Positions 1 to 64,000 of a stretch of 64,000 nucleotides of DNA are shown here, piece after piece. The DNA lies in contig JASMDC010000008.1 of NCBI GenBank assembly GCA_030753015.1, forward strand, positions 47,645 through 111,644, given 5' to 3'. Both the position numbers and the translations under genes were made by a program. This DNA is from Candidatus Undinarchaeales archaeon. GTDB lineage: Archaea > SpSt-1190 > JASMDC01. The notes below the pieces were generated by a model that saw nothing but the letters and a program-made list of their open reading frames with translations, had not been told where the DNA came from and ran no database searches. Every line of letters begins with the position of its first letter. Positions within the stretch are counted from its first letter, which is position 1.

Positions 1-2321
1 GCGTCCTCGTCATCGCAAACACCCAATCTGAACCTGACGGTCGTATCGTCCACGGTAACGAGCTCGTCGTTCGTGCACGGACAGCCGTACATGCACCCAT
101 CGTCGAGGTCGCCCTCCATCCCACGAGGTACAGGCTCATCTATCGCTGCATCCCTGAGATTCAGGTAACCATGTGCTGACGTAGGTGTCCCCCCTCCCAT
201 TCGGACCGTCATTGTACCGTGTCCCCGGACCAGTACGAGCTTAGATGTCGCGCTGCCGGGATCATCATCCGAGCACGCCGTCGGATCTGTGCCGGTCGAG
301 CCGTGATCTAGCAGAAGGAACCCTTCGATACCTTGAGAGAGCTCCTGTACGCGGACAGTATACGTACCAGCCCCTTCAGAGAACGCAGTATCAGTACTGA
401 AACCCCACCCATGCTCCCGACAGCTTGCAACAGCTCCTGTCGTACCCACGACCCATTCCTCACCGCTCGGTCGTTCGACGACGAGACGATAGTCACAACT
501 GTTCCCCGCACCGTCGGTACGTATGCGCAGGCTTACGGTCTCCCCCAGTCCATAGCTGGTACGCGGAGATGTCACTCTGAGGCGCTGCGAGCTGGTAGAT
601 CGGGACACCCTTACCTCTCGCTCGGCTGATGTAGCATTGTCCCCCTCTAGCGAGCATGTGACCCAGACCTTGTACATTCCTGCCTCGCCGGTCTCGAGCG
701 ATATCCGATAGGTCCCGTCCTCCTTGTCAAGGTCCATCTCGAAATGGCCATCGAACGGCTCACCCACGGGTTCTGGCGTCACCTCCCGTAACCAGCATAT
801 GCACGTCCCCTCTATTAATTGGCCTGATTCGGTACCGTACCGTGCTGCAACCTCGATGTCCTCACCCACCGCTATGTTCGGCCCGCGAGGAAGGTCGATG
901 GTAACTGAAGCTTCACAGTCAGCGGGGCACGCGGACGCACTCTCTCCATGCTCGCACATTCCGTTCCCGCATTCAGCGCCTATGCAGTCCTCAGGACATA
1001 AATCGGCGTCCTCGCCCGCTTCGCAATTGTCATTGCCGCACAGGCTCAGATGGAGCTCGCCACCGAGATAACGTACGAGCACCATGTTGCAGGCCGCCTG
1101 GTGCGGTATAACGAAGATCGTTTCGTCGACCTTCGTGTCAGGTGGTCGGATATCTAACTTGATCTTGTGGTCCGTCTGTCCATGGGTCGTGATGATGTGC
1201 TCTTTGGCCGGCGACTGCATTCCTGTCCCCTTCTGGAAGCGCCCAGTGCATTCGGACTGGACCGTGAAGCTCACGCCGACCTCTACATCAGAGATGACAC
1301 GGTACGAAGCGTGGGGCCATACCGGGATGTCACCTAGGTCGCCTTCTTCACCCTCGACCGTTATCATGGCAGGATCACATCCCTCCTCTGGCTCAGCAGT
1401 AACCAGCAGACGATCTTCTCCCTTGTCCACGCGGATGACGCCGCGCTCGAAACAGAACTCTGGATGACTGAAAGAGATGAGCATCGTACCCATGGTGTCA
1501 GGGAGTGGGATGAGGAACTTGCCTAGGACATCGGATGTCCACTTCCTATCGTCCCCCGGAAAGAAGATGGACATGCCTCGGACGGGATCCCCGGTAGCGG
1601 CGTTCACGAACCGTCCGATAAGGCGCATCCCCTCGTGCGGTTCCTCCTCAATCTCGAGAATGGGAGCAGCTATGTCCGGTATACCGTCGACGTCAACATC
1701 CTCGAGCGGTATGGGCGTCTTGCCATATGAGATCAGCTTGGTGAGGTGGCCCGTGCTCCATTCGTTCAAGATATCTGCGATGCACGATCCGGGAAAGCCG
1801 TCGTTGGACGGTACATAGTGGAAGACACGGTCGGCAAGATAGTCCCCTGTGGCGTTGATGATGTAGGCTTCCTCCCCAGTATAGTAGTCGACCTTCTCGG
1901 TACCCACCACACGATAAGCACTCGTGGTCGTGTAGAGCGCACCGTCGTCACCGGTCCTGGTTATCGTATGGTTCCAAACACGCCCCTCGTGGATCGGGAA
2001 CTGAAGGAAGTGGAGGTCCCAGTCCTCGAGCTCCCCATCCTCCTCGATGGCATTCATAGCAAGGTCGAACACACCTATATGATAGACGAGCGTCCTGATC
2101 ATGTCCGGGTTCTTAGGATCGTCCCATACCTTGCATGGGACCAAATAGCTCCTTCCGTAACTGGTGATATCATCAACGTAACAGAGTGTAACCCCGCCGT
2201 CAGTGTGCTGAGAGAGCCAGTAGGTACCAATGACCCATTGAGGCGCGCTGTTGGCGATGGCACGAGCTGAGGGTACCAGCAGTACCAACAGTATGATATA
2301 GAGGATCGAGCGTGCCTTCAT
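1..2321 (-). CDS. Exported Cys-containing Ig-like protein, C-terminus beyond window
   Basis: An uninterrupted minus-strand frame runs from an ATG at 2321 off the left edge, giving at least 773 residues. The N-terminus is a clear signal peptide (KARSILYIILLVLLVPSARA). The middle has beta-rich Ig/carboxypeptidase-regulatory-like stretches (for example RLIGRFVNAATGDPVRGM). Around nucleotides 915-1040 are two short Cys modules of the form CGNxxCExGE...CPxDC, the same module found in the next gene. A TATA-like element lies at 2356-2362 and a GGAG Shine-Dalgarno precedes the ATG. The protein is probably a secreted or surface protein of the same class as the 2,293-residue neighbour, which lies upstream on the same strand. 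Specific function is not recognisable. Confidence 0.85.
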   Translation of the reverse strand, partial: MKARSILYIILLVLLVPSARAIANSAPQWVIGTYWLSQHTDGGVTLCYVDDITSYGRSYLVPCKVWDDPKNPDMIRTLVYHIGVFDLAMNAIEEDGELEDWDLHFLQFPIHEGRVWNHTITRTGDDGALYTTTSAYRVVGTEKVDYYTGEEAYIINATGDYLADRVFHYVPSNDGFPGSCIADILNEWSTGHLTKLISYGKTPIPLEDVDVDGIPDIAAPILEIEEEPHEGMRLIGRFVNAATGDPVRGMSIFFPGDDRKWTSDVLGKFLIPLPDTMGTMLISFSHPEFCFERGVIRVDKGEDRLLVTAEPEEGCDPAMITVEGEEGDLGDIPVWPHASYRVISDVEVGVSFTVQSECTGRFQKGTGMQSPAKEHIITTHGQTDHKIKLDIRPPDTKVDETIFVIPHQAACNMVLVRYLGGELHLSLCGNDNCEAGEDADLCPEDCIGAECGNGMCEHGESASACPADCEASVTIDLPRGPNIAVGEDIEVAARYGTESGQLIEGTCICWLREVTPEPVGEPFDGHFEMDLDKEDGTYRISLETGEAGMYKVWVTCSLEGDNATSAEREVRVSRSTSSQRLRVTSPRTSYGLGETVSLRIRTDGAGNSCDYRLVVERPSGEEWVVGTTGAVASCREHGWGFSTDTAFSEGAGTYTVRVQELSQGIEGFLLLDHGSTGTDPTACSDDDPGSATSKLVLVRGHGTMTVRMGGGTPTSAHGYLNLRDAAIDEPVPRGMEGDLDDGCMYGCPCTNDELVTVDDTTVRFRLGVCDDED

Positions 2322-2355
2322 GAGCACTCCCACTACGGAAGAAGGGTGCGCGGCG

Positions 2356-2362
2356 TTTTATA
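2356..2362 (-). promoter_or_regulatory. TATA box for the partial exported protein gene
   Basis: On the minus strand this reads TATAAAA, about 35 bases upstream of the ATG at 2321, in the short gap after the stop of the upstream gene. It indicates that the two exported-protein genes can be transcribed separately. Confidence 0.5.
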
Positions 2363-2379
2363 GTTTGCGCAGTTGGACC

Positions 2380-5300
2380 CTAGTCACGCTTCCTCCCTAG
2401 ATAGGCCCCCGCCAGTGCCAGCAGGGCCAGCGTCTCCACCACACCCGTACCGGGCGCGGTCACCAGATCGGAACCTCCCTTTGAGCCTGAGAGCACCACG
2501 AGGTTGACGGTGAGCGGATTTGCTCGTATCTCTTGCGGAACGGCAGCGGCCGCCTCGATGACGAGGGTTGTGGTACCAACCTTACCTGCGATAAGGGGAA
2601 CCTGGATGACGCGCTGCTCTCCCTTGGCCAGCTTGTACGTGCACGTCTTGACTCCCACGTTCTCACCGCAGTCGAGGGTTATATGAGTGGTAGCCGAGCC
2701 GGACACGCTCAGTGTCACCGCGATCTCGCCCGCGTAGGGGTTCTGGATGTACACCGGGTAGAGGTGCATGGAGCCCACGGTGAGTGCGAGCGACTTGAGT
2801 TGAGCCTCAGGATCGAAGAACGGCAGGTCGTCGACGCACATGGCCCTGAGCGGCGACCAGAACCATCCTGACCGACAGCACCGGCCGACGGCCGTGATGC
2901 AGTTGCCTGAGACGCACTCCCAGTTGTACCGGCAGGCTCCCATGCGGTACCCGCCCACCTTCAGGTTGACCTTGAATGGTATTTTCTGGACCACATCGCG
3001 GCATTCTGCACCGCTCTCCAGGTCGGGATCACCCTTGCACACTGTCGATGAGATCTTGACCGTGAAGTCCGTGGGACCCGACACCGGCAGCACCACGTAC
3101 TTTGAGGACCGAGGCTGGAGGGTGAGGTTGTAGTACTCACCATCCTTGATGACCAAGGGCTTCCCGGCTGCGTTGATGACCTGGATCGACACGGGCATCT
3201 TGAAGTCCGTGGGATTCTTGATGAACACCGGCACATCGATGATCTCTCCGGGGCCCGTGGTGATCACGTTGGCCTTCACGTCCTTGGACCGATCGCACTC
3301 GGCCTTGGACTGCTTGCATGCCTCCGAACTCTCGTCCTCGAAGCAGGCATCGGAGAAGCAGGCGTCCGAGATCGTCGCCTCGAACCCGCCGACGGTGATC
3401 GGGATCTTGTTGACCACCTTGTTGGCATACGTGCCGTCACCCACCTGGTTCTTGCTCTCCACGATGAGCTCGCCCTTCACGGGTCCGCTCACCGGGATGC
3501 GCACGATCTTGGTGGTCCGCGCCTCCACGTGGCAACCGCCGATGGAGGACATGTCGAGGTCGTTGGAGACCTTCGTGCCGTCATCCTTCTCGTACGCGAA
3601 CGAGATGGCGCACTCCATCTCCGAGTCGGCGGTGTTGGACACCACGGCCTCGATGTAGTCCTTGCCGATGGCGGCCTGCTGGATCATCTGGGTGTTCTGG
3701 AAGAACACGCCCTGGCTCTCGCCCTCCTGCACACCGATCGTCTCGCCGGTAGCGAGCTTGGCTGTGATGAAGACGGTGACCTCGCCGACGTCCTCCAGCG
3801 CGGCCTCGAGGTCGGCCGGGGACGCCGGGCACTCACCAGCAACGCAGTGCGCGATGCGCACCTTGAGGTAATAGGTCGCGATACCCTCGCTCGTCACGTT
3901 GAACACGTACTGGTTGTCCGTCTCGGCACCCAGGTCCTTGGGCGGGTCGGGGAGCGTCTTGAGCAGTGCGTGGTCGGTATCGTACACCTCGACCTTCAGG
4001 CCGAGCGGGTAGGTCAGATGGTTGTCGATGCCGTAGTACCGGTACATCGTCGTCTGGTCTTCCTCGAGCGTGTACGTCAGCTCGTCCACGTTCAGAGCAC
4101 ACTTATCGTTCTCGCACGTCACGATGAACGCGAGGTTCGCTACGAGCTCCTGCTTGGCATCGTCGTCTGGTAGGTCATCCTCTGTCACCTCATCGATCGT
4201 TACATCGGTCTCCACCGACGTGGTGATCCAAGAGTCGTAGTAGATGAGCTGAGCGCCTGCGAACACGGCGTACTTGATCTGCAGGTCAGTGATCGAGGTC
4301 ACCGTGAACTCGATGATCCTCGACTCTCCGGGAGCAAGGCCCGAGAGCATTAGGGACGCCAGGGTCTTGACGCCGGTGGACACGTTCACCTCGACGGACA
4401 CTGTGCTGCCCAGCTGGTTGGTGACCTTCAGGTACTTCTTCTTGACCTGGTCGATGTTGGTACGCAGGGCCAGCACGGGCGGTGGTGAGATGCCGTCGAG
4501 CACGAACTCGGTGTCCGGGACGACGCCGTCCACATCGGTGACATCAGCGAGGCTCGTCTGGGCCTCGGGGACGGGCGGCAGCGGTGTGTAGCAGTCCGCA
4601 GGGCACTTGTTGGGACCGGTCTTCTCGTCCTCCTGGCATACACCGTCGGGGCAGGATGCATCGAGACAGTCGGCACACTCGGGGCCCTCGCCCTTCGCTG
4701 GCTCGCAAACGCCGTCACTGTCGCACGACTCGCACACGCCGCAGTCGGACGGGCAGTTCTCGCAGCTCTCGCCCTGGATCATATCGCACACCAGCGAACC
4801 AGTGAGCGGATCAGGGACGCCGCATATGTCGGGTAACTGACAATCGTCGGGTGCTGACTGCCAGCTCTCCCAGTAGTCACAGATGCCGTTGGCGCATACG
4901 ACCTGGTCACCGGCCTGCTCGTCGGTGAGACCGCAGCAGTCGGCGGGGCAGCTGGCCGTGGTCTCACCGCGCTCGTACTGGCAGTTGTGGTCACCGCACA
5001 CGAAGATGGGTGCAAGGCAATCGCGCGGGAGCGGGTCGAGACCAAGCTCGATGAAGTCGCACACGTCGTTGTCCTGGCACTCCTGTGGACAGTCGCCGTC
5101 GGTCAGCGGATCACAGACACCGTTGTCGCACGTGAGCGGGCATGCACCGCAATCGTTAGCGTGGTCGGTGCAGTCCTCGCCCACCTCGCATCCGTTGGCG
5201 TCAGCGATATGGCGAACGACATCGCACTCCTCGCATATACCGCAGTTGGCCGCGCCCCCGCTGACGGTGCAGCACTCGTTGTAGAGGCATTCCGAGATGG

Positions 5301-8300
5301 GGCCGCAGTGGCCGGGGAAGCACGGCGACGGACCGCTGGCCAGCGGTTCCATGCACGTCCCGCCATCGTCGGGAGAGCAGTACCCCTCTATCGAGGAATC
5401 GTCCTTGAAGAGCCGGCAGTCCGAGCCCGCGCCCAGCCAGCTGATCGTGATCTCCTTCGTATCGAAGGTACCCTGAGCGTCGCGGTTCACCTGCTTGCAG
5501 TAGCGCTGCTCGGCGTCACCGGGGAGGACCCGGGTGTGCGTGTCATCGTCGTAGTCCGTGCACTCGCAAAGGTCCTGATACTTGAACTTCAGCGTGAAAC
5601 CGCGGTTGAACGACGACTGCATGAACTGCCAGGTGTTGCACTCTACCTGGTATACCAGGATTCGGTTCTGGCCGGGCCGCAGGGTGTTGGAGACCAATGG
5701 CTCGGCCGACAGTGTGCAGAAGTTGGACTTCCAGCTGGGATCGGGCTCACCGTTCCCGAGATAGAGCTGGTTCTCCCGTGGGTTGTAGTTGAGGATGTAG
5801 TCGTAGAGGTCGAAGCCGTTCTTGAGGTAGGCGATGCCGTCGCCCAGGTTGGTGAGCACCACGCGGATCTTCTGCACCGGCGAGCAGTGTGGCCATTCGT
5901 CATACCCGTCGGGGATGGCTGTGGTCACCGTGGCGCTGGACACGACCACGTCGGCGGAGCGCCAGATGCCCACCTGTCGGGTGCCCTTGTGCTCATCGAG
6001 CGCGTTGAAGAGGAGCAGATCGTATTTGGGCCGCGTCATCTGGTCGGGGCCGAACGATTCGGTTGGTGTGAAGCTGCAATCGCCCTCGCACGAGGTCGCT
6101 CCCTCACCGCAGGTCCCCGTGGTGATCTGACATTCCGGAGATGCGCCATCGTACTGGAACACCTTGTCATCATGGTCGTCACCGTGGCGTAAGGATATCT
6201 TGCGCAGCTCGGTTGTGCACTGACTGGTGAACCTGAAGTAGAGCGGGTCGCCCTTAGCAGGGCAGACGTTCAGGTCGAGGTCCACGGGCGGATCGTATAT
6301 AGCGATCTGGGGCTTCTGGATCTTGATGTAGAACTCCCCGCACTCGCACCGCTCCTCATCGAACGCACATGTAGTTGGATCGCAGGTGATGCTGCCGTCC
6401 TCGTCCACGTCCCGGGCGATAAGTATCTTGTGCTGGCCGAAGGGCGTCGACTCGGGGATCCGGATGGAGCAGGTAGCATCCTTCTTGTACTCCTTACCCG
6501 TACCAGCATTACAGGTCCCCAGCTTGCGGTCGTCGGCGATGCGGTCCAGGTACACCACGGCCTCGGGGCTGGAGCATGTCACAGTGTAGGAGAAAGTGAT
6601 TGTGGCCCCCGGGCACAGCTCGGTGATGGGAGGCGCCTCGGTGAGGGTTATCTGGGGATCGGCCACCTCGAACACGAGGTCGCCCTGTCCTATACGCCAT
6701 CCGTCAGCGGATTTGGCTGTGCCGGCCGAGCCGAACTTGCATATCCCGCTCAGGGTCCCATCGGAGTACTGGTTGCACCCCCAGGCCCGGTCGCCCTCGC
6801 CACCGCAGTCGGGGCATACGAAGTTACCCTGGGTGTCGCACACACGGGTGGCGGTGTCCACGTAGATGGTGTACACGCCAGGTGCCCTGGGGCCGAGATA
6901 GGTCTTTCCTGTGTTGGCACGGTAGTCGATGTCGTTCCCGGGAGCGTGCCCGTACCGACGCCAGACATCGCAGGTCTGGCCGTCCGTTGCCCGCAAATAG
7001 GCGATGACTCCGGGGCTCGAGACGACCGAGTTGCACGAGCTGTCCTTGCAGAGCATGCACTTGCTCGTGGAGAGGTAGTTCTCGGCCTTGCCGCCCATGT
7101 CGATGATGGGTGACTTATGCGGATCGCACACGGGATTGGACCCCGCGAGGTTGATATCACCGCACCGTGATATGCGGCCATAGGAGTTGAAGGAACCGCT
7201 GCTGCGGGCGCCGTTAGAGCATACGAGGTTGTACTGGCTCACAGAGACGTAGAACTGCAGTGCGTCCCCCGGACATATCTGGTTACCCGTCCGCTCAGCG
7301 TCGATGTCGATGTTGATAGCTCCGGAGTAGGAGATACCGGTGCTCTGGGTGGCACCAACGCTGTGGGTGCATGTTGAGCCCGCACAGGTGGCGCCGAGGT
7401 TCACCTTGCAGTTACCGAGCTTGCATTCGAACGTCTCATCGGCGTTCGCCCCGGTGAGCCTGAGCTTCACTGCTTGTGGGCCTGTGGTGGTCTTGGGATT
7501 GATGGCCAGCCGGCACCAGGGATCCGGGTCCTGCTGGATCGTGGAACCGCCGTTCTCGAGCGACGTAGGCCCCGGGCAGGTGCCCTGGAGCTTGTCCCCC
7601 AGGATCACGTCGAAGTAGGTGCCCGGTGGAAAGCACCTGCTCGCGATGTGGAGGTAGAGCGAGGCCGAGAGGCAGGTGTCCGCGGGGAACACGTACAGGT
7701 CGATGCCCTTCTGGGATATCTCGAGGGTGACGCTGTCCGAGTCCTCGTAGTACATCCCGGACTGGGGGGCTTTTGCGACGATGTTGACCGATGTCTTGCT
7801 GAAGTCCGAGGGGAGCTTGAGCTCGACGTACCCGAAGGCGTCCGGGGTCTGTGTCGCACCTATCTGCTGGTCGCCGTCGAACATCTTGACGGCCACATGA
7901 TCGCTACGGACGACACCCTGACCCCATTCGTCGATGACGCGGACCTTGAACCTCACGCCCGTGCACCCGCTCGGCGGGAGCTCGGTGACGGTCAACTTGC
8001 TCACTAGCTTCAGCTCGGTGATGGCCGTGGAATAGCTGCTCTTGAAGGCCACGATCTCGAGGTCGCCCACGAAGTAGGTCATGTCGATGATCGCTTCTGC
8101 GGCGGAGTCCCAGGTGAACCGGCCTACCGCGTCGGTGGTCCCCTGGCTCATGATCTTCTTGGTCTCGGCGTCGCGCACCTCGATGTTCGCTTCCGGGACC
8201 GGATCGTTCGAGCTGGTCACCACGAACGTGACGGTGCCCTTCGGATGGATGGTGGATACCTCTTGGTCCGAGACGTCGAGGACCTTGAGGTCGATGATGG

Positions 8301-9261
8301 GGATGTCGATGGGGATGAACTGCTCCATCTCCTGGAAAGCGCCGAGCTCGTCCTTGGCGAAGGCGACCAGGCGGTAGTTACCGTAGTCGACGTTGTGCAG
8401 TTCGCACTCCATGGCGTCACCGGCAACGGAGCACTGCTCGATCTTCCCTCCCTCCGGATTGTAGAGCGCCAGGGTCTTCTCCACGATCTCGTCTTCTTCG
8501 GGATCATGCCAGGTGATAGCGATATCGAACTTCGTGATGGTATCGCCGCCCGAGGGGGTGGTGTGGACCTCGATGCTCGCATCAGCGGCACGGGGGTGGA
8601 AGTTGGTGATGGCCAGACGGGTACCGGTGCTGTCCCACTCATCCTCGCCCGAGTCGATGAAGATGCCGCAGCCGAGGATGGGTGTGCCCAACGGATCGAA
8701 GCGGAAGTAGAGGAAGTCGTTGTCGATCCGGTCTATGGTCGCCTCCACTCGGTGATCGGCCATGGTCATCTCGCAAATATTGGTGATGGCCTCCGACCCG
8801 CGGAACTCGAACCACTCGTCACCGTTCTCTGGATCACAGTCAAGGGTCGAGTAGTGTGTGTCGCTCGAGCAGAGGGCTACACGGTACTCGGGAGGTGCTG
8901 CGCAGTTGGTGGAAGGATAGTACCAGAGCTCTGCCTTGTGGTTCAGGTAGGTCGTCGTGTTGAACAGCACACGGACGTACTTGGGATTCTGGGAAGGATC
9001 GTGATGCTGTGGTTCGTTGGTGATGCACGCCTCGTTGCGGGTGAACCGCTTCCAGAGGCAGGGATCGTCCCCCTCCACCGTAGCGACAGCACAGGCCGCG
9101 TCGATGATGGTGTCGGTCACATTGTCATCCTCACCGTTCTCGATAAGGACGATGAGCGTATCCTTTGAGCGGACCTCACCCTCGTCCCCCACTGCCGGTA
9201 GCAGTACGAGACCCAGGAGCACGCATGTTATGAACAGGGCATATTTCCGATCAATCGACAT
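2380..9261 (-). CDS. Giant exported Cys-rich Ig-like surface protein (2,293 aa)
   Basis: An N-terminal signal peptide (about residues 7-26) is followed by a long series of beta-sandwich, CARDB/Ig-like segments. A dense Cys-rich block at about residues 1290-1560 contains repeated CGxxxCxxGE...CPxDC-type modules. A second small Cys cluster lies near residues 2105-2145 (CRYNWECVSGNC). The C-terminus has a Pro-Gly segment (APGTGVV), one hydrophobic helix and a GRKRD tail. That tripartite tail resembles archaeosortase signals such as PGF-CTERM, though the motif is not canonical. The start has a GGGAGG ribosome site, and a TATA element lies at 9299-9306. It is most likely a cell-surface or S-layer-associated protein whose folding needs disulfide formation. 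No catalytic domain was recognised. Confidence 0.88.
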   Translation of the reverse strand: MSIDRKYALFITCVLLGLVLLPAVGDEGEVRSKDTLIVLIENGEDDNVTDTIIDAACAVATVEGDDPCLWKRFTRNEACITNEPQHHDPSQNPKYVRVLFNTTTYLNHKAELWYYPSTNCAAPPEYRVALCSSDTHYSTLDCDPENGDEWFEFRGSEAITNICEMTMADHRVEATIDRIDNDFLYFRFDPLGTPILGCGIFIDSGEDEWDSTGTRLAITNFHPRAADASIEVHTTPSGGDTITKFDIAITWHDPEEDEIVEKTLALYNPEGGKIEQCSVAGDAMECELHNVDYGNYRLVAFAKDELGAFQEMEQFIPIDIPIIDLKVLDVSDQEVSTIHPKGTVTFVVTSSNDPVPEANIEVRDAETKKIMSQGTTDAVGRFTWDSAAEAIIDMTYFVGDLEIVAFKSSYSTAITELKLVSKLTVTELPPSGCTGVRFKVRVIDEWGQGVVRSDHVAVKMFDGDQQIGATQTPDAFGYVELKLPSDFSKTSVNIVAKAPQSGMYYEDSDSVTLEISQKGIDLYVFPADTCLSASLYLHIASRCFPPGTYFDVILGDKLQGTCPGPTSLENGGSTIQQDPDPWCRLAINPKTTTGPQAVKLRLTGANADETFECKLGNCKVNLGATCAGSTCTHSVGATQSTGISYSGAINIDIDAERTGNQICPGDALQFYVSVSQYNLVCSNGARSSGSFNSYGRISRCGDINLAGSNPVCDPHKSPIIDMGGKAENYLSTSKCMLCKDSSCNSVVSSPGVIAYLRATDGQTCDVWRRYGHAPGNDIDYRANTGKTYLGPRAPGVYTIYVDTATRVCDTQGNFVCPDCGGEGDRAWGCNQYSDGTLSGICKFGSAGTAKSADGWRIGQGDLVFEVADPQITLTEAPPITELCPGATITFSYTVTCSSPEAVVYLDRIADDRKLGTCNAGTGKEYKKDATCSIRIPESTPFGQHKILIARDVDEDGSITCDPTTCAFDEERCECGEFYIKIQKPQIAIYDPPVDLDLNVCPAKGDPLYFRFTSQCTTELRKISLRHGDDHDDKVFQYDGASPECQITTGTCGEGATSCEGDCSFTPTESFGPDQMTRPKYDLLLFNALDEHKGTRQVGIWRSADVVVSSATVTTAIPDGYDEWPHCSPVQKIRVVLTNLGDGIAYLKNGFDLYDYILNYNPRENQLYLGNGEPDPSWKSNFCTLSAEPLVSNTLRPGQNRILVYQVECNTWQFMQSSFNRGFTLKFKYQDLCECTDYDDDTHTRVLPGDAEQRYCKQVNRDAQGTFDTKEITISWLGAGSDCRLFKDDSSIEGYCSPDDGGTCMEPLASGPSPCFPGHCGPISECLYNECCTVSGGAANCGICEECDVVRHIADANGCEVGEDCTDHANDCGACPLTCDNGVCDPLTDGDCPQECQDNDVCDFIELGLDPLPRDCLAPIFVCGDHNCQYERGETTASCPADCCGLTDEQAGDQVVCANGICDYWESWQSAPDDCQLPDICGVPDPLTGSLVCDMIQGESCENCPSDCGVCESCDSDGVCEPAKGEGPECADCLDASCPDGVCQEDEKTGPNKCPADCYTPLPPVPEAQTSLADVTDVDGVVPDTEFVLDGISPPPVLALRTNIDQVKKKYLKVTNQLGSTVSVEVNVSTGVKTLASLMLSGLAPGESRIIEFTVTSITDLQIKYAVFAGAQLIYYDSWITTSVETDVTIDEVTEDDLPDDDAKQELVANLAFIVTCENDKCALNVDELTYTLEEDQTTMYRYYGIDNHLTYPLGLKVEVYDTDHALLKTLPDPPKDLGAETDNQYVFNVTSEGIATYYLKVRIAHCVAGECPASPADLEAALEDVGEVTVFITAKLATGETIGVQEGESQGVFFQNTQMIQQAAIGKDYIEAVVSNTADSEMECAISFAYEKDDGTKVSNDLDMSSIGGCHVEARTTKIVRIPVSGPVKGELIVESKNQVGDGTYANKVVNKIPITVGGFEATISDACFSDACFEDESSEACKQSKAECDRSKDVKANVITTGPGEIIDVPVFIKNPTDFKMPVSIQVINAAGKPLVIKDGEYYNLTLQPRSSKYVVLPVSGPTDFTVKISSTVCKGDPDLESGAECRDVVQKIPFKVNLKVGGYRMGACRYNWECVSGNCITAVGRCCRSGWFWSPLRAMCVDDLPFFDPEAQLKSLALTVGSMHLYPVYIQNPYAGEIAVTLSVSGSATTHITLDCGENVGVKTCTYKLAKGEQRVIQVPLIAGKVGTTTLVIEAAAAVPQEIRANPLTVNLVVLSGSKGGSDLVTAPGTGVVETLALLALAGAYLGRKRD

Positions 9262-9298
9262 AGTACTACCTCCCCTGCATTATCAGTACGCCGTGTCG

Positions 9299-9306
9299 TT
9301 TTTATA
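9299..9306 (-). promoter_or_regulatory. TATA box of the giant surface-protein gene
   Basis: The minus strand reads TATAAAAA about 40 bases upstream of the ATG at 9261, consistent with a leader of roughly 15 bases that holds the GGGAGG ribosome site. Confidence 0.55.
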
Positions 9307-9356
9307 GCTTGGGAAAGGCTGATGGGATCGCTCATTCTGCCAGGGTATGCTCGGAC

Positions 9357-9866
9357 CTATACTGCATGGTCGACTGCGTCAAGCACTTCGAGAAGGTCAT
9401 CGATATCGCCGCCCATGAGAAGGCATCCCGCTCCTATATCGGACACGTCATTGATGTTGAACGAACTGTCATCGACGAACAGGCACTCCTCGGGCCGCAC
9501 CTCGATGCCGTCCCTGGCGAGATCGCGGAGCATGGTCCGCACGGAACCGCCCTTGGGCCGCCAGCATATGCTCAGCCGTACGAATGAATCGCGCAGGTCC
9601 CATCCGTCCAGCGCCGCGAGCACGGGTGGTTCGTCGTTGTGGGTCACAAGACCTATGAGCACATCGCGCTCCTGCAGTCCTGTCAGGAGCTCGCGGGCAC
9701 CAGGGCGGAGAGCGATGGTGGCGCCCCTGGTGTCCTCCAGGGTATCGGCGTCACGTCGTCGAAGTGGTGGACGGAGCAGCGATGCGTAGTCTGCGCCCCG
9801 GCAGGTCCAGAGCGTCTCGTCACCGTCCAGGAGCACAAGTCGGCATGTCACGGACACCACTACCAC
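9357..9866 (-). CDS. HAD-superfamily phosphatase, MDP-1/FkbH-like
   Basis: A protein of up to 169 residues with the HAD motifs in order: DxDxT near residues 14-18 (LLDGDETLW), a motif II threonine in VTHND, a basic residue in RPKGG, and the acidic pair FVDDS. Trp after motif I and the compact size fit the class III HAD enzymes related to magnesium-dependent phosphatase-1. The first possible start is GTG at 9866. The TATA-like element around 9876-9884 lies so close that a leaderless start at GTG 9857 or 9851 is equally plausible. It is divergent from the TPR gene. The substrate is unknown. Confidence 0.75.
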   Translation of the reverse strand: MVVVSVTCRLVLLDGDETLWTCRGADYASLLRPPLRRRDADTLEDTRGATIALRPGARELLTGLQERDVLIGLVTHNDEPPVLAALDGWDLRDSFVRLSICWRPKGGSVRTMLRDLARDGIEVRPEECLFVDDSSFNINDVSDIGAGCLLMGGDIDDLLEVLDAVDHAV

Positions 9867-9917
9867 TTGAAAGGTTTTTTAATCCTAGCCTGTCTAGTAT
9901 AATAGCAGGTGGTATTC

Positions 9918-10481
9918 ATGGGGGGCAAGCCGCAGGATGACGAGGGTGTGGAATTCTACCGCCGCATGTCCCAGAAGCGGCCCGACTACGCCCACACATG
10001 GTACCGTCAGGGGAACACGCATGCCCTCAACGAGGAGTATCAGAAGGCCATCGACTGCTATATGAAGGCCTTAGAGACGCGTCCCGACCACGTCAATGCC
10101 CTCAACAACATCGGTAACGCCTACATGGCCAAGAATCTGTACAAGCAGGCGATCGACTACTATCGTAAGGCCCTCGAGCTCAATCCCCTGGACGAGCTGG
10201 CGTGGGGGAACCGGGGCATCGCTCATGGCTACCTTGGCGAGTTCAAGGAAGCCATCCACTGCTTTGAACAAGCCCTGAAGCTCAACGATGAGAACGTCAA
10301 GGTCCTTAGCAATATGGGCATCACCTACTTCAACAAGGGTGAGAATAGCGAGGCGAGGAAGTGCTTTAGCAAGGTGCTTGAGCTAAATCCTGATGACGAA
10401 CTCGCCCTCTCATGCCTGGCGCGTATGAACGAGAAGGCCGAGGACTCGAAGCGAGGCCTCATCAGCAGGTTCTTCGGCTAG
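9918..10481 (+). CDS. Tetratricopeptide-repeat protein (187 aa)
   Basis: Four consecutive 34-residue TPR units occupy almost the whole protein, with the usual W/G/Y/A/P positions (for example ALNNIGNAYMAKNLYKQAI). A fifth degenerate unit and a basic tail ending RGLISRFFG follow. No signal peptide is present, so it is cytoplasmic. The ATG at 9918 is preferred over GTG 9909 because AGGTGGT lies just upstream. A TTTTTTAAT element at 9876-9884 can serve as TATA box. TPRs mediate protein-protein contacts; the partner is unknown. Confidence 0.85.
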   Translation: MGGKPQDDEGVEFYRRMSQKRPDYAHTWYRQGNTHALNEEYQKAIDCYMKALETRPDHVNALNNIGNAYMAKNLYKQAIDYYRKALELNPLDELAWGNRGIAHGYLGEFKEAIHCFEQALKLNDENVKVLSNMGITYFNKGENSEARKCFSKVLELNPDDELALSCLARMNEKAEDSKRGLISRFFG

Positions 10482-10510
10482 TGGATACTGTTCATCGTGA
10501 CGAGAGATCC

Positions 10511-12112
10511 TCACGCCTTCTCATGCTCACTGAAGGCCAATGCCTTCCAATCCTTGCCCTTGAGGACACGGCCCAGGATCTCCATGGCCTCCCCCTTGGG
10601 CCGGGGATAGGTGAATCCGATCTCGGCGATCTTGTTCTCGTAGTCAGCGGCGATGTCGTCCAGGGAGTAGCCGGCGGCAGCGGCCTCGGCGGCCAGACGC
10701 GCGGCCCAGGCGCCGTCCAGTGTACCGTAGCCGTGGATGCCACCGCCCATGGTCGTGACGGTGTCGGTGCCGAACATCTTGGCAAGCTCGATTAGGTGCT
10801 TGGGGTTGAGCCCGCCGGAGTTGACGGGCATCATGGGCCGCATCCCGTACCACTTCTGCGGGAAGAACCAGTTGTACTCGCCCTCCTCGACCTCGGGCAC
10901 GAAGTCCTCCTGGCTGATGCAACGCGCGTAGTTGAGGATCTCCGATTTGTCACCTTCCATCTTGCCAACGACGGTGCCGATATGGAGCTCGTCGATACCA
11001 GCAAGCCTGCAGCACTTGGCGATGACCATCATGTCCACCCCGTGCATGGGGGTCCGTGCGAACCCGGCGTGCATGGCCCGGTGGCCGTGGATGATGAGGG
11101 GCGGGCCGTGCTCGCGCAGGGTCTGGACCGCAGTGAACCCGCCGGTTATGATATCGATCATGCACCCGATTGCACCCAGCTCCTCGACGAAGTAGGCCTT
11201 CTCCAGCATGTCCATGGCGCTGCCCGAGGTGACGTTGGCGACGTACAGCTTGCGCTCGTCGATGCCTTGGGCGCGGTGCTCGGCCTCTACCTCCTGGATG
11301 CGCTTGAACGACAGGTAGGCGCGCAGGAGGAAGGGATCGAACTCCTGGTCCGTGAGGTTCTCGTCGTCCTTGACGACGCAGCAGTACTTGAAGGTCTTGT
11401 ACAGCACCTCGGTCTGCTCGTCGGCGAACAGTCCGGTCTTGGGCTTGGGGATGGTGCCCACCAGTGTGTGGCCCTTGGTCTTTGTGACCTCGCGGATGCC
11501 GGGGATGCCAAACCGCGGACCGGGGAACGTGGATATGTACTCCGGCGGCATCTGGAAGTCCATCACCTTGAGATAGTCCACGGCCTTCATGGCCAGGATG
11601 TTGCCTGTGATGCACGAGAATAGCTGGGGGATGCTCCCGGGCTCGAAGAGGGCGAGGGGATAGGCAACCTTGACGTGGCCGGCCTTGCCGTCCACCTCGG
11701 GGATGCACTCGTACACGGTGCCCGCGAGGCTGAGGGTGTAGGAGGTCTCGGTCTGGACGTCCGTCCAGGTACCTGTCGAGGACTCCAGGGTTATATGGTT
11801 GGCCGCCTCCTCCAGGGTCTCGCCCTTGGGGGGTGTCACCTTGAAGGACGCAAGAAGGTACAGCTCCTTCTGCTTGTCCGGCTCGAAGCCGATGTCCAGG
11901 AACCGCACGTGGGTGTCCTTCTCCTGGAGACGGGCGGCCTTCTTAATCTGTGATTCGGTGAGCTCCGGGCGCTTCCAGGTGAAGGGCTTGGCGCGCTCGT
12001 CCTGCATCCGGCGGAGCTTCTTGAACATCGTATCCCTGGCGCGGGCCCGGGCCTCGTCGATCTCCTTGCTGATCGCTGCGTCCAGGACGCCGTTCTTATC
12101 GGTGAGAACCAT
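10511..12112 (-). CDS. rbcL: RubisCO large subunit, form III-type, with N-terminal extension
   Basis: Ribulose-1,5-bisphosphate carboxylase; archaeal form III enzymes work in the AMP/nucleoside salvage route to 3-phosphoglycerate. The catalytic residues are visible in the 533-aa protein: E110, T115/W116, N171, K223 in TIPKPKTGL, carbamyl-Lys K248 with D250/E251 (VVKDDE), H344/R345 (HGHRAMH), H377, loop-6 K384 (GTVVGKMEG) and S432 (NSGGL). Two features are odd. About 65 charged, helical residues precede the usual start of the N-domain. The GGxDxxK motif before the carbamylated Lys is replaced by KYCCVVK. The ATG at 12112 has GAGGCG upstream and a TTTAAAA promoter at 12154-12162. It is divergent from the GH57 gene. 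It could be an uncharacterised form III branch rather than III-a or III-b. Confidence 0.9.
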   Translation of the reverse strand: MVLTDKNGVLDAAISKEIDEARARARDTMFKKLRRMQDERAKPFTWKRPELTESQIKKAARLQEKDTHVRFLDIGFEPDKQKELYLLASFKVTPPKGETLEEAANHITLESSTGTWTDVQTETSYTLSLAGTVYECIPEVDGKAGHVKVAYPLALFEPGSIPQLFSCITGNILAMKAVDYLKVMDFQMPPEYISTFPGPRFGIPGIREVTKTKGHTLVGTIPKPKTGLFADEQTEVLYKTFKYCCVVKDDENLTDQEFDPFLLRAYLSFKRIQEVEAEHRAQGIDERKLYVANVTSGSAMDMLEKAYFVEELGAIGCMIDIITGGFTAVQTLREHGPPLIIHGHRAMHAGFARTPMHGVDMMVIAKCCRLAGIDELHIGTVVGKMEGDKSEILNYARCISQEDFVPEVEEGEYNWFFPQKWYGMRPMMPVNSGGLNPKHLIELAKMFGTDTVTTMGGGIHGYGTLDGAWAARLAAEAAAAGYSLDDIAADYENKIAEIGFTYPRPKGEAMEILGRVLKGKDWKALAFSEHEKA

Positions 12113-12291
12113 GAATTTTCGCCTCGTTTCGAGAGTCTGTACAGTGACGGACATTTTAAAGCATTGTCTTGAGGGTGGTCCGTGGTGACCCATGACACGG
12201 GTCGCTGGGGCAGTGGGATCCGATGGGCACCCCCCCAGTCATGCGAAAGACTTATGAACGCCCTGTCATGCTCAGTCACACCAGGGGTAAC

Positions 12292-14112
12292 ATGGGTAAG
12301 AACGCACCCTCCCAGAAGGAGGAACAGCAGCGCGAACGGCCGCCTATTTACATCGCTTTCGAGTGGCACATGCATCAGCCCATCTACCACCCCTACGAGA
12401 CCGTCACCGAGACCATGAACGGCGGAAATACGAGCAGCTCGGTCAAGGGCACGCTCCCCGACGGGAAGGACACTCCGGACCTGCGGGAGATCTTCTACTC
12501 GCGCTGGGGCCCATACACCACCTGGGTGGCCGACGCCATCGAGTCCGGCAAGGACGCCGGGCTTGCGGACCTGGGCGCCAGCATGAGCTTCTCCGGTTCT
12601 CTGATCGAGAACCTCAACGCTCTGGAGGAGGCTGATCCGAACGGTACCTTCAAGGATTGGGCAAACCGCTTCATCGAGGCCCGGCACTGGGAGACGTCCG
12701 AGGGCAACCCGCGCCTTGACATCGTCGGGTTCGGGTACCACCACCCCCTCATGGGGCTTATCGAGTATGACGACATCCGCCGCTCGGTTGCCGACCACAA
12801 GCAGATCGTCGCAGAGACGTTCGGTGATGATGTGGCGTACTCCAAGGGTATCTTTCCGCCCGAGAACGCCTTCTCGGAACGCATGATCCCCGCCCTCGTG
12901 GATGAGGGCTTCGAGTGGGCGCTCATCGACAACGTCCACCTGGAGCGGGCGTGCGAGAACTACCCCTACACCACCGGTTCCAACCTCAAACCGCCCAACC
13001 CGGCCGACCAGCAGAATCCCGATCCGGACGATTGGGTGCAGCTCAACGGGCTCTGGTCACCTGGGAAAGTGTCCGGCGGGTTCGCCCACCGGCCCCACTG
13101 GGTCGAGTACACCGACGCCAACGGCCGGACCTCGCAGATGATCGGCGTGTTCGCGGACCGGTACCTGGGCACCGAGGACGCCCGGGGCGGTTTCGGGGCG
13201 CTGAACTACGAGCACGTGATGAGCCAGCTCGAGAAGTTCAACACCGATCCAGACCACCCGCTGCTCATCGTGCTCCCCCATGACGGGGACAATTATGGCG
13301 GCGGTTCCGACTCGTACTATCACCACAATTTCCAGCGGTTCGTCCATTGGCTGCAGGCCAACCCGGGCCGCTTCCAGTGCACGACCATCCAGGACTACCT
13401 GGACAAGTTCCCCGTGGCCGACGACGACGTGGTCCACGTGGAGCCCGGTTCCTGGAGCGGTGCGGACAACGGCGACCCGGAGTTCAAGAAGTGGAACGGG
13501 GACCCGGTCAACGGCTACTCGCCCGACCGCAACTCGTGGGCGGTCATCGTGGCCGCAAAGAACCGCGTCAGGACAGCGGAGGCCATCGATCCCGACGCCC
13601 CCGAGACGAAAGAGGCCTGGCGGTTCCTGGACGTGGGGCAGACCTCATGCTACTGGTACTGGGACGGCAACACCGAGTGGGACTCGAACCCAACCCTTGC
13701 CGCCAACCAGGCGGTCGAGCAAGCGGACCGGATTATCGGCCAAGGCCCCGACACGATGGGGCCCACCCTCTACCTTCCCCAGCGCGATCCCTACAACCCG
13801 GGTGGACGCGGATGGGGCAACAAACCGGAACCGGAGGACGTGCGCATCTGGACGCTGGGGTACGATGTGTCGGGCATCGAGCGTGTGGACCTGAAGTACC
13901 GAGAGGTCGGCGAGCAGGACTGGCAGAGCACGCCCATGACCGCGAGCCCGATGCCTGCCCCGCGGACCGATCCCAAACCCACCTACCGCGGCGAGGAGTA
14001 CGGCGCGGAGCTCACGGGGCTCCACGATGTGACCATCGAGTATTATGCAGAGGCCCAGGACACGCTCGGGAATATTTCCCAGTCGGACGTCCAGCAGGTG
14101 TACATCGAGTGA
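12292..14112 (+). CDS. Glycoside hydrolase family 57-like enzyme (606 aa)
   Basis: The protein starts with the GH57 signature EWHMHQP (about residues 24-30). The presumed nucleophile Glu lies in FPPENAFS (about residue 190), followed by WALIDNVHLE and an Asp-rich motif PHDGDNYGG (about 326-334). The last ~100 residues form an Ig-like beta domain. GH57 enzymes are alpha-amylases, 4-alpha-glucanotransferases or branching enzymes acting on alpha-glucans. No signal peptide is present, so an intracellular storage polysaccharide is the likely substrate. The ATG at 12292 is chosen over upstream in-frame starts because AGGGG precedes it and a TATA-like CTTATGAA lies about 40 bases upstream. Exact specificity is not deducible. 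Confidence 0.85.
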   Translation: MGKNAPSQKEEQQRERPPIYIAFEWHMHQPIYHPYETVTETMNGGNTSSSVKGTLPDGKDTPDLREIFYSRWGPYTTWVADAIESGKDAGLADLGASMSFSGSLIENLNALEEADPNGTFKDWANRFIEARHWETSEGNPRLDIVGFGYHHPLMGLIEYDDIRRSVADHKQIVAETFGDDVAYSKGIFPPENAFSERMIPALVDEGFEWALIDNVHLERACENYPYTTGSNLKPPNPADQQNPDPDDWVQLNGLWSPGKVSGGFAHRPHWVEYTDANGRTSQMIGVFADRYLGTEDARGGFGALNYEHVMSQLEKFNTDPDHPLLIVLPHDGDNYGGGSDSYYHHNFQRFVHWLQANPGRFQCTTIQDYLDKFPVADDDVVHVEPGSWSGADNGDPEFKKWNGDPVNGYSPDRNSWAVIVAAKNRVRTAEAIDPDAPETKEAWRFLDVGQTSCYWYWDGNTEWDSNPTLAANQAVEQADRIIGQGPDTMGPTLYLPQRDPYNPGGRGWGNKPEPEDVRIWTLGYDVSGIERVDLKYREVGEQDWQSTPMTASPMPAPRTDPKPTYRGEEYGAELTGLHDVTIEYYAEAQDTLGNISQSDVQQVYIE

Positions 14113-14122
14113 GGTACTGAAG

Positions 14123-14227
14123 ATGAAGCTGCGCGACCTGTTCTTCATGGTGATACTGTGCTTCACTTTCTATATGCTCTGGGGGCCTGTAGGCGTGCTG
14201 GACGTGTACGAGCTGCTGTTCTGGTAA
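14123..14227 (+). CDS. Very small membrane protein (34 aa)
   Basis: The ATG lies ten bases after the GH57 stop, with GAGGT seven bases upstream of it. The product is almost entirely one hydrophobic helix (LRDLFFMVILCFTFYMLWG) with a short acidic end. Good spacing, a ribosome site and operon position support a real gene. Function is unknown. Confidence 0.55.
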   Translation: MKLRDLFFMVILCFTFYMLWGPVGVLDVYELLFW

Positions 14228-14292
14228 AAGGTCGACCGGCCGATACGACGGATTAAATAAGATGTGGCCCGTGGATACCTCCTGGTGATTCG

Positions 14293-14481
14293 ATGTACAA
14301 ACGAGTTCACATGTTCATGACGCTGTTCATGGTGCTAGTGCTCCTCGTGGGTGTCTCGGGATGCCTCGGTGGCGATGACAGCGAGGACAAGGACCTGGAC
14401 AATCCCCTCGACGTGAAAGAGGGCGAGGAGTTCGATCCCATGAGCGATACCGAGGGTGAGGAAGAAGCCGACTCATCGTAG
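14293..14481 (+). CDS. Small acidic lipoprotein (62 aa)
   Basis: The N-terminal hydrophobic helix ends in a lipobox-like VSGC, followed by a strongly acidic, low-complexity tail (EDKDLDNPLDV...EGEEEADSS). It would be anchored at the outer face of the cytoplasmic membrane by a lipidated Cys. A GATTAAATAAG promoter element lies about 35 bases upstream. No conserved domain was recognised. Confidence 0.7.
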   Translation: MYKRVHMFMTLFMVLVLLVGVSGCLGGDDSEDKDLDNPLDVKEGEEFDPMSDTEGEEEADSS

Positions 14482-14550
14482 CGTCGGACAAAGCGTCGAT
14501 ACGACACCCTCCGGGACTGCCGGCGGCCCTGCCCCAGCCATGACAACATA

Positions 14551-14604
14551 TTGACACTCCCCCGAATGAATTCGGGGGATTCTTGGAAGAGCGAGCATGA
14601 GATG
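14551..14604 (-). ncRNA. Possible right-end guide (omega/reRNA) region of tnpB
   Basis: In TnpB systems the guide RNA comes from the transposon right end, just downstream of or overlapping the tnpB 3' end. This segment follows the tnpB stop at 14605 and contains the 8-bp stem at 14559-14578. The guide would be the flanking sequence to the left of about 14551. Position is the only evidence. Confidence 0.35.
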
Positions 14605-15783
14605 TCATGCTGTTACCTCCAGGGGGTGTGCCAGCACCCCGTTAACGCGCCCTCCGAAGACGACGCCTATATTGATCGCACCCACAGTGTCCCGGTGCGC
14701 TTCTATGCCGCATGATCTGCACTTCAGAAGACGACCCCTCTTCGTCACTGATGTGTCGCCACACCAAGGACACACGCTTGATGTGCCTCTCTCGTCGATC
14801 ATGGTCACTTTGATCCCATACTCTTGGGCGACACACTGAAGCCGTTCCAGGAGAAAGCGGTGGCTCCAGAAGTTGTGGATCATCGAATCCGACTTCTTGC
14901 CGAATGTGGCATTGTCCCTGATCCCCGTGAGGTCACCTACGACGATCTCGCTGACACCTTCCCGCCAGAGCCGTTCGATCGCTTTCCTGACGATCGTGTT
15001 TACATACTGCCGGAAGCGTAGCTTCCGCTTGCGGAACAAGGAGCGGATCTGCTTTGTCGTCTTCCTGCCGTTCGTCCTCTTCGCTATCGACTTCAGCCGG
15101 TCGATACGACGTGATAGATACCACCAGTCGGAAAGTGCGGGTCGCCCACTGTACGCGATCGATCGCCTATCCCCTTCGATCACTACATCGAGCAGTTCGA
15201 GCACGCCAAGGTCCACGAAGGCCCTCTTGTTCGAGAGCGGTTGATGTGGAGGATCGACCTCCACGATCTGCCTGGCATACCATTTCCGTCTGATGGAGTC
15301 ATACAGAAGGGTCAGCAACCCTTGCCTTGTCCGGTCGTTCCATTTCGGTTTTCCTCTCCAATTCACCTCCAACTTTTTCGGCAGCTTCAATATACTGCCT
15401 TCTATCGTATAGCAATCGCATCGGATGAGTATGAGCTGCTTCCTCTTCCCCGTTGACCTGTGCTTCCAGTATCCGGGAGGGCTCACTCTCTGGATGCGGG
15501 GCGGGAGCTTGCCCTTCTTCTTGAGTTCGAGCAACGCGAAGAACGAACGCCAAGCCTCGCTGTTCTTCCTCTCGATCTGCTGAGCTGTCGCAGAGCCAAT
15601 GATGCACTTGTATCTATCGTACAGGTCCTTCGTGTTCCAGTTCACCTTGTCTGCGTTGAAGATGCTCTGCCTTCGTCGATAGCTGATCTCGTTCCAAAGG
15701 CGAGCACAACCATCCGCGAGCTCATGCAGTCGTTCGTCTTGTTCCAACGAAGGTGACAATGCAAAGGTGTTCGTTCTCCTCAT
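14605..15783 (-). CDS. tnpB: TnpB RNA-guided nuclease-like protein (392 aa)
   Basis: The fold order is typical: N-terminal HTH/OrfB region, RuvC I Asp in AFVDLG, RuvC II segment EIVVGDLTGIRDN, a four-Cys zinc ribbon (CPWCG...CRSCG) and RuvC III Asp in AHRDTVGAINI. The Glu usually seen in RuvC II (VVEDL) is Gly here. Some TnpB groups are thought to use a relocated Glu, and the MIDERGTSS segment offers one; otherwise the protein may be nuclease-dead. The length is intact with no frameshift. TnpB cuts DNA at the donor site under guidance of an RNA from the element's end, promoting element retention. Confidence 0.88.
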   Translation of the reverse strand: MRRTNTFALSPSLEQDERLHELADGCARLWNEISYRRRQSIFNADKVNWNTKDLYDRYKCIIGSATAQQIERKNSEAWRSFFALLELKKKGKLPPRIQRVSPPGYWKHRSTGKRKQLILIRCDCYTIEGSILKLPKKLEVNWRGKPKWNDRTRQGLLTLLYDSIRRKWYARQIVEVDPPHQPLSNKRAFVDLGVLELLDVVIEGDRRSIAYSGRPALSDWWYLSRRIDRLKSIAKRTNGRKTTKQIRSLFRKRKLRFRQYVNTIVRKAIERLWREGVSEIVVGDLTGIRDNATFGKKSDSMIHNFWSHRFLLERLQCVAQEYGIKVTMIDERGTSSVCPWCGDTSVTKRGRLLKCRSCGIEAHRDTVGAINIGVVFGGRVNGVLAHPLEVTA

Positions 15784-15860
15784 GGTCAGACCTTCGACCG
15801 CATCTTAATGATATCCCACGATGATCGAATAGTGTCTTTGGAGCGTTAAGGTGTTATGGG

Positions 15861-15880
15861 GGGTGGCGTGCCGCTATTCA
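15861..15880 (-). repeat. IS left-end block shared with remnant at 59471-59490
   Basis: GGGTGGCGTGCC followed by two variable bases and TATTCA; only the two central bases differ between the copies. On the tnpB strand, TGAATA sits just outside the block in both places and is a candidate target/TAM sequence. Confidence 0.6.
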
Positions 15881-16004
15881 GGTGGTTCTTTTACCTTTCG
15901 GGTTTGGTTTCCCTTCGGGAAACACGTCATTCATCCCAACTATGAATTAGATGGGCTTTCTGTCTCAAACCCGTTATAAAAGTTACGTCCCCACAGAGTG
16001 GACC

Positions 16005-16577
16005 ATGGAGGAGTACCTGCCCAACCACTCCTCGCGCATGGATCCACACCGCCACAAGGCGATCGTATGCCACGGCGACTCGCTCACCTGGGGCTTCATG
16101 ATCAATCGGGAGGATTGTTATCCCGCGCGTCTCGAGCGCCACCTCGGCGGTGACTGGCAGGTCTTCAACACGGGCCAGAACGGTGACACCGCGGAGGGTG
16201 GGCTCACACGGCTCGGTCGCGAGGTGCTCCCCGAGAACCCCCGGCTCGTCGTCATCGGGTTCGGTACCAACGACTTCTACGATGGTGTGCCCTCCAAGCG
16301 CGTGTTCGCGGCGATGGACACGATGGTCGAGCGTGTCCTCGCCGACGGGGCCGAGGTCATCCTCTGGGGATTTCCGCTCTCCCAGGCCTACGGGCAGGGG
16401 TACGAGTTCATCGCGCGCAAGCACAAGGTCCCGCTCCTCGATTACCTGCACGAGGACATCTACGGACGACAGGGGAACGTGTTCCCCGACGGTATCCACC
16501 TCACTGTCAGAGGGTATGCTGCAGTAGAGGCCCGGGTCCTGCCGGTGGTCCGACGGGTGCTGGGGATCGACACCTGA
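16005..16577 (+). CDS. SGNH/GDSL-family esterase-lipase (190 aa)
   Basis: The four SGNH blocks are present: nucleophile Ser in HGDSLTWG, Gly in NTGQNGDT, Asn in GFGTNDFY, and the Asp-His pair in PDGIHLT. Size and spacing resemble TesA-type lysophospholipase/arylesterases, but there is no signal peptide. A strong TATA box (GTTATAAAAG, 15973-15982) is placed for a start near 16005, so the ATG at 16005 is preferred over in-frame ATG 15951. It converges on the HPS-PHI gene with one base between the stop codons. The natural ester substrate is unknown. Confidence 0.85.
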   Translation: MEEYLPNHSSRMDPHRHKAIVCHGDSLTWGFMINREDCYPARLERHLGGDWQVFNTGQNGDTAEGGLTRLGREVLPENPRLVVIGFGTNDFYDGVPSKRVFAAMDTMVERVLADGAEVILWGFPLSQAYGQGYEFIARKHKVPLLDYLHEDIYGRQGNVFPDGIHLTVRGYAAVEARVLPVVRRVLGIDT

Positions 16578-16578
16578 G

Positions 16579-17856
16579 CTACTCGATGTTGGCGTGGCGC
16601 CTGCGCATCTTCTCAGGAGTCTCGCTGAGGGCCTGCTGTAGGTCGAACACGACGCCCTCGAGGAAGATGAGCGAGAGGATCTCGAACAGTGAGCCCATGG
16701 GCGTCAGCTCCTCGATCTGCGAGGTGAGCTGGCGGGCGATGTAGGACACCTCCTTGGACTCGCGCACCCTGCCGTGGATGAGGAACATCACATCGGCCAG
16801 CTTACCAAGGGTGCTCTCGGGAGTGGAGGTGATGGCGACCACCTTGGCGCCGTTGCCATGGGCGGCCTGGATGGGGCCGATGGTGAGGCTCGTCTCACCC
16901 GAACCCGATAGACCGACGATGATGTCGTCAGCCTCGACGGCGGGCATGGTCACCTCGCCTATGACATGGACACGCAGCCCCATGTGCATGAGCCGCATGC
17001 CGAAGGCGGCCCCTACCAGCCGTGAGCGTCCGGTCCCGCACACGTACACCTTGCGGTCGTTCTCGCGTGCGTCCTTGATCAGCTCGACGAAGCGGTCTAT
17101 TGCCTCGCCGTCGAGCTCCTCGGCCAGCTTGTTCGCCTGGCTGGCGTAGAAGCGCATGGTCATCCCCACGGGGACACTGAAAGCAACATGACTCATCCTG
17201 GAGAGGATGGTGCGTACTGTGGACTGGGGATCCTCGGATTCGCGGAGCGCTCGGCCGATGACAAGTCGCTGGGCGCCGTTCATCAGCACCCGTTCAATGT
17301 GCTCTTCATCCAGAGCACCCGCGGCGATGACGGGGATGGTCAGCTCCCGTGACACCTGCTCGATCTCCTGGAAGGGATCGACGGTGCGCTTGGTGAGAAA
17401 GCTCGTGTGGACCACGACCGCGTCCATACCAAGCTGCTCGGCCTCCTTCGCCTTCTCGACGACGCTGCGGTCCTTGTCCACGTGCGAGAGGTCCATGTAG
17501 ACCTTCACGCCCTCGTCCCGGGCGTACTGGAGGATCGTCTTGACGATGTGGGGTGCGTGATGGCTGGTTATGATTATGGCATGAGCGCCGAATTCCCTGA
17601 TGGAACGGATGGTCTTGAACTCCTCGATGTGCTTGAGGTCGGCCACGACCTCGAAGGGTTCTTCCCGCTCCGCAAAGAGCCCCTGAAGACGGCCAAGGAC
17701 GTACCGCGTCCCGAGGGTCTGAAGAGTGTGGTGGTCCACCTCGAATATGCGGGCACCTCCCTTCCAAAGCTCGTCAGCTAGCGCGATGAGCGCATCGATG
17801 TCGTAGCTGTCGTCCACCTTCAGATAGACCTGGAGTTCCGGCTTCGTCGTCTCCAT
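16579..17856 (-). CDS. Fused 3-hexulose-6-phosphate synthase / 6-phospho-3-hexuloisomerase
   Basis: A two-domain 425-aa enzyme. Residues ~1-210 form an OMP-decarboxylase-like barrel (LKVDDSYD, ADLKHIE, VVVHTS), the HPS half. Residues ~225-425 form a SIS domain (VCGTGRSR, GLSGSGETS), the PHI half. Together they interconvert fructose-6-phosphate with ribulose-5-phosphate and formaldehyde. In archaea lacking the oxidative pentose pathway this route supplies pentoses. HPS-PHI fusions are known in other archaea. Some HPS active-site positions are conservatively changed (VDHHT instead of AGTPL), so activity of that half should be tested. It shares a bidirectional promoter region with PAN, with GCGAGGAGC as ribosome site. 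Confidence 0.85.
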   Translation of the reverse strand: METTKPELQVYLKVDDSYDIDALIALADELWKGGARIFEVDHHTLQTLGTRYVLGRLQGLFAEREEPFEVVADLKHIEEFKTIRSIREFGAHAIIITSHHAPHIVKTILQYARDEGVKVYMDLSHVDKDRSVVEKAKEAEQLGMDAVVVHTSFLTKRTVDPFQEIEQVSRELTIPVIAAGALDEEHIERVLMNGAQRLVIGRALRESEDPQSTVRTILSRMSHVAFSVPVGMTMRFYASQANKLAEELDGEAIDRFVELIKDARENDRKVYVCGTGRSRLVGAAFGMRLMHMGLRVHVIGEVTMPAVEADDIIVGLSGSGETSLTIGPIQAAHGNGAKVVAITSTPESTLGKLADVMFLIHGRVRESKEVSYIARQLTSQIEELTPMGSLFEILSLIFLEGVVFDLQQALSETPEKMRRRHANIE

Positions 17857-17885
17857 GCTCCTCGCTTTTGGGATGCTATGGGAAG

Positions 17886-17894
17886 GGTTAAAAG
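17886..17894. promoter_or_regulatory. Bidirectional TATA element between HPS-PHI and PAN
   Basis: GGTTAAAAG on the plus strand (CTTTTAACC on the minus strand) lies about 30 bases from both the ATG at 17920 and the ATG at 17856, the usual archaeal TATA distance in both directions. Confidence 0.5.
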
Positions 17895-17919
17895 ACTACG
17901 CCTCCCCTCCTGCCCTGCC

Positions 17920-19017
17920 ATGGAGATGGAATCACCAGACCAGTCCCGACGTACGAGGTTGCTGGAGAACCGGGTCCACGAGCTCGAGGCGGCCATACAG
18001 CGGTTCCTAGCACCGCCCAACCTCGTGGCGACCATCTCCGAGCGTCACCCCAACGGCATGGTCGTAGCGCGCCTCTCGAACGGTCAAGAGGTGTTCACCA
18101 CCGTCCGCCAGGGCCTGGAGGAGAAGGTGCTCCCCGGCGACCGAGTCCGTGTAGACCAGAAGAACTTCACGATAATCGACGTGCTCGGTGGTACACGGGA
18201 CTTCGATGTCGAACGTTTCGTCGTCATGGAGAAGCCCGAGATCTCCTGGGAGGACGTGGGCGGCCTTTCCGAGGAGATGCGTGAGCTTAAAGAGGTCGTG
18301 GAGCTGCCGCTCACCGATCCCGATCTGTTCCGCGAGGTGGGTATCACGCCGCCCAAGGGCGTGCTCCTTCATGGACCGCCCGGGACCGGGAAGACGCTGA
18401 TGGCCAAGGCCGTTGCGAACGCCACGAACGCCACGTTCATCGAGGTCGTTGGCTCGGAGCTCGCTCAGAAGTTCATCGGCGAGGGTGCAAAGCTCGTCAG
18501 GGACATCTTCTCCCTGGCCCGCGACCGCGCTCCCACGCTCCTGTTTATCGACGAGGTGGACGCCATCGCTGCCAAACGCATCGAAGTGGGCACCTCCGGC
18601 GAGCGCGAGGTGCAGCGCACGTTCATGCAGCTGCTGGCAGAGATCGACGGTTTCCATCCCCTGGGGGACGTGAAGGTCGTTGCCGCCACCAACCGACCGG
18701 ACATCCTCGACCCGGCCCTCGTGCGCCATGGACGCCTCGACCGGCTCATCAAGGTGCCGCTCCCCGACGAGAAAGGCAGGCGGGACATCGTTCTGATCCA
18801 CACGCGTCCCATGAACACCGACGAGTTCGATGTCGATAAGCTTGTCAAGCTCACTGACGAGATGTCGGGGGCCGACATCCACAACGTGTGCACCGAGGCC
18901 GGTTACATGGCCATCCGCGACAAGCGTACAAGGGTTACGCAGAAGGACTTCGATGACGCCATCAAGAAGGTGCGGCGCGAGGACAAGGAAGCAGTCGTCT
19001 ACTCGATGTTCAGGTAA
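17920..19017 (+). CDS. pan: Proteasome-activating nucleotidase (PAN/Rpt-like AAA ATPase)
   Basis: Unfolds proteins and feeds them to the 20S proteasome. It has an N-terminal coiled coil (about residues 8-30), an OB-like domain (33-95) and an AAA domain with Walker A GPPGTGKT (152-159), Walker B LLFIDEVD and the sensor/Arg-finger region (RHGRLDR). It ends in SMFR, a HbYX-type proteasome-docking tail with Phe in place of Tyr. The ATG at 17920 is preferred over in-frame 17878 because the TATA element lies between them. The 365-aa length is slightly short for PAN because the N-terminal coil is shorter. Confidence 0.93.
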   Translation: MEMESPDQSRRTRLLENRVHELEAAIQRFLAPPNLVATISERHPNGMVVARLSNGQEVFTTVRQGLEEKVLPGDRVRVDQKNFTIIDVLGGTRDFDVERFVVMEKPEISWEDVGGLSEEMRELKEVVELPLTDPDLFREVGITPPKGVLLHGPPGTGKTLMAKAVANATNATFIEVVGSELAQKFIGEGAKLVRDIFSLARDRAPTLLFIDEVDAIAAKRIEVGTSGEREVQRTFMQLLAEIDGFHPLGDVKVVAATNRPDILDPALVRHGRLDRLIKVPLPDEKGRRDIVLIHTRPMNTDEFDVDKLVKLTDEMSGADIHNVCTEAGYMAIRDKRTRVTQKDFDDAIKKVRREDKEAVVYSMFR

Positions 19018-19125
19018 AGTAGACGTGTCGGGGATCAGTCCCATGACAGTACATCACCGAGCTCTGACGGTGAGCGCAGTACACAGGAAGGTTATATCGC
19101 TCCCGGCAAGGCACTCGACTTCAAC

Positions 19126-19422
19126 GTGAACCTCTACGCGGAGGACACAATCCAACTTACTAAGGATGTCGAGGTCGTCATCAAGTCCATCGACTGCGGC
19201 GTGGAGACGGTGGTCCCCGTGCGCATCGAGCCCATCACACGCGAGCCCGCTTGCACCACGAACAAGGTCGTCAGCCTCCGAACGAAGTCCGACAACCTCA
19301 GCCCGGCCAGCGGCCTGATCCTCGCCGAGTCGGTGGACAACCCGTTCTACGTCATCAGCAGCGACAAGGTGGGCGAGGTGCAGACGGCGCGTCTGGTGAT
19401 GTTGCCACCTACAAAAATGTAA
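19126..19422 (+). CDS. Hypothetical beta-rich protein (98 aa), copy 1 of a local duplication
   Basis: Starts at GTG 19126, about 35 bases after a GGTTATATC TATA element at 19087-19095. There is no signal peptide or known motif. The sequence alternates charged and hydrophobic residues (VETVVPVRIEPITREPAC), as expected for a small beta domain. Most of it is repeated 1.5 kb downstream (20668-20877), where the copy lacks a start. It sits directly upstream of the HEPN/MNT pair. Function is unknown. Confidence 0.6.
   Translation: MNLYAEDTIQLTKDVEVVIKSIDCGVETVVPVRIEPITREPACTTNKVVSLRTKSDNLSPASGLILAESVDNPFYVISSDKVGEVQTARLVMLPPTKM
19144..19356 (+). repeat. Direct repeat, copy 1, flanking HEPN/MNT
   Basis: About 210 bases matching 20668-20877 in the same orientation at roughly 80-85% by eye, with one 3-base indel that keeps the reading frame. 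The two copies bracket the HEPN and MNT genes. Confidence 0.8.
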
Positions 19423-19425
19423 ATA

Positions 19426-19445
19426 GTTTTATACATTATTGTATA
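19426..19445 (+). promoter_or_regulatory. Promoter and palindromic operator of the HEPN/MNT operon
   Basis: GTTTTATA (19426-19433) is a good TATA box about 20-25 bases before the HEPN start. Overlapping it, TATACA-TTAT-TGTATA (19430-19445) is a perfect 6-bp inverted repeat. A palindrome over the promoter fits autorepression, as in many toxin-antitoxin operons; the HTH-like N-terminus of MNT is a candidate binder (inference). Confidence 0.6.
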
Positions 19446-19450
19446 TAGCT

Positions 19451-19984
19451 ATGTACATGGACGGATCGAAGGACATCCTCTCCGAGATGACAACGAACCT
19501 GCCCCGCACCACCAAGGCCAGTGATGCGTTCTTCAACAACTGCATGAAACGGCGGAGGTTCGTTCAGGTCCCGAAGGACGACTTCGTGAAGCATCTTGAG
19601 AAGTCGAAGCACGACCTCTCACAGGTGGACACGGACTACATCCAAGGCAGCTGGGATTGGGCTGTCGTCAAGGCTTACTACTCGGTGTTCCATGCCGCGA
19701 ACGCACTCCTCATCAAAGAGCGCGGTGAGTACTCTAAGGACCATTCCTGCGTGTTCGTCGCACTCGAGCGCCACGACCTCATCCCTCCGGATCTCTACAA
19801 GGAACTGGGCACCCTGCACGGACGGTTCTCGGACCTGGCCGCGTTCGACATCATCTACGGCGCCAGGAAGGTCGGACAGTACGATGTCGACCGATGGGCC
19901 TCCATCTCACAGGCGGATGCCGAACGTGTGCGAGGATTCGCCCGGAGGTTCCTCTCGTTCGTGGAGGGGCGGTGTTATCCATGA
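19451..19984 (+). CDS. HEPN-domain protein, putative toxin of a HEPN/MNT pair
   Basis: An alpha-helical protein of about 177 residues with the HEPN core (DWAVVKAYYSVFHAANALL). HEPN toxins are RNases, or targets of nucleotide transfer by their MNT partner. An R-x6-H arrangement (RGEYSKDH) could be the catalytic motif, but its position is early for the family, so this is tentative. ATG 19451 or 19457 fits a leaderless transcript from the overlapping TATA; an in-frame TTG at 19439 is less likely. The stop overlaps the MNT start (ATGA), so the two are translationally coupled. Confidence 0.8.
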   Translation: MYMDGSKDILSEMTTNLPRTTKASDAFFNNCMKRRRFVQVPKDDFVKHLEKSKHDLSQVDTDYIQGSWDWAVVKAYYSVFHAANALLIKERGEYSKDHSCVFVALERHDLIPPDLYKELGTLHGRFSDLAAFDIIYGARKVGQYDVDRWASISQADAERVRGFARRFLSFVEGRCYP

Positions 19985-20568
19985 TCATCACGGCGTCCAA
20001 GGTGAGGCTCCTCGACATCATCCTCTCCGAGCCCGGGACACCCATCAGCTCCGCAATCCAGAACGCGAGGATGAATCCCCGGTACGCGACCGACTTCATA
20101 AACGAGGCAGTTCGCGAGGGCATCATCATCGAGGAGCGGATCGGCGGCGATGAGAAGGCCCATGTCAGGCGTCTCTACCCGAGCCTGACCCATGGGCTGC
20201 CTACCTTCCACCTCGTGGAGATGGAGAAACGCATCGCCTTCCTGATGGACCATCCACGACTGAAGGGCCCGTTCTCGCAGATCTCCCGCCTGATCGAGAA
20301 GAACGGGGGGTTCGCGCTCGTCTTCGGGAGCTATGCTCGATCCACCGAGAACGAGGAGAGCGACCTTGACCTGCTCGTGGTCTGTGGGGACCGTCCCGAC
20401 GAGTCGTCGATCAGCGAACCGTTCGTCCTCGTCGATGAACGTCCGTCGATGATGTGGGAGACGCACGAGGAGTTCTCTGAGCGAAGGGGCGACCCGCTCC
20501 ACGTCAACGTGCGCCGGGACCACGTCATCATCTGTGGTACGGACAGGTACCTCAACGCCATCACGTGA
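19981..20568 (+). CDS. Minimal nucleotidyltransferase (MNT) with N-terminal winged helix, putative antitoxin
   Basis: 195 residues. The N-terminal ~75 look like a winged helix (VRLLDIILSEPGTPISSAI). The C-terminal domain carries the nucleotidyltransferase signature GSYAR-x8-SDLDLLV. MNT antitoxins can AMPylate the HEPN partner (type VII toxin-antitoxin). ATG 19981 overlaps the HEPN stop. The DNA-binding-like N-terminus may bind the palindrome at 19430-19445. Whether this is a toxin-antitoxin pair or a housekeeping HEPN/MNT pair cannot be decided from sequence. Confidence 0.82.
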   Translation: MIITASKVRLLDIILSEPGTPISSAIQNARMNPRYATDFINEAVREGIIIEERIGGDEKAHVRRLYPSLTHGLPTFHLVEMEKRIAFLMDHPRLKGPFSQISRLIEKNGGFALVFGSYARSTENEESDLDLLVVCGDRPDESSISEPFVLVDERPSMMWETHEEFSERRGDPLHVNVRRDHVIICGTDRYLNAIT

Positions 20569-20667
20569 TGGTCGCTGTACCGGGCCTGTTCAGGCCACTG
20601 ATGCTCGAAGGGATCCCCTGCCGCATGGAACGGGCGCGCCGGGCACCGTTCAGTCCACGGGGCCGGG

Positions 20668-20877
20668 GACACCATCTCACTCACCAAGGACGGCGAGATC
20701 GTCATCACGTCCGTCGACTGCGGCGTGGAGACGGTGGTCCCGGTCCGCATCGAGCCCATCACCCGCGAGCCCGCTTGCACGGCGAAGGTCGTCAGCCTCC
20801 ACACCGAATCCGACAATCTCAGCCCGGCAAGCGGGATCATCCTTACCGAGTCGGTGAACGATCCGCTCCACACCGTC
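20668..20877 (+). pseudogene. Truncated second copy of the 98-aa beta protein gene (direct repeat copy 2)
   Basis: The frame reads DTISLTKDGEIVIT... then VETVVPVRIEPITREPAC, clearly homologous to 19144-19356. No start codon or TATA box precedes the homologous N-terminus; the first in-frame ATG is at 20725, inside the domain. The C-terminus runs into unrelated sequence. It is probably a non-functional duplicate left on the far side of the HEPN/MNT pair. Confidence 0.6.
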
Positions 20878-20929
20878 ACTCCGGTAGAATGGGCGGACGG
20901 CGCGAAGGAGCGGCTGCGGCCATCGATCA

Positions 20930-21496
20930 TTACATGGATCTCTCGTTCCCGTCGAGTGCTCCCGTTATCTGCTCCGGACCGGTCAATACACTGATGCCTA
21001 CCATCGTACTAAGTCGCCGAGCGTTCGCCACGTCCACGGGGCGCATGGTGAGCGTCCCTGTCCGACCTCCCGGCAGAGCCGTGACGATCTCCCCCTCCTC
21101 GATGTCCGTGGGGAGCATGGTGACCGCTACACCGCACTTGATGGCTTGCGCCACCAGGTTGGGGACGAGGGCGTCAGCGATGCCGCGGACCACCTTCGCC
21201 ACGGTGTTCGCCGAGGCCGGAGCGACCAGCAGGGTCGTGTACACGCCCCTGTACACGTCGCTGAGGAGCTTTGCCTGGTTGGATCCTTTCTCGATGACCG
21301 GTGCGGAGAACGCATCCTCGTCCAGACGATCGATGAGCCCGTACATCCGCACCACCCGAGCGCCCTCGACCGAGAGCACGGGCCGGACAGTGGTCCCTTC
21401 GACGCTCACGTCCTCCATGGCGTCGAAAGTCGCCTCAAGGTGATGACCGGCGCCGGTAATAGCCCAGAGGATCCGTCGATGCGTACCTGATGACAT
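20930..21496 (-). CDS. Archaeoflavoprotein-type FMN protein (AfpA/DmrB-like)
   Basis: A 188-residue flavoprotein-fold enzyme. It starts with RILWAITGAGH and has VAPASANTVAKVVRGIADAL and CGVAVTMLPTD, the FMN-binding and interface segments of archaeoflavoprotein and dihydromethanopterin reductase acceptor families. It would carry electrons from ferredoxin to an unknown acceptor. Its ATG overlaps the stop of the 97-aa gene upstream (TGATG), so the two are co-translated. Confidence 0.75.
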   Translation of the reverse strand: MSSGTHRRILWAITGAGHHLEATFDAMEDVSVEGTTVRPVLSVEGARVVRMYGLIDRLDEDAFSAPVIEKGSNQAKLLSDVYRGVYTTLLVAPASANTVAKVVRGIADALVPNLVAQAIKCGVAVTMLPTDIEEGEIVTALPGGRTGTLTMRPVDVANARRLSTMVGISVLTGPEQITGALDGNERSM

Positions 21497-21786
21497 CAGA
21501 TCATCCAGTCCTCGAGCACTTCGAGCACCCGGTCCTTCAGTTCCCGGGGGCCAAGCTCGTCCGGGTCCAGTTCTTCCAAGGAGTCGGCGAGCGTCCGGTC
21601 CTGTATGACCTCGCGCACCCAGTTGGCCACGTCATTGCTCTCAGACCGGATGTGGAAAAGCAGCCCCTCCGGCGCCATCCCGAGTATGATCCAGTGGAGG
21701 TCCATGATGTCCCGGGCGGCACCCTCGACACGGTCCTCGGACGACTTGACGATGAACTCGGATCCGTCGGGGGCGGAGGGCATCAT
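21496..21786 (-). CDS. Hypothetical acidic protein (96 aa) in operon with the flavoprotein
   Basis: Contains a short beta segment (WIILGMAPEGLLFHI) followed by an acidic helical tail (LADSLEELDPDELGPR). ATG 21786 is preceded by AGGGAAGCG, and a CATAAATA element lies about 35 bases upstream. The family is not recognised. The TGATG overlap with the flavoprotein gene suggests a functional link. Confidence 0.65.
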   Translation of the reverse strand: MMPSAPDGSEFIVKSSEDRVEGAARDIMDLHWIILGMAPEGLLFHIRSESNDVANWVREVIQDRTLADSLEELDPDELGPRELKDRVLEVLEDWMI

Positions 21787-21893
21787 CACGCTTCCCTGCT
21801 ACGTTTTCCGAGGTAAAGCTATTTATGTGACATGGTTGGGTGGAGCCAGGGTTCTCCATAACCGTTATAATGCTCCGTGACGATAGGTAGTGT

Positions 21894-22040
21894 GTGGGCA
21901 TCACCATCGACCCGGAGGACCCCCGCTTCAAGAAGAAGCGTACACTGCGTCCCGAGGACGTGGAGGACATCGTTCTGGAGCGCCGCGAGGTGGACCTCCC
22001 CACGAGGCGTCGTTCCCGTCGCACGAACGAGGAGCGCTAG
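21894..22040 (+). CDS. Small highly charged protein (48 aa)
   Basis: GTG start about 28 bases after a GTTATAATG TATA element, so probably leaderless. The product is rich in Arg, Lys and Glu (DPRFKKKRTLRPEDVEDIV, then PTRRRSRRTNEER). Charge and size suggest nucleic acid or ribosome binding, but no family was recognised. Confidence 0.5.
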   Translation: MGITIDPEDPRFKKKRTLRPEDVEDIVLERREVDLPTRRRSRRTNEER

Positions 22041-22109
22041 CATCATCGCGCAGCGAACGAGCGGGCGCCGCCGATTGATTTAAAACGCTCACCACTCTTC
22101 CCGCTCCCG

Positions 22110-22595
22110 ATGGTCACTGTGCCACCCGCAGCAGGCCCCCTCATCGCCGCTGTGGGCTGTTTTGCCCTCGCTCCCCGCGCTGCCAGGGGGGAGCGCATCG
22201 AGGCCAGCGACGTGGCGTTCGGCGTGGTCGCGGGTCTGCTACTGGCCGGCCTCTCCGGCACCCTGACCACTGCTCTGTCGATGGCCATGCTCGGTGCCTT
22301 GGCCTGGCCCGTGCTCCTCCTCCTTCTCGAGATGGAGGACGCACGCATCATGCCCGCCCTCGGAGCGCTCCTCTTCGCTCCAGTGCCCGTGGACGGCCGC
22401 TCCCTCCCGGCCTTCACCCTTGTCGCGCCCTATGTCCTGCTCTCGGCCATGACGCTTGACCTACTGGCCCAGCGTGAGATCTACCTCCCCGCCATCACCG
22501 TGGAGGTCGACGGCGGACCCAATTTCCCGAACTTCGTCAACCTGCCCGCCGTGATCGCTATCGCGTGCCTTGCCTGCGCTCTCCTCGTCCGCTGA
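22110..22595 (+). CDS. Integral membrane protein (161 aa)
   Basis: Four or five hydrophobic helices (for example VVAGLLLAGLSGTL, MLGALAWPVLLLLL, VIAIACLACALLV). There are no catalytic or transport motifs. A GATTTAAAAC promoter lies about 30 bases upstream of the ATG. It stands alone between a small charged protein and a degraded stretch. Function is unknown. Confidence 0.7.
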   Translation: MVTVPPAAGPLIAAVGCFALAPRAARGERIEASDVAFGVVAGLLLAGLSGTLTTALSMAMLGALAWPVLLLLLEMEDARIMPALGALLFAPVPVDGRSLPAFTLVAPYVLLSAMTLDLLAQREIYLPAITVEVDGGPNFPNFVNLPAVIAIACLACALLVR

Positions 22596-22683
22596 GATCC
22601 CACATGGATGGTATACTGCGAACAGTGTTACCCAAGGACACGTAGAAAATGCGATTCGCACCCCTACGGCCTCGCTCTGCTGA

Positions 22684-22824
22684 CAGGAGGATGGAGCTAT
22701 CCCTGATCTTCACACAAAGGACGACGTGGTCTAGAACATCGACCTAGGTCAGCTGACCGAGACCGGTGACCTCGTCTACCACGCAATGGTCGACATCTAT
22801 CGCAAGAGGAGCGGTAGCGACTAG
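22684..22824 (+). pseudogene. Possible gene remnant with an internal TAG
   Basis: One frame reads protein-like sequence on both sides of a single TAG (DLHTKDDVV, stop, NIDLGQLTETGDLVYHAMVD) and ends at a stop at 22822-22824. No start codon is evident. It may be a decayed gene end; the rest of 22596-22820 shows nothing else. Confidence 0.25.
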
Positions 22825-23141
22825 TCGCCCTTGGCCTTCTTGACGAGCTCGGCGAAGTTCTCCTGCAGACGTGTCGCCTCGGCCTCTGCTTTGGCCTTGA
22901 CCTCCGCAGGGAGCTCTATCTGGGCCTCGAGGATGTCAGCGTACATCCGTGCGACCTTCGCCTTCTGCTCCCGTACGTCGACCTCAAGGACTACATCGTG
23001 GCCCCCGATGGACTTCTTTAGCAGGGTCGTGCCCTTGACCTTGGACGACACCGCCCAGCCGAGGTCCTTGAGCTTACCAAGGAGCGTGACCTCCTTCACC
23101 TCGCCTGAGACGAGTCCCCCCAATGAAAACGCGTACTTCAT
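22821..23141 (-). CDS. Hypothetical protein (106 aa), two-domain alpha/beta
   Basis: The N-terminal half is beta-like (VKEVTLLGKLKDLGWAVSS), the C-terminal half a long amphipathic helix rich in Glu, Lys and Ala (EVKAKAEAEATRLQENF). It is cytoplasmic, with no recognised family. It lies 125 bases downstream of the pnp stop on the same strand, separated by a strong palindrome, and may have its own promoter. Confidence 0.65.
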   Translation of the reverse strand: MKYAFSLGGLVSGEVKEVTLLGKLKDLGWAVSSKVKGTTLLKKSIGGHDVVLEVDVREQKAKVARMYADILEAQIELPAEVKAKAEAEATRLQENFAELVKKAKGD

Positions 23142-23201
23142 AAAATCACTTGGAGCGTAAGGAGCGGCTCAGACTTTTGTTCCTTTCGCTTCGGCGACCT
23201 G

Positions 23202-23223
23202 CCCCGCGGGATGTCCCGCGGGG
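23202..23223. repeat. Perfect 10-bp inverted repeat after pnp
   Basis: CCCCGCGGGA-TG-TCCCGCGGGG lies between the pnp stop (23267) and the next gene on the same strand. It could end pnp transcription or protect its 3' end; there is no T-tract next to it. Confidence 0.5.
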
Positions 23224-23266
23224 TTGTCGCTGTCATCCCTAGTCCCGACGCTAGCGGGGCCTGCGT

Positions 23267-25519
23267 TCACCGCCGGTCACGGCCGCCACCACGGCGGTCA
23301 CGGCCGCCACCACGGCGGTCGCGGTCCCTGCCGCCACTCCGTCGGGGGCGCTCTGGCTCGACCCACCCGGGCGGCGGGGGGTGCAGGGCCTTCATGGACA
23401 CGTCGACCTTTCCGAAGGCGACCTTGGTCACGATGACCTTCACCTTGTCACCGAGCTTGACCCTGTCCTCGATCTTGTCCACGTGGCCGTACTCGAGCTC
23501 CGAGATGTGGAGCATCCCGTCCTTGCCGGGGATGAGGTTGACGAAGGCGCCGAAGGGCTTGATGGTGACCACCTCGGCCTCCTCGTAGATCTCGCCCACC
23601 TCCACATCGCGCACGATGTTGCGCACGGCCTTCTCGGCCTTGGCGGCCATCTCGGCGTCGTTGGTGGTGATCATCACCGTGCCATCGTCCTCGATGTCCA
23701 TCTGAACGCCGGTCTCATCAGTGATGCTCCGGATCATCTTCCCGCCAGGGCCGATGACCGCACCGATCTTTTCCGGATCGATCTTTAAGGCGATGATGCG
23801 CGGTGCGAACTCAGACAGCTCCTTCCTCGGCTCGTTGATCGCACCCTGGATGACGTCCAGGATGAAGTTGTTCGCCATCCTCCCCTGGGAGACCGCCTCA
23901 CGGATGATGGGCATGGAGATACCGCGGGTCTTAGTGTCCATCTGGACGGCAGTGACGCCGTCACGGGTGGCGGTGATCTTGAAGTCCATGCCACCGTCGC
24001 CGTCCTCCATGTCCTGGATGTCCGTGATGACCTTCCAGCGCTCACCATCGGAGGCAAGCCCGATAGCTATCCCTGCAACAGGCTTCTTGATCGGGACGCC
24101 TGCGTCCAGGAGGGCCAGCGTCGATCCACAGGTGGAACCCATGGACGAGGAGCCGTTGGAGCTCATGACCTCGGAGACCATCCTGATGGTGTAGGGGAAC
24201 TCCTCCAGAGTGGGGAGCACCGGGCGAAGGGCCTTCTCTGCCAGCATGCCGTGGCCCTGCTCTCGTCGGCCGGCGCCACGGAGCTTCTTGACCTCGCCCA
24301 CGCTGAACGGTGGGAAGTTGTAGTGATGGAAGTACCGCTTCTTGATGTCATCCTCCATCGACTCCACGATGAGCGTGTCGCCGGGGGCGCCCAGGGTGAC
24401 CACGGAAAGGATGTGGGTCTCACCACGCTGGAAGAACCCCGTGCCGTGGAGGCGGGGGAGCACCGCGACATCGGCCGCTAGATGCCGGATGTCGGTGATC
24501 TTGCGGCCATCGACGCGCTGTTCGCGGTCCAGGAGGGCTCGTGTGACCTGATCGTCGATGAACGCCTGGAAGCACTTTTTGAGGATGCCCTTGAGATAGG
24601 CCTTGGCGGCCTCCTCGTCACGCTCCTCGTTGATGTACTCCCTGGCCATCTCGTTGACAACCAGTTCCTTCATCTCCTCCATGATCTCCTTGCGCTCACC
24701 CTTGGAGCCGAGGGGTTGGTTGAAGACATAGGTCTGAAGTTGCGGGACCATGCGCTCCTTGAGCCGGTCGGCAACGACCTTCTCCTCGGGAGCGAGCTCG
24801 CCCGTGAACTTCAGGTCCTCCCTCTTTGCCTTGGGCTTGCCGATCTGCTGGCGTACGTCCTCGATGAAGGCGCACAGCGGGCCCAGGGCCTTCATGGCCT
24901 CTTCGAAGGCGCCCACCATGACCTCGTCCGGGGCCTCGTTGCAGTTGCACTCCACCATAGTGATGCGGGAGCCGTCCCCGGTTACCAGGAGGTCGACCGT
25001 TGACTCTGCGAGCTCTTCCACGGTGGGGTTCACGATGTACCGACCGTCGATGTAGCCGATGCGGACACCGGCCACCGGTCCGTCGAAGGGGATCGTGGAG
25101 AGGTGGAGGGCCATGCAGCCGCCGATGAGGGAGGGGACGTCGGGCTTGTTCGCCTCGTCGAAGGTGAGGGGCATGCAGATGACCTGGACCTCGTTGCGCA
25201 TGTTCTGGTCGAAGAGCGGGCGGATACCGCGGTCGATGGAGCGACCGGTCAGCACAGCGTCGAGGGAGGGTCTGCCTTCCCGCTTGGTGAACCTGGAGCC
25301 CTTGATGCGCCCGCAGGCGTAGTACCGCTCTTCGTATTCGACCATGAGAGGGAAGAAGTCCATCCCTTCGCGAGCGGAGGGGGACATGTTCGCAGAGCAG
25401 AGCACTACCGTATCGCCTAGTTTCACAGTGAGGGCGGCGTCGGACTGAGGTCCGTAACGTCCCGTCTCGATCGTGAGCGTCTTTCCTGCTACATCGCAGG
25501 TGAATTGTCGAATGTTCAT
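23267..25519 (-). CDS. pnp: Polyribonucleotide nucleotidyltransferase (bacterial-type PNPase)
   Basis: A 750-aa phosphorolytic 3'-5' exoribonuclease. All five bacterial domains are visible: RNase PH 1 (KREGRPS loop), helical linker, catalytic RNase PH 2 (SSNGSSSMGSTCG phosphate site; GGMDFKITATRDG metal and catalytic Asp/Lys), KH (IGAVIGPGGKMI, about 580-640) and S1 (GAFVNLIPGKDGMLHIS). An RG-rich tail (residues ~725-750) of repeated GGGRDRR units is added. Archaea normally use the Rrp41/Rrp42 exosome, so this gene was probably acquired from bacteria. Codon use matches the surroundings. The promoter CATTTAAAAGG lies just upstream of the ATG. Confidence 0.95.
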   Translation of the reverse strand: MNIRQFTCDVAGKTLTIETGRYGPQSDAALTVKLGDTVVLCSANMSPSAREGMDFFPLMVEYEERYYACGRIKGSRFTKREGRPSLDAVLTGRSIDRGIRPLFDQNMRNEVQVICMPLTFDEANKPDVPSLIGGCMALHLSTIPFDGPVAGVRIGYIDGRYIVNPTVEELAESTVDLLVTGDGSRITMVECNCNEAPDEVMVGAFEEAMKALGPLCAFIEDVRQQIGKPKAKREDLKFTGELAPEEKVVADRLKERMVPQLQTYVFNQPLGSKGERKEIMEEMKELVVNEMAREYINEERDEEAAKAYLKGILKKCFQAFIDDQVTRALLDREQRVDGRKITDIRHLAADVAVLPRLHGTGFFQRGETHILSVVTLGAPGDTLIVESMEDDIKKRYFHHYNFPPFSVGEVKKLRGAGRREQGHGMLAEKALRPVLPTLEEFPYTIRMVSEVMSSNGSSSMGSTCGSTLALLDAGVPIKKPVAGIAIGLASDGERWKVITDIQDMEDGDGGMDFKITATRDGVTAVQMDTKTRGISMPIIREAVSQGRMANNFILDVIQGAINEPRKELSEFAPRIIALKIDPEKIGAVIGPGGKMIRSITDETGVQMDIEDDGTVMITTNDAEMAAKAEKAVRNIVRDVEVGEIYEEAEVVTIKPFGAFVNLIPGKDGMLHISELEYGHVDKIEDRVKLGDKVKVIVTKVAFGKVDVSMKALHPPPPGWVEPERPRRSGGRDRDRRGGGRDRRGGGRDRR

Positions 25520-25649
25520 GTGGCATCCACTAAAGGGGTATCCTTTTAAATGAGCCGGTCAGCCGCCGGAGTGGGCCGCGGTATCACGGTTCTCGCCAAG
25601 GGAAAGGTATAAATAGCGACCTGGGGGCCGCGCCGACAAGGTGACGCTG

Positions 25650-26186
25650 ATGGACATCTCTATTGACTATCTGGAGCGCGAGCAGATGAAGGTCGGACCG
25701 AGCGTTGGAATGGGCTGGGGGCCCACCTACGGCATCCCGCCGTCAGGCCCCTTCCACACCAGTGATGTCGTGTTCGATAACAACTACGTCGCAAGGCAGA
25801 CCGAGGAGTTCGAGCCCGCCATCGAAGCGTTGGCCGAACAGTACACTGCAAATGATGGCTGCGAGGTCCTTGCATACCATGACCACAGTCATACGACGTG
25901 GTACAACACCATCGATAAAGAGAAGATGCACGTCCACTTCAAGGGTGAGATGGACGACTTCAAGGGCTTCATCGAGGACTCGAAGGCGTCCGGGTACGGC
26001 ACGCCCGAGAACGTCCAGGTGAACGCCTCCGTGGTCGACTGGCTCACTCACCCGGTCCAGACCTGGCGCATGAAGCAAGCGGTCTCTTCCTACATGGAGG
26101 AGGTCGGCTCCGAGCTCAAGGTCAAAGAGACCGAAGAGGACGTAGGCAACCGCCACATCTACAAGCGCGAGATCACGTTCGAGTGA
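25650..26186 (+). CDS. Hypothetical cytoplasmic protein (178 aa)
   Basis: No known motif. The sequence is acidic with many His and Asp residues (VLAYHDHSHTTWYN, MHVHFKGEMDDFKGF), so metal binding is possible. A strong GGTATAAATAG TATA box (25606-25616) precedes it. ATG 25650 is favoured over GTG 25641 because GGTGA sits about seven bases before it. The gene is followed by a hairpin and T-rich terminator. Confidence 0.7.
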   Translation: MDISIDYLEREQMKVGPSVGMGWGPTYGIPPSGPFHTSDVVFDNNYVARQTEEFEPAIEALAEQYTANDGCEVLAYHDHSHTTWYNTIDKEKMHVHFKGEMDDFKGFIEDSKASGYGTPENVQVNASVVDWLTHPVQTWRMKQAVSSYMEEVGSELKVKETEEDVGNRHIYKREITFE

Positions 26187-26207
26187 ACTGACCTCAATTC
26201 CCCCCGG

Positions 26208-26231
26208 GGGCGGTCGTTTACGCGACCGTCC
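26208..26231 (+). terminator. Hairpin plus T-rich terminator
   Basis: A nine-pair stem GGGCGGTCG/CGACCGTCC with a six-base loop is followed by CTCGTTTCCTTTT. It sits in the convergent gap between the 178-aa gene and sepF. Confidence 0.6.
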
Positions 26232-26323
26232 TCGTTTCCTTTTATCACATGCCACGGCCGAAGGGCGTGCATGGACCTCACACTATCGGTGAGGTTGCAT
26301 GTTCCGAAGTGGCGGCCCGCTCG

Positions 26324-26731
26324 CTATCGAACGATATGAGCGGTCTCTGGCGCCATGACAAGCCAGTCCTCGTCAATGCCCGCCATGTCGGATCCGCTGG
26401 TGGAGCAGTGCGTCTTGAGACGGTTTATCGAGCGCTTGAGCTCGGACATGTCCTTCTCGCGCAGCTGCCTGATCTTGACGAGCATGATGGTATTGCCCTT
26501 CCGGAAGTGAGTGAGGATGGTCTCCGTGTCAGCGAAGTCCTCGAGCTGGGACGTGCGGATCTGGAGCGCCGAGTCGCCCGACTCCACGTTCTTGAACTTG
26601 ATCTCGGGGATCTCCGGGGTTTGTGAAGTATGAGCATTGTGGACATGATGGTACTCGTCAAGGTGAGTGGGTCGCTTGTGCTTGAAGCGCTCCAACAGCT
26701 TCTCGCCCATTCTGAAGAACCGTTCGACCAT
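26324..26731 (-). CDS. sepF: SepF-like cell division protein (DUF552)
   Basis: 135 residues. The N-terminal helix (MVERFFRMGEKLLERF) is amphipathic and suits membrane attachment. The C-terminal ~80 residues match the archaeal SepF domain (LTHFRKGNTIMLVKI, then DMAGIDEDWLVMAP). SepF anchors FtsZ to the membrane in many archaea. A CATTTAAAGG TATA box lies about 35 bases upstream of the ATG, so it is transcribed apart from the UPF0147 gene behind it. Confidence 0.78.
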   Translation of the reverse strand: MVERFFRMGEKLLERFKHKRPTHLDEYHHVHNAHTSQTPEIPEIKFKNVESGDSALQIRTSQLEDFADTETILTHFRKGNTIMLVKIRQLREKDMSELKRSINRLKTHCSTSGSDMAGIDEDWLVMAPETAHIVR

Positions 26732-26781
26732 AAGCTACCCACGATGCTGGGGTGGTCTTCCTTTAAATGCCTACCGGCGAG

Positions 26782-27039
26782 CTATCGTTGGAGCGTCTCG
26801 AGAGTACTTGCGATGTTCCAGATATCTGTCCTCGTGTGCTCCGGCAGGTTCGGATCGTTGGAGATATCGTCCAACCGGTTGATGGCCTCGTTCACGCGAA
26901 CGCGCATCGCCCTGTCCTTACCTACGAGGATGCTTTTTACGTCCTCCGCCGTCTTGCGGATGTTCCGCGGCACCGAGCGATCATCGAGTATCTCTTCGAG
27001 TATCTCACAAACCTGAGAAAGGATGTTTTCAGCGTCCAT
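26782..27039 (-). CDS. UPF0147 family protein
   Basis: A small helical protein with the UPF0147 pattern (RSVPRNIRKTAEDVKSIL, then RTDIWNIASTLE). This family is conserved across archaea and has no known function. ATG 27039 (MDAEN) or 27048 (MRDMDAEN) could start it; both overlap the DHH gene end, which shows co-translation in the prefoldin operon. Confidence 0.85.
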   Translation of the reverse strand: MDAENILSQVCEILEEILDDRSVPRNIRKTAEDVKSILVGKDRAMRVRVNEAINRLDDISNDPNLPEHTRTDIWNIASTLETLQR

Positions 27040-28027
27040 GTCCCTCATCTCCGAGCCTTTCCCTCAGAACCTTCAGGAGGGCCTTGATGCCCTCGTCCAT
27101 TTTCACCAGGCCATTCACGCTGGCGGCGGCATCGTGACCACCACCACTCCCTTGGATGATGACCTCAATGTTCACGAGAAGGTCCTTGTAGACGTGAATT
27201 CCCGTGCTTTTTATAAAGCTTTTTCTCGCCCGTGCGGTAATCCGGAACCCCCCCTTCTTCTTTGCTCCGACGAAGGCGATATCAGCACCGGACCTGATGA
27301 GGGCGTTGGCCACATCGGCCTCGAAAGAGTTCACCTTCGTGACGGCCACTATCCAAGGACCGATCAAGGTGAGCTCTGCCCTTTGTGCGCCCTTGAGGAT
27401 CGCGATCCTCGAGGAGCGGTCGGGTTCCAAGTGGATGGCGTCGAGCACCTCTTGATAGTTCACGTCGGTCGTTGCCAAGAGTCGGGCCATGGCGCGGAAT
27501 GTGCCGGCCTGCGCCCGTCTGAAGGACATAGTATCCGCGACCATGCCTGCGATCATTCCCGCTGCTGCCCGCGACGAAGGTACAGCTCCCGCGGCCTCGA
27601 AGAGGCGGTGGACGAGCTCACAGGTGGATGGCGAGGTGTCGTCCGTCAGGGACGCTTGATAGTCGCACGGCCCTGCATACGGATGATGGTCCAGAACGAC
27701 GGGCCGCTTCCAGGGGATCAGGGGTGCCACCTGGTCAGGGTTCTGGACGTCCACGAGCACGGGCAGCCCCCCCGGGTTCGGGGGCCTGACCTCGAACTCT
27801 GCGTCCAGATAGTCGATTAGCTTACGCGCAGCGACGCTGGCATGCGAGCCTGATCCGATCCTCGACGGGATCCCGAGCTGTTTCAACAGCTCCTGGAGCG
27901 CGATACAGGCTCCTGCGGCATCGAGGTCAGCGTTCTGATGAGTGATGAGGAAGGCGCCCCCTCGTGCGGCGGTGAGGGCAGCGAGGACACGTTGAACGTC
28001 CTCGTCGGTGCAGCCGTTCTCAGGCAA
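27029..28027 (-). CDS. DHH/DHHA1 phosphoesterase (NrnA/RecJ-like)
   Basis: 332 residues with motif I ITHQNADLDAAG, a DHH-type motif (VLDHHP) and the DHHA1 glycine motif near the end (QGSGGGHDAAAS). Members degrade short RNA or DNA or cyclic dinucleotides using Mn. The start is TTG at 28027, inside the prefoldin stop (8-base overlap). Its position after prefoldin in the rpoP-pcc1 operon is conserved in euryarchaea. Confidence 0.88.
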   Translation of the reverse strand: MPENGCTDEDVQRVLAALTAARGGAFLITHQNADLDAAGACIALQELLKQLGIPSRIGSGSHASVAARKLIDYLDAEFEVRPPNPGGLPVLVDVQNPDQVAPLIPWKRPVVLDHHPYAGPCDYQASLTDDTSPSTCELVHRLFEAAGAVPSSRAAAGMIAGMVADTMSFRRAQAGTFRAMARLLATTDVNYQEVLDAIHLEPDRSSRIAILKGAQRAELTLIGPWIVAVTKVNSFEADVANALIRSGADIAFVGAKKKGGFRITARARKSFIKSTGIHVYKDLLVNIEVIIQGSGGGHDAAASVNGLVKMDEGIKALLKVLRERLGDEGHGR

Positions 28028-28373
28028 TGGGCCCGGCCGGTCCCTGGATGAGCTTGGTCACCTTGTCGGAGAGCTCGGTCACCTTCTCGTTGACCTTCCC
28101 CTCCTGACGGGTTAGCGTCTTGATGCGAAGCTCCAGGGTCTCACGCCGGTCGTCCAGTTCCTTTTTCACGTCCTTGGCCTTCATCTTGGCAAGGATGGGG
28201 CCCACTGCCTTGTACACGTCCTCGTCCTTGACCCCCTCCAGGGACTCAAGGGCGGACATGACATCGGTCAGCTGGGTCTCGATCTGCTGCTTCTGAATGA
28301 GTATCGTCTGTGCCTGCTGCTGGTATTGCTGCAGCTGGAGCACCATGTGCTGTGCTTGTGGGGATATGTCCAT
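28020..28373 (-). CDS. pfdB: Prefoldin beta subunit
   Basis: 117 residues forming two long coiled-coil helices around a short beta hairpin (DEDVYKAVGPILAKM), as in archaeal prefoldin beta. Prefoldin binds unfolded proteins and hands them to the thermosome. The ATG lies one base after the pcc1 stop. Confidence 0.92.
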   Translation of the reverse strand: MDISPQAQHMVLQLQQYQQQAQTILIQKQQIETQLTDVMSALESLEGVKDEDVYKAVGPILAKMKAKDVKKELDDRRETLELRIKTLTRQEGKVNEKVTELSDKVTKLIQGPAGPIA

Positions 28374-28374
28374 G

Positions 28375-28593
28375 TCAACTCACCTTGTCAACGCTGAGGA
28401 TGATCTTAAGCCACCGGCAAGTGGCGTTTATTGCGGCACGGAGGGCATTGAGGTCATCGGCCTCGACCAGGATGTCGTCACCGTCGAACCGAGTTCGCGC
28501 CCGCCGCTGCTCGTTAGTTCCAAGAGGCCGAGTCAGCACTGTACGGACGAGCTCCGGCCGTTCTGGGGTCAGGCGGGCTGTGAAGGGGATAAC
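28375..28593 (-). CDS. pcc1: KEOPS complex subunit Pcc1 (no standard start codon)
   Basis: A frame of about 72 codons encodes FTARLTPERPELVRTVL, VEADDLNALRAAINATCRW and LKIILSV, the Pcc1 pattern, in its usual place between rpoP and pfdB. Pcc1 dimerises Kae1 in the complex that makes t6A37 in tRNA. The frame is directly in phase with the rpoP TAG stop at 28605-28603, and there is no ATG, GTG, TTG or CTG before the conserved first strand. The codons there are GGG GCT CCC GTT ATC. A GGGGG run sits five bases before GTT, which I use as provisional start. The next GTG (28539) would remove conserved residues. Confidence 0.72.
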   Translation of the reverse strand, partial: VIPFTARLTPERPELVRTVLTRPLGTNEQRRARTRFDGDDILVEADDLNALRAAINATCRWLKIILSVDKVS

Positions 28594-28602
28594 GGGAGCC
28601 CC

Positions 28603-28740
28603 CTACTGCGCCAGCACCGACTTGATGACCCTGGGCCGTGCCTTGGCCAGGATCTTGTAGCCGCAGAATGGGCAGCGGATCCGGCGCATCTCCGAGGTCG
28701 AAGGATCGATCAGACGCTTGCACTTGAGGCAGATGAACAT
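28603..28740 (-). CDS. rpoP: DNA-directed RNA polymerase subunit P
   Basis: A 45-residue zinc-ribbon protein with CLKC and CPFCGYKIL, matching archaeal RpoP (eukaryotic Rpb12). It stabilises the polymerase assembly platform. It lies five bases downstream of the L37Ae stop, as expected in this conserved operon. Confidence 0.93.
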   Translation of the reverse strand: MFICLKCKRLIDPSTSEMRRIRCPFCGYKILAKARPRVIKSVLAQ

Positions 28741-28745
28741 CCTGT

Positions 28746-28970
28746 TCACCTCCTCCTCGTGGAAGGCGCGTAAGCACCTCCAGCGATCTTAACGCCGCAC
28801 TTCGTGCAGGACCAGAGTCCCGCATTGGCGCGCTTCAGCTTCGGAGCCTTGCACTGGGGGCAGACATGGAACGCGCGGGAACTGCTCTCCACCTTCGCCA
28901 CCATCCTGCGGACCCTCTTACCGTAGCGGCAGCCGAACCGGCCAGCGCTTCCTACCTTCTTCGTTGCCAT
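28746..28970 (-). CDS. rpl37ae: 50S ribosomal protein L37Ae
   Basis: 74 residues with the L37Ae start (TKKVGSAGRFGCRYG) and a C-x2-C...C-x2-C zinc ribbon (CPQCK, CTKCG). First protein gene of the L37Ae-rpoP-pcc1-pfdB-DHH-UPF0147 operon, just behind tRNA-Pro. Confidence 0.95.
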   Translation of the reverse strand: MATKKVGSAGRFGCRYGKRVRRMVAKVESSSRAFHVCPQCKAPKLKRANAGLWSCTKCGVKIAGGAYAPSTRRR

Positions 28971-28997
28971 GATGATCGCCTGTTTTCGTGATGTGAA

Positions 28998-29075
28998 TGG
29001 TGGGGCCGCCGAGATTTGAACTCAGGTCACTACCACCCCAAGGTAGGAGGATAGACCAAGCTACCCTACGGCCCC
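28998..29075 (-). tRNA. tRNA-Pro (GGG anticodon), CCA encoded
   Basis: The minus strand folds into a cloverleaf with acceptor GGGGCCG/CGGCCCC, anticodon stem CTACC/GGTAG, loop TTGGGGT (anticodon GGG, G37 as usual in tRNA-Pro) and T-loop TTCAAAT. The discriminator A at 29001 is followed by a genomic CCA (29000-28998). No intron. Confidence 0.95.
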
Positions 29076-29110
29076 TTTATCACGTTTCGTGTGTACCCTC
29101 CACCTCCTAT

Positions 29111-29308
29111 CTAGGCCCTCTTGTACCGCGCGATCTCGCTCACGAGATCGATCTGCGAGAGGAGCATGCGTCTACAGCAGTATCGCATGATGTTCAGGTC
29201 GTTGAGCACCTGTTCGGGGTTCTCACCCGCGGCCACTCGGCTCTGGTACGCATTGAAGTTCTCAGAGACGGGTGCACCACAGGTAAAGCATCGTACTGGA
29301 ATAATCAT
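29111..29308 (-). CDS. rpoN: DNA-directed RNA polymerase subunit N
   Basis: 65 residues starting MIIPVRCFTCG with the second Cys pair in RYCCRR, the zinc-bundle pattern of RpoN (Rpb10). Eight bases after rps9 in the standard archaeal order L18e-L13-S9-RpoN. Confidence 0.96.
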   Translation of the reverse strand: MIIPVRCFTCGAPVSENFNAYQSRVAAGENPEQVLNDLNIMRYCCRRMLLSQIDLVSEIARYKRA

Positions 29309-29315
29309 TGTTCGC

Positions 29316-29717
29316 TCACCGGTATGATTTCTGTCGCCTCGCCCGGGGCTTGGACCGGTTGGGCTTGCACTTCTCGGTGCGCCGGGGATCGGCCACCAGG
29401 AGATGGCGGTCGTAGGTGAGGAAGAGGCGCTTGAGCTTCTCGTCCTCGGTGAACTCCACCAGTCCCTTCGCTATGGCGAGGCGCACGGCCTCTGACTGTG
29501 CGATCCGACCGCCGCCGTTGACGTTGATGCGGATGTCGATGGTCTTCACGACCTTGCCCGCCAGGATCAGTGGCTCACGGATACGTTCCCGGGCAAAGGC
29601 GGGCGTGAACAGCTCCAGAGGGACGCTGTTGATCTTGATTATGCCCTTTCCCTTGGAGAGGGTGGCCCTCGCCGTGGATCTCTTCCGCTTGCCGCTCGTA
29701 TGGATGATCTTGCTCAT
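29316..29717 (-). CDS. rps9: 30S ribosomal protein S9
   Basis: Contains the S9 hallmarks GKRKRSTARATLSKGKG, INVNGGGRIAQSEAVR and the C-terminal KPRARRQKSYR that reaches the P-site. ATG 29717 overlaps the L13 stop (ATGA), with GGTGGG upstream; the in-frame GTG at 29726 is less likely. Confidence 0.96.
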   Translation of the reverse strand: MSKIIHTSGKRKRSTARATLSKGKGIIKINSVPLELFTPAFARERIREPLILAGKVVKTIDIRINVNGGGRIAQSEAVRLAIAKGLVEFTEDEKLKRLFLTYDRHLLVADPRRTEKCKPNRSKPRARRQKSYR

Positions 29718-30145
29718 GACTCCCACCTGTCACGTGATATACCGAGCTCCCGGGAGATGTCCCCCAGGCGCATGAACTTTCCGGTGTTTGAGGAGGCGAG
29801 ATTGATTCCGGGGATGGTCTGGCTCTCAACGTCCTTGAGGGCCTGGGGCTTCCCGATGAACACTTTGAGGCGGTGGAAGGCATCGCGTCCGCGCTTCCGC
29901 TTGTAGGGCAGCATACCACGGACCGCCCTGCGCAGGATGCGGTCAGGCATACGGGGGAAGTGGGGTCCATGGTAGGGATGTCCCCGTGCCCGGCGTTGGC
30001 GGTAGTGGTCGAGGATGTGATTGCGGCTGCCGGTGATGATGGCCGACTCAGCGTTGATGATGCTGATCTTCTCACCCTCGAGGAGCTTCTTTGCGACTTG
30101 GGCGGCCAACCGCCCCATGATTAGGTCCTTGGCGTCGATGATCAT
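29714..30145 (-). CDS. rpl13: 50S ribosomal protein L13
   Basis: 143 residues with the archaeal L13 sequence (IIDAKDLIMGRLAAQVAKK, RRAVRGMLPYKRKRG). Three bases behind L18e and overlapping S9, so one transcript. Confidence 0.96.
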   Translation of the reverse strand: MIIDAKDLIMGRLAAQVAKKLLEGEKISIINAESAIITGSRNHILDHYRQRRARGHPYHGPHFPRMPDRILRRAVRGMLPYKRKRGRDAFHRLKVFIGKPQALKDVESQTIPGINLASSNTGKFMRLGDISRELGISRDRWES

Positions 30146-30148
30146 AGT

Positions 30149-30502
30149 TTACACCATCACCCGCACGTCGGTGCCCTTGGGGTGCTTCTTGATTATCTCC
30201 TCGATGGAGAGGGTCTTGCCCCCGGCCTTTGTGATCTTGACCCTGGCCTTCTCGGAAAAGGTGAGAGCAGCGATGGTGAGCTTGTGGTCAAGCTCGCCGG
30301 TACTGAGCACCTTTCCAGGGACAACGATGGTCTCGCCCTTGTTGGTGTGGCGGTTGAGCCGTGAGAGGTTGATGACCGGCCTTCCCCGGGTCGGTTTGGT
30401 CAGCCGCTCGGAGAGGTCCCGCCAGATCGGGGCTTCTCCCTTGGTCCCGGCCCGCTTGAGGGCGATTATGAGCCGTCTGAGGTTATCGTCCGTCTTTTTC
30501 AT
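30149..30502 (-). CDS. rpl18e: 50S ribosomal protein L18e
   Basis: 117 residues matching L18e (VINLSRLNRHTNKGETIVV, VPGKVLSTGELDHKLTIA). First gene of the ribosomal/RNA polymerase operon. Its TATA box at 30586-30595 implies a leader of about 60 bases, long for this genome, which may leave room for feedback control. Confidence 0.95.
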   Translation of the reverse strand: MKKTDDNLRRLIIALKRAGTKGEAPIWRDLSERLTKPTRGRPVINLSRLNRHTNKGETIVVPGKVLSTGELDHKLTIAALTFSEKARVKITKAGGKTLSIEEIIKKHPKGTDVRVMV

Positions 30503-30585
30503 GGTCTCGACCCGTGAACTTGTGAAATCGCCGGTCCGAGGCGAGCATTGCCTCCCGGCGTGTCTTGCGGATTCAAAGACTAATG

Positions 30586-30595
30586 GTTTTATAGG
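30586..30595 (-). promoter_or_regulatory. TATA box of the L18e-L13-S9-rpoN operon
   Basis: The minus strand reads CCTATAAAAC, 84 bases upstream of the L18e ATG; no closer TATA-like element is present. Confidence 0.55.
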
Positions 30596-30701
30596 TTGCG
30601 GTTAAGCGGGGCCCGTCTCCCGGGGGACGGAAGGCCAGTCCGGCAAGAATGGTGTTCAGCTCGCCATAACCTTTTTATCGCTCCCTGTCTGTTCAATGGT
30701 C

Positions 30702-30784
30702 ACCCGGATGATGAGCTCGCGTTCCCGATGCCCCGGACCTGGGAGGTCCGGTCGCTGTGACGAGGATTTTGAGTTCTGACGGGT
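30702..30784 (+). ncRNA. C/D-box sRNA candidate
   Basis: In a gap of 353 bases without a gene, box C GATGATGA (30707-30714) and box D CTGA (30776-30779) are enclosed by a complementary stem ACCCG/CGGGT. A box C'-like GTGACGA (30757-30763) lies exactly 12 bases before box D, leaving the 12-base guide GGATTTTGAGTT. A TATA-like TTTTTAT lies at 30672-30678 and a T-rich stretch follows at 30790-30808. Unusually, a perfect hairpin CCGGACC/GGTCCGG occupies the place of box D'. The likely role is guiding 2'-O-methylation of rRNA or tRNA; the target is not known. Confidence 0.6.
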
Positions 30785-30798
30785 CCCCCTTCTATTTT

Positions 30799-30816
30799 GG
30801 TTTCCTTTCTGAAACC
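30799..30816 (+). terminator. Small hairpin within T-rich tract after the sRNA
   Basis: GGTTTC/GAAACC with a six-base loop, embedded in TTTT-rich sequence after the sRNA candidate and before the next promoter (CTTATA, 30825-30830). Confidence 0.35.
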
Positions 30817-30855
30817 GCATCGTTCTTATACCAGCAAGTAGAGAAGGCGTAGAGA

Positions 30856-33417
30856 ATGAATACACCCTCTCGCGGAGCCTGCCTCCTCATCGCTGTCCTC
30901 CTTGCGTGTCCGGCCCTCGCCGAGGAAGAGTACTCCTTTGAGCGCTCCGAGAGGCTCGTCCACCTGATCGAATGGCGAGAGTACGGCCCCGATGCCTTCG
31001 ACGAGGCCATGCGAGAGAATAAACCCGTCTTCCTCCTGCTGACCGCTCCATCCTGGTGCTATTGGTGCCAGGTCTATGAGAGCGAAGACTATCTGTTCCA
31101 TCCATCGATCTTCCCTCTCATCAATGAGCGGTTCGTTCCCATCTACGTCGACGCCGATAAGCGGATGGACCTGACCCGTCAGTATCTAGAAGGTGGGTGG
31201 CCGTCCACGACCCTTCTGACCCCGGGGAGGGAACGGATCACTGGTTGGTCGGGTCCGCGGCCCGTGACGGTAATGGAGAGTGCACTTCAAGAAGCGGTTT
31301 CTTACGTGGCGTCCCATGACGAGGTCAATGCCATCGAGTACGAGTACAAGGCGATGCCTTCTGAGGTCCCGACCGAGGTACAGCTTCGGACCTTTTTACA
31401 GGATTATGCCGTGTTCATCGAAAGGGTTCATGATCCACTGTACGGAGGGTTCGGCCCCGGTCAGAAGTTCCCTCAGCCCCGTACGCTCCTCTACGCGCTC
31501 GACCTGTACGAATCGACAGGTGAGGAGCCATGGCTCCAAATGGTGCGCACCACCCTGCAGCACCAGTACACACGTCGTGGTGACATCGCGACCGACTACA
31601 ACCTCTTCGATCCTGTCGAGGGAGGCTTCCATCGGTACGGGACACAGCGTGACTGGACGCCCCCACATTACGAGAAGATGCTCTATGACAACGCACGTCT
31701 CCTCCGGTTGTACCACCGCCTCGGCCGCATGGATCCCGAGAACGAGGAGGCTGCCGATGTCGTTGATATGACCTTGGCGTTCATGGAGCGCGAGTGGTGG
31801 GATGCCTCTGCAGGAGGGTTCTGGGGGAACAGCGACGTCCATGGCGAGGACGCATACTACGGCAAGGATCCCCGCCCGTCCCCGTCCCCCCGAGTGGAGC
31901 GGACGAAGTACACCGATTGGAACAGCGAAACCGTCGTCACCTTCCTTCACCTCTGGAACGCCACGGGGAACACGACCCACAGGGACATGGCCCGGCGCAC
32001 CCTGGATTTCCTCATCGAAGAGATAGTGACCGACAGGGGTGTGTTCCATTTCATGGACGAGAACGGGACGAAGGGAGTGCGTGGCTCGCTCCTTGACGAT
32101 GCTTACCTCCTCCTCGCCTGCATGGATGGGTATGCGGTCCTGGGTGATGAGCGGTACCTGGACACGGCCCGGAAGTTAGGGGACAACGCCCTGGAGCATA
32201 TGTACGACTGGCACGGTGGGGGATTCTTCGAGCGCAACAGTCCGGACGCCCACCTTTACGCACCGGGGGAGGACATCCACCTCGCGAAGCCCCCGGCGGA
32301 GAACGGCATCATGGCCTATGCTCTGCTCAGGCTCCACGTCGCCACCGGTGAGAAGAGGTACCTTATCACCGGATTGCGCACGATGGGGGCGATGCGGAAC
32401 GAGACGCTGGTTCTCGATACCGGGTATTACCATGTCCTGGCGGCCAACCTTGTGCTCGATCACGGTCTCTTGACAGAACACGAGCGTATCAGGGACGATT
32501 TTCAAGAAGAGGAGCAAGAGCGCCGGGAAGGGTTCTGGCTCGACGCCAGGCTCGGACGGGCCCCGACCGTGAAGCCGGCCAGAGAACCACTGCCTGTGGA
32601 AGGACCGACCTCCGAGCTCGAGGGCCCACCGTCAGAGCCCTCTGTCCCCAAGGCACCACTTACCATCCTCCTAGTAGTCGCACTGATGGCGGGTCTGATC
32701 TCTTTCGCTTCGCCCTGCACGCTCTCCATCCTCCCCGCTTACCTCGCGTTCACCCTGCGCGCTCATCAGAAAGGCCTGAGGGCGATGACCTTGGCGTTCC
32801 TCCTCGGGATGATCTCCACCTTCACCCTTCTTGGGATGAGCGCCACGGCAATGGGGATGTTTCTGCAAACGAACGTCGTCCTCTTCTCGAAGGCGGCCGG
32901 TCTCGCGATCATAGCCTTCGGACTCTATATCATCGCTGGTGGTAACTTTGCCGGACCAAGGATGACAGTACATGGCCCTACCTCCGCTGCAGGTGCTTTT
33001 CTGTTCGGGGCTGCGATGGGGATCTCCTGGACCCCTTGCGTCGGTCCGGTCCTGGTATCCATCCTCATTCTTGCGTCCACAACGGCGTCGATGGGTTCCG
33101 GAGGAATGCTCCTGTTCGCCTACGGGTGCGGTCTGGCCATCCCGCTCGTGATCGTCTCGTTCTATCTCGATTCCATCGACAGGAACGGTCGGTTCTGGCG
33201 CGCGCTCCGAGGGCGAGAGATACGTGTACGGCTCTTCGGACACGAGCTCACGGCCCACACTACCGTACTTGTGTCAGGTCTCCTGTTCCTCTTTATCGGT
33301 ACTCTGATACTCACTGACAGTCTCATCGCCCTAAACGGCCTATTGAGCGTCTCATGGGTCCAAGGATGGGTGTACGGTGCGGAAGAACGGCTCCTGGCAC
33401 TTGCAGGATGGTCGTGA
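30856..33417 (+). CDS. Thioredoxin/DUF255-six-hairpin-CcdA membrane fusion (853 aa)
   Basis: A signal peptide (about 1-22) is followed by a DUF255-type thioredoxin domain with active-site CYWC (C68, C71), then a large alpha/alpha-barrel region like SSP20/YyaL proteins (residues ~150-540). A Pro-rich linker leads to six or more membrane helices carrying the two CcdA/DsbD Pro-Cys motifs (ASPCTLSILPAY near 618; WTPCVGPVL near 726). The likely role is to pass electrons from cytoplasmic thioredoxin across the membrane and reduce exported disulfides. The membrane part follows the exported domain in one chain. ATG 30856 is placed correctly after a TTCTTATA promoter. Confidence 0.87.
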   Translation: MNTPSRGACLLIAVLLACPALAEEEYSFERSERLVHLIEWREYGPDAFDEAMRENKPVFLLLTAPSWCYWCQVYESEDYLFHPSIFPLINERFVPIYVDADKRMDLTRQYLEGGWPSTTLLTPGRERITGWSGPRPVTVMESALQEAVSYVASHDEVNAIEYEYKAMPSEVPTEVQLRTFLQDYAVFIERVHDPLYGGFGPGQKFPQPRTLLYALDLYESTGEEPWLQMVRTTLQHQYTRRGDIATDYNLFDPVEGGFHRYGTQRDWTPPHYEKMLYDNARLLRLYHRLGRMDPENEEAADVVDMTLAFMEREWWDASAGGFWGNSDVHGEDAYYGKDPRPSPSPRVERTKYTDWNSETVVTFLHLWNATGNTTHRDMARRTLDFLIEEIVTDRGVFHFMDENGTKGVRGSLLDDAYLLLACMDGYAVLGDERYLDTARKLGDNALEHMYDWHGGGFFERNSPDAHLYAPGEDIHLAKPPAENGIMAYALLRLHVATGEKRYLITGLRTMGAMRNETLVLDTGYYHVLAANLVLDHGLLTEHERIRDDFQEEEQERREGFWLDARLGRAPTVKPAREPLPVEGPTSELEGPPSEPSVPKAPLTILLVVALMAGLISFASPCTLSILPAYLAFTLRAHQKGLRAMTLAFLLGMISTFTLLGMSATAMGMFLQTNVVLFSKAAGLAIIAFGLYIIAGGNFAGPRMTVHGPTSAAGAFLFGAAMGISWTPCVGPVLVSILILASTTASMGSGGMLLFAYGCGLAIPLVIVSFYLDSIDRNGRFWRALRGREIRVRLFGHELTAHTTVLVSGLLFLFIGTLILTDSLIALNGLLSVSWVQGWVYGAEERLLALAGWS

Positions 33418-33466
33418 TGTGGACCCGCCGCTGCCTTTTTAAATGATAGGTCGGCGAGAGATTTGC

Positions 33467-34090
33467 ATGATCATCGCCACGGACCTCGAGGGGATCCTCA
33501 TGCCCGAGATCTGGGAGCATATTGCCAAGGAGACCGGTATCGAGGCATTGAAGATCACTACGCGGGATGAGCCCGACTTCGTGAAGCTCATGGAGCATCG
33601 CGTCAGCGTTCTTCGAGAGCATGACATAAAGCTACCTGACCTCGTCGCCATGGCGCATCAGGTGGAGCCATTCCTCGCCACCAGAGCGTTCCTCAAGTGG
33701 GCCCGGACCAAGGGCCAGATCATGATCATCTCCGATACGTTCCAAGAGTTCGCTGACCATTTCATCGATGTGGTAGGAGCCTACAACCTCTTTGCCAACA
33801 GGTTCCAGGTAGCTCCCGATGGTACCATCCTCGGATGCAATCTCCGCATCCGCGGCAAGAAGGAGCGCGTCACCCAGTCACTGAAGGATATCGGGTTCTT
33901 TGTCGTGGGTATCGGTGATTCGTTCAACGACATATCTCTGCTCAAGACCTGCTCGTTCCCCATCCTGTACCGAACGCCCGAAGAAGTGACAACACAGTTC
34001 CATGATGCACCGCGGGTGACGAACCTCGACGCCCTCAAGGCGACCATCGAGGCCCTTCCGGACGAACCGAACGGGAACTGTGGAGCGTAG
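33467..34090 (+). CDS. thrH: ThrH-like phosphoserine phosphatase / homoserine kinase
   Basis: A 207-residue HAD enzyme that matches ThrH closely: motif I ATDLEGILMPEIW, motif II ISDTFQEF, Lys in RGKKERV, motif IV GIGDSFNDI. ThrH dephosphorylates phosphoserine and can transfer the phosphate to homoserine. The TATA element CTTTTTAAATG (33435-33445) places a leaderless start at ATG 33467. Confidence 0.88.
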   Translation: MIIATDLEGILMPEIWEHIAKETGIEALKITTRDEPDFVKLMEHRVSVLREHDIKLPDLVAMAHQVEPFLATRAFLKWARTKGQIMIISDTFQEFADHFIDVVGAYNLFANRFQVAPDGTILGCNLRIRGKKERVTQSLKDIGFFVVGIGDSFNDISLLKTCSFPILYRTPEEVTTQFHDAPRVTNLDALKATIEALPDEPNGNCGA

Positions 34091-34139
34091 CCCTTCGACA
34101 GATCGGTGACCAAGGACCTCAGCGGTCGTCGCGGTAGCT

Positions 34140-34475
34140 CTAGTCCTCATTACTGATGAAGTAACCAGCGACCGCGCCAGTGCTGGCGCAGCCCACATAG
34201 AGCGCGATGTCAGCTGCGTCCATGGGGGGGGGAGCATAGCGGTCCTGGACCGCAGGGATCTCCCGCAGGAGCTGGGGGATGATGCCGTCGCCGGGTGGGC
34301 CTGTCGGACCCCGGGGTTCGAGCGTGTGGTGTACGATCTCGGCCAGACCAAGGCCAAGCAGCCCACCGATGAGCGTACCGGTCACGACACTGGCGTCCAG
34401 GTCGTCGGCCATCCCGTACGTGGGCGATGCGCCGCTCTCGCTGTATCCTTCGGTCATGAGATCCATATCGTACAT
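34140..34475 (-). CDS. Glycine-rich small membrane protein (111 aa)
   Basis: Two hydrophobic Gly/Ala-rich segments (TGTLIGGLLGLGLAEIV and IALYVGCASTGAVAGYFI) separated by a Pro-rich loop (RGPTGPPGDG) suggest a glycine-zipper-like membrane protein. ATG 34475 is preceded by GGAGGCTGG. No recognised family. Confidence 0.65.
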   Translation of the reverse strand: MYDMDLMTEGYSESGASPTYGMADDLDASVVTGTLIGGLLGLGLAEIVHHTLEPRGPTGPPGDGIIPQLLREIPAVQDRYAPPPMDAADIALYVGCASTGAVAGYFISNED

Positions 34476-34631
34476 CACGTCCAGCCTCCAGTGTCCTGTC
34501 GCCGTTCGGAGAGATCGTCCCTTCTTATACCTGCTCTTGGGAGTTGCCCGTCACACATCGACGCACGGTCCCGGCCCACCGCGGGGCAACCCTTTTAACC
34601 CTTGCCACTCCAGTCTAGGTCAGGGATCACC

Positions 34632-35012
34632 ATGATGCCGATGAACTCTCGCAACATGCGCCAGATGCAGAAGATGATGAAGGGAATGGGGATGCAGGAC
34701 CTCGACGTCAAGCGCGTCATCTTCGAGTTCGGCGACAAGAAGCAGGTCATCATCAACCCCAAGGTCGTGAAGATGAGCATGCAGGGCGTGGACACGTTCC
34801 AGGTGGTGGGCCAGGCCCAGCCCTTTAAGGATGAGCCCGTACAGGCACCAGCGCCTGCAGCTCCGGAACCCGCTGCACCCGCCAAGCCCGCATTGTCCGA
34901 GGAGGATGTCAAGCTCATCGCCCAGCAGACCGGCTCCAGCCTGGCAGACGCCAAGGCCGCCCTCGAGGAGACAGGCGACCTCGCAGCCGCCATCCTCAAG
35001 CTGTCAAGCTAG
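34632..35012 (+). CDS. nac: Nascent polypeptide-associated complex protein
   Basis: 126 residues: a Met-rich N-terminus (NMRQMQKMMKGMGM), the NAC beta-barrel (DVKRVIFEFGDKKQVII), an Ala/Pro linker and a C-terminal UBA domain (SEEDVKLIAQQTGSSLADAK). Archaeal NAC binds nascent chains at the ribosome. ATG 34632 follows a CCTTTTAACC TATA element by about 40 bases. Confidence 0.93.
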   Translation: MMPMNSRNMRQMQKMMKGMGMQDLDVKRVIFEFGDKKQVIINPKVVKMSMQGVDTFQVVGQAQPFKDEPVQAPAPAAPEPAAPAKPALSEEDVKLIAQQTGSSLADAKAALEETGDLAAAILKLSS

Positions 35013-35065
35013 TGCCCGTCCCCGTCAGGGGAGAGCTTAAAACGATTTGCTCCCGAAGTGGTCAC

Positions 35066-35539
35066 GTGCGCGAGCGTAGAATGCTGTTCGCAGAGGTACT
35101 CCTAATCCTGTGCATCGTTCTCATCTATGACCAGCTCACCGGGATCGATCCCATGCATGTTACGCTCGAGAGCGGTGAATCCATCCCTGTTATGGGCAGC
35201 TCGTTCGATTACATGGACGCGATCATCTTCATTATCACGTCGTTTGTCGCCGGTGCGAGCTTCGCGTTCCTGTTCCTCAGTGACGGGAGCAGCGAGGATA
35301 ACACGGTGCCTGAGACCGATGCCGCGCCACCCAATATCGAGCTGCTCCTCACTCCGGACGAGCGGAACATGTACAATAAAATAAAAGAGAACGACGGGCA
35401 GATGCTCCAGAAGGACCTTGTCACCGAGATGCCCTACGGTGGCGTGAAGGTGAGCCGGATCATCACGCGGCTCGAGAAGAAGGGGGTCGCTGTCCGCTAC
35501 AAGCACGGCCTCACCAACCGGATAGCTCTCAAGGGGTAA
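35066..35539 (+). CDS. Membrane-anchored winged-helix regulator (157 aa)
   Basis: Two N-terminal hydrophobic helices (VLLILCIVLIYDQLTG, AIIFIITSFVAGASFAFLFL) are followed by an acidic linker and a C-terminal winged-helix domain (TPDERNMYNKIKENDGQ, VSRIITRLEKKGVAVR). It may sense an envelope signal and bind DNA. A CTTAAAAC element at 35036-35043 points to a leaderless start at GTG 35066; ATG 35081 is the alternative. The protein at 40171 has the same kind of design. Confidence 0.75.
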   Translation: MRERRMLFAEVLLILCIVLIYDQLTGIDPMHVTLESGESIPVMGSSFDYMDAIIFIITSFVAGASFAFLFLSDGSSEDNTVPETDAAPPNIELLLTPDERNMYNKIKENDGQMLQKDLVTEMPYGGVKVSRIITRLEKKGVAVRYKHGLTNRIALKG

Positions 35540-35562
35540 GAAACACACTGTTTTCATGTGTT

Positions 35563-35578
35563 TTCACTCACGTGAAAG
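35563..35578 (+). terminator. Hairpin in T-rich sequence
   Basis: TTTCAC/GTGAAA with a four-base loop, preceded by GTTTTCATGTGTTTT, just after the winged-helix gene stop. Confidence 0.4.
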
Positions 35579-35645
35579 CAGCTTCACATCATTACGGGGA
35601 ACGTTCTTTAACCATTTCAGCGCTCAATCCTCCCGGTGAGTCCCA

Positions 35646-36284
35646 ATGGGTGTGTACCAGCGTATAGCTGACATGGATAAATGGAAACGGATCGCATTGA
35701 TCGTGGTATGCATCTTCTCGGTCCTGTTGATAGGCGCCGTGGTCCACTTCAAGGGTGCAAAGTACGACCTCTCGGCCGAGCAGAAGGCGAGCATCCTTGC
35801 CATCGCACAGAGCGAGATGGGCACTGAGGGGACGTGGACAGTGCTCGACAAGGCCTTTAAGCTCCGGACCCGGGAAGGCGATCACACCATCGCTAATGCT
35901 TATTATAAAGGGAGCGATGGAGACACCCTGCTCACCATCGACCTCGATGCTAGCAAGGTGGTCCAGCGCATCGACCGGCGTGGATGGATGGTCGAGTCAC
36001 AGGTGGGTACCTACCGTTCTTCATGGAAAGGGGGCAAGGTACCGCCGATTCCGGCGCTCCTGTTCACCAAACGGCACTCGCACCCGCTGGGTCCCATCAT
36101 CCCCCTGGTTATCCTCGTGATCCTTGCGTACGGCATCGACTGGTTGTTCTTCTCGCGAAGGGCACCAGAAGAAAAGGACCGTGACGAGGAATCCGATAGT
36201 GTTATAATCTCCAAAGAAAAGGAGGGGCTCCCAGAGGATGAAGAGCCCGAAGAAGAACCTGTCAAGAAGAAAAAGAAGAAGTGA
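35646..36284 (+). CDS. Two-helix membrane protein with exported domain (212 aa)
   Basis: The N-terminal helix (IALIVVCIFSVLLIGAVV) is followed by about 120 residues likely outside the cell, a second helix (IIPLVILVILAYGIDWLFF) and a highly charged cytoplasmic tail ending in seven Lys. The outer part has a PepSY-like feel (ASILAIAQSEMGTE) but I cannot assign it. GGTGAG precedes the ATG. It lies just before the ABC transporter genes, with a 46-base gap. Confidence 0.7.
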   Translation: MGVYQRIADMDKWKRIALIVVCIFSVLLIGAVVHFKGAKYDLSAEQKASILAIAQSEMGTEGTWTVLDKAFKLRTREGDHTIANAYYKGSDGDTLLTIDLDASKVVQRIDRRGWMVESQVGTYRSSWKGGKVPPIPALLFTKRHSHPLGPIIPLVILVILAYGIDWLFFSRRAPEEKDRDEESDSVIISKEKEGLPEDEEPEEEPVKKKKKK

Positions 36285-36330
36285 GCTACGAGACCAAGAA
36301 CATACGTGAGAACTTGAGAGGACAGGTACC

Positions 36331-37158
36331 ATGGCGGATAGAAATGTGGAGAAAAAGAAACCGGTGATCATCGCCAGTCACATCACGAAGGAGTACCGTC
36401 TGGGCAAGGTCATAGTCCATGCCCTCCGGGACCTCTCTGTCGAGGTGGAAGAGGGTTCCTTCGTGGCCATCATGGGGCCCTCCGGCTCGGGCAAGAGCAC
36501 GCTCCTGCACATGATATCGGCCCTTGACCGTCCGACGAGCGGCCAGGTCATCCTGGAGGATGAGGACATCACTGCTGCCTCGGACCGGCGCCTCGCTCGC
36601 GTCAGGAGCAAGCAGGTGGGATTCGTGTTCCAGTTCTTCAACCTCTTCCCCACGATGTCCGCCCAGGACAATGTGGAGTTCCCCATGATGATCGCGAACA
36701 TGCCAGGCAGTAAGCGAAGGAAGCGCGCAAAAGAGCTCCTGGAGCTGGTGGGCCTCGGCGACCGACGCCACCATACACCTGGCGAGCTCTCAGGCGGACA
36801 GCGCCAACGCGTCGCCATCGCCCGGTCGCTGGCGAACGATCCTCCCGTGGTCTTTTGTGACGAGCCTACAGGGAATCTTGACTCAACGGCCTCGAAGGAG
36901 ATCATGGAGCTCCTGCACCGACTGTGCAAGGAGCAGGGAAAGACCATAGTCATAGTCACACACGATCCTGCCGTAGGCGCGGTCACCGATCGGATGATCG
37001 AGCTGTGCGACGGACAGATATGCAAGGACGTAAAGAACGGCAAAGGTGAGAAACATGACAAGGAAGAGAAACCTGCAAAGAAACGATCGAAGCGGAAGCG
37101 TTCCGCTATCAAGAAGACACCAAAGAAAGCGAAAGGAGGAGAGAAGAATGCAGAATGA
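36331..37158 (+). CDS. ABC transporter ATP-binding protein (MacB/LolD type)
   Basis: 275 residues with Walker A GPSGSGKST, Q-loop FQFFNLF, signature LSGGQRQR, Walker B VVFCDEPTG and the H-loop THD. It is closest to ATPases that drive FtsX/MacB-type permeases. The last ~40 residues are Lys/Arg-rich, beyond the usual domain. Its 3' end overlaps the next gene by 11 bases, and the permease follows at 38886. Confidence 0.92.
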   Translation: MADRNVEKKKPVIIASHITKEYRLGKVIVHALRDLSVEVEEGSFVAIMGPSGSGKSTLLHMISALDRPTSGQVILEDEDITAASDRRLARVRSKQVGFVFQFFNLFPTMSAQDNVEFPMMIANMPGSKRRKRAKELLELVGLGDRRHHTPGELSGGQRQRVAIARSLANDPPVVFCDEPTGNLDSTASKEIMELLHRLCKEQGKTIVIVTHDPAVGAVTDRMIELCDGQICKDVKNGKGEKHDKEEKPAKKRSKRKRSAIKKTPKKAKGGEKNAE

Positions 37159-38839
37159 TAACACGATCTACAACCTCGGCCTTGTACTCGCGCTAGCGCT
37201 CGTGATGCTCGCGACGCCTGCGACCGCGGCTTCGTCGGTCACGATCCCCACGTTGGCCAACATCCAGGTGACCGTGCTCACGACCGATCCACAGACCGTG
37301 GAACCGGGTCGCGACCTCCTGCTCACCCTCAAGGTGGAGAACTACGGGAGTGAGGCAGCCGATAACGTTACTGTTACATTCAAGGCCCGCTACCCATTCG
37401 ATCTCAAACCGGGTGAGGATGCCACGACCGATGTGGGTCGTCTCGGCCCCCTTCGTGAGGCCTATGTCGAATACGACCTTCTCGTACGCGAGGACGCTGT
37501 CGAGGGGACGTACACGATCATCATCGACTCGTGCATGGATAACTGCGAGAAGGACCGGTCATCCACCGAGCTCGACATCCGAGTGAACGCCGCACCTAAC
37601 GTACTCGTTACAGCCACAAAAGTGCCTGAGCTCATCGGCTCCGATATGGAGGTACCGGTCAGGATCACCGTTGAGAACGTGGGGGCCGGGCCAGCTCGCA
37701 AGGTACAGGTCGAGTTCAGCACAGTGCCATCAGGCTCAACGGACGCATCCCTGTTCACTCTGGTGGATTCGGCCCAGGTCGCCTTCCTCGGCGACATGGC
37801 ACCTCGCTCGCTTCGCCACATCGACCTCACCTACCGTACTGGAGAGGGCGCTGATGGCATCTACAAGCTCCCGGTGACGATCACCTACTCCGACGGGGAC
37901 GACGTGGAGAAGGACTTCACCGTCACCATTGACGTGAACGCGCAACCGGACATCACCATCGGGAAGATCTCCGTCAATCCGCCTCGCATCCTCCCCGGAT
38001 CGGTGGTCAGCGCCACCATCCCCTTCACGAACACGGGCGATTGGGAGGCCGAGGACCTCAAGATCGTGCTCTCCACCATCCCCGTGGGGGCTACGGGTCA
38101 GACCACGCCCTTCGGCCTGGTGGATGGGACCGCCCAGCGCACATATGACCTCATCGCAGCGAACGGTAGCGACCTGGCCACATTCTCCCTACTGGTGGAC
38201 CCTGACGCCACCGGTGTGTACACCCTCAAGGCATACCTCACCTATAAGGGGCTTGCCGCGCCCATGGAAGGTGTCATCTCCGTCCCCGTGTTCGGCGAAC
38301 CCCGGCTCGAGGCCGCCGTGCGCGGCGTTAGCCAAGAGAACGGGAACCTCCAGCTCTCGGTGGACGTCATGAACTCCGGCAGCGGCACGGCCAACGCCAT
38401 CGTGGTTGAGCTCACCCCCTCGGACGAGGACGTGAAGCTGGTGTCCTCACCCCGCTCGCTCCTTGGCTCGCTGGCCCCCAACGAGATCCAGACCGTGGAC
38501 TTCACGCTCAAGATACCGCAGCCCGAGCGCACTTTCACACGGACCGGTGGACGTGGCGAGGATCCCGAGGGAACGCCGAAACCTACGCCGGAGCCGGTGA
38601 AGAGGACGTTCACGGCCGACGTGACCCTCCTTTACAAGAACGCCATGAACCAGGACCTGTCAGAGCCGACGGAGCTCTCATTCTCCGAGCCCCAGCGGCA
38701 GACATCCGGTATGGCCTCGACACATGGGGCGGGGGGCATGAGCAGGAATCTCCAGTACGGAATGTACGCCCTGACGGCCCTCGGCGCCCTGACCATCGTG
38801 CGCTGGCTCTTCGGAAAACTGTTCGGCGGCGGGGACTAG
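37148..38839 (+). CDS. Exported CARDB/COG1361-type protein between ABC genes (563 aa)
   Basis: Signal peptide (LVLALALVMLATPATAA), four or five CARDB-like beta-sandwich repeats (for example LLTLKVENYGSEAADNVTV; VPVRITVENVGAGPARKV) and one C-terminal membrane helix. COG1361 proteins are common archaeal surface proteins. ATG 37148 has GGAGGAGA upstream and lies inside the end of the ATPase gene. Its place between ATPase and permease suggests a periplasm-like accessory subunit of the exporter, analogous in position to a MacA adaptor. Confidence 0.85.
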   Translation: MQNDNTIYNLGLVLALALVMLATPATAASSVTIPTLANIQVTVLTTDPQTVEPGRDLLLTLKVENYGSEAADNVTVTFKARYPFDLKPGEDATTDVGRLGPLREAYVEYDLLVREDAVEGTYTIIIDSCMDNCEKDRSSTELDIRVNAAPNVLVTATKVPELIGSDMEVPVRITVENVGAGPARKVQVEFSTVPSGSTDASLFTLVDSAQVAFLGDMAPRSLRHIDLTYRTGEGADGIYKLPVTITYSDGDDVEKDFTVTIDVNAQPDITIGKISVNPPRILPGSVVSATIPFTNTGDWEAEDLKIVLSTIPVGATGQTTPFGLVDGTAQRTYDLIAANGSDLATFSLLVDPDATGVYTLKAYLTYKGLAAPMEGVISVPVFGEPRLEAAVRGVSQENGNLQLSVDVMNSGSGTANAIVVELTPSDEDVKLVSSPRSLLGSLAPNEIQTVDFTLKIPQPERTFTRTGGRGEDPEGTPKPTPEPVKRTFTADVTLLYKNAMNQDLSEPTELSFSEPQRQTSGMASTHGAGGMSRNLQYGMYALTALGALTIVRWLFGKLFGGGD

Positions 38840-38885
38840 TCCGGTCCCACAAGGTACGACATATCATAATATGGAGGAATGAACG

Positions 38886-40118
38886 ATGGACCTGCTCTCC
38901 CTGTCCCTTGCCAACATCGGCCGCCGCCTGTTCCGCAACGGCTTCACCGTGGTGAGCATCGCCATCGGCATCGCGGCCATCGTCGCGCTCCTGGCTCTTG
39001 GTGACGGGATGAAGGAATCGCTGGGCGACCAGCTCGGGCCCATGGCCGCCGACATCATCGTCATGCCAAAGTCCAAGGGCGTCCAGCGGCAGCGGGGACG
39101 GTTCGGCCATGGTCCACCCGGCCGGATGAGGTCATTTGGTGGTGTCTACCCCATGGACGAGTCCATCCTCTCGGATCTACGCCGGGTCGATGGCATCAAG
39201 TTCGTGGTGCCCCGCTACTCCACACGCGGTCAGCTCAAGGTCGCATCGGACGACTTCTCCGTGTCGATCATGGGCATCGACCCAGACGCCGAGAAGGACT
39301 ACGACCAGATACCCGACTTCGCAGAAGGGAAGATGTTCCTCTCCCGGGACCGGAACATGGTGGTACTGGGGGACCGGGTCGTGAGCGACTTCTTCCAGTT
39401 CCGCCGCCCCCACGCACGCTCCACCGTGGTGATCGAGGGACGTAAGTTCCAGGTGGCGGGCATCCTCGAGAAGGGCGGGCGGGGAGGTCCAGGCGGCTCC
39501 TACGACAACGCCGTTCTCATGAGCATCGAGGACGCGCGGGATATCAGTGATCCCGAGGTGAAGGACCAACTCAGTCAGCTGGTCGTGCGCGCCACCTCCG
39601 CCGAGATCGCCGAGAACGTGGCGGATGACATAGTCAAGATAGTCGACACGGTCCAGACCATGGCCCTCTCCACAATGCTGGAGACCATCCAGGAGATCAT
39701 GAGCACCTTCACGGCGTTCCTTGCCGGCATCGCGGGCATCTCACTGTTCGTGGCCGCCATCACCATCCTCAACAACATGTACACCGCCGTCATGGAGCGC
39801 CGGCGCGAGATCGGCACCATGAAGGCGCTTGGCATGGACAGCAGCCAGGTCCTGATAACCTTCTCCATCGAGGCGGGAATCCTCGGGCTACTAGGCGGTG
39901 CTCTGGGTATCGCTATCGGCTTGGGCATCGGCCAAGTGGTGGAGTACATGCGGCTGGGAGCCCCCGGGCCGGGCGACGCATTCCTCGTGCCTGTATACGC
40001 TCCTGAGTACATGATGGCCAGCGTTGTGTTCGGTGTCATGGTGGCGCTGTTGTCGGGCCTCTACCCCGCCTACCGCGCATCACAGCTGTCGCCGGTGGAG
40101 GCGCTGCGGTTCGAGTGA
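38886..40118 (+). CDS. ABC transporter permease, FtsX/MacB type (410 aa)
   Basis: The N-terminal helix (FTVVSIAIGIAAIVALLALG), a large extracellular MacB-periplasmic-like domain (residues ~50-260) and three C-terminal helices (TAFLAGIAGISLFVAAITIL, ILGLLGGALGIAIGLGI, MMASVVFGVMVALLSGLYP) give the FtsX topology. The coupling segment MERRREIGTMKALG is typical. GGAGG precedes the ATG. It works with the ATPase at 36331, probably as a mechanotransmitting exporter. Confidence 0.92.
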   Translation: MDLLSLSLANIGRRLFRNGFTVVSIAIGIAAIVALLALGDGMKESLGDQLGPMAADIIVMPKSKGVQRQRGRFGHGPPGRMRSFGGVYPMDESILSDLRRVDGIKFVVPRYSTRGQLKVASDDFSVSIMGIDPDAEKDYDQIPDFAEGKMFLSRDRNMVVLGDRVVSDFFQFRRPHARSTVVIEGRKFQVAGILEKGGRGGPGGSYDNAVLMSIEDARDISDPEVKDQLSQLVVRATSAEIAENVADDIVKIVDTVQTMALSTMLETIQEIMSTFTAFLAGIAGISLFVAAITILNNMYTAVMERRREIGTMKALGMDSSQVLITFSIEAGILGLLGGALGIAIGLGIGQVVEYMRLGAPGPGDAFLVPVYAPEYMMASVVFGVMVALLSGLYPAYRASQLSPVEALRFE

Positions 40119-40170
40119 TGCGCGCGCCCCGGTCTAATAATTTAAACTACCCATGAGGAGAGGCATCCCG

Positions 40171-41043
40171 ATGGAGCGTCGCCTGGCTTTCGTTGTGGTA
40201 TCGCTCCTCATCGCCCTTACCTGCGCCCAGGAGGCTGCGCTCGATGCCTACTACCTCTCCGTTGACGTGTTTGAGAGCGGGGAGGCCCACTGTACCCTCT
40301 CACTCACGTACCGGCAGGATGGCGACGAGCTCTCGGGAGGCTATCTGGTCCTGCCCGGGAAGGCAAGCTATGTCTCCGTCACTGATGAAGAGGGCGCGCT
40401 CAAGTTCGGCTCGGCCGAGGTCGATAACCTCACCGAGGTACGGTTCCTGTTCCGCGACATCATCCCTGATAGTGAAGAGTATAGAGTGACCGTGGACTTC
40501 TGGACCTTCGACCTCACTCGGAAAGACCAGGACGAGTGGGTGCTCGAGGTGGCGTACGTCGATCCTCCGATGGTCGAGCGGTACTCACTGGCGGTCACGC
40601 TGCCAGAGGGCGCCGCCTACAATCCAGGCGACGAGACATGGTCTTCGGTGCAGGCCGATGGAGGCCGTGTCATCCTCTCCACGGAAGGTGCTATAGGCGA
40701 CACCCTGGTCGCCTACTCCCTTCCCTCCGATCGGAACACCGCGCTTCCCGAGCTGGCTCTTGGCCTCCTCATCTTCCTAGTGGGGGCCATTGTGGGATAT
40801 CGCACGTTCCTGCGAGAACCCGTGGCAGAACAGGAGCGGGACATCACGCGCCTCCTGGATGACACAGAGAGAAAGGTCTACCAGCTTCTTTCCACCGAGG
40901 GCCCGAGCCTGAGACAGTCCGACATAGTCGAGCGGACAGGATTGCCCAAATCAACTGTGTCGAGAACGCTGGAACGGCTCGAACGCAAGAAGATAGTGAC
41001 GAAGGAACGCGTTGGGCGCGAATACAAGATAATCCTTGCTTGA
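40171..41043 (+). CDS. Membrane-spanning winged-helix regulator with exported sensor domain (290 aa)
   Basis: Signal/anchor (LAFVVVSLLIALTCAQ), about 180 exported beta-rich residues, one membrane helix (LALGLLIFLVGAIVGY) and a C-terminal MarR-like winged helix (SLRQSDIVERTGLPKSTVS). This layout suggests direct transmission from the outside to DNA. ATG 40171 has GGAGAGG seven bases upstream; ATG 40153 is in frame but too near the TATA (AATTTAAAC, 40139-40147). A regulator of the neighbouring exporter is the obvious guess. Confidence 0.8.
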   Translation: MERRLAFVVVSLLIALTCAQEAALDAYYLSVDVFESGEAHCTLSLTYRQDGDELSGGYLVLPGKASYVSVTDEEGALKFGSAEVDNLTEVRFLFRDIIPDSEEYRVTVDFWTFDLTRKDQDEWVLEVAYVDPPMVERYSLAVTLPEGAAYNPGDETWSSVQADGGRVILSTEGAIGDTLVAYSLPSDRNTALPELALGLLIFLVGAIVGYRTFLREPVAEQERDITRLLDDTERKVYQLLSTEGPSLRQSDIVERTGLPKSTVSRTLERLERKKIVTKERVGREYKIILA

Positions 41044-41126
41044 ATCGCCTTGGTTCCACAGTCCCGCACGATATACACCTTTGTTCCGCAGTAACTATAT
41101 ATTTCGTTCCAGGTATAGATGTAGTC

Positions 41127-41756
41127 ATGGTCGGTTCAGGATATATTAAAGCGAGAGTCATCGGGGCGGTCCTGGTCATTCTCCTGCTCTCCATCATAAC
41201 GGTCGAGGCCTTCAGGGGTCGCGGCAGGCGTGGCTTCATCAAGCCCAAACCCGCGTGGGAGCACCGTCCCGGCGACATGCTCGTGGCCTTCGACATCACA
41301 TCGGCCGAAGAGGCTGCGATCAGTGCGCTCAAGGTGAAGCTTGAGGAATCAGGGTTCGAGATCATCGCGAAGAAGACGTTCGAAAAGGGCGCCGGTCCTC
41401 AGGACTACCTCATTATCAAGGGGCCCGTAAAGAGCAGGGCGCTGCTTCCGGCCATCAAAGAGGCCACGGGGTTCAAAGCTATTGACCTCGGCTCGAAGAA
41501 GGATATCGGTTTCGCCCGTCGGGGATCGCGCGTGCGCTACGTCAAGCTCATGGTGCCCAAAGATAACGTGACCGACTTCGTCGAGGGTGCTGCTGCTGCC
41601 AACGTGACCACCACCATCGAGGACGGGTACGTCTTGGTGGTAGCGCAGGTCGGTGAAGGAGCTGACCGCTATAAGCTCCGCGAGCTCATCGGACGCATGA
41701 AAGGGGTGCCTCTGGCGCCTGTTGGGCGGCGCCCGTCGATGAGAAGATCGTCATAG
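41127..41756 (+). CDS. Membrane-anchored protein with two small alpha/beta domains (209 aa)
   Basis: The N-terminal helix (VIGAVLVILLLSIITV) is followed by two domains of ~60 residues (LVAFDITSAEEAAISALKVK... and VKLMVPKDNVTDFVEGAAAA...) that look like the pair in the next gene. A TAACTATATATTT promoter (41090-41102) places the start at ATG 41127, leaderless or nearly so. Function is unknown; it may bind a ligand or metal outside the cell. Confidence 0.7.
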   Translation: MVGSGYIKARVIGAVLVILLLSIITVEAFRGRGRRGFIKPKPAWEHRPGDMLVAFDITSAEEAAISALKVKLEESGFEIIAKKTFEKGAGPQDYLIIKGPVKSRALLPAIKEATGFKAIDLGSKKDIGFARRGSRVRYVKLMVPKDNVTDFVEGAAAANVTTTIEDGYVLVVAQVGEGADRYKLRELIGRMKGVPLAPVGRRPSMRRSS

Positions 41757-41773
41757 GCAGAGGTTGCATAACC

Positions 41774-42559
41774 ATGGGATACATGAGGCTGTTCAGTCTA
41801 GTGCTCTGTGCGCTCATAGCCCTGTCCGGGTGTATGGGGGGCGGCGGGGGTGGATCGAGCAAAACCGTTTCTTCCCCCCCGGAACGACGTATGAATACTG
41901 AAGAGACGACCGTTAGCACCCTCGCCGTCATGGTCCCTACCGACGCCATGGGCGAGCTGGAGCGGGCGCTCGCCGAGGCCGGTGTGGCCTCACTTCGTAC
42001 CGAATCCGACTGTTTCAATCCTGTGGACATGCAGATCGGGGGAGTTGACGGGATGATGATGCTCTCCGAGATAGTCGAGCGGTTCGGCGCACATACGGTC
42101 TCGCCCATGGGTGGCCGGATGCCTCCCACACGTCCAGGCGTTCCGTCGGACCACGGTCCCAGGTATGGCATGAACGGCACACTCGAGCGCAACCACACCT
42201 ATGGCGGTATGAACGGTACTTTCCCACGCAACTTTACACGGGACGGCATGAACCGTACTTTCGAGCGTAACCGCACCAGGAGAGGTATGGGCCGTATGTT
42301 CGCCCGCAACGTCACCATCTTGGTCCCCATCAACACCACGAGTGACGTGGAGCAGACGCTCACCGAGGCCAACATGACGGCCATTAAAAGTGATGATTGC
42401 TTCATCCCGCTCATTGTACAGGTAGAGGGGAGGGAAGGTATCATGCTCCTGAACGAGATCGTCCAGCCATTCGGCGCGATCCCCATCATACAACGGGACG
42501 CCCGAACCCAGCGCCAGTCGAGGGGCGGAACGCAAGGCTCCAGGCGACAAATGAGGTGA
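41774..42559 (+). CDS. Lipoprotein with duplicated domain and sequon-rich linker repeats (261 aa)
   Basis: Lipobox ALSGC at residues ~15-19, then two related ~60-residue domains (VMVPTDAMGELERALAEAG... and ILVPINTTSDVEQTLTEAN...). Between them lie four 13-residue repeats of the form GMNGTxxRNxTxx (residues ~134-185) containing at least seven N-x-T glycosylation sequons. The second domain is followed by a basic tail. It is probably a heavily N-glycosylated surface lipoprotein. It is translated with the genes on both sides. Confidence 0.75.
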   Translation: MGYMRLFSLVLCALIALSGCMGGGGGGSSKTVSSPPERRMNTEETTVSTLAVMVPTDAMGELERALAEAGVASLRTESDCFNPVDMQIGGVDGMMMLSEIVERFGAHTVSPMGGRMPPTRPGVPSDHGPRYGMNGTLERNHTYGGMNGTFPRNFTRDGMNRTFERNRTRRGMGRMFARNVTILVPINTTSDVEQTLTEANMTAIKSDDCFIPLIVQVEGREGIMLLNEIVQPFGAIPIIQRDARTQRQSRGGTQGSRRQMR

Positions 42560-42565
42560 ACAGAA

Positions 42566-44767
42566 ATGCGAACAAGACCAAATGCGAGCGTACTCCTGAT
42601 GATAGCTCTCCTGACGAGCATATCCCTTATGCTGTCAGCGACCGCCCCCGCCTTGTCCGACACGGTGACGCGCTATCAGATCCTCTACTCGGACATCGAG
42701 GTGGGGGATCCTGCGTTCAGCACCTACCCGACGGCCGGGACCTGTTTCCTGATGAAGGTGCCAGCCACCAACAACGGCAACACCGAGGCCGACGAGATCG
42801 TGTTCAACCTGACGGTCGAGGAGCCGTTCAGCTTCGACGGCGACAGCGGGGTCAAGACCATCAGCCGCCTCGGTTCGGGGGTGTGGGGATGGATAGAGTA
42901 CAACCTGTGCGTCGACTCTGATGCTCCCGAGGGCAAGTACGCTCTGGACATCACCCACACCTACGAGGAGCTCGGCGCGGAATCCTACATGCTCGGGAAC
43001 ATCACACTGCCCGTAGGCGGGGTGCCCCGCTTTGACCTGACGGTAGAGCCCACCACCACCGACCTCAAGCTCGAGACCATGACCTTTTCCCTGAAGAACA
43101 TAGGGACCGGTCTTGCCAAGGACGTCGAGCTCGTCCTGGCCACCGACGGGACGCCACTGGTGCTCGAGGGGATGAACATCATCAACATAAAGTCCATGGA
43201 CGCGGGGGTATCAAGGTCCTTCGAGTACAAGGTACAGATCATCGAGCTGTCACCGTTCAACCTTCCGGTCACCATCACATACACATCCAGCCTCGGGGAG
43301 ACGAGGACACAGTCCATCAAGGTGGGCATCTCGGCGCGCCAGAGGATCAGCACAGAGGGCCTTGAGATCGCAGAGGTTGCTGTCGAGCCGGAGTTCGTGT
43401 TCCCGGGCCAGCATTTCACGGTCAAGTTCAGCGTGGAGAACGTGGGCCTCTACGACGCGCGGCTGGTCAAAGTGGTCATGGGAAAGGTCGAGACTGATAA
43501 CATCGTCACCGAGGTATTCGTCCCCTCGAAGCAGGGGAACACCGTTCATCTGGGCACCATCTCACCCGGGGCCGCAAAGAACGTCACGTTCACAATGCTC
43601 ACATCTGGGAACGCCAACTCCGGCTCCTACTCTGTACCAGTGACCCTCATGTTCGTGGACTTCCAGGACAACGACAAGGAACTTGACAGGAAGATAGGAG
43701 TACCCGTGCGCTCCAAGTCCACACTAACCCCCACCGAGGTGAGCACTGTGCCGGCAACGGTCATGGCCGGATCCAGCTTCACCCTCACCATGGGCGTATC
43801 CAACGGTGGACCTGCAAAGGCCACATCCCTCAAGGTGCGGTTCCTCAACGATGATAACTTCCAGGCGGTGGGAAAGGAGACCGTGTTCATCGGTACACTG
43901 GATGTGGACCTATCAGACTCGGCGGAGTTCACGGTGGCCAGCAGCCCCCAGACCTCCGGATCCGTCAAGCTACCCGTGGTGTTCGAGTACGTGGATGACT
44001 ACGGAAACATCATATGGGAGGAGGTGGATGCCTCCATCATCGTACAGGGGCTTGCCCCCGAGGACGTCTCGCAGATGGGGAACCGGACCGGTAGAATGCG
44101 TGGCGGGAGCAGGGGCATGCCCATCGACAACGGGGCTGCAGCAGGCATCACCATCACATCACCGCCAAAGAACCTCCTGGTGACCACGGAGCCGGTGAAC
44201 ATGGCACTGGGCGCCGTCGGGCTCATCGTCGTGGTTTACATACTGGGGAAGCTCATCGAGCCAAAGCGCTCCGATAAGCAAGGTGCGCTCATGCGCGCCT
44301 TCAGCACCCTGGTGGCCAACCGTATGGCGCTTGCGGTCGTGATACTCGTGGCAGGCGGCATCTGGCTCTACGGCGAGCGCACGACACTGGAGGAGGAGTT
44401 CACAATCACCCAGCTCGTGACCGCCAACGCCGAGGTGAAGCGCCAGCTCTCCAAGGTCCCAGATATCACCTCATGGCGCATCACGTCCATGGAGAAGGGC
44501 AGCCTCAAGCAGAAGGTGGATACAGGCAAGCTGCAGTTCCTCGCGACATGGGTAGTGACCCTCGAGCCGACGACGAGGTCGAACAAGCGCGCGAAGGCCG
44601 AGGTGGACACGAGGAAGGGAGCGGTGACCTCCATGGACCTGTGCACCGTCCAGGGCGACAAGGAGGACTGCAAGATCCTCTACGAGGCCAAGGACGACGA
44701 GGCCGATGAGATGAAGAAGCTGGCCCAGGCCTACGGCAAGAAGCTGGCCGCGGTCTACGACAAGTAA
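42566..44767 (+). CDS. Exported CARDB/COG1361-type membrane protein (733 aa)
   Basis: Signal peptide (SVLLMIALLTSISLMLSAT), four or more CARDB-like domains, two membrane helices (about residues 550-570 and 590-610) joined by a basic loop, and an exported C-terminal domain of ~120 residues (ITQLVTANAEVKRQLSKVP...). GAGGTG lies before the ATG, six bases after the lipoprotein stop. It is a larger relative of the protein at 37148 and ends the exporter-associated run. Confidence 0.82.
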   Translation: MRTRPNASVLLMIALLTSISLMLSATAPALSDTVTRYQILYSDIEVGDPAFSTYPTAGTCFLMKVPATNNGNTEADEIVFNLTVEEPFSFDGDSGVKTISRLGSGVWGWIEYNLCVDSDAPEGKYALDITHTYEELGAESYMLGNITLPVGGVPRFDLTVEPTTTDLKLETMTFSLKNIGTGLAKDVELVLATDGTPLVLEGMNIINIKSMDAGVSRSFEYKVQIIELSPFNLPVTITYTSSLGETRTQSIKVGISARQRISTEGLEIAEVAVEPEFVFPGQHFTVKFSVENVGLYDARLVKVVMGKVETDNIVTEVFVPSKQGNTVHLGTISPGAAKNVTFTMLTSGNANSGSYSVPVTLMFVDFQDNDKELDRKIGVPVRSKSTLTPTEVSTVPATVMAGSSFTLTMGVSNGGPAKATSLKVRFLNDDNFQAVGKETVFIGTLDVDLSDSAEFTVASSPQTSGSVKLPVVFEYVDDYGNIIWEEVDASIIVQGLAPEDVSQMGNRTGRMRGGSRGMPIDNGAAAGITITSPPKNLLVTTEPVNMALGAVGLIVVVYILGKLIEPKRSDKQGALMRAFSTLVANRMALAVVILVAGGIWLYGERTTLEEEFTITQLVTANAEVKRQLSKVPDITSWRITSMEKGSLKQKVDTGKLQFLATWVVTLEPTTRSNKRAKAEVDTRKGAVTSMDLCTVQGDKEDCKILYEAKDDEADEMKKLAQAYGKKLAAVYDK

Positions 44768-44906
44768 ATGACTGATGGCGGCGGGGACAAGAATCTTCGC
44801 AAGTGAGGGTGCTGACGTGCTGTACGCTGCCTATTAGGCGGTGTGGTAAATCTGAGCCGCAAGCTCCGCAGCTTCGTGACCGTACTGGATATCGCCCACG
44901 AAAAGC

Positions 44907-45323
44907 TCACGTTCGCATGAGAACCCGCTCGATCCCGTCCCGCAGCTCCCACTCGGTGTCGTACTCCCAGAGCTTGAGGTTCGGATGAGCGTTCCCTGCC
45001 ACCAGTGCCGAGAGCCGGGTGCCCTTCTGACAGAAGCAGTGGACGGTCTTCCCCCACTCCAGTGCGAACCCGATCTCCATCCCCACGCCCAGGCTCGGAC
45101 GTGATACCTCGGCAATGAGCATCTCGCTCGTCCTCAGCCATGCCATGTCCCTGTCGAATATCTCCCGAGGCGTGAGTCCGGCCTCCTGCTCCAGAACATC
45201 GGGCGCAACGACGTGCTCGGTGAGCACCGTATGTCCGAGGTCCCTGATGGCCTCGGCCATGGCACGGGCGTTCCCAATGGCAGTGCGGTCACCGGCGATG
45301 GGGGCGGCGAGATAAACGTCCAT
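44907..45323 (-). CDS. Nucleoside 2-deoxyribosyltransferase / DNPH1-like hydrolase (138 aa)
   Basis: Starts MDVYLAAPIAG and carries the family's catalytic Glu region (GVGMEIGFALEWGK) and DRDMAWLRTSEMLIAEV. Members cleave or transfer the glycosidic bond of deoxynucleoside (mono)phosphates. The TATA element AAATAAAAG (45346-45354) places the start at ATG 45323, excluding the upstream frame that overlaps the divergent gene. The gap 44768-44906 shows nothing further. Confidence 0.82.
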   Translation of the reverse strand: MDVYLAAPIAGDRTAIGNARAMAEAIRDLGHTVLTEHVVAPDVLEQEAGLTPREIFDRDMAWLRTSEMLIAEVSRPSLGVGMEIGFALEWGKTVHCFCQKGTRLSALVAGNAHPNLKLWEYDTEWELRDGIERVLMRT

Positions 45324-45384
45324 GGGAGGCGAGAACGGCACGCACCCTTTTATTTCTTGGTCGGGAGGGGATGAACTGGTGGAC

Positions 45385-46128
45385 ATGGCACCCATAACCC
45401 ATCGCATCCTTCTTGCGTGCGACCTGGACGATACTGTCGTGGGCGATACGGAGGGTGAGCGCCGGTTCACACAGGCGGTGAAGCGAGCACGGGACGCAGG
45501 CGTGTTGGTCCTTGCTTACGTCACAGGGAGGTACCTTGCATCGGGCCAGCGACTGGTCGCAGAGCACGACCTTCCGGAGCCCGACTGGTGGGGATGCGAC
45601 TCAGGAGCAACGGTGTACCGGGTAGCGGATGGGGGTACTTTGGATCTGACCGGAGAGCTGTCGCATGGACCATGGGATGCGGGGATCGTTCGCTCGCGTC
45701 TTGCCGGACATCCCGCCCTCGTCCCCCAGGACTTCGACAACCTCCGTCGGGTGAGCTACATCGTGACGAACGTGGAGCCCCGAGCCGTGGTCCGGGAAGT
45801 GAAGGGAGCGCTGGCCGGAATGGAAGTGGACGTCGCGCTCGTCAAGGACAACTGTCTGGACGTGCTCCCAGCAGGACTGGACAAGGGCGTGGCCGTGGCT
45901 TTCATTGCGGAGCATGAGGGCATCCCTGCAGGGGATGTCCTGGTGGCGGGTGATAGCGAGAACGACGTCCCCATGCTCACAGGAGGGTTCGGTAGGTCCG
46001 TCCTTGTGGGGAATGCTGAGGCATATGTTAAAGAGGCGTTACATGACAAAGGCGTCATCGTGGCAACGACCTCTCATGGCACGGCGGTGGCCGGAGCGCT
46101 CGAATCGTTCATCTCGGAACGGATCTGA
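45385..46128 (+). CDS. HAD-IIB sugar-phosphate phosphatase (sucrose-phosphatase-like)
   Basis: 247 residues with motif I ACDLDDTVVG, motif II YVTGR, and motifs III/IV (Lys in GLDKGVAV; VAGDSENDVPML). The fold class IIB and WWGCDSGATVY resemble sucrose-6-phosphate and mannosylglycerate-phosphate phosphatases. It lies 70 bases before a GH32-like gene, which supports sugar or compatible-solute metabolism. ATG 45385 follows GGTGG; a CCCTTTTATTT promoter lies about 35 bases upstream. Confidence 0.82.
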   Translation: MAPITHRILLACDLDDTVVGDTEGERRFTQAVKRARDAGVLVLAYVTGRYLASGQRLVAEHDLPEPDWWGCDSGATVYRVADGGTLDLTGELSHGPWDAGIVRSRLAGHPALVPQDFDNLRRVSYIVTNVEPRAVVREVKGALAGMEVDVALVKDNCLDVLPAGLDKGVAVAFIAEHEGIPAGDVLVAGDSENDVPMLTGGFGRSVLVGNAEAYVKEALHDKGVIVATTSHGTAVAGALESFISERI

Positions 46129-46198
46129 GCCCCTTATCCTACGAAAAGTTATTAAGCGACGACCCTCGCCCATTCTAACCTGATGGGGTAAGCTGGAC

Positions 46199-47221
46199 GT
46201 GTTGTCCGAACATCTTACTATGGACGGGGAGAAGGATTCCCCCTCGCCCCAGGGCTGGGCACCCGAGGACAAGTACCTCTGGGACTTCTGGACCGTGGAG
46301 AAGGACGGCCAGCACCATATGTTCTACCTCCAGGCACCCCGTGACATATCACATCCTGAGATGCGCCATGGGATGGCGACGGTGGGGCATGCCGTGTCCG
46401 ACGACCTCGTCAACTGGGAGGAGATCGGTACTGCTCTGGAACCCGGATCGAAAGGCTCGTGGGACGACACCAGCATCTGGACCGGCTCCGTCATCGAGAA
46501 GGACGGCACCTACTTCATGTTCTACACGTCCCGATCCTCCGAGGAGAACGGCCTGGTGCAGCGTGTTGGGTTGGCGACCTCGGACGACCTGGTCAACTGG
46601 GAGAAGCAGTCCGGACCCCTCATGGAGGCCGATGCCAGGTGGTACGAGAAGCTCGGCGATCCCGGAGCAGAGACCGAGTCATGGCGCGACCCGCAGGTGG
46701 TGTACGATCCTTCCGACGGCTTCTACCACGCCTACGTCTGCGCCCGCACCAACGAGGGGCCGCTCGACAGCAGGGGGTGCATCGCCCACGCTCGCTCCAA
46801 AGACCTCTACGACTGGGAGGTGCTGGCGCCCATCAGCGCTCCCGGCCACTTCTCGCAAATGGAGGTCCCGGTCATGCACAAGCGTGGGGACAAGTACCAC
46901 CTCTTCTTCGCCACCGACGAACGATCGTACTCCGCCTCGCACGAGAACGAGATCGAGGGCTCACCGCAGACCGGAGTGTTCATGTACGTGTCCGATCGTC
47001 CCGATGGTGGGTTCCGACCCGCAGGTGACGAAGTCGTCATGGGTAGCGACACCAACGCCTACACCTGCAGGATAGTGCAGGGCAAGGACGGTCGCGACCG
47101 GCTGCTCACCTGGCTCTTCGAGGCCGAGGGCAGGGACGGGTTCGCGGGTGTCATCGACACGCCGTACCTCGTCACCTACAACGACGACGGTTCCATTGAG
47201 CTGGAACACGAGGTCTACTAG
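46199..47221 (+). CDS. GH32/GH43-like five-blade beta-propeller glycosidase (340 aa)
   Basis: Contains WDFWTVEKDGQHHMFYLQAP near the N-terminus, the RDPQVV motif (transition-state stabiliser of GH32/43/68) and a later Glu (FSQMEVPVM), with propeller repeats (DGTYFMFYTSR, DDLVNWE). There is no signal peptide. Such enzymes hydrolyse beta-fructosides or arabino/xylo-oligosaccharides; beside the sugar phosphatase a sucrose-like substrate is plausible but unproven. Start GTG 46199 with an upstream TTATTAAG promoter; ATG 46220 is possible. Confidence 0.8.
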   Translation: MLSEHLTMDGEKDSPSPQGWAPEDKYLWDFWTVEKDGQHHMFYLQAPRDISHPEMRHGMATVGHAVSDDLVNWEEIGTALEPGSKGSWDDTSIWTGSVIEKDGTYFMFYTSRSSEENGLVQRVGLATSDDLVNWEKQSGPLMEADARWYEKLGDPGAETESWRDPQVVYDPSDGFYHAYVCARTNEGPLDSRGCIAHARSKDLYDWEVLAPISAPGHFSQMEVPVMHKRGDKYHLFFATDERSYSASHENEIEGSPQTGVFMYVSDRPDGGFRPAGDEVVMGSDTNAYTCRIVQGKDGRDRLLTWLFEAEGRDGFAGVIDTPYLVTYNDDGSIELEHEVY

Positions 47222-47298
47222 ACCGGTCCGGCATCCGAACTTCACAAAGGTAGATAAATCGATACACATTTTCTTACGATCGCCCGAGGATGATCACA

Positions 47299-48006
47299 AT
47301 GGAGAGAGCAGCACACGTAAAGAGGACGGGATCCATCATCGCCGTTCTCGCGACCATAATCCTTCTGTCATTCATCCCGCTTGCGTTCGACACCTACGCC
47401 ACGACTAGGGAGAAGGGAGAGGTCGGTGCGTTCAAGGAGGGCGTCCAGTTCGGGTACGAGATGGCCACCGAGATGCTGGCGCGCGAGGTAGGCTCGTGCA
47501 AGCCCATAGAGCTGTCGTTCGGGGATAAGATCGTGAACGTGACCGCCCTCGACTGCGTCAGCGAGCGCGATGTCCAGGCAGGAGCACGCCTTGGGCACGA
47601 CCAGGCGATCATCCAGCTCATCAACAAGGCAGCGACGTGCGAACCCGTCGCAGTCTACCTTCAGGACCAGATCATCAACCTGACCATGGTCGAGTGCGTC
47701 CAGAACCGTGAGCTCCAGCAGGGCGCGAAGTACGGGTACGAGCGGGCCCTCACGCAGGTCGTCGCGCAGGCGGTGACGTGCGAGCCAGTCCCTATCCAAC
47801 TGCAGAACCAGACGGTCAATGTGACAGCGTCAGGTTGCGTGCAGCAGAAGGACGTCCAGGCGGGTGTCCAGTATGGCTACGAGTTGGCGGTGACGCAGCT
47901 GATGACCGAAGCGCAGAAGTGCAAGCCGGTCACAGCAAAGGTGCGCAACCGGACGATCGACCTGATAGCCGTCGACTGCCTCCAGCCTATGAACGTGACC
48001 GCCTGA
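47299..48006 (+). CDS. Signal-anchored protein with four 46-residue Cys repeats (235 aa)
   Basis: An N-terminal membrane helix (IIAVLATIILLSFIPLAF) is followed by four tandem units of about 46 residues. Each has a helix (QAGxxxGYExAxxQL), one Cys before Pro (CEPV) and a second Cys at the end of a strand (VNVTxxxC). Three units carry N-x-T sequons. Each unit probably forms its own disulfide. GAGG precedes ATG 47299; ATG 47290 is also in frame. TATA-like GATAAATC lies at 47251-47258. No family recognised. Confidence 0.75.
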   Translation: MERAAHVKRTGSIIAVLATIILLSFIPLAFDTYATTREKGEVGAFKEGVQFGYEMATEMLAREVGSCKPIELSFGDKIVNVTALDCVSERDVQAGARLGHDQAIIQLINKAATCEPVAVYLQDQIINLTMVECVQNRELQQGAKYGYERALTQVVAQAVTCEPVPIQLQNQTVNVTASGCVQQKDVQAGVQYGYELAVTQLMTEAQKCKPVTAKVRNRTIDLIAVDCLQPMNVTA

Positions 48007-48064
48007 AACCGGGTCAATAATCCACGCAGGTACTCCCTTCGGTCGTCACGAAAACATTTCATCA

Positions 48065-48094
48065 CCGGGGACCATCATTACTGATGGCCCCCGG
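48065..48094. repeat. Long hairpin after the Cys-repeat gene
   Basis: CCGGGG-A-CCATCA / TGATGG-C-CCCCGG with a TTAC loop: twelve pairs and one mismatch. It may terminate the upstream gene or belong to the 5' end of the sRNA candidate that follows. Confidence 0.5.
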
Positions 48095-48161
48095 GCGATG
48101 ATGAGAGCCTTATGAGGGTAGGGGAGCAATCCCCCATGACCGATCCAGGGTACTGAGCCTG
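48091..48161 (+). ncRNA. Second, weaker C/D-box sRNA candidate
   Basis: Box C GATGATGA (48097-48104) and box D CTGA (48153-48156) are enclosed by CGGGC/GCCTG (one G-U pair). A degenerate box C' (ATGACCGA, 48136-48143) precedes a 9-base spacer to box D. An internal GGGG/CCCC hairpin resembles the layout at 30702-30784. A T-rich CCTTTTCAACCTTT follows. The long hairpin overlapping the 5' side weakens the call. Confidence 0.35.
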
Positions 48162-48198
48162 TGGGGCCACCAACCTTTTCAACCTTTCCCCGCGGCCT

Positions 48199-49233
48199 TT
48201 ACTCCAGGTCCCCGCGCAAGAGCTCCTTGATCTCGTTGCGCTCGCGCCGGGCCTGCTGGAGCGATTCGGGTACCCTGAGAAGGTGCTCCATCGACATCCC
48301 TTCGTAGAAGTATCCGCCCAGGTCCTCGTCCGGGGCTAGCTTCTCCCGGTGGGATACGGCGTACGAGATGTTATGGAGGTAGTCCTTTGCGAGGCAGACC
48401 GCATACCTAGGGACGTTGAACAAGAGGCGCCATCTCATGCCACATTTCACATCGTTGTCCGTCAGCTTCCGCTTCGCTGCCAGTTGGGCGAGGTTGAAGA
48501 ACCTCGTAGAAGCTATTCGCCCCAGGGTGTGAAGGGAGGGTGCATCATACCACGCGCCACCTCGCTCGCCCGTGTACTCGTAGACGGGTTTCTCACCGCC
48601 CAATACTCGCTCGAGCCGCCCCTCACCCTCGAGCCGGTCGAAGGCGGACTGGTACGAGCCCTTGATCTGCTGGAACATTTCGCGGTACGTGCCAGCCTCC
48701 TCCATGCGCTCGATGCGTTCCGCCATCTCGGGAAGGGCCAGGACCTTCTTCACGATGGTCGTCTCGACGATGTCGTCGCGGGTCACGTAGATGGGGACGT
48801 CCTCATCGAGGCCCTTGGCCAGGTAGGCCACATCGTCTAGTGCCCGGGACGATATTTCATACTTGTTCTCCAGGTCCAGGGACTCCACGTATTCCTTGCC
48901 CACTGGCGTCTCGTAATTGAACATGGTGGTCCCAACATGCTCCAGGGACAAACCACGTTCGTCGGTGATACCCCGTTCGAAACCGTCACGTGTGAGGGCT
49001 ATAGCGTGGATCTCCACGTCGTTAATGTAGAACGACTCGAACCCGGCCTTGTCCTCGTAGCCCTCCTCGAGGACTACGAAACAGTCGACGTCTGAGGCCG
49101 GCTTTGCATACCCGTTGACCCGGGAGCCATACACGAGGACGGCCTTGGCAGCATCGCCGTAGAGCTCACCGATACCGTCAACCGCGCCCTCGATTAGGTC
49201 CGCGTTCTCCTCAGGTGTGGCCAGCATGGTCAT
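48199..49233 (-). CDS. Nucleotidyltransferase-domain protein (344 aa)
   Basis: The N-terminal ~100 residues form a minimal nucleotidyltransferase domain with YGSRVNGYAKPASDVDCFVV (GS-x10-DxD). The remaining ~240 residues are helical and charged, without a recognised motif. Homology to the CCA-adding or kanamycin-type superfamily is clear, but the substrate is unknown. ATG 49233 has GGAGG upstream; the TATA (CTTAAATACC, about 49284) excludes GTG 49278. Confidence 0.78.
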   Translation of the reverse strand: MTMLATPEENADLIEGAVDGIGELYGDAAKAVLVYGSRVNGYAKPASDVDCFVVLEEGYEDKAGFESFYINDVEIHAIALTRDGFERGITDERGLSLEHVGTTMFNYETPVGKEYVESLDLENKYEISSRALDDVAYLAKGLDEDVPIYVTRDDIVETTIVKKVLALPEMAERIERMEEAGTYREMFQQIKGSYQSAFDRLEGEGRLERVLGGEKPVYEYTGERGGAWYDAPSLHTLGRIASTRFFNLAQLAAKRKLTDNDVKCGMRWRLLFNVPRYAVCLAKDYLHNISYAVSHREKLAPDEDLGGYFYEGMSMEHLLRVPESLQQARRERNEIKELLRGDLE

Positions 49234-49440
49234 CCACAGGTCCTCCGTCCTACCTGACAGCGTCGAGAGGCAGATCACCGGTATTTAAGTCGTATCTTGG
49301 GGTCCAGGTGTGCTGTTAGGTATCACGTTCAGCTGCGGCTCGTCCATGTACCACAAGGAGTCCAGAATTAGGTCCAGCCACTGGCCGGGACTGTCCCGGA
49401 GGTACCGGTGGCGGGGGGCCGTACACCTTTCGGTGGCGCC

Positions 49441-49656
49441 TCACTCCCGCCGCTCGCGTGCCCTTCGGTTTATCGTCGTGATGTGGATACGGGTAAGGTA
49501 CCCAGCAACCTTGTTGCGCAGTTTGGATGTCGGGAAGGTAAGCAGCTCCTCCGCCATCTGCTTGTTCTTGTAGAAGTCACTTGAGAACACCTCGGGGTGG
49601 TCCTCATAGAGCTTGTGTGCTACGCGCTTAACGAGTGTTGTGCGAATTCGTCCCAG
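49441..49656 (-). CDS. rps17e: 30S ribosomal protein S17e (CTG start)
   Basis: 71 residues: GRIRTTLVKRVAHKLYEDHP, then NKQMAEELLTFPTSKLRNKV and YLTRIHITTINRR, unmistakably S17e. The family begins M-G-R/N-I-R, and here the initiator position is CTG (49656-49654). It directly follows an in-frame TGA and lies five bases after a strong GGAGGTGA. The nearby ATG (49661) is in another frame and soon stops. It lies 20 bases behind the phosphodiesterase gene on the same strand. The stretch 49234-49440 downstream shows no convincing gene. Confidence 0.88.
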   Translation of the reverse strand: MGRIRTTLVKRVAHKLYEDHPEVFSSDFYKNKQMAEELLTFPTSKLRNKVAGYLTRIHITTINRRARERRE

Positions 49657-49675
49657 TCATTTCACCTCCTTTTCA

Positions 49676-50176
49676 TCATATCGTGTCCAGCTCGATGAGC
49701 TGTGGCTCCATTGAGCCAAGGTCGACTATCATGACCGTGGGAACCCCCGTGAGGTACGGGCAGGTCTCCCCGGGATTGACCAGCAGGGTGTCGTCCCGCT
49801 GGATTATCTCATGCTTGTGCGTGTGTCCGCGCACGACCAGGTCGTAGTTACCCGATGAGAGCACGGCGGATACAAGCTTGGGGCTCTCACCGTGGAGCAT
49901 GGCGATCCGGCGGTTGGCGAGGTCGAGGTCTGCGAACCTCCCGTGGAAGGTGGCGATCCCATCGAAGTTCTTGGTGAGGAAGGGGATATCGCCATCGTTG
50001 TTCCCGAACACCGCGGCCATGGGCGGCTTGAGCTCGCGAAAGGCGCGGGCCGTGAACGGGGAGACGAGGTCACCGGCATGGAGCACGTACTCCACGTCCT
50101 CCTGGTTGAAGGTAGCCACGGCGGACTCGATGAAATCGATGTTATCGTGCGAGTCGGACATCACACCGATCCTCAT
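49676..50176 (-). CDS. YfcE/MJ0936-type metallophosphodiesterase (166 aa)
   Basis: Calcineurin-like motifs in order: SDSHDN, HAGDLV, FGNNDGD, LHGESP and RGHTHKHE, which bind two metals. Family members hydrolyse phosphodiesters such as cyclic nucleotides or artificial substrates; the natural role is uncertain. ATG 50176 has GGAGGTGTG upstream. It lies 29 bases after secD and before rps17e, so the four genes may form one transcript. Confidence 0.88.
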   Translation of the reverse strand: MRIGVMSDSHDNIDFIESAVATFNQEDVEYVLHAGDLVSPFTARAFRELKPPMAAVFGNNDGDIPFLTKNFDGIATFHGRFADLDLANRRIAMLHGESPKLVSAVLSSGNYDLVVRGHTHKHEIIQRDDTLLVNPGETCPYLTGVPTVMIVDLGSMEPQLIELDTI

Positions 50177-50205
50177 GCAGCACACCTCCTGTCGCGTACC
50201 ATGGT

Positions 50206-51453
50206 CTACACCGAGTTCTCCAGGATGCGGATGAAGGCGGGTCGCGAGATGAGCACGCCGGCGAGCACGCCGAGGATGGTCGTAATAGCGAAGCCCTTCA
50301 CCGCGCCCAGGCCCACGAAGGTCAATGGTACCATCGCGCAGATGGTGGTGGATGCTGCGGCGAAGATTATGAAGAACGCACGTTTGATGCGAGCGCGCCA
50401 GCCGTATACACGCTTGGTGTCCACGTCCTCGCGCATCATGGTATCGGTGATGATGACCTGGTTGTCCACACCGGTCCCTACTGCGGCGATGATGCCCGCG
50501 ATGGCGGCCAGGTCGATCTGCCAATGTATGAGCGAGGCCATCCCCAGTATGAGGAATATCTCCGAGGTCGAGGTGAATAGGATGGCACCGATCATGTAGG
50601 GATCCCGATACCTGATGTAGAGGATGCAGGCCACGCTTAGGAGGGCGACGATGCCTGAGAGCACGGACTTCTGCTTGAAGTCGGAACCGAGTTTGGGGGA
50701 TACATCATTGATATCCACGATGGAGAGCTTGGTGGGCAACGCCCCGGTCGAGAGCACCGCCTGAAGGTAGCGCATTTCTGAAAGGGCCTCCTCGCGACTG
50801 GATGCCGAGCCCTCGATGCGGGCCTCGGTCACCGACTTGCACGCTAGGCCCGAGGCGATACGCAGATCGGATTTGATCTCGTCATCCACCTTCAGGACCA
50901 GGTTGCACGCCGGTTCTAGGCTCTCTCCCGTTGGATCGCGGGTGCAGTTGCACGTGGCATTGGCGAACTTCCGCGCCTCCTCGAAGTGCACTTCAACGGC
51001 GAACCAGAACCTGAATACGTTCTCGTCCACCTGTGAGGTCCCGCTGCGCTGGGCATCGGTGAACACGCGCTTGGTCTTGGTGAAGATCGTCTGGTTACGG
51101 ATCTGGCCCTCGAACTTGCCCTCTGTCTCAAGGTACCGCTCCGCCTCAGTGCGATTCACACCGGCGAAGTCGATGATGATGTACGAGTGGCCCGTGAGCA
51201 CGTCGCTGACCACGCGGGTCGTCACGTCCTTGAGGGCGATGCGGTTGATACGCTGGTTGATGACGTTACGTGCCCTCTCCAAGGTCTCAGCGTCCGTGGT
51301 AGCGTTGGGGGCCATGACAACGCGGACACCGCCCGAGATGTCGAGTCCGGTGTCGATGCCGCGGAACACGACGAGCGTGATGGACCCGATGAGGATGATC
51401 ACGAGCAGGAGCACTTGAGGCTCCTTCAGGATCTTCTCGAAGTCCGGTTTCAT
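50206..51453 (-). CDS. secD: Protein-export membrane protein SecD
   Basis: 415 residues with the SecD marks: an N-terminal helix, GLDISGGVRVVM, a large external P1 region (longer Cys-containing insert CNCTRDPTGESLEPAC), then five helices including GIIAAVGTGVDNQVIITDT. SecD/SecF use the proton or ion gradient to assist late steps of protein export. ATG 51453 overlaps the secF stop (ATGA). Confidence 0.93.
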   Translation of the reverse strand: MKPDFEKILKEPQVLLLVIILIGSITLVVFRGIDTGLDISGGVRVVMAPNATTDAETLERARNVINQRINRIALKDVTTRVVSDVLTGHSYIIIDFAGVNRTEAERYLETEGKFEGQIRNQTIFTKTKRVFTDAQRSGTSQVDENVFRFWFAVEVHFEEARKFANATCNCTRDPTGESLEPACNLVLKVDDEIKSDLRIASGLACKSVTEARIEGSASSREEALSEMRYLQAVLSTGALPTKLSIVDINDVSPKLGSDFKQKSVLSGIVALLSVACILYIRYRDPYMIGAILFTSTSEIFLILGMASLIHWQIDLAAIAGIIAAVGTGVDNQVIITDTMMREDVDTKRVYGWRARIKRAFFIIFAAASTTICAMVPLTFVGLGAVKGFAITTILGVLAGVLISRPAFIRILENSV

Positions 51454-52418
51454 TCGCTCACCTCTTCGAGCCGCCACTTGATGATACCGGCGTTCTGGAT
51501 CCAGGTGTTGATTATGTCGACGCTGATACCCAGGAGGAGCACGGTTGCGATCTCCTGCAACACGGCGGCGTTGGACAGCACAAGGATGGCGGTCACCGCA
51601 GCGATGGTGGTGGCCTCCATGGTAAGGCCCGTCATCATGGCGTCGAATATCCGGTCGACGATGCGGCCTTCACGGCGTTTGAGGATGCGGGTAGTGAGGA
51701 GGATGTCCGAATCGACGGAATAACCGATGAGCATCAGGAGTGCCGCGATGGTGGGAAGGGAGAGCTTGATGCCCAACAGGGACATGAGCGCGTAGCTCTC
51801 CACTATATCGGAGAAGGCCGCGAGCATCACGGCCCCGGAGATGACCGGCTCGCGGAATATGAGGGCGATGACGGTCCCCATGAGGATGAAGGCGAGTAGG
51901 ACGGCACGCTGTGCTCCAGCGAAAGTGGACGCGCTGATGGACGGATTGACCTTGCGCACGCTGTAGCTCCCATCGGCAAGGTTCGTTTTCAACTGCTTCT
52001 CGAGTTCGGCCAGGATGGCGTCCTTGTCGGGATCGCCCCCAACCTCGACGGCCACTTGGGATTCACCCGAGAGGGGGTCCTTGAGTACACGTAACCGGAG
52101 GTCGGTACCGAAGCGTTCATGGAGCGTTTTCTCTAGAGCGTTGGCGTCGACGACTAGCTCGGTCTGGATGACGATCGACAGCCCGCCCCTGAGGTCGATG
52201 TCCTGCTCGGGAGGCATGGTCACGGCGATGACGAGAGCGATAGCGAGCATGGCGAAGGGAAGTATCATGAGCGTCTTGTAGTTCTTGTCGTAGTATTCCT
52301 TGAACTCGGCGAGCTTCGGATGGAGGTTCTCCTCGGTTGACTTCTCCTCGACCTTCTTCGGAGCCTTCTTCGGAATCTTCTCCTTCTTCCGACCCTTGCT
52401 CTTCTTCTTGTCCACCAT
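51450..52418 (-). CDS. secF: Protein-export membrane protein SecF
   Basis: 322 residues: a Lys-rich cytoplasmic N-terminus, first helix (MILPFAMLAIALVIAV), DLRGGLSIVIQT, and the C-terminal helices with the SecF motif IGYSVDSDILLTTRI. The TATA-like TTGAAAAGC near 52443 places a leaderless start at ATG 52418. Together with the many exported proteins in this window, it supports a heavily used Sec route. Confidence 0.93.
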   Translation of the reverse strand: MVDKKKSKGRKKEKIPKKAPKKVEEKSTEENLHPKLAEFKEYYDKNYKTLMILPFAMLAIALVIAVTMPPEQDIDLRGGLSIVIQTELVVDANALEKTLHERFGTDLRLRVLKDPLSGESQVAVEVGGDPDKDAILAELEKQLKTNLADGSYSVRKVNPSISASTFAGAQRAVLLAFILMGTVIALIFREPVISGAVMLAAFSDIVESYALMSLLGIKLSLPTIAALLMLIGYSVDSDILLTTRILKRREGRIVDRIFDAMMTGLTMEATTIAAVTAILVLSNAAVLQEIATVLLLGISVDIINTWIQNAGIIKWRLEEVSE

Positions 52419-52514
52419 GCGCCAGCCGCCTTCCCAAATGCTTTTCAATCTGGCCCCCTAAGAGGGACCTAGTTGGGATGGCCGATGGCTGATATTTATA
52501 AAGCTAACCGAAAC

Positions 52515-53081
52515 GTGTTCGCGCTCTCACGGAGGTTCCGCCGGTCGGGAAATGTGGCCTCACCGATGGACTTCGGAATTCTCGTCGCCGTCACGGGTGT
52601 TGGGCGCGGCTGGCGGGTGATTGAGGCGGGTTGCGGTTCCGGTTTCCTCACCGCATTCCTTTCGAACTCTGTCGGTCAGGAAGGGCGCATCGTAACCTAC
52701 GAGGTCCGCGAGGAGGCCGTGCGCATCGCCCGCTCCAACCTCGCTTTGGCCGGCGCCGAGAACGTGGAGCTCGTGGAAGGTCCCCTGAGCGTGGTGGAGC
52801 ACGAGCATCCCTTCGATCTGGCCTGCCTCGACATGCGTGACGCGGACGCGGCCCTCCCGGGGATCACGGGCGCGCTGAGGAAAGGGGGCTGGGTGTTCGT
52901 GTACTCCCCCTTCATGGAACAGGTCGCTGCCGTCCATCGGGCGGCCGGTGACCTCCCCCTCAAGAACATCGTCACCTATGAACCACTTGTACGCGAGATG
53001 CATGTTGACGACCGGGGTACCCGCGGCAGGACCCAGTTCCTCGGACAGGCCAGGTTCCTGACCTTCGCCCAAAAGGCATAG
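52515..53081 (+). CDS. trmI: TrmI-like tRNA (adenine-N1) methyltransferase
   Basis: A 188-residue class I methyltransferase with motif I VIEAGCGSG, motif II IVTYEVREEAV, motif IV LACLDMRDAD and the TrmI-type ending TQFLGQARFLTFAQK. TrmI makes m1A57/58 in the tRNA T-loop. It lacks most of the usual N-terminal beta domain (family ~250 aa). A strong TATA (GATATTTATAAAGC, 52488-52501) fits a leaderless GTG 52515 rather than the upstream ATG 52473/52485. Confidence 0.82.
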   Translation: MFALSRRFRRSGNVASPMDFGILVAVTGVGRGWRVIEAGCGSGFLTAFLSNSVGQEGRIVTYEVREEAVRIARSNLALAGAENVELVEGPLSVVEHEHPFDLACLDMRDADAALPGITGALRKGGWVFVYSPFMEQVAAVHRAAGDLPLKNIVTYEPLVREMHVDDRGTRGRTQFLGQARFLTFAQKA

Positions 53082-53113
53082 GTTTTTTCAAGTTTGACGA
53101 CATAGTTGCTGAC

Positions 53114-53521
53114 ATGCCGGGCAAAGGGAGCAAGAAGAAGAGTACTAAGAAGGGAAAGGAGAAGTCCGTGCAAAAGGAGAAGCCCGTCGAGAAGAAGGAA
53201 GAGACGAAGGCCGCTCCCGCCAAGAAGGAGGTCGAGGTCAAGGAGGCGGAGGTCGAGCTCCCGCCCGTCCCCCATCCCAAGAAGCGCAAGCCGGTCTCCA
53301 CCTGGCAGAAGCCTGAGATCTTAGGCCTCGGGTTCGGACTCTGCTCGCTCGGGCTCGCCATCGTGATCGTCTACTACTCGTACATCATCGAGAAGGGAGT
53401 GGACTGGAGCGTTGCCCGCTTCGGTACGGAGTTCTACCATTTCTCCGTGCTGGGGATCTTCCTCATGGTCACAGGTTCGATGTTCCTGGGGATGTACTTC
53501 GCGACGCCCAAGGATTTCTAA
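53114..53521 (+). CDS. Two-helix membrane protein with Lys-rich cytoplasmic tail (135 aa)
   Basis: Residues 1-45 are very rich in Lys and Glu, followed by a Pro-rich segment and two membrane helices (LGFGLCSLGLAIVIVYYSYI and FSVLGIFLMVTGSMFLGMYF). The charged tail is likely cytoplasmic and could touch the ribosome or translocon. It follows trmI by 32 bases. No family recognised. Confidence 0.7.
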   Translation: MPGKGSKKKSTKKGKEKSVQKEKPVEKKEETKAAPAKKEVEVKEAEVELPPVPHPKKRKPVSTWQKPEILGLGFGLCSLGLAIVIVYYSYIIEKGVDWSVARFGTEFYHFSVLGIFLMVTGSMFLGMYFATPKDF

Positions 53522-53595
53522 TAGACCGGTCCCCTCGCACTAGAGGAAAGTACCTCGTCAGCCACACTACTCTCCGATCAAATAGGCAGGTTATT

Positions 53596-53619
53596 GCGGG
53601 GGGACATGTGCCCCCCCGC
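53596..53619. terminator. Strong GC hairpin between convergent gene and tRNA-Lys
   Basis: GCGGGGGG/CCCCCCGC enclosing ACATGTGC, in the gap between the plus-strand membrane-protein gene and the 3' end of tRNA-Lys. It could stop transcription from either side. Confidence 0.45.
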
Positions 53620-53620
53620 A

Positions 53621-53752
53621 TGGGCCCGACGGGATTTGAACCCGCGACAAACAGGTGTCTCCATCTCATTGCCAAGTGGCTCGAAACACCCGGTTTCGGG
53701 ATGCCCCAGTGGCTTAAGAGCCTGCCGCTCTGCCAGACTGAGCTACGGGCCC
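53621..53752 (-). tRNA. tRNA-Lys (CTT anticodon) with 58-base intron
   Basis: Exon 1 (53752-53715) and exon 2 (53656-53621) form a cloverleaf with acceptor GGGCCCG/CGGGCCC, anticodon loop CTCTTAA (anticodon CTT), anticodon stem GCAGG/CCTGT and T-loop TTCAAAT. The intron (53714-53657) sits after position 37, the usual archaeal site for bulge-helix-bulge splicing. CCA is not encoded. It lies 28 bases behind L37e. Confidence 0.92.
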
Positions 53753-53780
53753 GCAGGATTTACCTATGCGGGACCTGACC

Positions 53781-53966
53781 CTACCAGAGCCGGATCCGGT
53801 TGAATTGCTTCCTTTGCCAGTTGAACCTTCGGATTCGCGAAGTCGCGCCGTACCCGCAGGCCGAGCAGCGCTTCTTCACTCGATGGTACGAGTGCCTGCC
53901 GCAGCGCCTGCACGGGAGGTGCATTGCCTTCTGGTGCTTACCGAAGGATGGTGTACCTTTGCTCAT
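53781..53966 (-). CDS. rpl37e: 50S ribosomal protein L37e
   Basis: 61 residues with the L37e pattern KGTPSFGKHQK, CRRCGRHSYH and CSACGYG (zinc ribbon), ending in a basic tail. Its ATG overlaps the Lsm stop (ATGA), the usual archaeal pair. Confidence 0.95.
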   Translation of the reverse strand: MSKGTPSFGKHQKAMHLPCRRCGRHSYHRVKKRCSACGYGATSRIRRFNWQRKQFNRIRLW

Positions 53967-54196
53967 GCTCCTACCTCAGGTGACACGATGAGGACGTTAT
54001 CCCCACGGATGAGGACCCGCCCTAGACGTCGTGTCTTTTCTCCTTCGTTCTGTTCCTCGGTGTTATCGAGGACAAGGTTGATGTGAATATCGAACGCCTG
54101 CAGTTCACCGACGTACGAGGCGCCGTTTTTCAGCTCCACGAACACCCGTTTTCCCTTCGCGGCATCGAGTGCGTCCAAGGGTCGCTGCACGTTCAT
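53963..54196 (-). CDS. Sm-like (Lsm) RNA-binding protein
   Basis: 77 residues with Sm1 (VFVELKNGASYVGELQAFD, then MINLVL-like HINLVLDN) and Sm2 (GRVLIRGDNVLIVSP). Archaeal Lsm rings bind U-rich RNA. ATG 54196 is preceded by GGGTGAAG, and GGTTTAAAAAAAG (54228-54240) is the TATA box. Confidence 0.93.
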   Translation of the reverse strand: MNVQRPLDALDAAKGKRVFVELKNGASYVGELQAFDIHINLVLDNTEEQNEGEKTRRLGRVLIRGDNVLIVSPEVGA

Positions 54197-54248
54197 CACT
54201 TCACCCTATATTTCGTCCTCGACACGACCTGCTTTTTTTAAACCTATC

Positions 54249-54629
54249 TTATTGGACGAGCACGGCGTTCAGGATGCCGTGCTGGCCAGGTCGACTGGTG
54301 ACACGCGCCTTACCGGCCTCGGTCTCGATGATGGCGCCCTTCGTGATGATACCGCGTCGTACGTAGTGCGGATTCGCGGTGTTCTCCACCACGCTGGTGA
54401 CCTTGACCCGTTTCTGGGTCTTCTTCTTGGGGTCGAACACGTTAACGAGTTCGTCGGAGAGGATCCGGAACTTCTCGTTGCCCCCGAGGCACCGGATGTT
54501 CTTCACTCGGCGGGGCCCTATCTTGGTCTCGAGGTGTGTCCGCCCGAGGTCGAACTTACGATGTTTGCGGGCTCGCACGATGCGCTTCCCCGTGATTTTT
54601 CTTTTTGAGAATCCCTGCCAGACAGCCAT
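54249..54629 (-). CDS. rps8e: 30S ribosomal protein S8e
   Basis: 126 residues with MAVWQGFSKRKITGKR, RKHRKFDLGR and the C-terminal IITKGAIIETEAGKARVTSRPGQ-type sequence of archaeal S8e. ATG 54629 is the family start; GAGGCATC lies just upstream. Divergent from tfb. Confidence 0.95.
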   Translation of the reverse strand: MAVWQGFSKRKITGKRIVRARKHRKFDLGRTHLETKIGPRRVKNIRCLGGNEKFRILSDELVNVFDPKKKTQKRVKVTSVVENTANPHYVRRGIITKGAIIETEAGKARVTSRPGQHGILNAVLVQ

Positions 54630-54713
54630 TTGTGATGCCTCTGTCGTGGTACTCAATAGAAGATGCTAAAAACCTTTCGACTTCCCGGCCGGCTCAATAT
54701 ATAATTTTCGAAC

Positions 54714-54725
54714 GATTTATAAACC
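54714..54725 (+). promoter_or_regulatory. BRE/TATA promoter of the TFB gene
   Basis: GATTTATAAACC preceded by CGAAC, about 30 bases before ATG 54752; this gives a very short leader. A second TATA-like ATATATAAT lies at 54697-54705. Confidence 0.6.
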
Positions 54726-54751
54726 ATGAGAGCATCGTTCCCACTAAGAAC

Positions 54752-55711
54752 ATGGCCGAAGAGGGCAAACTCCGGAAGCAGGAGATAACCGAGTGTCCTG
54801 AGTGCGGGAGCAGGGACCTCTACCGCGACGAGGACCGTGGTGAAGTCGTCTGTGCCGGATGCGGGCTGGTCATTGAGGAGTCCATGGTGGACACCTCGCA
54901 GGAATGGCGCGAGTTCGACCATGAGCAAGCCTCCAAGCGTCGTCGCACTGGTGCACCGCTATCGGCCGCACGGCATGACCGCGGCCTCACGACGGACATC
55001 GGTAAAGGCATCAGCGAGATCTACTCCGCCCTTCCTGCCGGCAAGCGTGCCCAGTACATGCGCCTGCGTAAGTGGCAGAGCCGCATGGTCAGCGCCACGG
55101 AGCGCAACCTCCGCTTCGCACTCTCGGAACTGAAGCGTTACTCTTCCTATCTCAATCTCCCGACGAACATCGAGGAGACCACCGCTATCCTCTACCGCAA
55201 GGCCGTGAGCAAGGGTCTGGTGCGGGGACGGTCCATGGAGAGCGTCATCGCCGGCGCCCTCTACGCCGCCTGTCGCCGCCACAACACCCCGCGCACCCTC
55301 GAGGAGATCGCTGAGGTCTCCAAGGTGAGCAAGCGCGACATCGGGCGTGCCTACAGGTATCTGGCCAGAGAGCTTGGCCTGCGTATCCTTCCGACCAAAC
55401 CCGAGGACTACATACCACGGTTCGCTTCCGAACTGGGCCTCTCGGGCGAGGTGCAGGCGACCGCCATCGAGATCATCAAGCAGGCGGAGGCCAACGAGCT
55501 CATCTCGGGCAAGGGCCCCACGGGCATCGCTGCCGCCACCCTCTACCTGGCATCCCAGATAGTGGGGGAGCGACGCACTCAGCGCCAGGTCGCAGAGGTC
55601 GCGGGCGTCACCGAGGTCACGATCCGGAACCGGTGCAAGGACCTTATCGAACGCCTCACCCTCGAGGTGCCCTCCGGCCGTCGCGGTCGACGGCGCCGAA
55701 AGCGGGAGTAG
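54752..55711 (+). CDS. tfb: Transcription initiation factor B (TFB)
   Basis: 319 residues: N-terminal zinc ribbon (CPECGSRDLYRDEDRGEVVCAGC shows the four Cys), B-finger region (SQEWREFD), and two cyclin repeats (for example GALYAACRRHNTPRTLEEIA and AATLYLASQIVGERRTQ), ending in a basic tail. It recruits RNA polymerase to TBP-bound promoters. ATG 54752 is the first start after the TATA box. Confidence 0.96.
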   Translation: MAEEGKLRKQEITECPECGSRDLYRDEDRGEVVCAGCGLVIEESMVDTSQEWREFDHEQASKRRRTGAPLSAARHDRGLTTDIGKGISEIYSALPAGKRAQYMRLRKWQSRMVSATERNLRFALSELKRYSSYLNLPTNIEETTAILYRKAVSKGLVRGRSMESVIAGALYAACRRHNTPRTLEEIAEVSKVSKRDIGRAYRYLARELGLRILPTKPEDYIPRFASELGLSGEVQATAIEIIKQAEANELISGKGPTGIAAATLYLASQIVGERRTQRQVAEVAGVTEVTIRNRCKDLIERLTLEVPSGRRGRRRRKRE

Positions 55712-55818
55712 CTCATAAACGAGCATCAGGCATCTTCGTCGTCCAGGTCGGAATTCAGGACATATTGTCTTTCAGAAAGGACGGTTCTTCCTTCATGCTG
55801 GTACGCTCGGCCACATGC

Positions 55819-55953
55819 CTAACCGAACACACGGTCCCGGTCGAGCTTTACCATGACCTTGTTTATGCGCGATAGTTCCAACCAGACATAGAAGCCGATG
55901 ACAAAGTAGATCCACTGCGTGTACAGCAGTGCGTCGGCCGTTGTTCCGATCAC
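55819..55953 (-). CDS. Very small membrane protein (44 aa)
   Basis: GTG 55953 overlaps the stop of the 47-aa gene (GTGA). One membrane helix (ALLYTQWIYFVIGFYVWLEL) and a basic tail (SRINKVMVKLDRDRVFG). Coupling to its neighbour and sensible composition support it. Nothing was seen in 55712-55818. Confidence 0.5.
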   Translation of the reverse strand: MIGTTADALLYTQWIYFVIGFYVWLELSRINKVMVKLDRDRVFG

Positions 55954-56093
55954 TCGTCCTCGCCGCCCTTACCATGCTTCTCTGCAAGCCCTTCGACGGC
56001 CTGGCGGAGCCGCCGCACCTCGTAGCAGAGGAGGGCACCGAAGATAGCTAGTGGTACCTGGCTGATGATGACAGATTCCGGTGTCGTGAGCAT
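55950..56093 (-). CDS. Very small membrane protein (47 aa)
   Basis: ATG 56093 with AGGGAGAG upstream and a CGTTTAAGG promoter element about 30 bases before it. One helix (SVIISQVPLAIFGALLCYEV) and a charged tail (RRLRQAVEGLAEKHGKGGEDE). It sits directly behind the PP-loop gene at 56119 on the same strand. Confidence 0.55.
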   Translation of the reverse strand: MLTTPESVIISQVPLAIFGALLCYEVRRLRQAVEGLAEKHGKGGEDE

Positions 56094-56118
56094 AGTCTTT
56101 CTCTCCCTTCGATTATCC

Positions 56119-57237
56119 TTAAACGTCTTTTCCACTGCGGGCACCACCCAGGCCCACTGCCTGTTTCGCACGCAGCCCCAGATAGCTGTAGATCGTTCCT
56201 GTCAGACGCCGAAGCTGCTGGTTCCAGAGGGACGCTGCCGAGAAGTACACCAGGCCCTCCACGAACATGGATGACAGCATGAAGAACCGCACGATGTCCC
56301 CGATCGCCCGATTGGGCGCGCCGGCCTCATCGTACTGCTGTCGGATGGTCTTGGCGGTCTGCTCCTCGGGAGAGAGTTCGCGGCGGTGGTCCATGCTGGC
56401 AAGCACGTCCTCGGGTGGTATCGACTGCTCACGCACGCGTTCGATGAGCGCATCGAGGTCCTCACCCTTCTCCTCAAAGTATGCGCGGATGATCGCTCTA
56501 CCGTAATCGAGGTCCGACTCCAGGTGGCGCACGACCTCTTCGTGGATGAGATTGTCCGAGTATGGATTGGAGAGGAACACGCCCACGACGTTGGCGAGCA
56601 CACAGTAGGGCTGACGGTGTATGTGGTAGCCTTTAAGGCCCGGTGCACGGACACGGTTCCCCATATCGATACCAAGCTCACGAAGCGCTGCGTCCTCCTT
56701 CCCCACTGTGTAGAAATAGGATGGGTGGATGTGGCGGATGCCGTACTCCCCGTAGAAGCGCTTGAGCGTGTCGAGCACGCCGGGCATCTGTTCCGGATTG
56801 TGCACCTCCTCCTGGATAGCGCCGTCGGCCGCCAGCGGTATGGCGTTCTCGAGACAGTATATGATCGTGCGTACGTGCATGATGAACTTGCATGTGATAC
56901 AGGCGAAGTGAAGACAGTCCCAGTGACGAACCTGGTTGTCCATCCACCAGGGAGGGATCGGCATGATGGAATGGCGCACCTTACCAGGGAAGGCACGCTT
57001 CAGGGCATCGGACGACTTCTCCGAGAACTTAACGAATATATCGACGTCCGTCTCGTAGGTGACTAGATGGACCTCATCAAGGAGTCGGGATAGAACGCCC
57101 GAGGCCAGCGACGAGTCGCCGCCACCCGAGAACATCACCGCTGCCCGACGGGGTGTGCCCTTCGTCACTTCCCCCGGATCCGTGTCGGTTGATTTAAAGG
57201 TTTGCGCTCCTCCGCTGTCGGCGCGGTCGCCCTCCAT
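56119..57237 (-). CDS. PP-loop ATP-pyrophosphatase-type enzyme A with CxxC (372 aa)
   Basis: The PP-loop motif SGGGDSS (residues 37-43) opens a HUP/adenine-nucleotide alpha-hydrolase fold. About 75 residues later comes ACITCKF (CxxC) in a conserved context shared with the enzyme at 58057, then RHIHPSYFY and RAPGLKGYHIHRQPYC. The last ~120 residues are helical with hydrophobic stretches and may contact the membrane. PP-loop enzymes adenylate a substrate carbonyl or carboxylate (QueC, ThiI, TtuA, asparagine synthetase families). It forms an operon with the CCG membrane protein (57250), with GAGGAGG upstream of its ATG. The reaction is unknown. Confidence 0.78.
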   Translation of the reverse strand: MEGDRADSGGAQTFKSTDTDPGEVTKGTPRRAAVMFSGGGDSSLASGVLSRLLDEVHLVTYETDVDIFVKFSEKSSDALKRAFPGKVRHSIMPIPPWWMDNQVRHWDCLHFACITCKFIMHVRTIIYCLENAIPLAADGAIQEEVHNPEQMPGVLDTLKRFYGEYGIRHIHPSYFYTVGKEDAALRELGIDMGNRVRAPGLKGYHIHRQPYCVLANVVGVFLSNPYSDNLIHEEVVRHLESDLDYGRAIIRAYFEEKGEDLDALIERVREQSIPPEDVLASMDHRRELSPEEQTAKTIRQQYDEAGAPNRAIGDIVRFFMLSSMFVEGLVYFSAASLWNQQLRRLTGTIYSYLGLRAKQAVGLGGARSGKDV

Positions 57238-57249
57238 TCGCGTCCCTCC

Positions 57250-57630
57250 TCACGCGATAGGGAGCTGCCCGATGGCCCCGATAACGACCAGGACGAGTGC
57301 CAGCATCACCACGACACCTGAGACCGCGCACAGGGGAGCGAAGTTACGGTACACGATACCGCCCACGCCGGGCGAGTGCCTGAGGATGCGTCCCACAAGT
57401 CGACACCGCGCTCGCGGGCTCACGTCGGGTTCGGCCAAGAGGGCAGGGGCGGTGTCAGTCAGGTAGGATAGATAGAAATGCGCAGGGGCCCTGTACCGTG
57501 GGAGCACGATGGCCGTGAGAACAAGCACAGGAACGAACACGAGGTTGAACGCCGCCGTGACCACGAGCGCCAACAGAAAACCCACGTACGACACGGGCTC
57601 CCGTCCCTCGGTCCCACCACAGCACACCAT
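57250..57630 (-). CDS. CCG membrane protein A (126 aa)
   Basis: Begins MVCCGG, then a hydrophobic helix pair region (FLLALVVTAAFNLVFVPVLVL), a basic cytoplasmic-like loop (RARCRLVGRILRHSPGVG) and a C-terminal helix (AVSGVVVMLALVLVVIGAI). It aligns along its length with the protein at 58810 (MPCCG; CKLTGQLMPRYP; VVGMFALVVLV). CAGGAGTG lies before the ATG. The paired N-terminal Cys residues could bind a metal, form a disulfide or be lipid-modified. No family known to me. Confidence 0.75.
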   Translation of the reverse strand: MVCCGGTEGREPVSYVGFLLALVVTAAFNLVFVPVLVLTAIVLPRYRAPAHFYLSYLTDTAPALLAEPDVSPRARCRLVGRILRHSPGVGGIVYRNFAPLCAVSGVVVMLALVLVVIGAIGQLPIA

Positions 57631-57674
57631 AGCGGCTCACTCCTGTATCTCTCTATAATACATAAACGGGGTAA

Positions 57675-57697
57675 CTATATTAACTTAACGCCGTTAA
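57675..57697. promoter_or_regulatory. Promoter and palindromic operator between the two PP-loop operons
   Basis: CTATATTA (57675-57682) is a TATA box for the regulator gene at 57709. Just downstream, TTAACG-C-CGTTAA (57685-57697) is a perfect 6-bp inverted repeat between the TATA box and the start codon, a normal place for a repressor site. The adjacent COG2522-like HTH protein is the likely ligand-responsive binder (inference). Confidence 0.65.
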
Positions 57698-57708
57698 AAT
57701 AGTATATT

Positions 57709-58053
57709 ATGAAGCCACCATGCGAGATCGTGACCATGCACATCCTCCCCGCGGTCAGGGCTTCCTTGTCGCGTACGCTTGTTGAGAAGCATGGGATGAA
57801 GCGTGCAGTCGTCGCCAAGCGATTGGGCGTCACCCAAGCCGCTGTGACACAGTATTTCAAAGCGGTGAGGGGCACCCGGAACAAGGCTCTCATCAACGAG
57901 AACTTCAGTGACCTCATCGATGAGATCGCCGCCCGCATCGCACGGGGTGAGGGTGAGCTCGAGACAATCTGCGGTCTCTGCAGGACCATCCGCAGTAATG
58001 AGCGATTCAAGCAGTTCCTTGAGCAGGACCACTGCGACCTGTGCACGGAGTAG
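57709..58053 (+). CDS. COG2522-like HTH regulator with C-terminal Cys motif (114 aa)
   Basis: Starts MKPPCEIV and has an XRE-like helix-turn-helix (RAVVAKRLGVTQAAVTQYF). The C-terminal end carries ICGLCRTI and HCDLC, four Cys suitable for metal or thiol sensing. Many archaeal COG2522 proteins share this plan. ATG 57709 is leaderless relative to the TATA at 57675. It starts the operon with PP-loop B (58057) and CCG membrane protein B. Confidence 0.85.
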   Translation: MKPPCEIVTMHILPAVRASLSRTLVEKHGMKRAVVAKRLGVTQAAVTQYFKAVRGTRNKALINENFSDLIDEIAARIARGEGELETICGLCRTIRSNERFKQFLEQDHCDLCTE

Positions 58054-58056
58054 GCC

Positions 58057-58809
58057 ATGCTGAAGCGGGATAAAAAGCGAGAGGCACCACCTGACGCTCG
58101 CGGGGATGGTGTTGCTGTCCTCTTCTCCGGGGGAGTCGACTCGACAACAGTGGCCGTGCTGGCCGCCGAGCGGTTCAAGCAGGTCCACCTCCTCACCTTC
58201 AATACGGGTTTCCTCTACAACATGGACCTCTCCCGTAAGCACGTTGGCACCCTTAAGGAGCTCTTCGGTGATGATGCCATACGTCACGAGTTCATCGACA
58301 TCCGGCGCATCTGGCGCGCCGTCCAACGCACGAACGTCACAAAGGGCCTGCGGCGCTACCGCTCATGGTTCATCCTGTGCATGGGGTGCAAGCTGACCAT
58401 GCACGCAGCCACCATCCGTTACTGTCGTGAGCACGGGATCCACACCGCCTATGGCGGCGAGAACGTGTGCCAGGACCAGTATCCCGAGCAGAAGCAGGCC
58501 ATCCTCGAAGAGCTCCAGAACCTGTACCAGGACTACAGCATCACATACGAGTCGCCGGTGTACGACTACACGTCGATGGAGGAGGATACCAAGCTCCAGG
58601 CCCTCGGGTTCCGGCTCGGACATCACCTCAAGCTCTTCCCTAATACAAAGGGTTCCTATCACGGCACTCAACCATTCTGCCTCTCCTTCCCCCTCTATCC
58701 TTTCGCAAACGCTTTCCCACCAGAGGACACTCCCGTCGTCGAGTACCTCCGAGAGCACCTTCCCCGGGCTCGAGCGTACATCGAGGACGGTCATCCGGGT
58801 GATGATTGA
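58057..58809 (+). CDS. PP-loop ATP-pyrophosphatase-type enzyme B with CxxC (250 aa)
   Basis: SGGVDST at residues 24-30 is the PP-loop. LCMGCKLTMHAATI carries the CxxC at residues ~108-111, with the same spacing as in enzyme A. YGGENVCQDQYPEQK probably lines the active site. It is shorter than enzyme A because it lacks the C-terminal helical extension. It lies three bases after the regulator, and its stop abuts the ATG of the next gene. Sulfur insertion or carboxylate activation are possible reactions; the substrate is unknown. Confidence 0.8.
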   Translation: MLKRDKKREAPPDARGDGVAVLFSGGVDSTTVAVLAAERFKQVHLLTFNTGFLYNMDLSRKHVGTLKELFGDDAIRHEFIDIRRIWRAVQRTNVTKGLRRYRSWFILCMGCKLTMHAATIRYCREHGIHTAYGGENVCQDQYPEQKQAILEELQNLYQDYSITYESPVYDYTSMEEDTKLQALGFRLGHHLKLFPNTKGSYHGTQPFCLSFPLYPFANAFPPEDTPVVEYLREHLPRARAYIEDGHPGDD

Positions 58810-59130
58810 ATGCCGTGCTGTGGCGTATCTCCCGACACGAACACGCCGTTCACGCGACTCTTCGTTTTCGTGCTCGGACTCTTCCTCAGCTTCCTGGCAC
58901 TCGTGAGGCCCGGGTACGGTACGCTTGCAAAGAACGCCTATGCCTACGTTTTCAAGGGTACGGACATGGAGCGGCGGGTGAAGTGCAAGCTCACCGGCCA
59001 GCTCATGCCCCGGTACCCGCGCCTGGCCAGCTACGTCTACAAGAGCTACGAGGTGAACTTCCTACGGGCGTCGGTTGTTGGGATGTTCGCTCTGGTCGTC
59101 CTCGTTCGTCAGGCACTGGTGACGTTGTGA
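58810..59130 (+). CDS. CCG membrane protein B (106 aa)
   Basis: MPCCGV N-terminus, a helix (LFVFVLGLFLSFLALVRPGY), a basic loop with CKLTGQLMPRYP, and a C-terminal helix (RASVVGMFALVVLVRQALV). Homologous to the protein at 57250 and, like it, encoded next to a PP-loop enzyme. Translation is probably coupled because its ATG directly follows the PP-loop stop. Confidence 0.75.
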   Translation: MPCCGVSPDTNTPFTRLFVFVLGLFLSFLALVRPGYGTLAKNAYAYVFKGTDMERRVKCKLTGQLMPRYPRLASYVYKSYEVNFLRASVVGMFALVVLVRQALVTL

Positions 59131-59490
59131 CTTCCTCTCACCGATGAATCGGTGGGCTTCCTGCTTCACAGCCCCTCCCAACGGAGATGGCTCCACGGGC
59201 TCTACCCCTCTGCCCGAGGGTGACTCTATCCTGACCGTTGATAGCTCCGTCTAAGACTCTTTCCATTACGAAACGCATCACGTCGTGAGCATGCCCCATA
59301 ATGTTCATTGAGAACCACAAGCTCGGCCGATCTGCCAGCATTTTCAGCTTTGCTCATCGTAGACCGGATGTGGTTTCTCCAGGGCGTGTCCCTATCGACA
59401 ATATTCAATGGTCGTCCTTGACATCCACCCCCATTATGTAATAGGTCGTACACCATTATATATTGCATGAGGGTGGCGTGCCAGTATTCA
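59131..59490 (-). mobile_element. Decayed IS200/IS605-type remnant
   Basis: This gap carries an end stem-loop CACCGAT/ATCGGTG (59139-59154) and, on the far side, the left-end block GGGTGGCGTGCC..TATTCA (59471-59490) shared with the element at 14551-15880. In between, minus-strand frames give TnpB-tail-like pieces (for example EPVEPSPLGGAVKQEAHRF) broken by stops. It looks like an internally deleted tnpB element. The following 59491-59644 is AT-rich and holds no convincing gene. Confidence 0.55.
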
Positions 59491-59644
59491 ATTTTTTCCT
59501 GAAAGAATATTATGAAATTAATACTATTTAGAGCTGATCTCGGGTCGCCGGGTTATATATTCGTGTTCGCCCACCTATGACGGGATGCGATTCATCCAAC
59601 GGTTGAAACACGGGGGATTTCTCGCTCGAACACGTTCTAACGAC

Positions 59645-60679
59645 TCACGCACCGATGTAGCGGGCATAGAGCGAGCGTGCAATGCTCGGATCATCGGTCC
59701 CACGGACGAGGGCTCGGCCGTCCCTGAACACCACCAGCTCGTGCTCAGCGAGTGCGAGGGTGAGCGTGTGTTCTGTCAACCGCACCTCACCAAGGCCCTG
59801 GAGACGCTCCGAGAGCTCCGGAAGGGATAGTTCCCCTGATTTGGCCGGAGTCACCTGCACCATCCGTCGACCGCACAGGACAGTGGTCAGACCGGTCCGT
59901 CCGCCCTCAAGGAACTCGAACCGCCCCTCTCCGCAGCATCCGCATCGAGGGTCCCGTGCGACCTCCACTCGCCGCAGCTCACGTCGCCAGGCATCGTAGA
60001 CGACCAGGTCACGGTCGATGTCTTCCCAACCCAGGATGAGCTTGAGTGCTTCGGTGGTCTCCAGTGCGCCGATCACCAGGGGAAGGGTGTTGAGCACACC
60101 GACGCGGTCGCACGTGTCGAGCGAGCCCGGTGGGGGCAGGGAGGGCAGACAGCACCGTAGGCAGGGCGTGTTTCCCGGGACTATGGTCAGGGTCATCCCC
60201 AGGGTGGCCACGGCACCACCGTACACCCATGGGACACCATGTTTTACACACGCGTCGTTGAGGAGGAACCGGCTCTCGAGGTTGTCGGTGCCATCTACGA
60301 CAACGTCCATTCCGACAAGGAGGTCCTCCACGGTGGCAGGGCCAACATCCTTGACGATACCCTCCACGACCACGTCATGGTTTACGGTCTGGAGGCGCTC
60401 GACCGCAGCGACTGCCTTAGGCGAACCTACGTCGCTCTCATCGAACAGTACCTGACGCTGAAGGTTGCTCAGCTCCACAAGGTCACGGTCGACTAGCCGT
60501 ACATGGCCCACGCCCGCCCTGACAAGGGCGGAGGCCACGACCGTGCCCAAGGCACCGACACCGATGATCAATACAGATCCACGAGCGAGCCGTTCCTGTC
60601 CCTCGGCACCGATCTCGGGGAGGATTACCTGCCTTCCGTACCTTTCCTCGGACGGTCGGGGACCATCGGTACTCGACAT
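59645..60679 (-). CDS. ThiF/MoeB/HesA-family E1-like adenylyltransferase (344 aa)
   Basis: GVGALGTVVASAL is the nucleotide site, followed by DRDLVELSNLQRQVLF, DGTDNLESRFLLND and the zinc Cys pairs (CLRCC and CGCCG). About 100 extra C-terminal residues (VTPAKSGELSLPELSERL) are a small domain seen in some archaeal relatives. It activates the C-terminal Gly of ubiquitin-like sulfur carriers (SAMP, MoaD, ThiS) for sulfur transfer. ATG 60679 suits the TATA GTTTTTATCC at 60704-60713; ATG 60688 is also possible. Confidence 0.88.
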   Translation of the reverse strand: MSSTDGPRPSEERYGRQVILPEIGAEGQERLARGSVLIIGVGALGTVVASALVRAGVGHVRLVDRDLVELSNLQRQVLFDESDVGSPKAVAAVERLQTVNHDVVVEGIVKDVGPATVEDLLVGMDVVVDGTDNLESRFLLNDACVKHGVPWVYGGAVATLGMTLTIVPGNTPCLRCCLPSLPPPGSLDTCDRVGVLNTLPLVIGALETTEALKLILGWEDIDRDLVVYDAWRRELRRVEVARDPRCGCCGEGRFEFLEGGRTGLTTVLCGRRMVQVTPAKSGELSLPELSERLQGLGEVRLTEHTLTLALAEHELVVFRDGRALVRGTDDPSIARSLYARYIGA

Positions 60680-60783
60680 GATGCTCATAAGTAGGAGGAA
60701 CAGGGATAAAAACATGGCCTTTAACGCCTTTCCTCGCTCGGGCCCAAGCGAAAAGTCCTAAAACCTTCCCCTCCTGCGACGGG

Positions 60784-61968
60784 ATGATGGCGCCACAGGG
60801 GACCGTGCTCGTGCGATATGGTGAGCTCGCGCTGAAGAAGGGCAGTATCCGCACCGGTTTCGAGCGGGAGCTCGTCCACAACATCAAGCGCCTCCTTGAG
60901 CACAAGGGCATCGACGGGAAGGTCTCACGGGACCGTGGACGCGTGTTCATCGCCACTGATGAGCCACGTGCGGCGGCCGAGGCGACCTCACGCGTGTTCG
61001 GCGTCACATCATGCTCCGTCGTCGAGACCTGTGGCGTCGAGATGGATGTCATCGTTGACGCTGTCGCCTCCTTCGCAGCGGAACACCTCCCCGCCGACAC
61101 CTCGTTCGCTGTCCGGGCCCGCCGCGCCGGTAGTCACTCGTTCACCAGCATCGATGTCGGGAAGGCCGTCGGCCAGGGCATACGCGACGCACGGCCGGAC
61201 CTCACAGTCGACCTGGAGGCACCGGCGAGCGAGGTGTTCGTAGAAGTGCGACAGAAAGAAGCGTACTACTTCTTGGACCGAGTGGAGGGCCCCGGCGGTC
61301 TCCCCCTTGCCACCCAGGGCAGGACCGCGGTCCTAATCTCCGGGGGTATCGACTCGCCCGTTGCCGCATGGCTCATGATGAAGCGTGGTTGTGTCCCCGT
61401 CTTCGTCCACTTCGTGCTCGATCCCTTCTCCGACATGGCCAACCGCGACCGCGCGGTGGACATGTGCCATCGCCTAAAAAGCTGGGCCATCGGCCGCAAG
61501 GTCAAGCTCTATCTCGTGCCGCACGGAGAGAATCTCGCCGAGATCGCACGCTCGTGCCCGCATCACCTCCAGTGCGTCCTGTGCCGCAGGATGATGTACC
61601 GCATCTCCGATGTCATCGCAGAGCGCGAGCGTGCTCTCTCGCTCACAACGGGGGAGAGCCTCGGGCAGGTGGCCTCACAGACCGCAGAGAACCTCTTCGT
61701 CGAGAATCGGGTGGCTAATCGACCAGTGTTCCGCCCGCTCATCGGCCTGGACAAGCTCGAGATCATCCGTATCGGTGAGCGCATCGGCACCTTCGAGGTC
61801 TCCAGCAAACCAGCAGGGTGCTGCACGATAACACCTGACCGTCCCGAGAAGCGGGGGAAACTCCCTATCGTCGAGGAGGCGGAGCAGGCGCTGGACATCG
61901 ACGCCCTTGTGAACGCGGCCCTAAAGGGCGCCAAGATCGTCGAAGTGGAGGCCAAGGAATGCGAGTGA
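60784..61968 (+). CDS. thiI: tRNA 4-thiouridine synthase ThiI
   Basis: 394 residues: NFLD plus THUMP domain (RYGELALKKGSIRTGFE; YYFLDRVEGPGGLP) and a PP-loop domain (VLISGGIDSPVAAW; CVLCRRMMYR). There is no rhodanese domain, as in other archaea, so sulfur must come from another donor. It makes s4U8 in tRNA. Start ATG 60784 or 60787, nearly leaderless from CTAAAACC at 60757-60764. Divergent from the E1-like gene, also in sulfur transfer. Confidence 0.93.
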   Translation: MMAPQGTVLVRYGELALKKGSIRTGFERELVHNIKRLLEHKGIDGKVSRDRGRVFIATDEPRAAAEATSRVFGVTSCSVVETCGVEMDVIVDAVASFAAEHLPADTSFAVRARRAGSHSFTSIDVGKAVGQGIRDARPDLTVDLEAPASEVFVEVRQKEAYYFLDRVEGPGGLPLATQGRTAVLISGGIDSPVAAWLMMKRGCVPVFVHFVLDPFSDMANRDRAVDMCHRLKSWAIGRKVKLYLVPHGENLAEIARSCPHHLQCVLCRRMMYRISDVIAERERALSLTTGESLGQVASQTAENLFVENRVANRPVFRPLIGLDKLEIIRIGERIGTFEVSSKPAGCCTITPDRPEKRGKLPIVEEAEQALDIDALVNAALKGAKIVEVEAKECE

Positions 61969-62234
61969 TCCGCCCCTGCACGTCCAAGGGAGGGTTCGTG
62001 CTCGAGTTCCCCAAAGGCCGGCGCCTTGGTCTGGGCGATGTGAGCGACCTTCTCGCCCCCATTGATGACGCCCAGGTGCTGTCGACGACACCGGTCGTCG
62101 TGATGGCCGATGTCGGCGGTATACGTGTCAGCGTCCACCCCCGCAAGCTCCTGGTGCTGACCCGCGAGAAGGACACGGCCCAGAAGGTTGCCGAGCGGGT
62201 GTACGATGCGCTGTTCCCGACCAGGGAGCCGTGA
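61959..62234 (+). CDS. Hypothetical protein (91 aa) coupled to thiI
   Basis: Overlaps the thiI end by ten bases. Beta-rich N-terminus (GGFVLEFPKGRRLGLGDVSD) and a helical C-terminus (REKDTAQKVAERVYDALFP). No motif recognised; translational coupling suggests a role in tRNA thiolation or simple co-regulation. Confidence 0.65.
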   Translation: MRVIRPCTSKGGFVLEFPKGRRLGLGDVSDLLAPIDDAQVLSTTPVVVMADVGGIRVSVHPRKLLVLTREKDTAQKVAERVYDALFPTREP

Positions 62235-62242
62235 ACCCTCTC

Positions 62243-63556
62243 CTACATCAGCTCGGGTAATCCGGTCACCAGCATCACGACACCGATGAGCAGGAAGAAC
62301 AGGGTCGCAGCGAGCTTCGTGCCTGCCACGTGCTTCTTGAACAGGTCCTGCATGCTCTTGGAGGTGGTCTCGAGGTAGGCGGCGACGAACACGACGATGA
62401 GCGGGGAGATGAACAGGAGATTGTACAGGACCAGGTAGAACATTGCCTGTGAGCGCAGCTCTGGCACTCCGAGGATGTACACGATGGTGGGCAGGTAGAC
62501 CTGCCCCGTGCAGAGGAACTCGAAGAAGGTGATGCCGAAACCGACGAAGAAGGCGAAGGCCCCAAGGTACTCGGTGCGTGCTGCCGTGCGGACTATGGTG
62601 TGGGTGGCCCGCTTGGCCCATTTGGGCATCTGGAGGGTCATCTCGCTCGGATCACCGTCGCGGGCCCGGCAATAGTCGCGGTACGAGAGGGCTGCGAACA
62701 CCAGGGCCATGACCCCCGTAGCGGGATAGATAAGCGCAGAGATCAGGGTGAACCGCTCGACATAGACGAGCATGTGCTTGAACCAGAGACCCAGTAGAAG
62801 GTTGGCGGAGAAGACGCCCGACGAGTACAGGATGCCTATGAAGAGCACCTCCTTCCCCTTTCGCTGGGTGTAGGCAAGATAGGATATGAAGAAGATTAGA
62901 CCGGCGATGGCACAGGGATTGATACTGTCGACCAGACCTGCTATGATCACTGCCGATGCCGAGAAGCTCATGAAACGACCGATGATGGACTTGCGTCCGG
63001 CCTCGACCCCTCCCATACAGAACACCTCGCACTCGCACGGGACTCCCTCTTCCGGTGCGGTGGATATGCGCTCCTCTAGCCCCGCGCGAACCTCCTCCTC
63101 GCCGATGAAGTGCGCCTGGCCGACATAGAGCGCCGGAACGAATGCCCGCTTGTCATGTGGCACACCGAACTGTGCGTCCATCGCCTCCTTGACCTCGGCG
63201 TTTCTGGGAAGAAGGATGTTCATCTTGTGGACGTAGAGCCGCGGATAGCGGTCCGCGAGCTCCTCGAGGTAGGCAGACACCCGTGCGCACGAGCCGCAGG
63301 TGGGTGAGTAGAAGTAGGAGATGCAGATGCCGTTTGGCGGATAATCCATGGGCTCGTCCGCCACAAGGTCCTGGACGGAGGGACTGGCATCGGTCCCGCA
63401 GGACTCGGCGACGATGGAGCACGCCTCGCCATCGGCAGATTCGGCCGTACTCGTGCCAATATCTGAGGAGGAGGCGATCGCCTCAAGCCCCTGTGCGGCG
63501 GCTGCCGCGGTAGCTAGCAGGAGAACGATCGCGACAAGGACCGCACGTACGACCAC
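62243..63556 (-). CDS. Exported thioredoxin domain fused to CcdA-like membrane domain (437 aa)
   Basis: Signal peptide (VRAVLVAIVLLLATAAAAAQ), an exported thioredoxin-like domain with FYSPTCGSC (CxxC at about residues 89-92) and a short second Cys group (CECEVFC), then six helices of CcdA/DsbD type (SINPCAIAGLIFF; FLCTGQVYLP). It should shuttle electrons across the membrane to exported disulfides. GTG 63556 begins one base after the stop of the upstream thioredoxin gene, and the signal peptide starts there; a GTG at 63580 is the alternative. Confidence 0.85.
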   Translation of the reverse strand: MVVRAVLVAIVLLLATAAAAAQGLEAIASSSDIGTSTAESADGEACSIVAESCGTDASPSVQDLVADEPMDYPPNGICISYFYSPTCGSCARVSAYLEELADRYPRLYVHKMNILLPRNAEVKEAMDAQFGVPHDKRAFVPALYVGQAHFIGEEEVRAGLEERISTAPEEGVPCECEVFCMGGVEAGRKSIIGRFMSFSASAVIIAGLVDSINPCAIAGLIFFISYLAYTQRKGKEVLFIGILYSSGVFSANLLLGLWFKHMLVYVERFTLISALIYPATGVMALVFAALSYRDYCRARDGDPSEMTLQMPKWAKRATHTIVRTAARTEYLGAFAFFVGFGITFFEFLCTGQVYLPTIVYILGVPELRSQAMFYLVLYNLLFISPLIVVFVAAYLETTSKSMQDLFKKHVAGTKLAATLFFLLIGVVMLVTGLPELM

Positions 63557-63557
63557 G

Positions 63558-64000
63558 TCAGCAGCCGGCAATGCCGTCACCGATCCCGCACACGATCCTG
63601 CGAAGCTCCTCGTAGGCCGTGTATCCGACCTTGACGCGATCGCAGGCGAACACAAGGGTGGGCGTCGCACGGACCGAGTAACCTCGGGCCATGCTCGTCG
63701 CCTCATCGAACGATTCCTGGCCTACATCATCGATGCACTTCTCCCGGTCGCCCTGCTTGATTGTGATGCAGCGCTTGGTGATGTCGAATCCGCCACCAAG
63801 CTCCTCTTTCAGGCGATCGAGACCGGGCTTCGTCTTCTCACAGGCACCACAAGAGGGCGCGTAGAAGTAGTCCAAGCGTACTGTTCCGGGCTCAAGGCAC
63901 TCGTCGATCCGATCGAGAATCCTGAGCCCGAACGCGTCAATAACGGGAGCGCTACGGCCACCAGGGCCCATGAGGAACACGCCCCCGACGACGACCGCCA
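63558..64000 (-). CDS. Exported thioredoxin-like protein, N-terminus beyond window
   Basis: The frame continues through the right edge with hydrophobic residues (AVVVGGVFLMGPGG), the end of a likely signal peptide. The body has YFYAPSCGACEK (CxxC) and the cis-Pro loop RATPTLVF. It ends in IVCGIGDGIAGC with extra Cys. It probably works with the CcdA fusion directly downstream. Translation from internal ATG 63971 is less likely. Confidence 0.8.
   Translation of the reverse strand, partial: AVVVGGVFLMGPGGRSAPVIDAFGLRILDRIDECLEPGTVRLDYFYAPSCGACEKTKPGLDRLKEELGGGFDITKRCITIKQGDREKCIDDVGQESFDEATSMARGYSVRATPTLVFACDRVKVGYTAYEELRRIVCGIGDGIAGC

Follow-up and report, generated by a model that had tools for sequence, protein, structure and literature searches.

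A 64,000-nucleotide stretch of a Candidatus Undinarchaeales archaeon genome (the window) carries two PP-loop ATPase genes, each beside a gene for a small predicted membrane protein beginning M-x-C-C-G, and raises the question of what reaction such a pair might carry out. The initial annotation knew of no described system with this composition, and none was found in the literature searched, which yielded no paper on YcfA and thioguanine after 2021 and no paper on a PP-loop/membrane-protein pair of this type. The pair recurs in bacteria beside sulfur-supplying enzymes and thus looks like an undescribed sulfur-addition route. Our preferred reading, which we consider rather probable, is a sulfur-insertion module, membrane-associated and ATP-dependent, that the locus holds in two copies.

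Organization of the locus

Two PP-loop ATPases, two M-x-C-C-G proteins and a cysteine-rich HTH protein all exist as open reading frames where the initial annotation had placed them, and these main five ORFs show coding-like codon bias. On the reverse strand, the gene for CCG1, a predicted tri-Cys membrane protein (57250..57630; C3, C4 and C76), is followed by that for the YcfA-like PP-loop ATPase A (56119..57237; SGGGDS at residue 37, C113xxC116, C128 and C212), a 47-residue single-helix ORF (55953..56093) and a 44-residue hydrophobic ORF (55819..55953), the last having a GTG start and overlapping the stop of the 47-residue ORF. On the forward strand, the HTH regulator gene (57709..58053; C5, C88xxC91 and C109xxC112) is followed by the YcfA-like PP-loop ATPase B (58057..58809; SGGVDS at residue 24, C108xxC111, C123 and C208) and CCG2 (58810..59130), a predicted tri-Cys membrane protein (C3, C4 and C59) whose start is the base right after the PP-loop B stop codon. 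Read outward from the promoter, the arms run CCG1-PP-loop A-47-44 versus HTH-PP-loop B-CCG2, and the description of the locus as a mirror image was abandoned.

The proposal that the 44- and 47-residue ORFs encode coupled membrane proteins agrees with their overlap and hydrophobicity, but their membership in the system was not upheld, position being the sole tie. In the family-model search the 44-residue ORF gave no convincing family match and the 47-residue ORF none. Neither has relatives in the other loci compared.

PP-loop enzymes and the CC protein family

Both PP-loop enzymes combine the SGGxDS motif with a CXXC and a distal cysteine (C212 in A, C208 in B). The spacing from P-loop to CxxC is 76 residues in A (CITC, 113-116) and 84 in B (CMGC, 108-111), in agreement with the earlier reading. 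PP-loop A has a hydrophobic C-terminal segment (residues 311-339) that PP-loop B lacks. Comparison of the PP-loop B model with solved structures identified YcfA as nearest (9kq9; Z 26.9, 1.9 Å over 211 residues), followed by the 4-thiouridine synthetase ThiI (Z 16.7) and LarE (Z about 13), and the sequence match to YcfA (9kq6) has an E value of 2.7e-27. PP-loop B falls short of the family cut-offs for LarE (TIGR00268; 22.4 vs 150 bits) and ThiI (TIGR00342; 13.7 vs 264.5 bits). A column check of the relatives indicated that C111 (PP-loop B numbering) is kept in all but the Tgs-type, and C208 in all but these and a distant archaeal set; in the class where C108 is lost and the motif reads FxxC, C123 is present.

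CCG1 and CCG2 begin MVCCGG and MPCCGV, as had been noted, and both are predicted membrane proteins, CCG1 with hydrophobic stretches at about residues 12-46 and 92-110. In a search of the rest of the 3.85-Mb genome, each has the other as its sole significant match (E about 0.002), and both belong to one common family, confirming their homology. The CCG1 structure model is poor (pLDDT 63, pTM 0.36), so a complex cannot be argued from structure. The family was uncovered with the PP-loop enzyme as bait, by reading the gene downstream of each match; a first profile, built from three CCG proteins, had given noise only beyond the protein of locus L033 in 377 Myxococcota genomes. As defined here, members are small, carry an N-terminal CC and a third Cys, and adjoin a PP-loop gene. 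Apart from the three cysteines, no column is invariant across 21 members from the archaeon and from bacteria (mainly Myxococcota). A family profile built with both archaeal proteins included matches CCG1 at 1.1e-26 and CCG2 at 3.3e-11. A bacteria-only profile detects CCG1 at 1.6e-8 and leaves CCG2 at noise level, so the link of CCG2 to the family runs via CCG1 and L033. The family is absent from Pfam, NCBIfam and PADLOC, and the CC protein is a new partner family of a known kind of PP-loop enzyme.

Among 394 archaeal genomes, the PP-loop family proper and the CC proteins occur in the source genome alone; one genus contains a distant PP-loop set, and one further CC match (E 0.008) was treated as noise. 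Two archaeal PP-loop paralogues (L121, L122) have no CC partner, so the partner is dispensable for some members. The suggestion that the pair was duplicated or co-evolved holds as far as the CCG proteins are homologous. The further idea that one pair arose from the other was not supported, as PP-loop A and B are not resolved as sisters in a 52-protein tree with long, unsupported branches; the CC-protein tree is too short to settle the matter.

Bacterial gene neighbourhoods

In 282 Myxococcota genomes, a PP-loop gene of this type lies directly upstream of 18 of the 19 CC family members, with a gap of 0-22 nt in 16 of those 18, and the prediction that CCG relatives almost always adjoin PP-loop genes survived a search that might have overturned it. 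The 19th CC gene, an orphan in genome G178, lies directly 5' of an IscS-like cysteine desulfurase gene. A SufS-like desulfurase gene is next in all seven pairs whose CC protein has the MGCCNK form (L026, L092-L095, L098 and L102, the L102 enzyme being SufS-like by model), and in L033 the CC gene adjoins both SufS and PP-loop genes. Genes for CysK and serine acetyltransferase occur in L092 and L093, for DsrE in L093 and for NifU in L085. In the CCGGKNAGK class, a desulfurase gene adjoins in one of 11 loci (L087), FxxC replaces CxxC in most PP-loop partners, and 9 of the 11 CC proteins lack a clear membrane helix by hydropathy. The archaeal locus itself has no cysteine desulfurase gene; copies exist in the genome, unlinked. 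Both this gap and the features of the CCGGKNAGK class count against the sulfur-insertion reading.

Carbamoyltransferase and glycosyltransferase genes are neighbours in one bacterial group, where the product may thus be carbamoylated or glycosylated. A parallel layout, with an SxtJ-like membrane protein and a NodU/TobZ-type carbamoyltransferase after the PP-loop gene, occurs in L032, L096, L110, L112 and L119, whose PP-loop proteins belong to other branches of the same family; the SxtJ-like proteins lack the CC start, and the archaeal locus has no carbamoyltransferase gene. Plasmid searches with the CC proteins gave no matches. A plasmid homologue of the PP-loop enzyme lies in a staphylococcal cluster (aminotransferase V-PP-loop-NUDIX-DMT-NUDIX-HAD) whose layout is that reported for the 6-thioguanine tgs operon (PMC7994395). 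The PP-loop search found no viral-contig or phage match. A defence role was considered and rejected, the PADLOC matches to PP-loop and HTH regions of window proteins being weak (QueC, RmrA; E 0.0013 to 0.0052).

Proposed mechanism, alternatives and regulation

In the proposed pathway, the PP-loop enzyme, a member of the YcfA family, would use ATP to adenylate a substrate oxygen, which sulfur would then replace with release of AMP. Three cysteines, those of the CXXC and the distal one, probably bind a [4Fe-4S] cluster that offers an additional sulfide, in the way proposed for TtuA and the LarE of Thermotoga maritima. The CC protein would be a dedicated partner that anchors the enzyme at the membrane, a role clearest for the MGCCNK and archaeal forms, and the cysteines of the CC protein, the N-terminal pair and the third, may take or relay sulfur from a desulfurase. 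In bacteria the next gene often encodes the desulfurase; the IscS and SufS genes of the archaeon lie elsewhere, under an HTH paralogue. A nucleotide or nucleotide-linked intermediate is the favoured, though conjectural, substrate because YcfA was solved with GTP. What the computation establishes is the family identity, the pairing of the genes, the invariant cysteines and the sulfur-related neighbourhood; the sulfur chemistry, the cluster, the relay, membrane docking and regulation are inferred from these.

The SGGxDS motif and the CXXC...C pattern of cluster ligands are common to LarE (T. maritima type), TtuA and both PP-loop enzymes; in T. maritima LarE, CXXC...C binds the [4Fe-4S] cluster and IscS supplies the sulfur (PMC9283937). 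PP-loop B nevertheless lies outside the LarE family model, and no Lar or tRNA-modification context was seen. ThiI, the second-best fold, inserts sulfur by PP-loop chemistry, as proposed for PP-loop A and B, and like them has a Cys motif after the PP-loop; its THUMP or ferredoxin-like RNA-binding domain finds no match in either protein. A ThiI gene also lies nearby (60784-61968). We know of no membrane partner for LarE or TtuA, and to our knowledge the characterised PP-loop sulfur insertases are soluble and act on tRNA, nucleotides or cofactors. A membrane protein dedicated to such an enzyme implies that sulfur chemistry takes place at the membrane and that its sulfur-containing product is still to be discovered.

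The initial annotation had allowed either sulfur transfer or carboxylate activation. The SufS/IscS, CysK, serine acetyltransferase, DsrE and NifU neighbours and the LarE/TtuA-like CXXC...C strongly favour the former, and sulfur-free activation is less likely. Among Pfam and NCBIfam domains, PP-loop B matches QueC best (35 bits, limited in Pfam to the N-terminal PP-loop part), the QueC and ArtA folds reach Z scores of 13-14, and bacterial relatives adjoin carbamoyltransferase and, in some cases, DegT-type aminotransferase genes. These features would suit an enzyme that activates a carbonyl or carboxylate for nitrogen attack, like QueC, asparagine synthetase or the nitrile synthetase ArtA, with the cysteines binding a structural metal and the CC protein as anchor only. 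This is unlikely: two enzymes tied to sulfur insertion, YcfA and ThiI, are closer in structure, the curated QueC cut-off (TIGR00364) is missed by far (35.5 vs 150.3 bits), and all seven MGCCNK pairs have a desulfurase gene, two of them with cysteine-biosynthesis genes.

Two further readings were weighed. That the CC protein is itself the substrate, its N-terminal cysteines or its third cysteine converted by the PP-loop enzyme to a thioamide or persulfide in a RiPP-like, membrane-bound thiol- or metal-handling peptide, would accord with its small size, close adjacency and three invariant Cys, and with SPASM-type radical-SAM genes in several clusters; we judge this improbable, since neither a division into leader and core nor a protease or exporter was noticed, L095 alone among the MGCCNK loci has a radical SAM gene, and the conserved hydrophobic middle fits a membrane partner. 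Slightly less credible still is a role of the module in making or handling a thionucleotide, 6-thioguanine for example. YcfA (Erwinia amylovora) and TgsB (Staphylococcus chromogenes) share the PP-loop subfamily by sequence and fold, YcfA being the nearest solved relative; class V aminotransferase/PP-loop pairs are common to both systems, Tgs having a SufS-like partner as do many CC-bearing loci. Unlike PP-loop A and B, however, YcfA and TgsB have lost the CXXC and distal Cys, no CC membrane partner accompanies them in the loci read, and the window arms contain none of the NUDIX, HAD and DMT exporter genes that accompany Tgs, relatives of which were not found near CC-bearing loci either.

Within the preferred sulfur-insertion reading, a more elaborate version, to which we give limited credence, posits a new class of membrane-bound relay: the tri-Cys protein would take a persulfide from a desulfurase via its Cys-Cys and feed a docked [4Fe-4S] PP-loop enzyme thiolating a new membrane- or lipid-linked metabolite, with Myxococcota and one archaeal lineage sharing the system by horizontal transfer. 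A protein family outside Pfam, NCBIfam and PADLOC gains a tight genetic partner and a link to sulfur trafficking, and the role of its two adjacent cysteines becomes a clean, testable question.

A paralogue of the HTH regulator heads an IscS-SufS operon on contig C34 of this genome, beside a CysK-like gene, which suggests common thiol, Fe-S or metal sensing for that operon and the locus. The perfect palindrome TTAACG-C-CGTTAA (TTAACGCCGTTAA; 57685..57697), a candidate operator, was confirmed between the divergent genes. It is weak evidence by itself, because shuffling the 78-bp gap yields a palindrome with 6-bp arms in 9% of cases. With exactly one exact copy in the 3.85-Mb genome and none 5' of the HTH paralogue, it was rejected as a regulon-wide operator. 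A TATA-like element read from the sequence (CTATATTAA; 57675..57683) lies 26-34 bp 5' of the HTH gene ATG, a spacing that would suit a leaderless HTH transcript.

Organization of the locus and its regulator

The window is part of a metagenome-derived archaeal assembly that comprises 117 contigs and 3.85 Mb in total. Motif positions in the locus proteins were computed anew. Two gene groups diverge at approximately 57.7 kb of the window. On the plus strand, an HTH gene (start 57709) is followed by the PP-loop B gene (58057–58809) and the gene for the small M-x-C-C-G protein CCG2 (58810–59130), with intergenic spacing of 0–3 bases. The minus strand carries CCG1 (57630 down to 57250), PP-loop A (57237 down to 56119) and then two tiny hydrophobic ORFs. 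The locus had initially been annotated as a mirror image, but the gene order differs, CCG1 being first on its own arm and CCG2 last on the other.

The HTH protein contains Cys-5 and two CxxC motifs. The archaeon has a paralogue on contig C34 (31% identity, E = 3e-18), which lies directly upstream of IscS and SufS, with a CysK-like gene alongside. A TATA-like CTATATTAA precedes the palindrome at 57685–57697, whose end is 11 bp upstream of the HTH start, a position that would suit autorepression of the HTH gene. It was absent at the C34 regulator paralogue, and its chance occurrence is not improbable. Adjoining the locus are genes for a ThiF/MoeB-like E1 enzyme (59645–60715, minus strand) and a full ThiI (60784–61968, plus strand), both related to sulfur transfer.

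PP-loop enzymes and their CC partners

Pfam and NCBIfam searches with the PP-loop enzymes returned only general PP-loop models (QueC, Asn synthase, LarE and ThiI), with all NCBIfam equivalog scores far under the respective cut-offs. Two further paralogues are present in the genome (L002/L121 and L003/L122), and a profile of all four proteins revealed one strong solved relative. Structure search using a model of PP-loop B (pLDDT 79.6) identified this relative as YcfA of Erwinia amylovora (Z = 26.9), followed by ThiI 4-thiouridine synthetase (Z = 16.7), and QueC, ArtA and LarE (Z of about 13–14). In E. amylovora, 6-thioguanine has been reported to require two genes, which also suffice for it, and YcfA is the product of one of them (PMC7994395). 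A plasmid homologue in Staphylococcus chromogenes is flanked by a class V aminotransferase gene on one side and NUDIX, transporter and HAD genes on the other, matching the tgsA-F arrangement given in PMC7994395.

Scanning genomes with an alignment of the PP-loop enzymes added eight bacterial loci. In L033, from a Myxococcales assembly, MACCGG- and SufS-like genes adjoin the PP-loop gene. When the PP-loop enzyme served as bait, it was detected in 39 of the 282 Myxococcota genomes, and in 18 loci the product of the downstream gene starts M-x(-x)-CC-G/N, with spacing of at most 22 nt in all except L087 (202 nt). The initially proposed homology of CCG1 and CCG2 was borne out, each finding the other within its own genome. 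A bacteria-only CC profile, from which L033 was left out, was searched against six frames of the window, giving CCG1 as the clear best match (E = 1.6e-8) and CCG2 at noise level only; membership of CCG2 rests on its links to CCG1 and L033, and also on a joint profile. Exactly three columns are invariant in the 21-member CC alignment: C3, C4 and C76 (CCG1 numbering). Among 599 called genes of these regions, ten have M-x(1-3)-CC starts, all ten belonging to the CC family, and the gene caller overlooked several further members there. The family was not found in the libraries searched (Pfam, NCBIfam and PADLOC).

In the 282 Myxococcota genomes, the CC profile from bacteria matched 19 times, once per genome. 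As the initial annotation had anticipated, 18 neighbour a PP-loop gene, although these are not independent evidence, since they had supplied most of the profile. The 19th match (genome G178) lies directly upstream of an IscS-like desulfurase gene, and the PP-loop gene of that genome is on a different contig. The independent result of this search is the absence of other free-standing members. Across 394 archaeal genomes, clear presence of the family was limited to this archaeon, with both copies adjoining PP-loop genes. In the PP-loop tree, partners of CCNK proteins form a single supported clade (100/99), and CC type is clustered across the tree, as expected for co-inheritance.

Sulfur genes and other neighbours

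A SufS-like gene lies directly 3' of the CC gene in all seven loci of the MGCCNK class (CC classes are named by N-terminal sequence); the L102 protein reaches 388 bits against the SufS subfamily model, whose cut-off is 475. CysK and serine acetyltransferase are encoded in L092 and L093, together with a DsrE/TusD-like protein in the latter. An IscS/NifS-like gene comes after the CC gene in L087, and a NifU-type scaffold gene lies ~3 kb off in L085. L081, L082, L085, L087 and L095 all contain carbamoyltransferases, most a radical SAM gene, and some glycosyltransferases and a metallo-beta-lactamase fold hydrolase. These neighbours suggest that the module product in this group undergoes further decoration. 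Near these carbamoyltransferase/radical SAM genes are recurring 328–394 aa proteins, alike by eye (L085:7991-8977, L087:3723-4907 and L095:9301-10293), with no Pfam match in the two scanned (L085 and L095).

In the archaeal genome, a third IscS-like gene (L149, contig C21) directly follows the gene for a 120-aa protein, DsrE-like by eye. The PP-loop paralogue at L121 (contig C37) has no CC partner; nearby genes encode a radical SAM protein and several large multi-pass membrane proteins, resembling bacterial clusters of the PP-loop family. Genes for flippase-like membrane proteins and for a carbamoyltransferase lie immediately 5' of the paralogue at L122 (contig C29), as is common among Myxococcota. 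In other PP-loop branches (L032, L096, L110, L112 and L119), the genes after the PP-loop gene encode a small SxtJ-like membrane protein and a carbamoyltransferase, a second arrangement of PP-loop plus small membrane protein.

Conserved cysteines and proposed sulfur insertion

Among the aligned PP-loop relatives (PP-loop B numbering), C111 is present in all except Tgs-like (6-thioguanine synthesis) proteins, in which C108, C111 and C208 are all lost. C208 is otherwise absent only from three distant archaeal proteins, and C108 is present in most relatives. Phe replaces C108 but C123 is retained in nine proteins, of which eight are partners of CCGGKNAGK-class proteins, while several MGCCNK partners and some others have Asn at 123 and retain C108. 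In L029, L031, L033 and L112, Ala occupies 123, with C108, C111 and C208 retained. Thus, once the Tgs-like proteins and the distant archaeal set are left aside, every relative retains three or all four of these cysteines. LarE of Thermotoga maritima, for which IscS is the sulfur donor, depends for sulfur transfer on a [4Fe-4S] cluster, which it binds through a CXXC and a distal Cys, both C-terminal to SGGxDS (PMC9283937). The PP-loop enzymes of the locus have the same pattern and by analogy may bind such a cluster.

The observed family identities, gene pairing, invariant cysteines and sulfur-gene neighbourhood are consistent with a pathway in which the PP-loop enzyme would adenylate a substrate oxygen, and the three-Cys cluster would deliver sulfide, with a desulfurase as the putative sulfur supply and the CC protein as a candidate docking and relay partner. 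The presence of two module copies may reflect two substrates or, alternatively, two sources of sulfur. Two points weaken the sulfur-insertion reading: the archaeal locus contains no desulfurase gene, and the CCGGKNAGK class shows lower hydrophobicity and mostly lacks a neighbouring desulfurase. The CCG1 structure model was too poor to carry structural claims. PP-loop sulfur insertion is already known chemistry; in the literature searched, neither the CC partner family nor its membrane link nor the gene module appears to have been described.

Elsewhere in the window, a 750-aa protein (23267–25519, minus strand) starts, by eye, like bacterial polynucleotide phosphorylase, which is unusual for an archaeon; archaeal ribosomal and TFIIB-like genes are also present. 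A 2293-aa protein (2380–9261, minus strand) is probably secreted. Proteins of 392 aa that closely resemble each other and, by eye, TnpB are encoded at 14605–15783 (minus strand) and at L121:2804-3982, near the C37 PP-loop paralogue, perhaps representing a mobile element at both sites.
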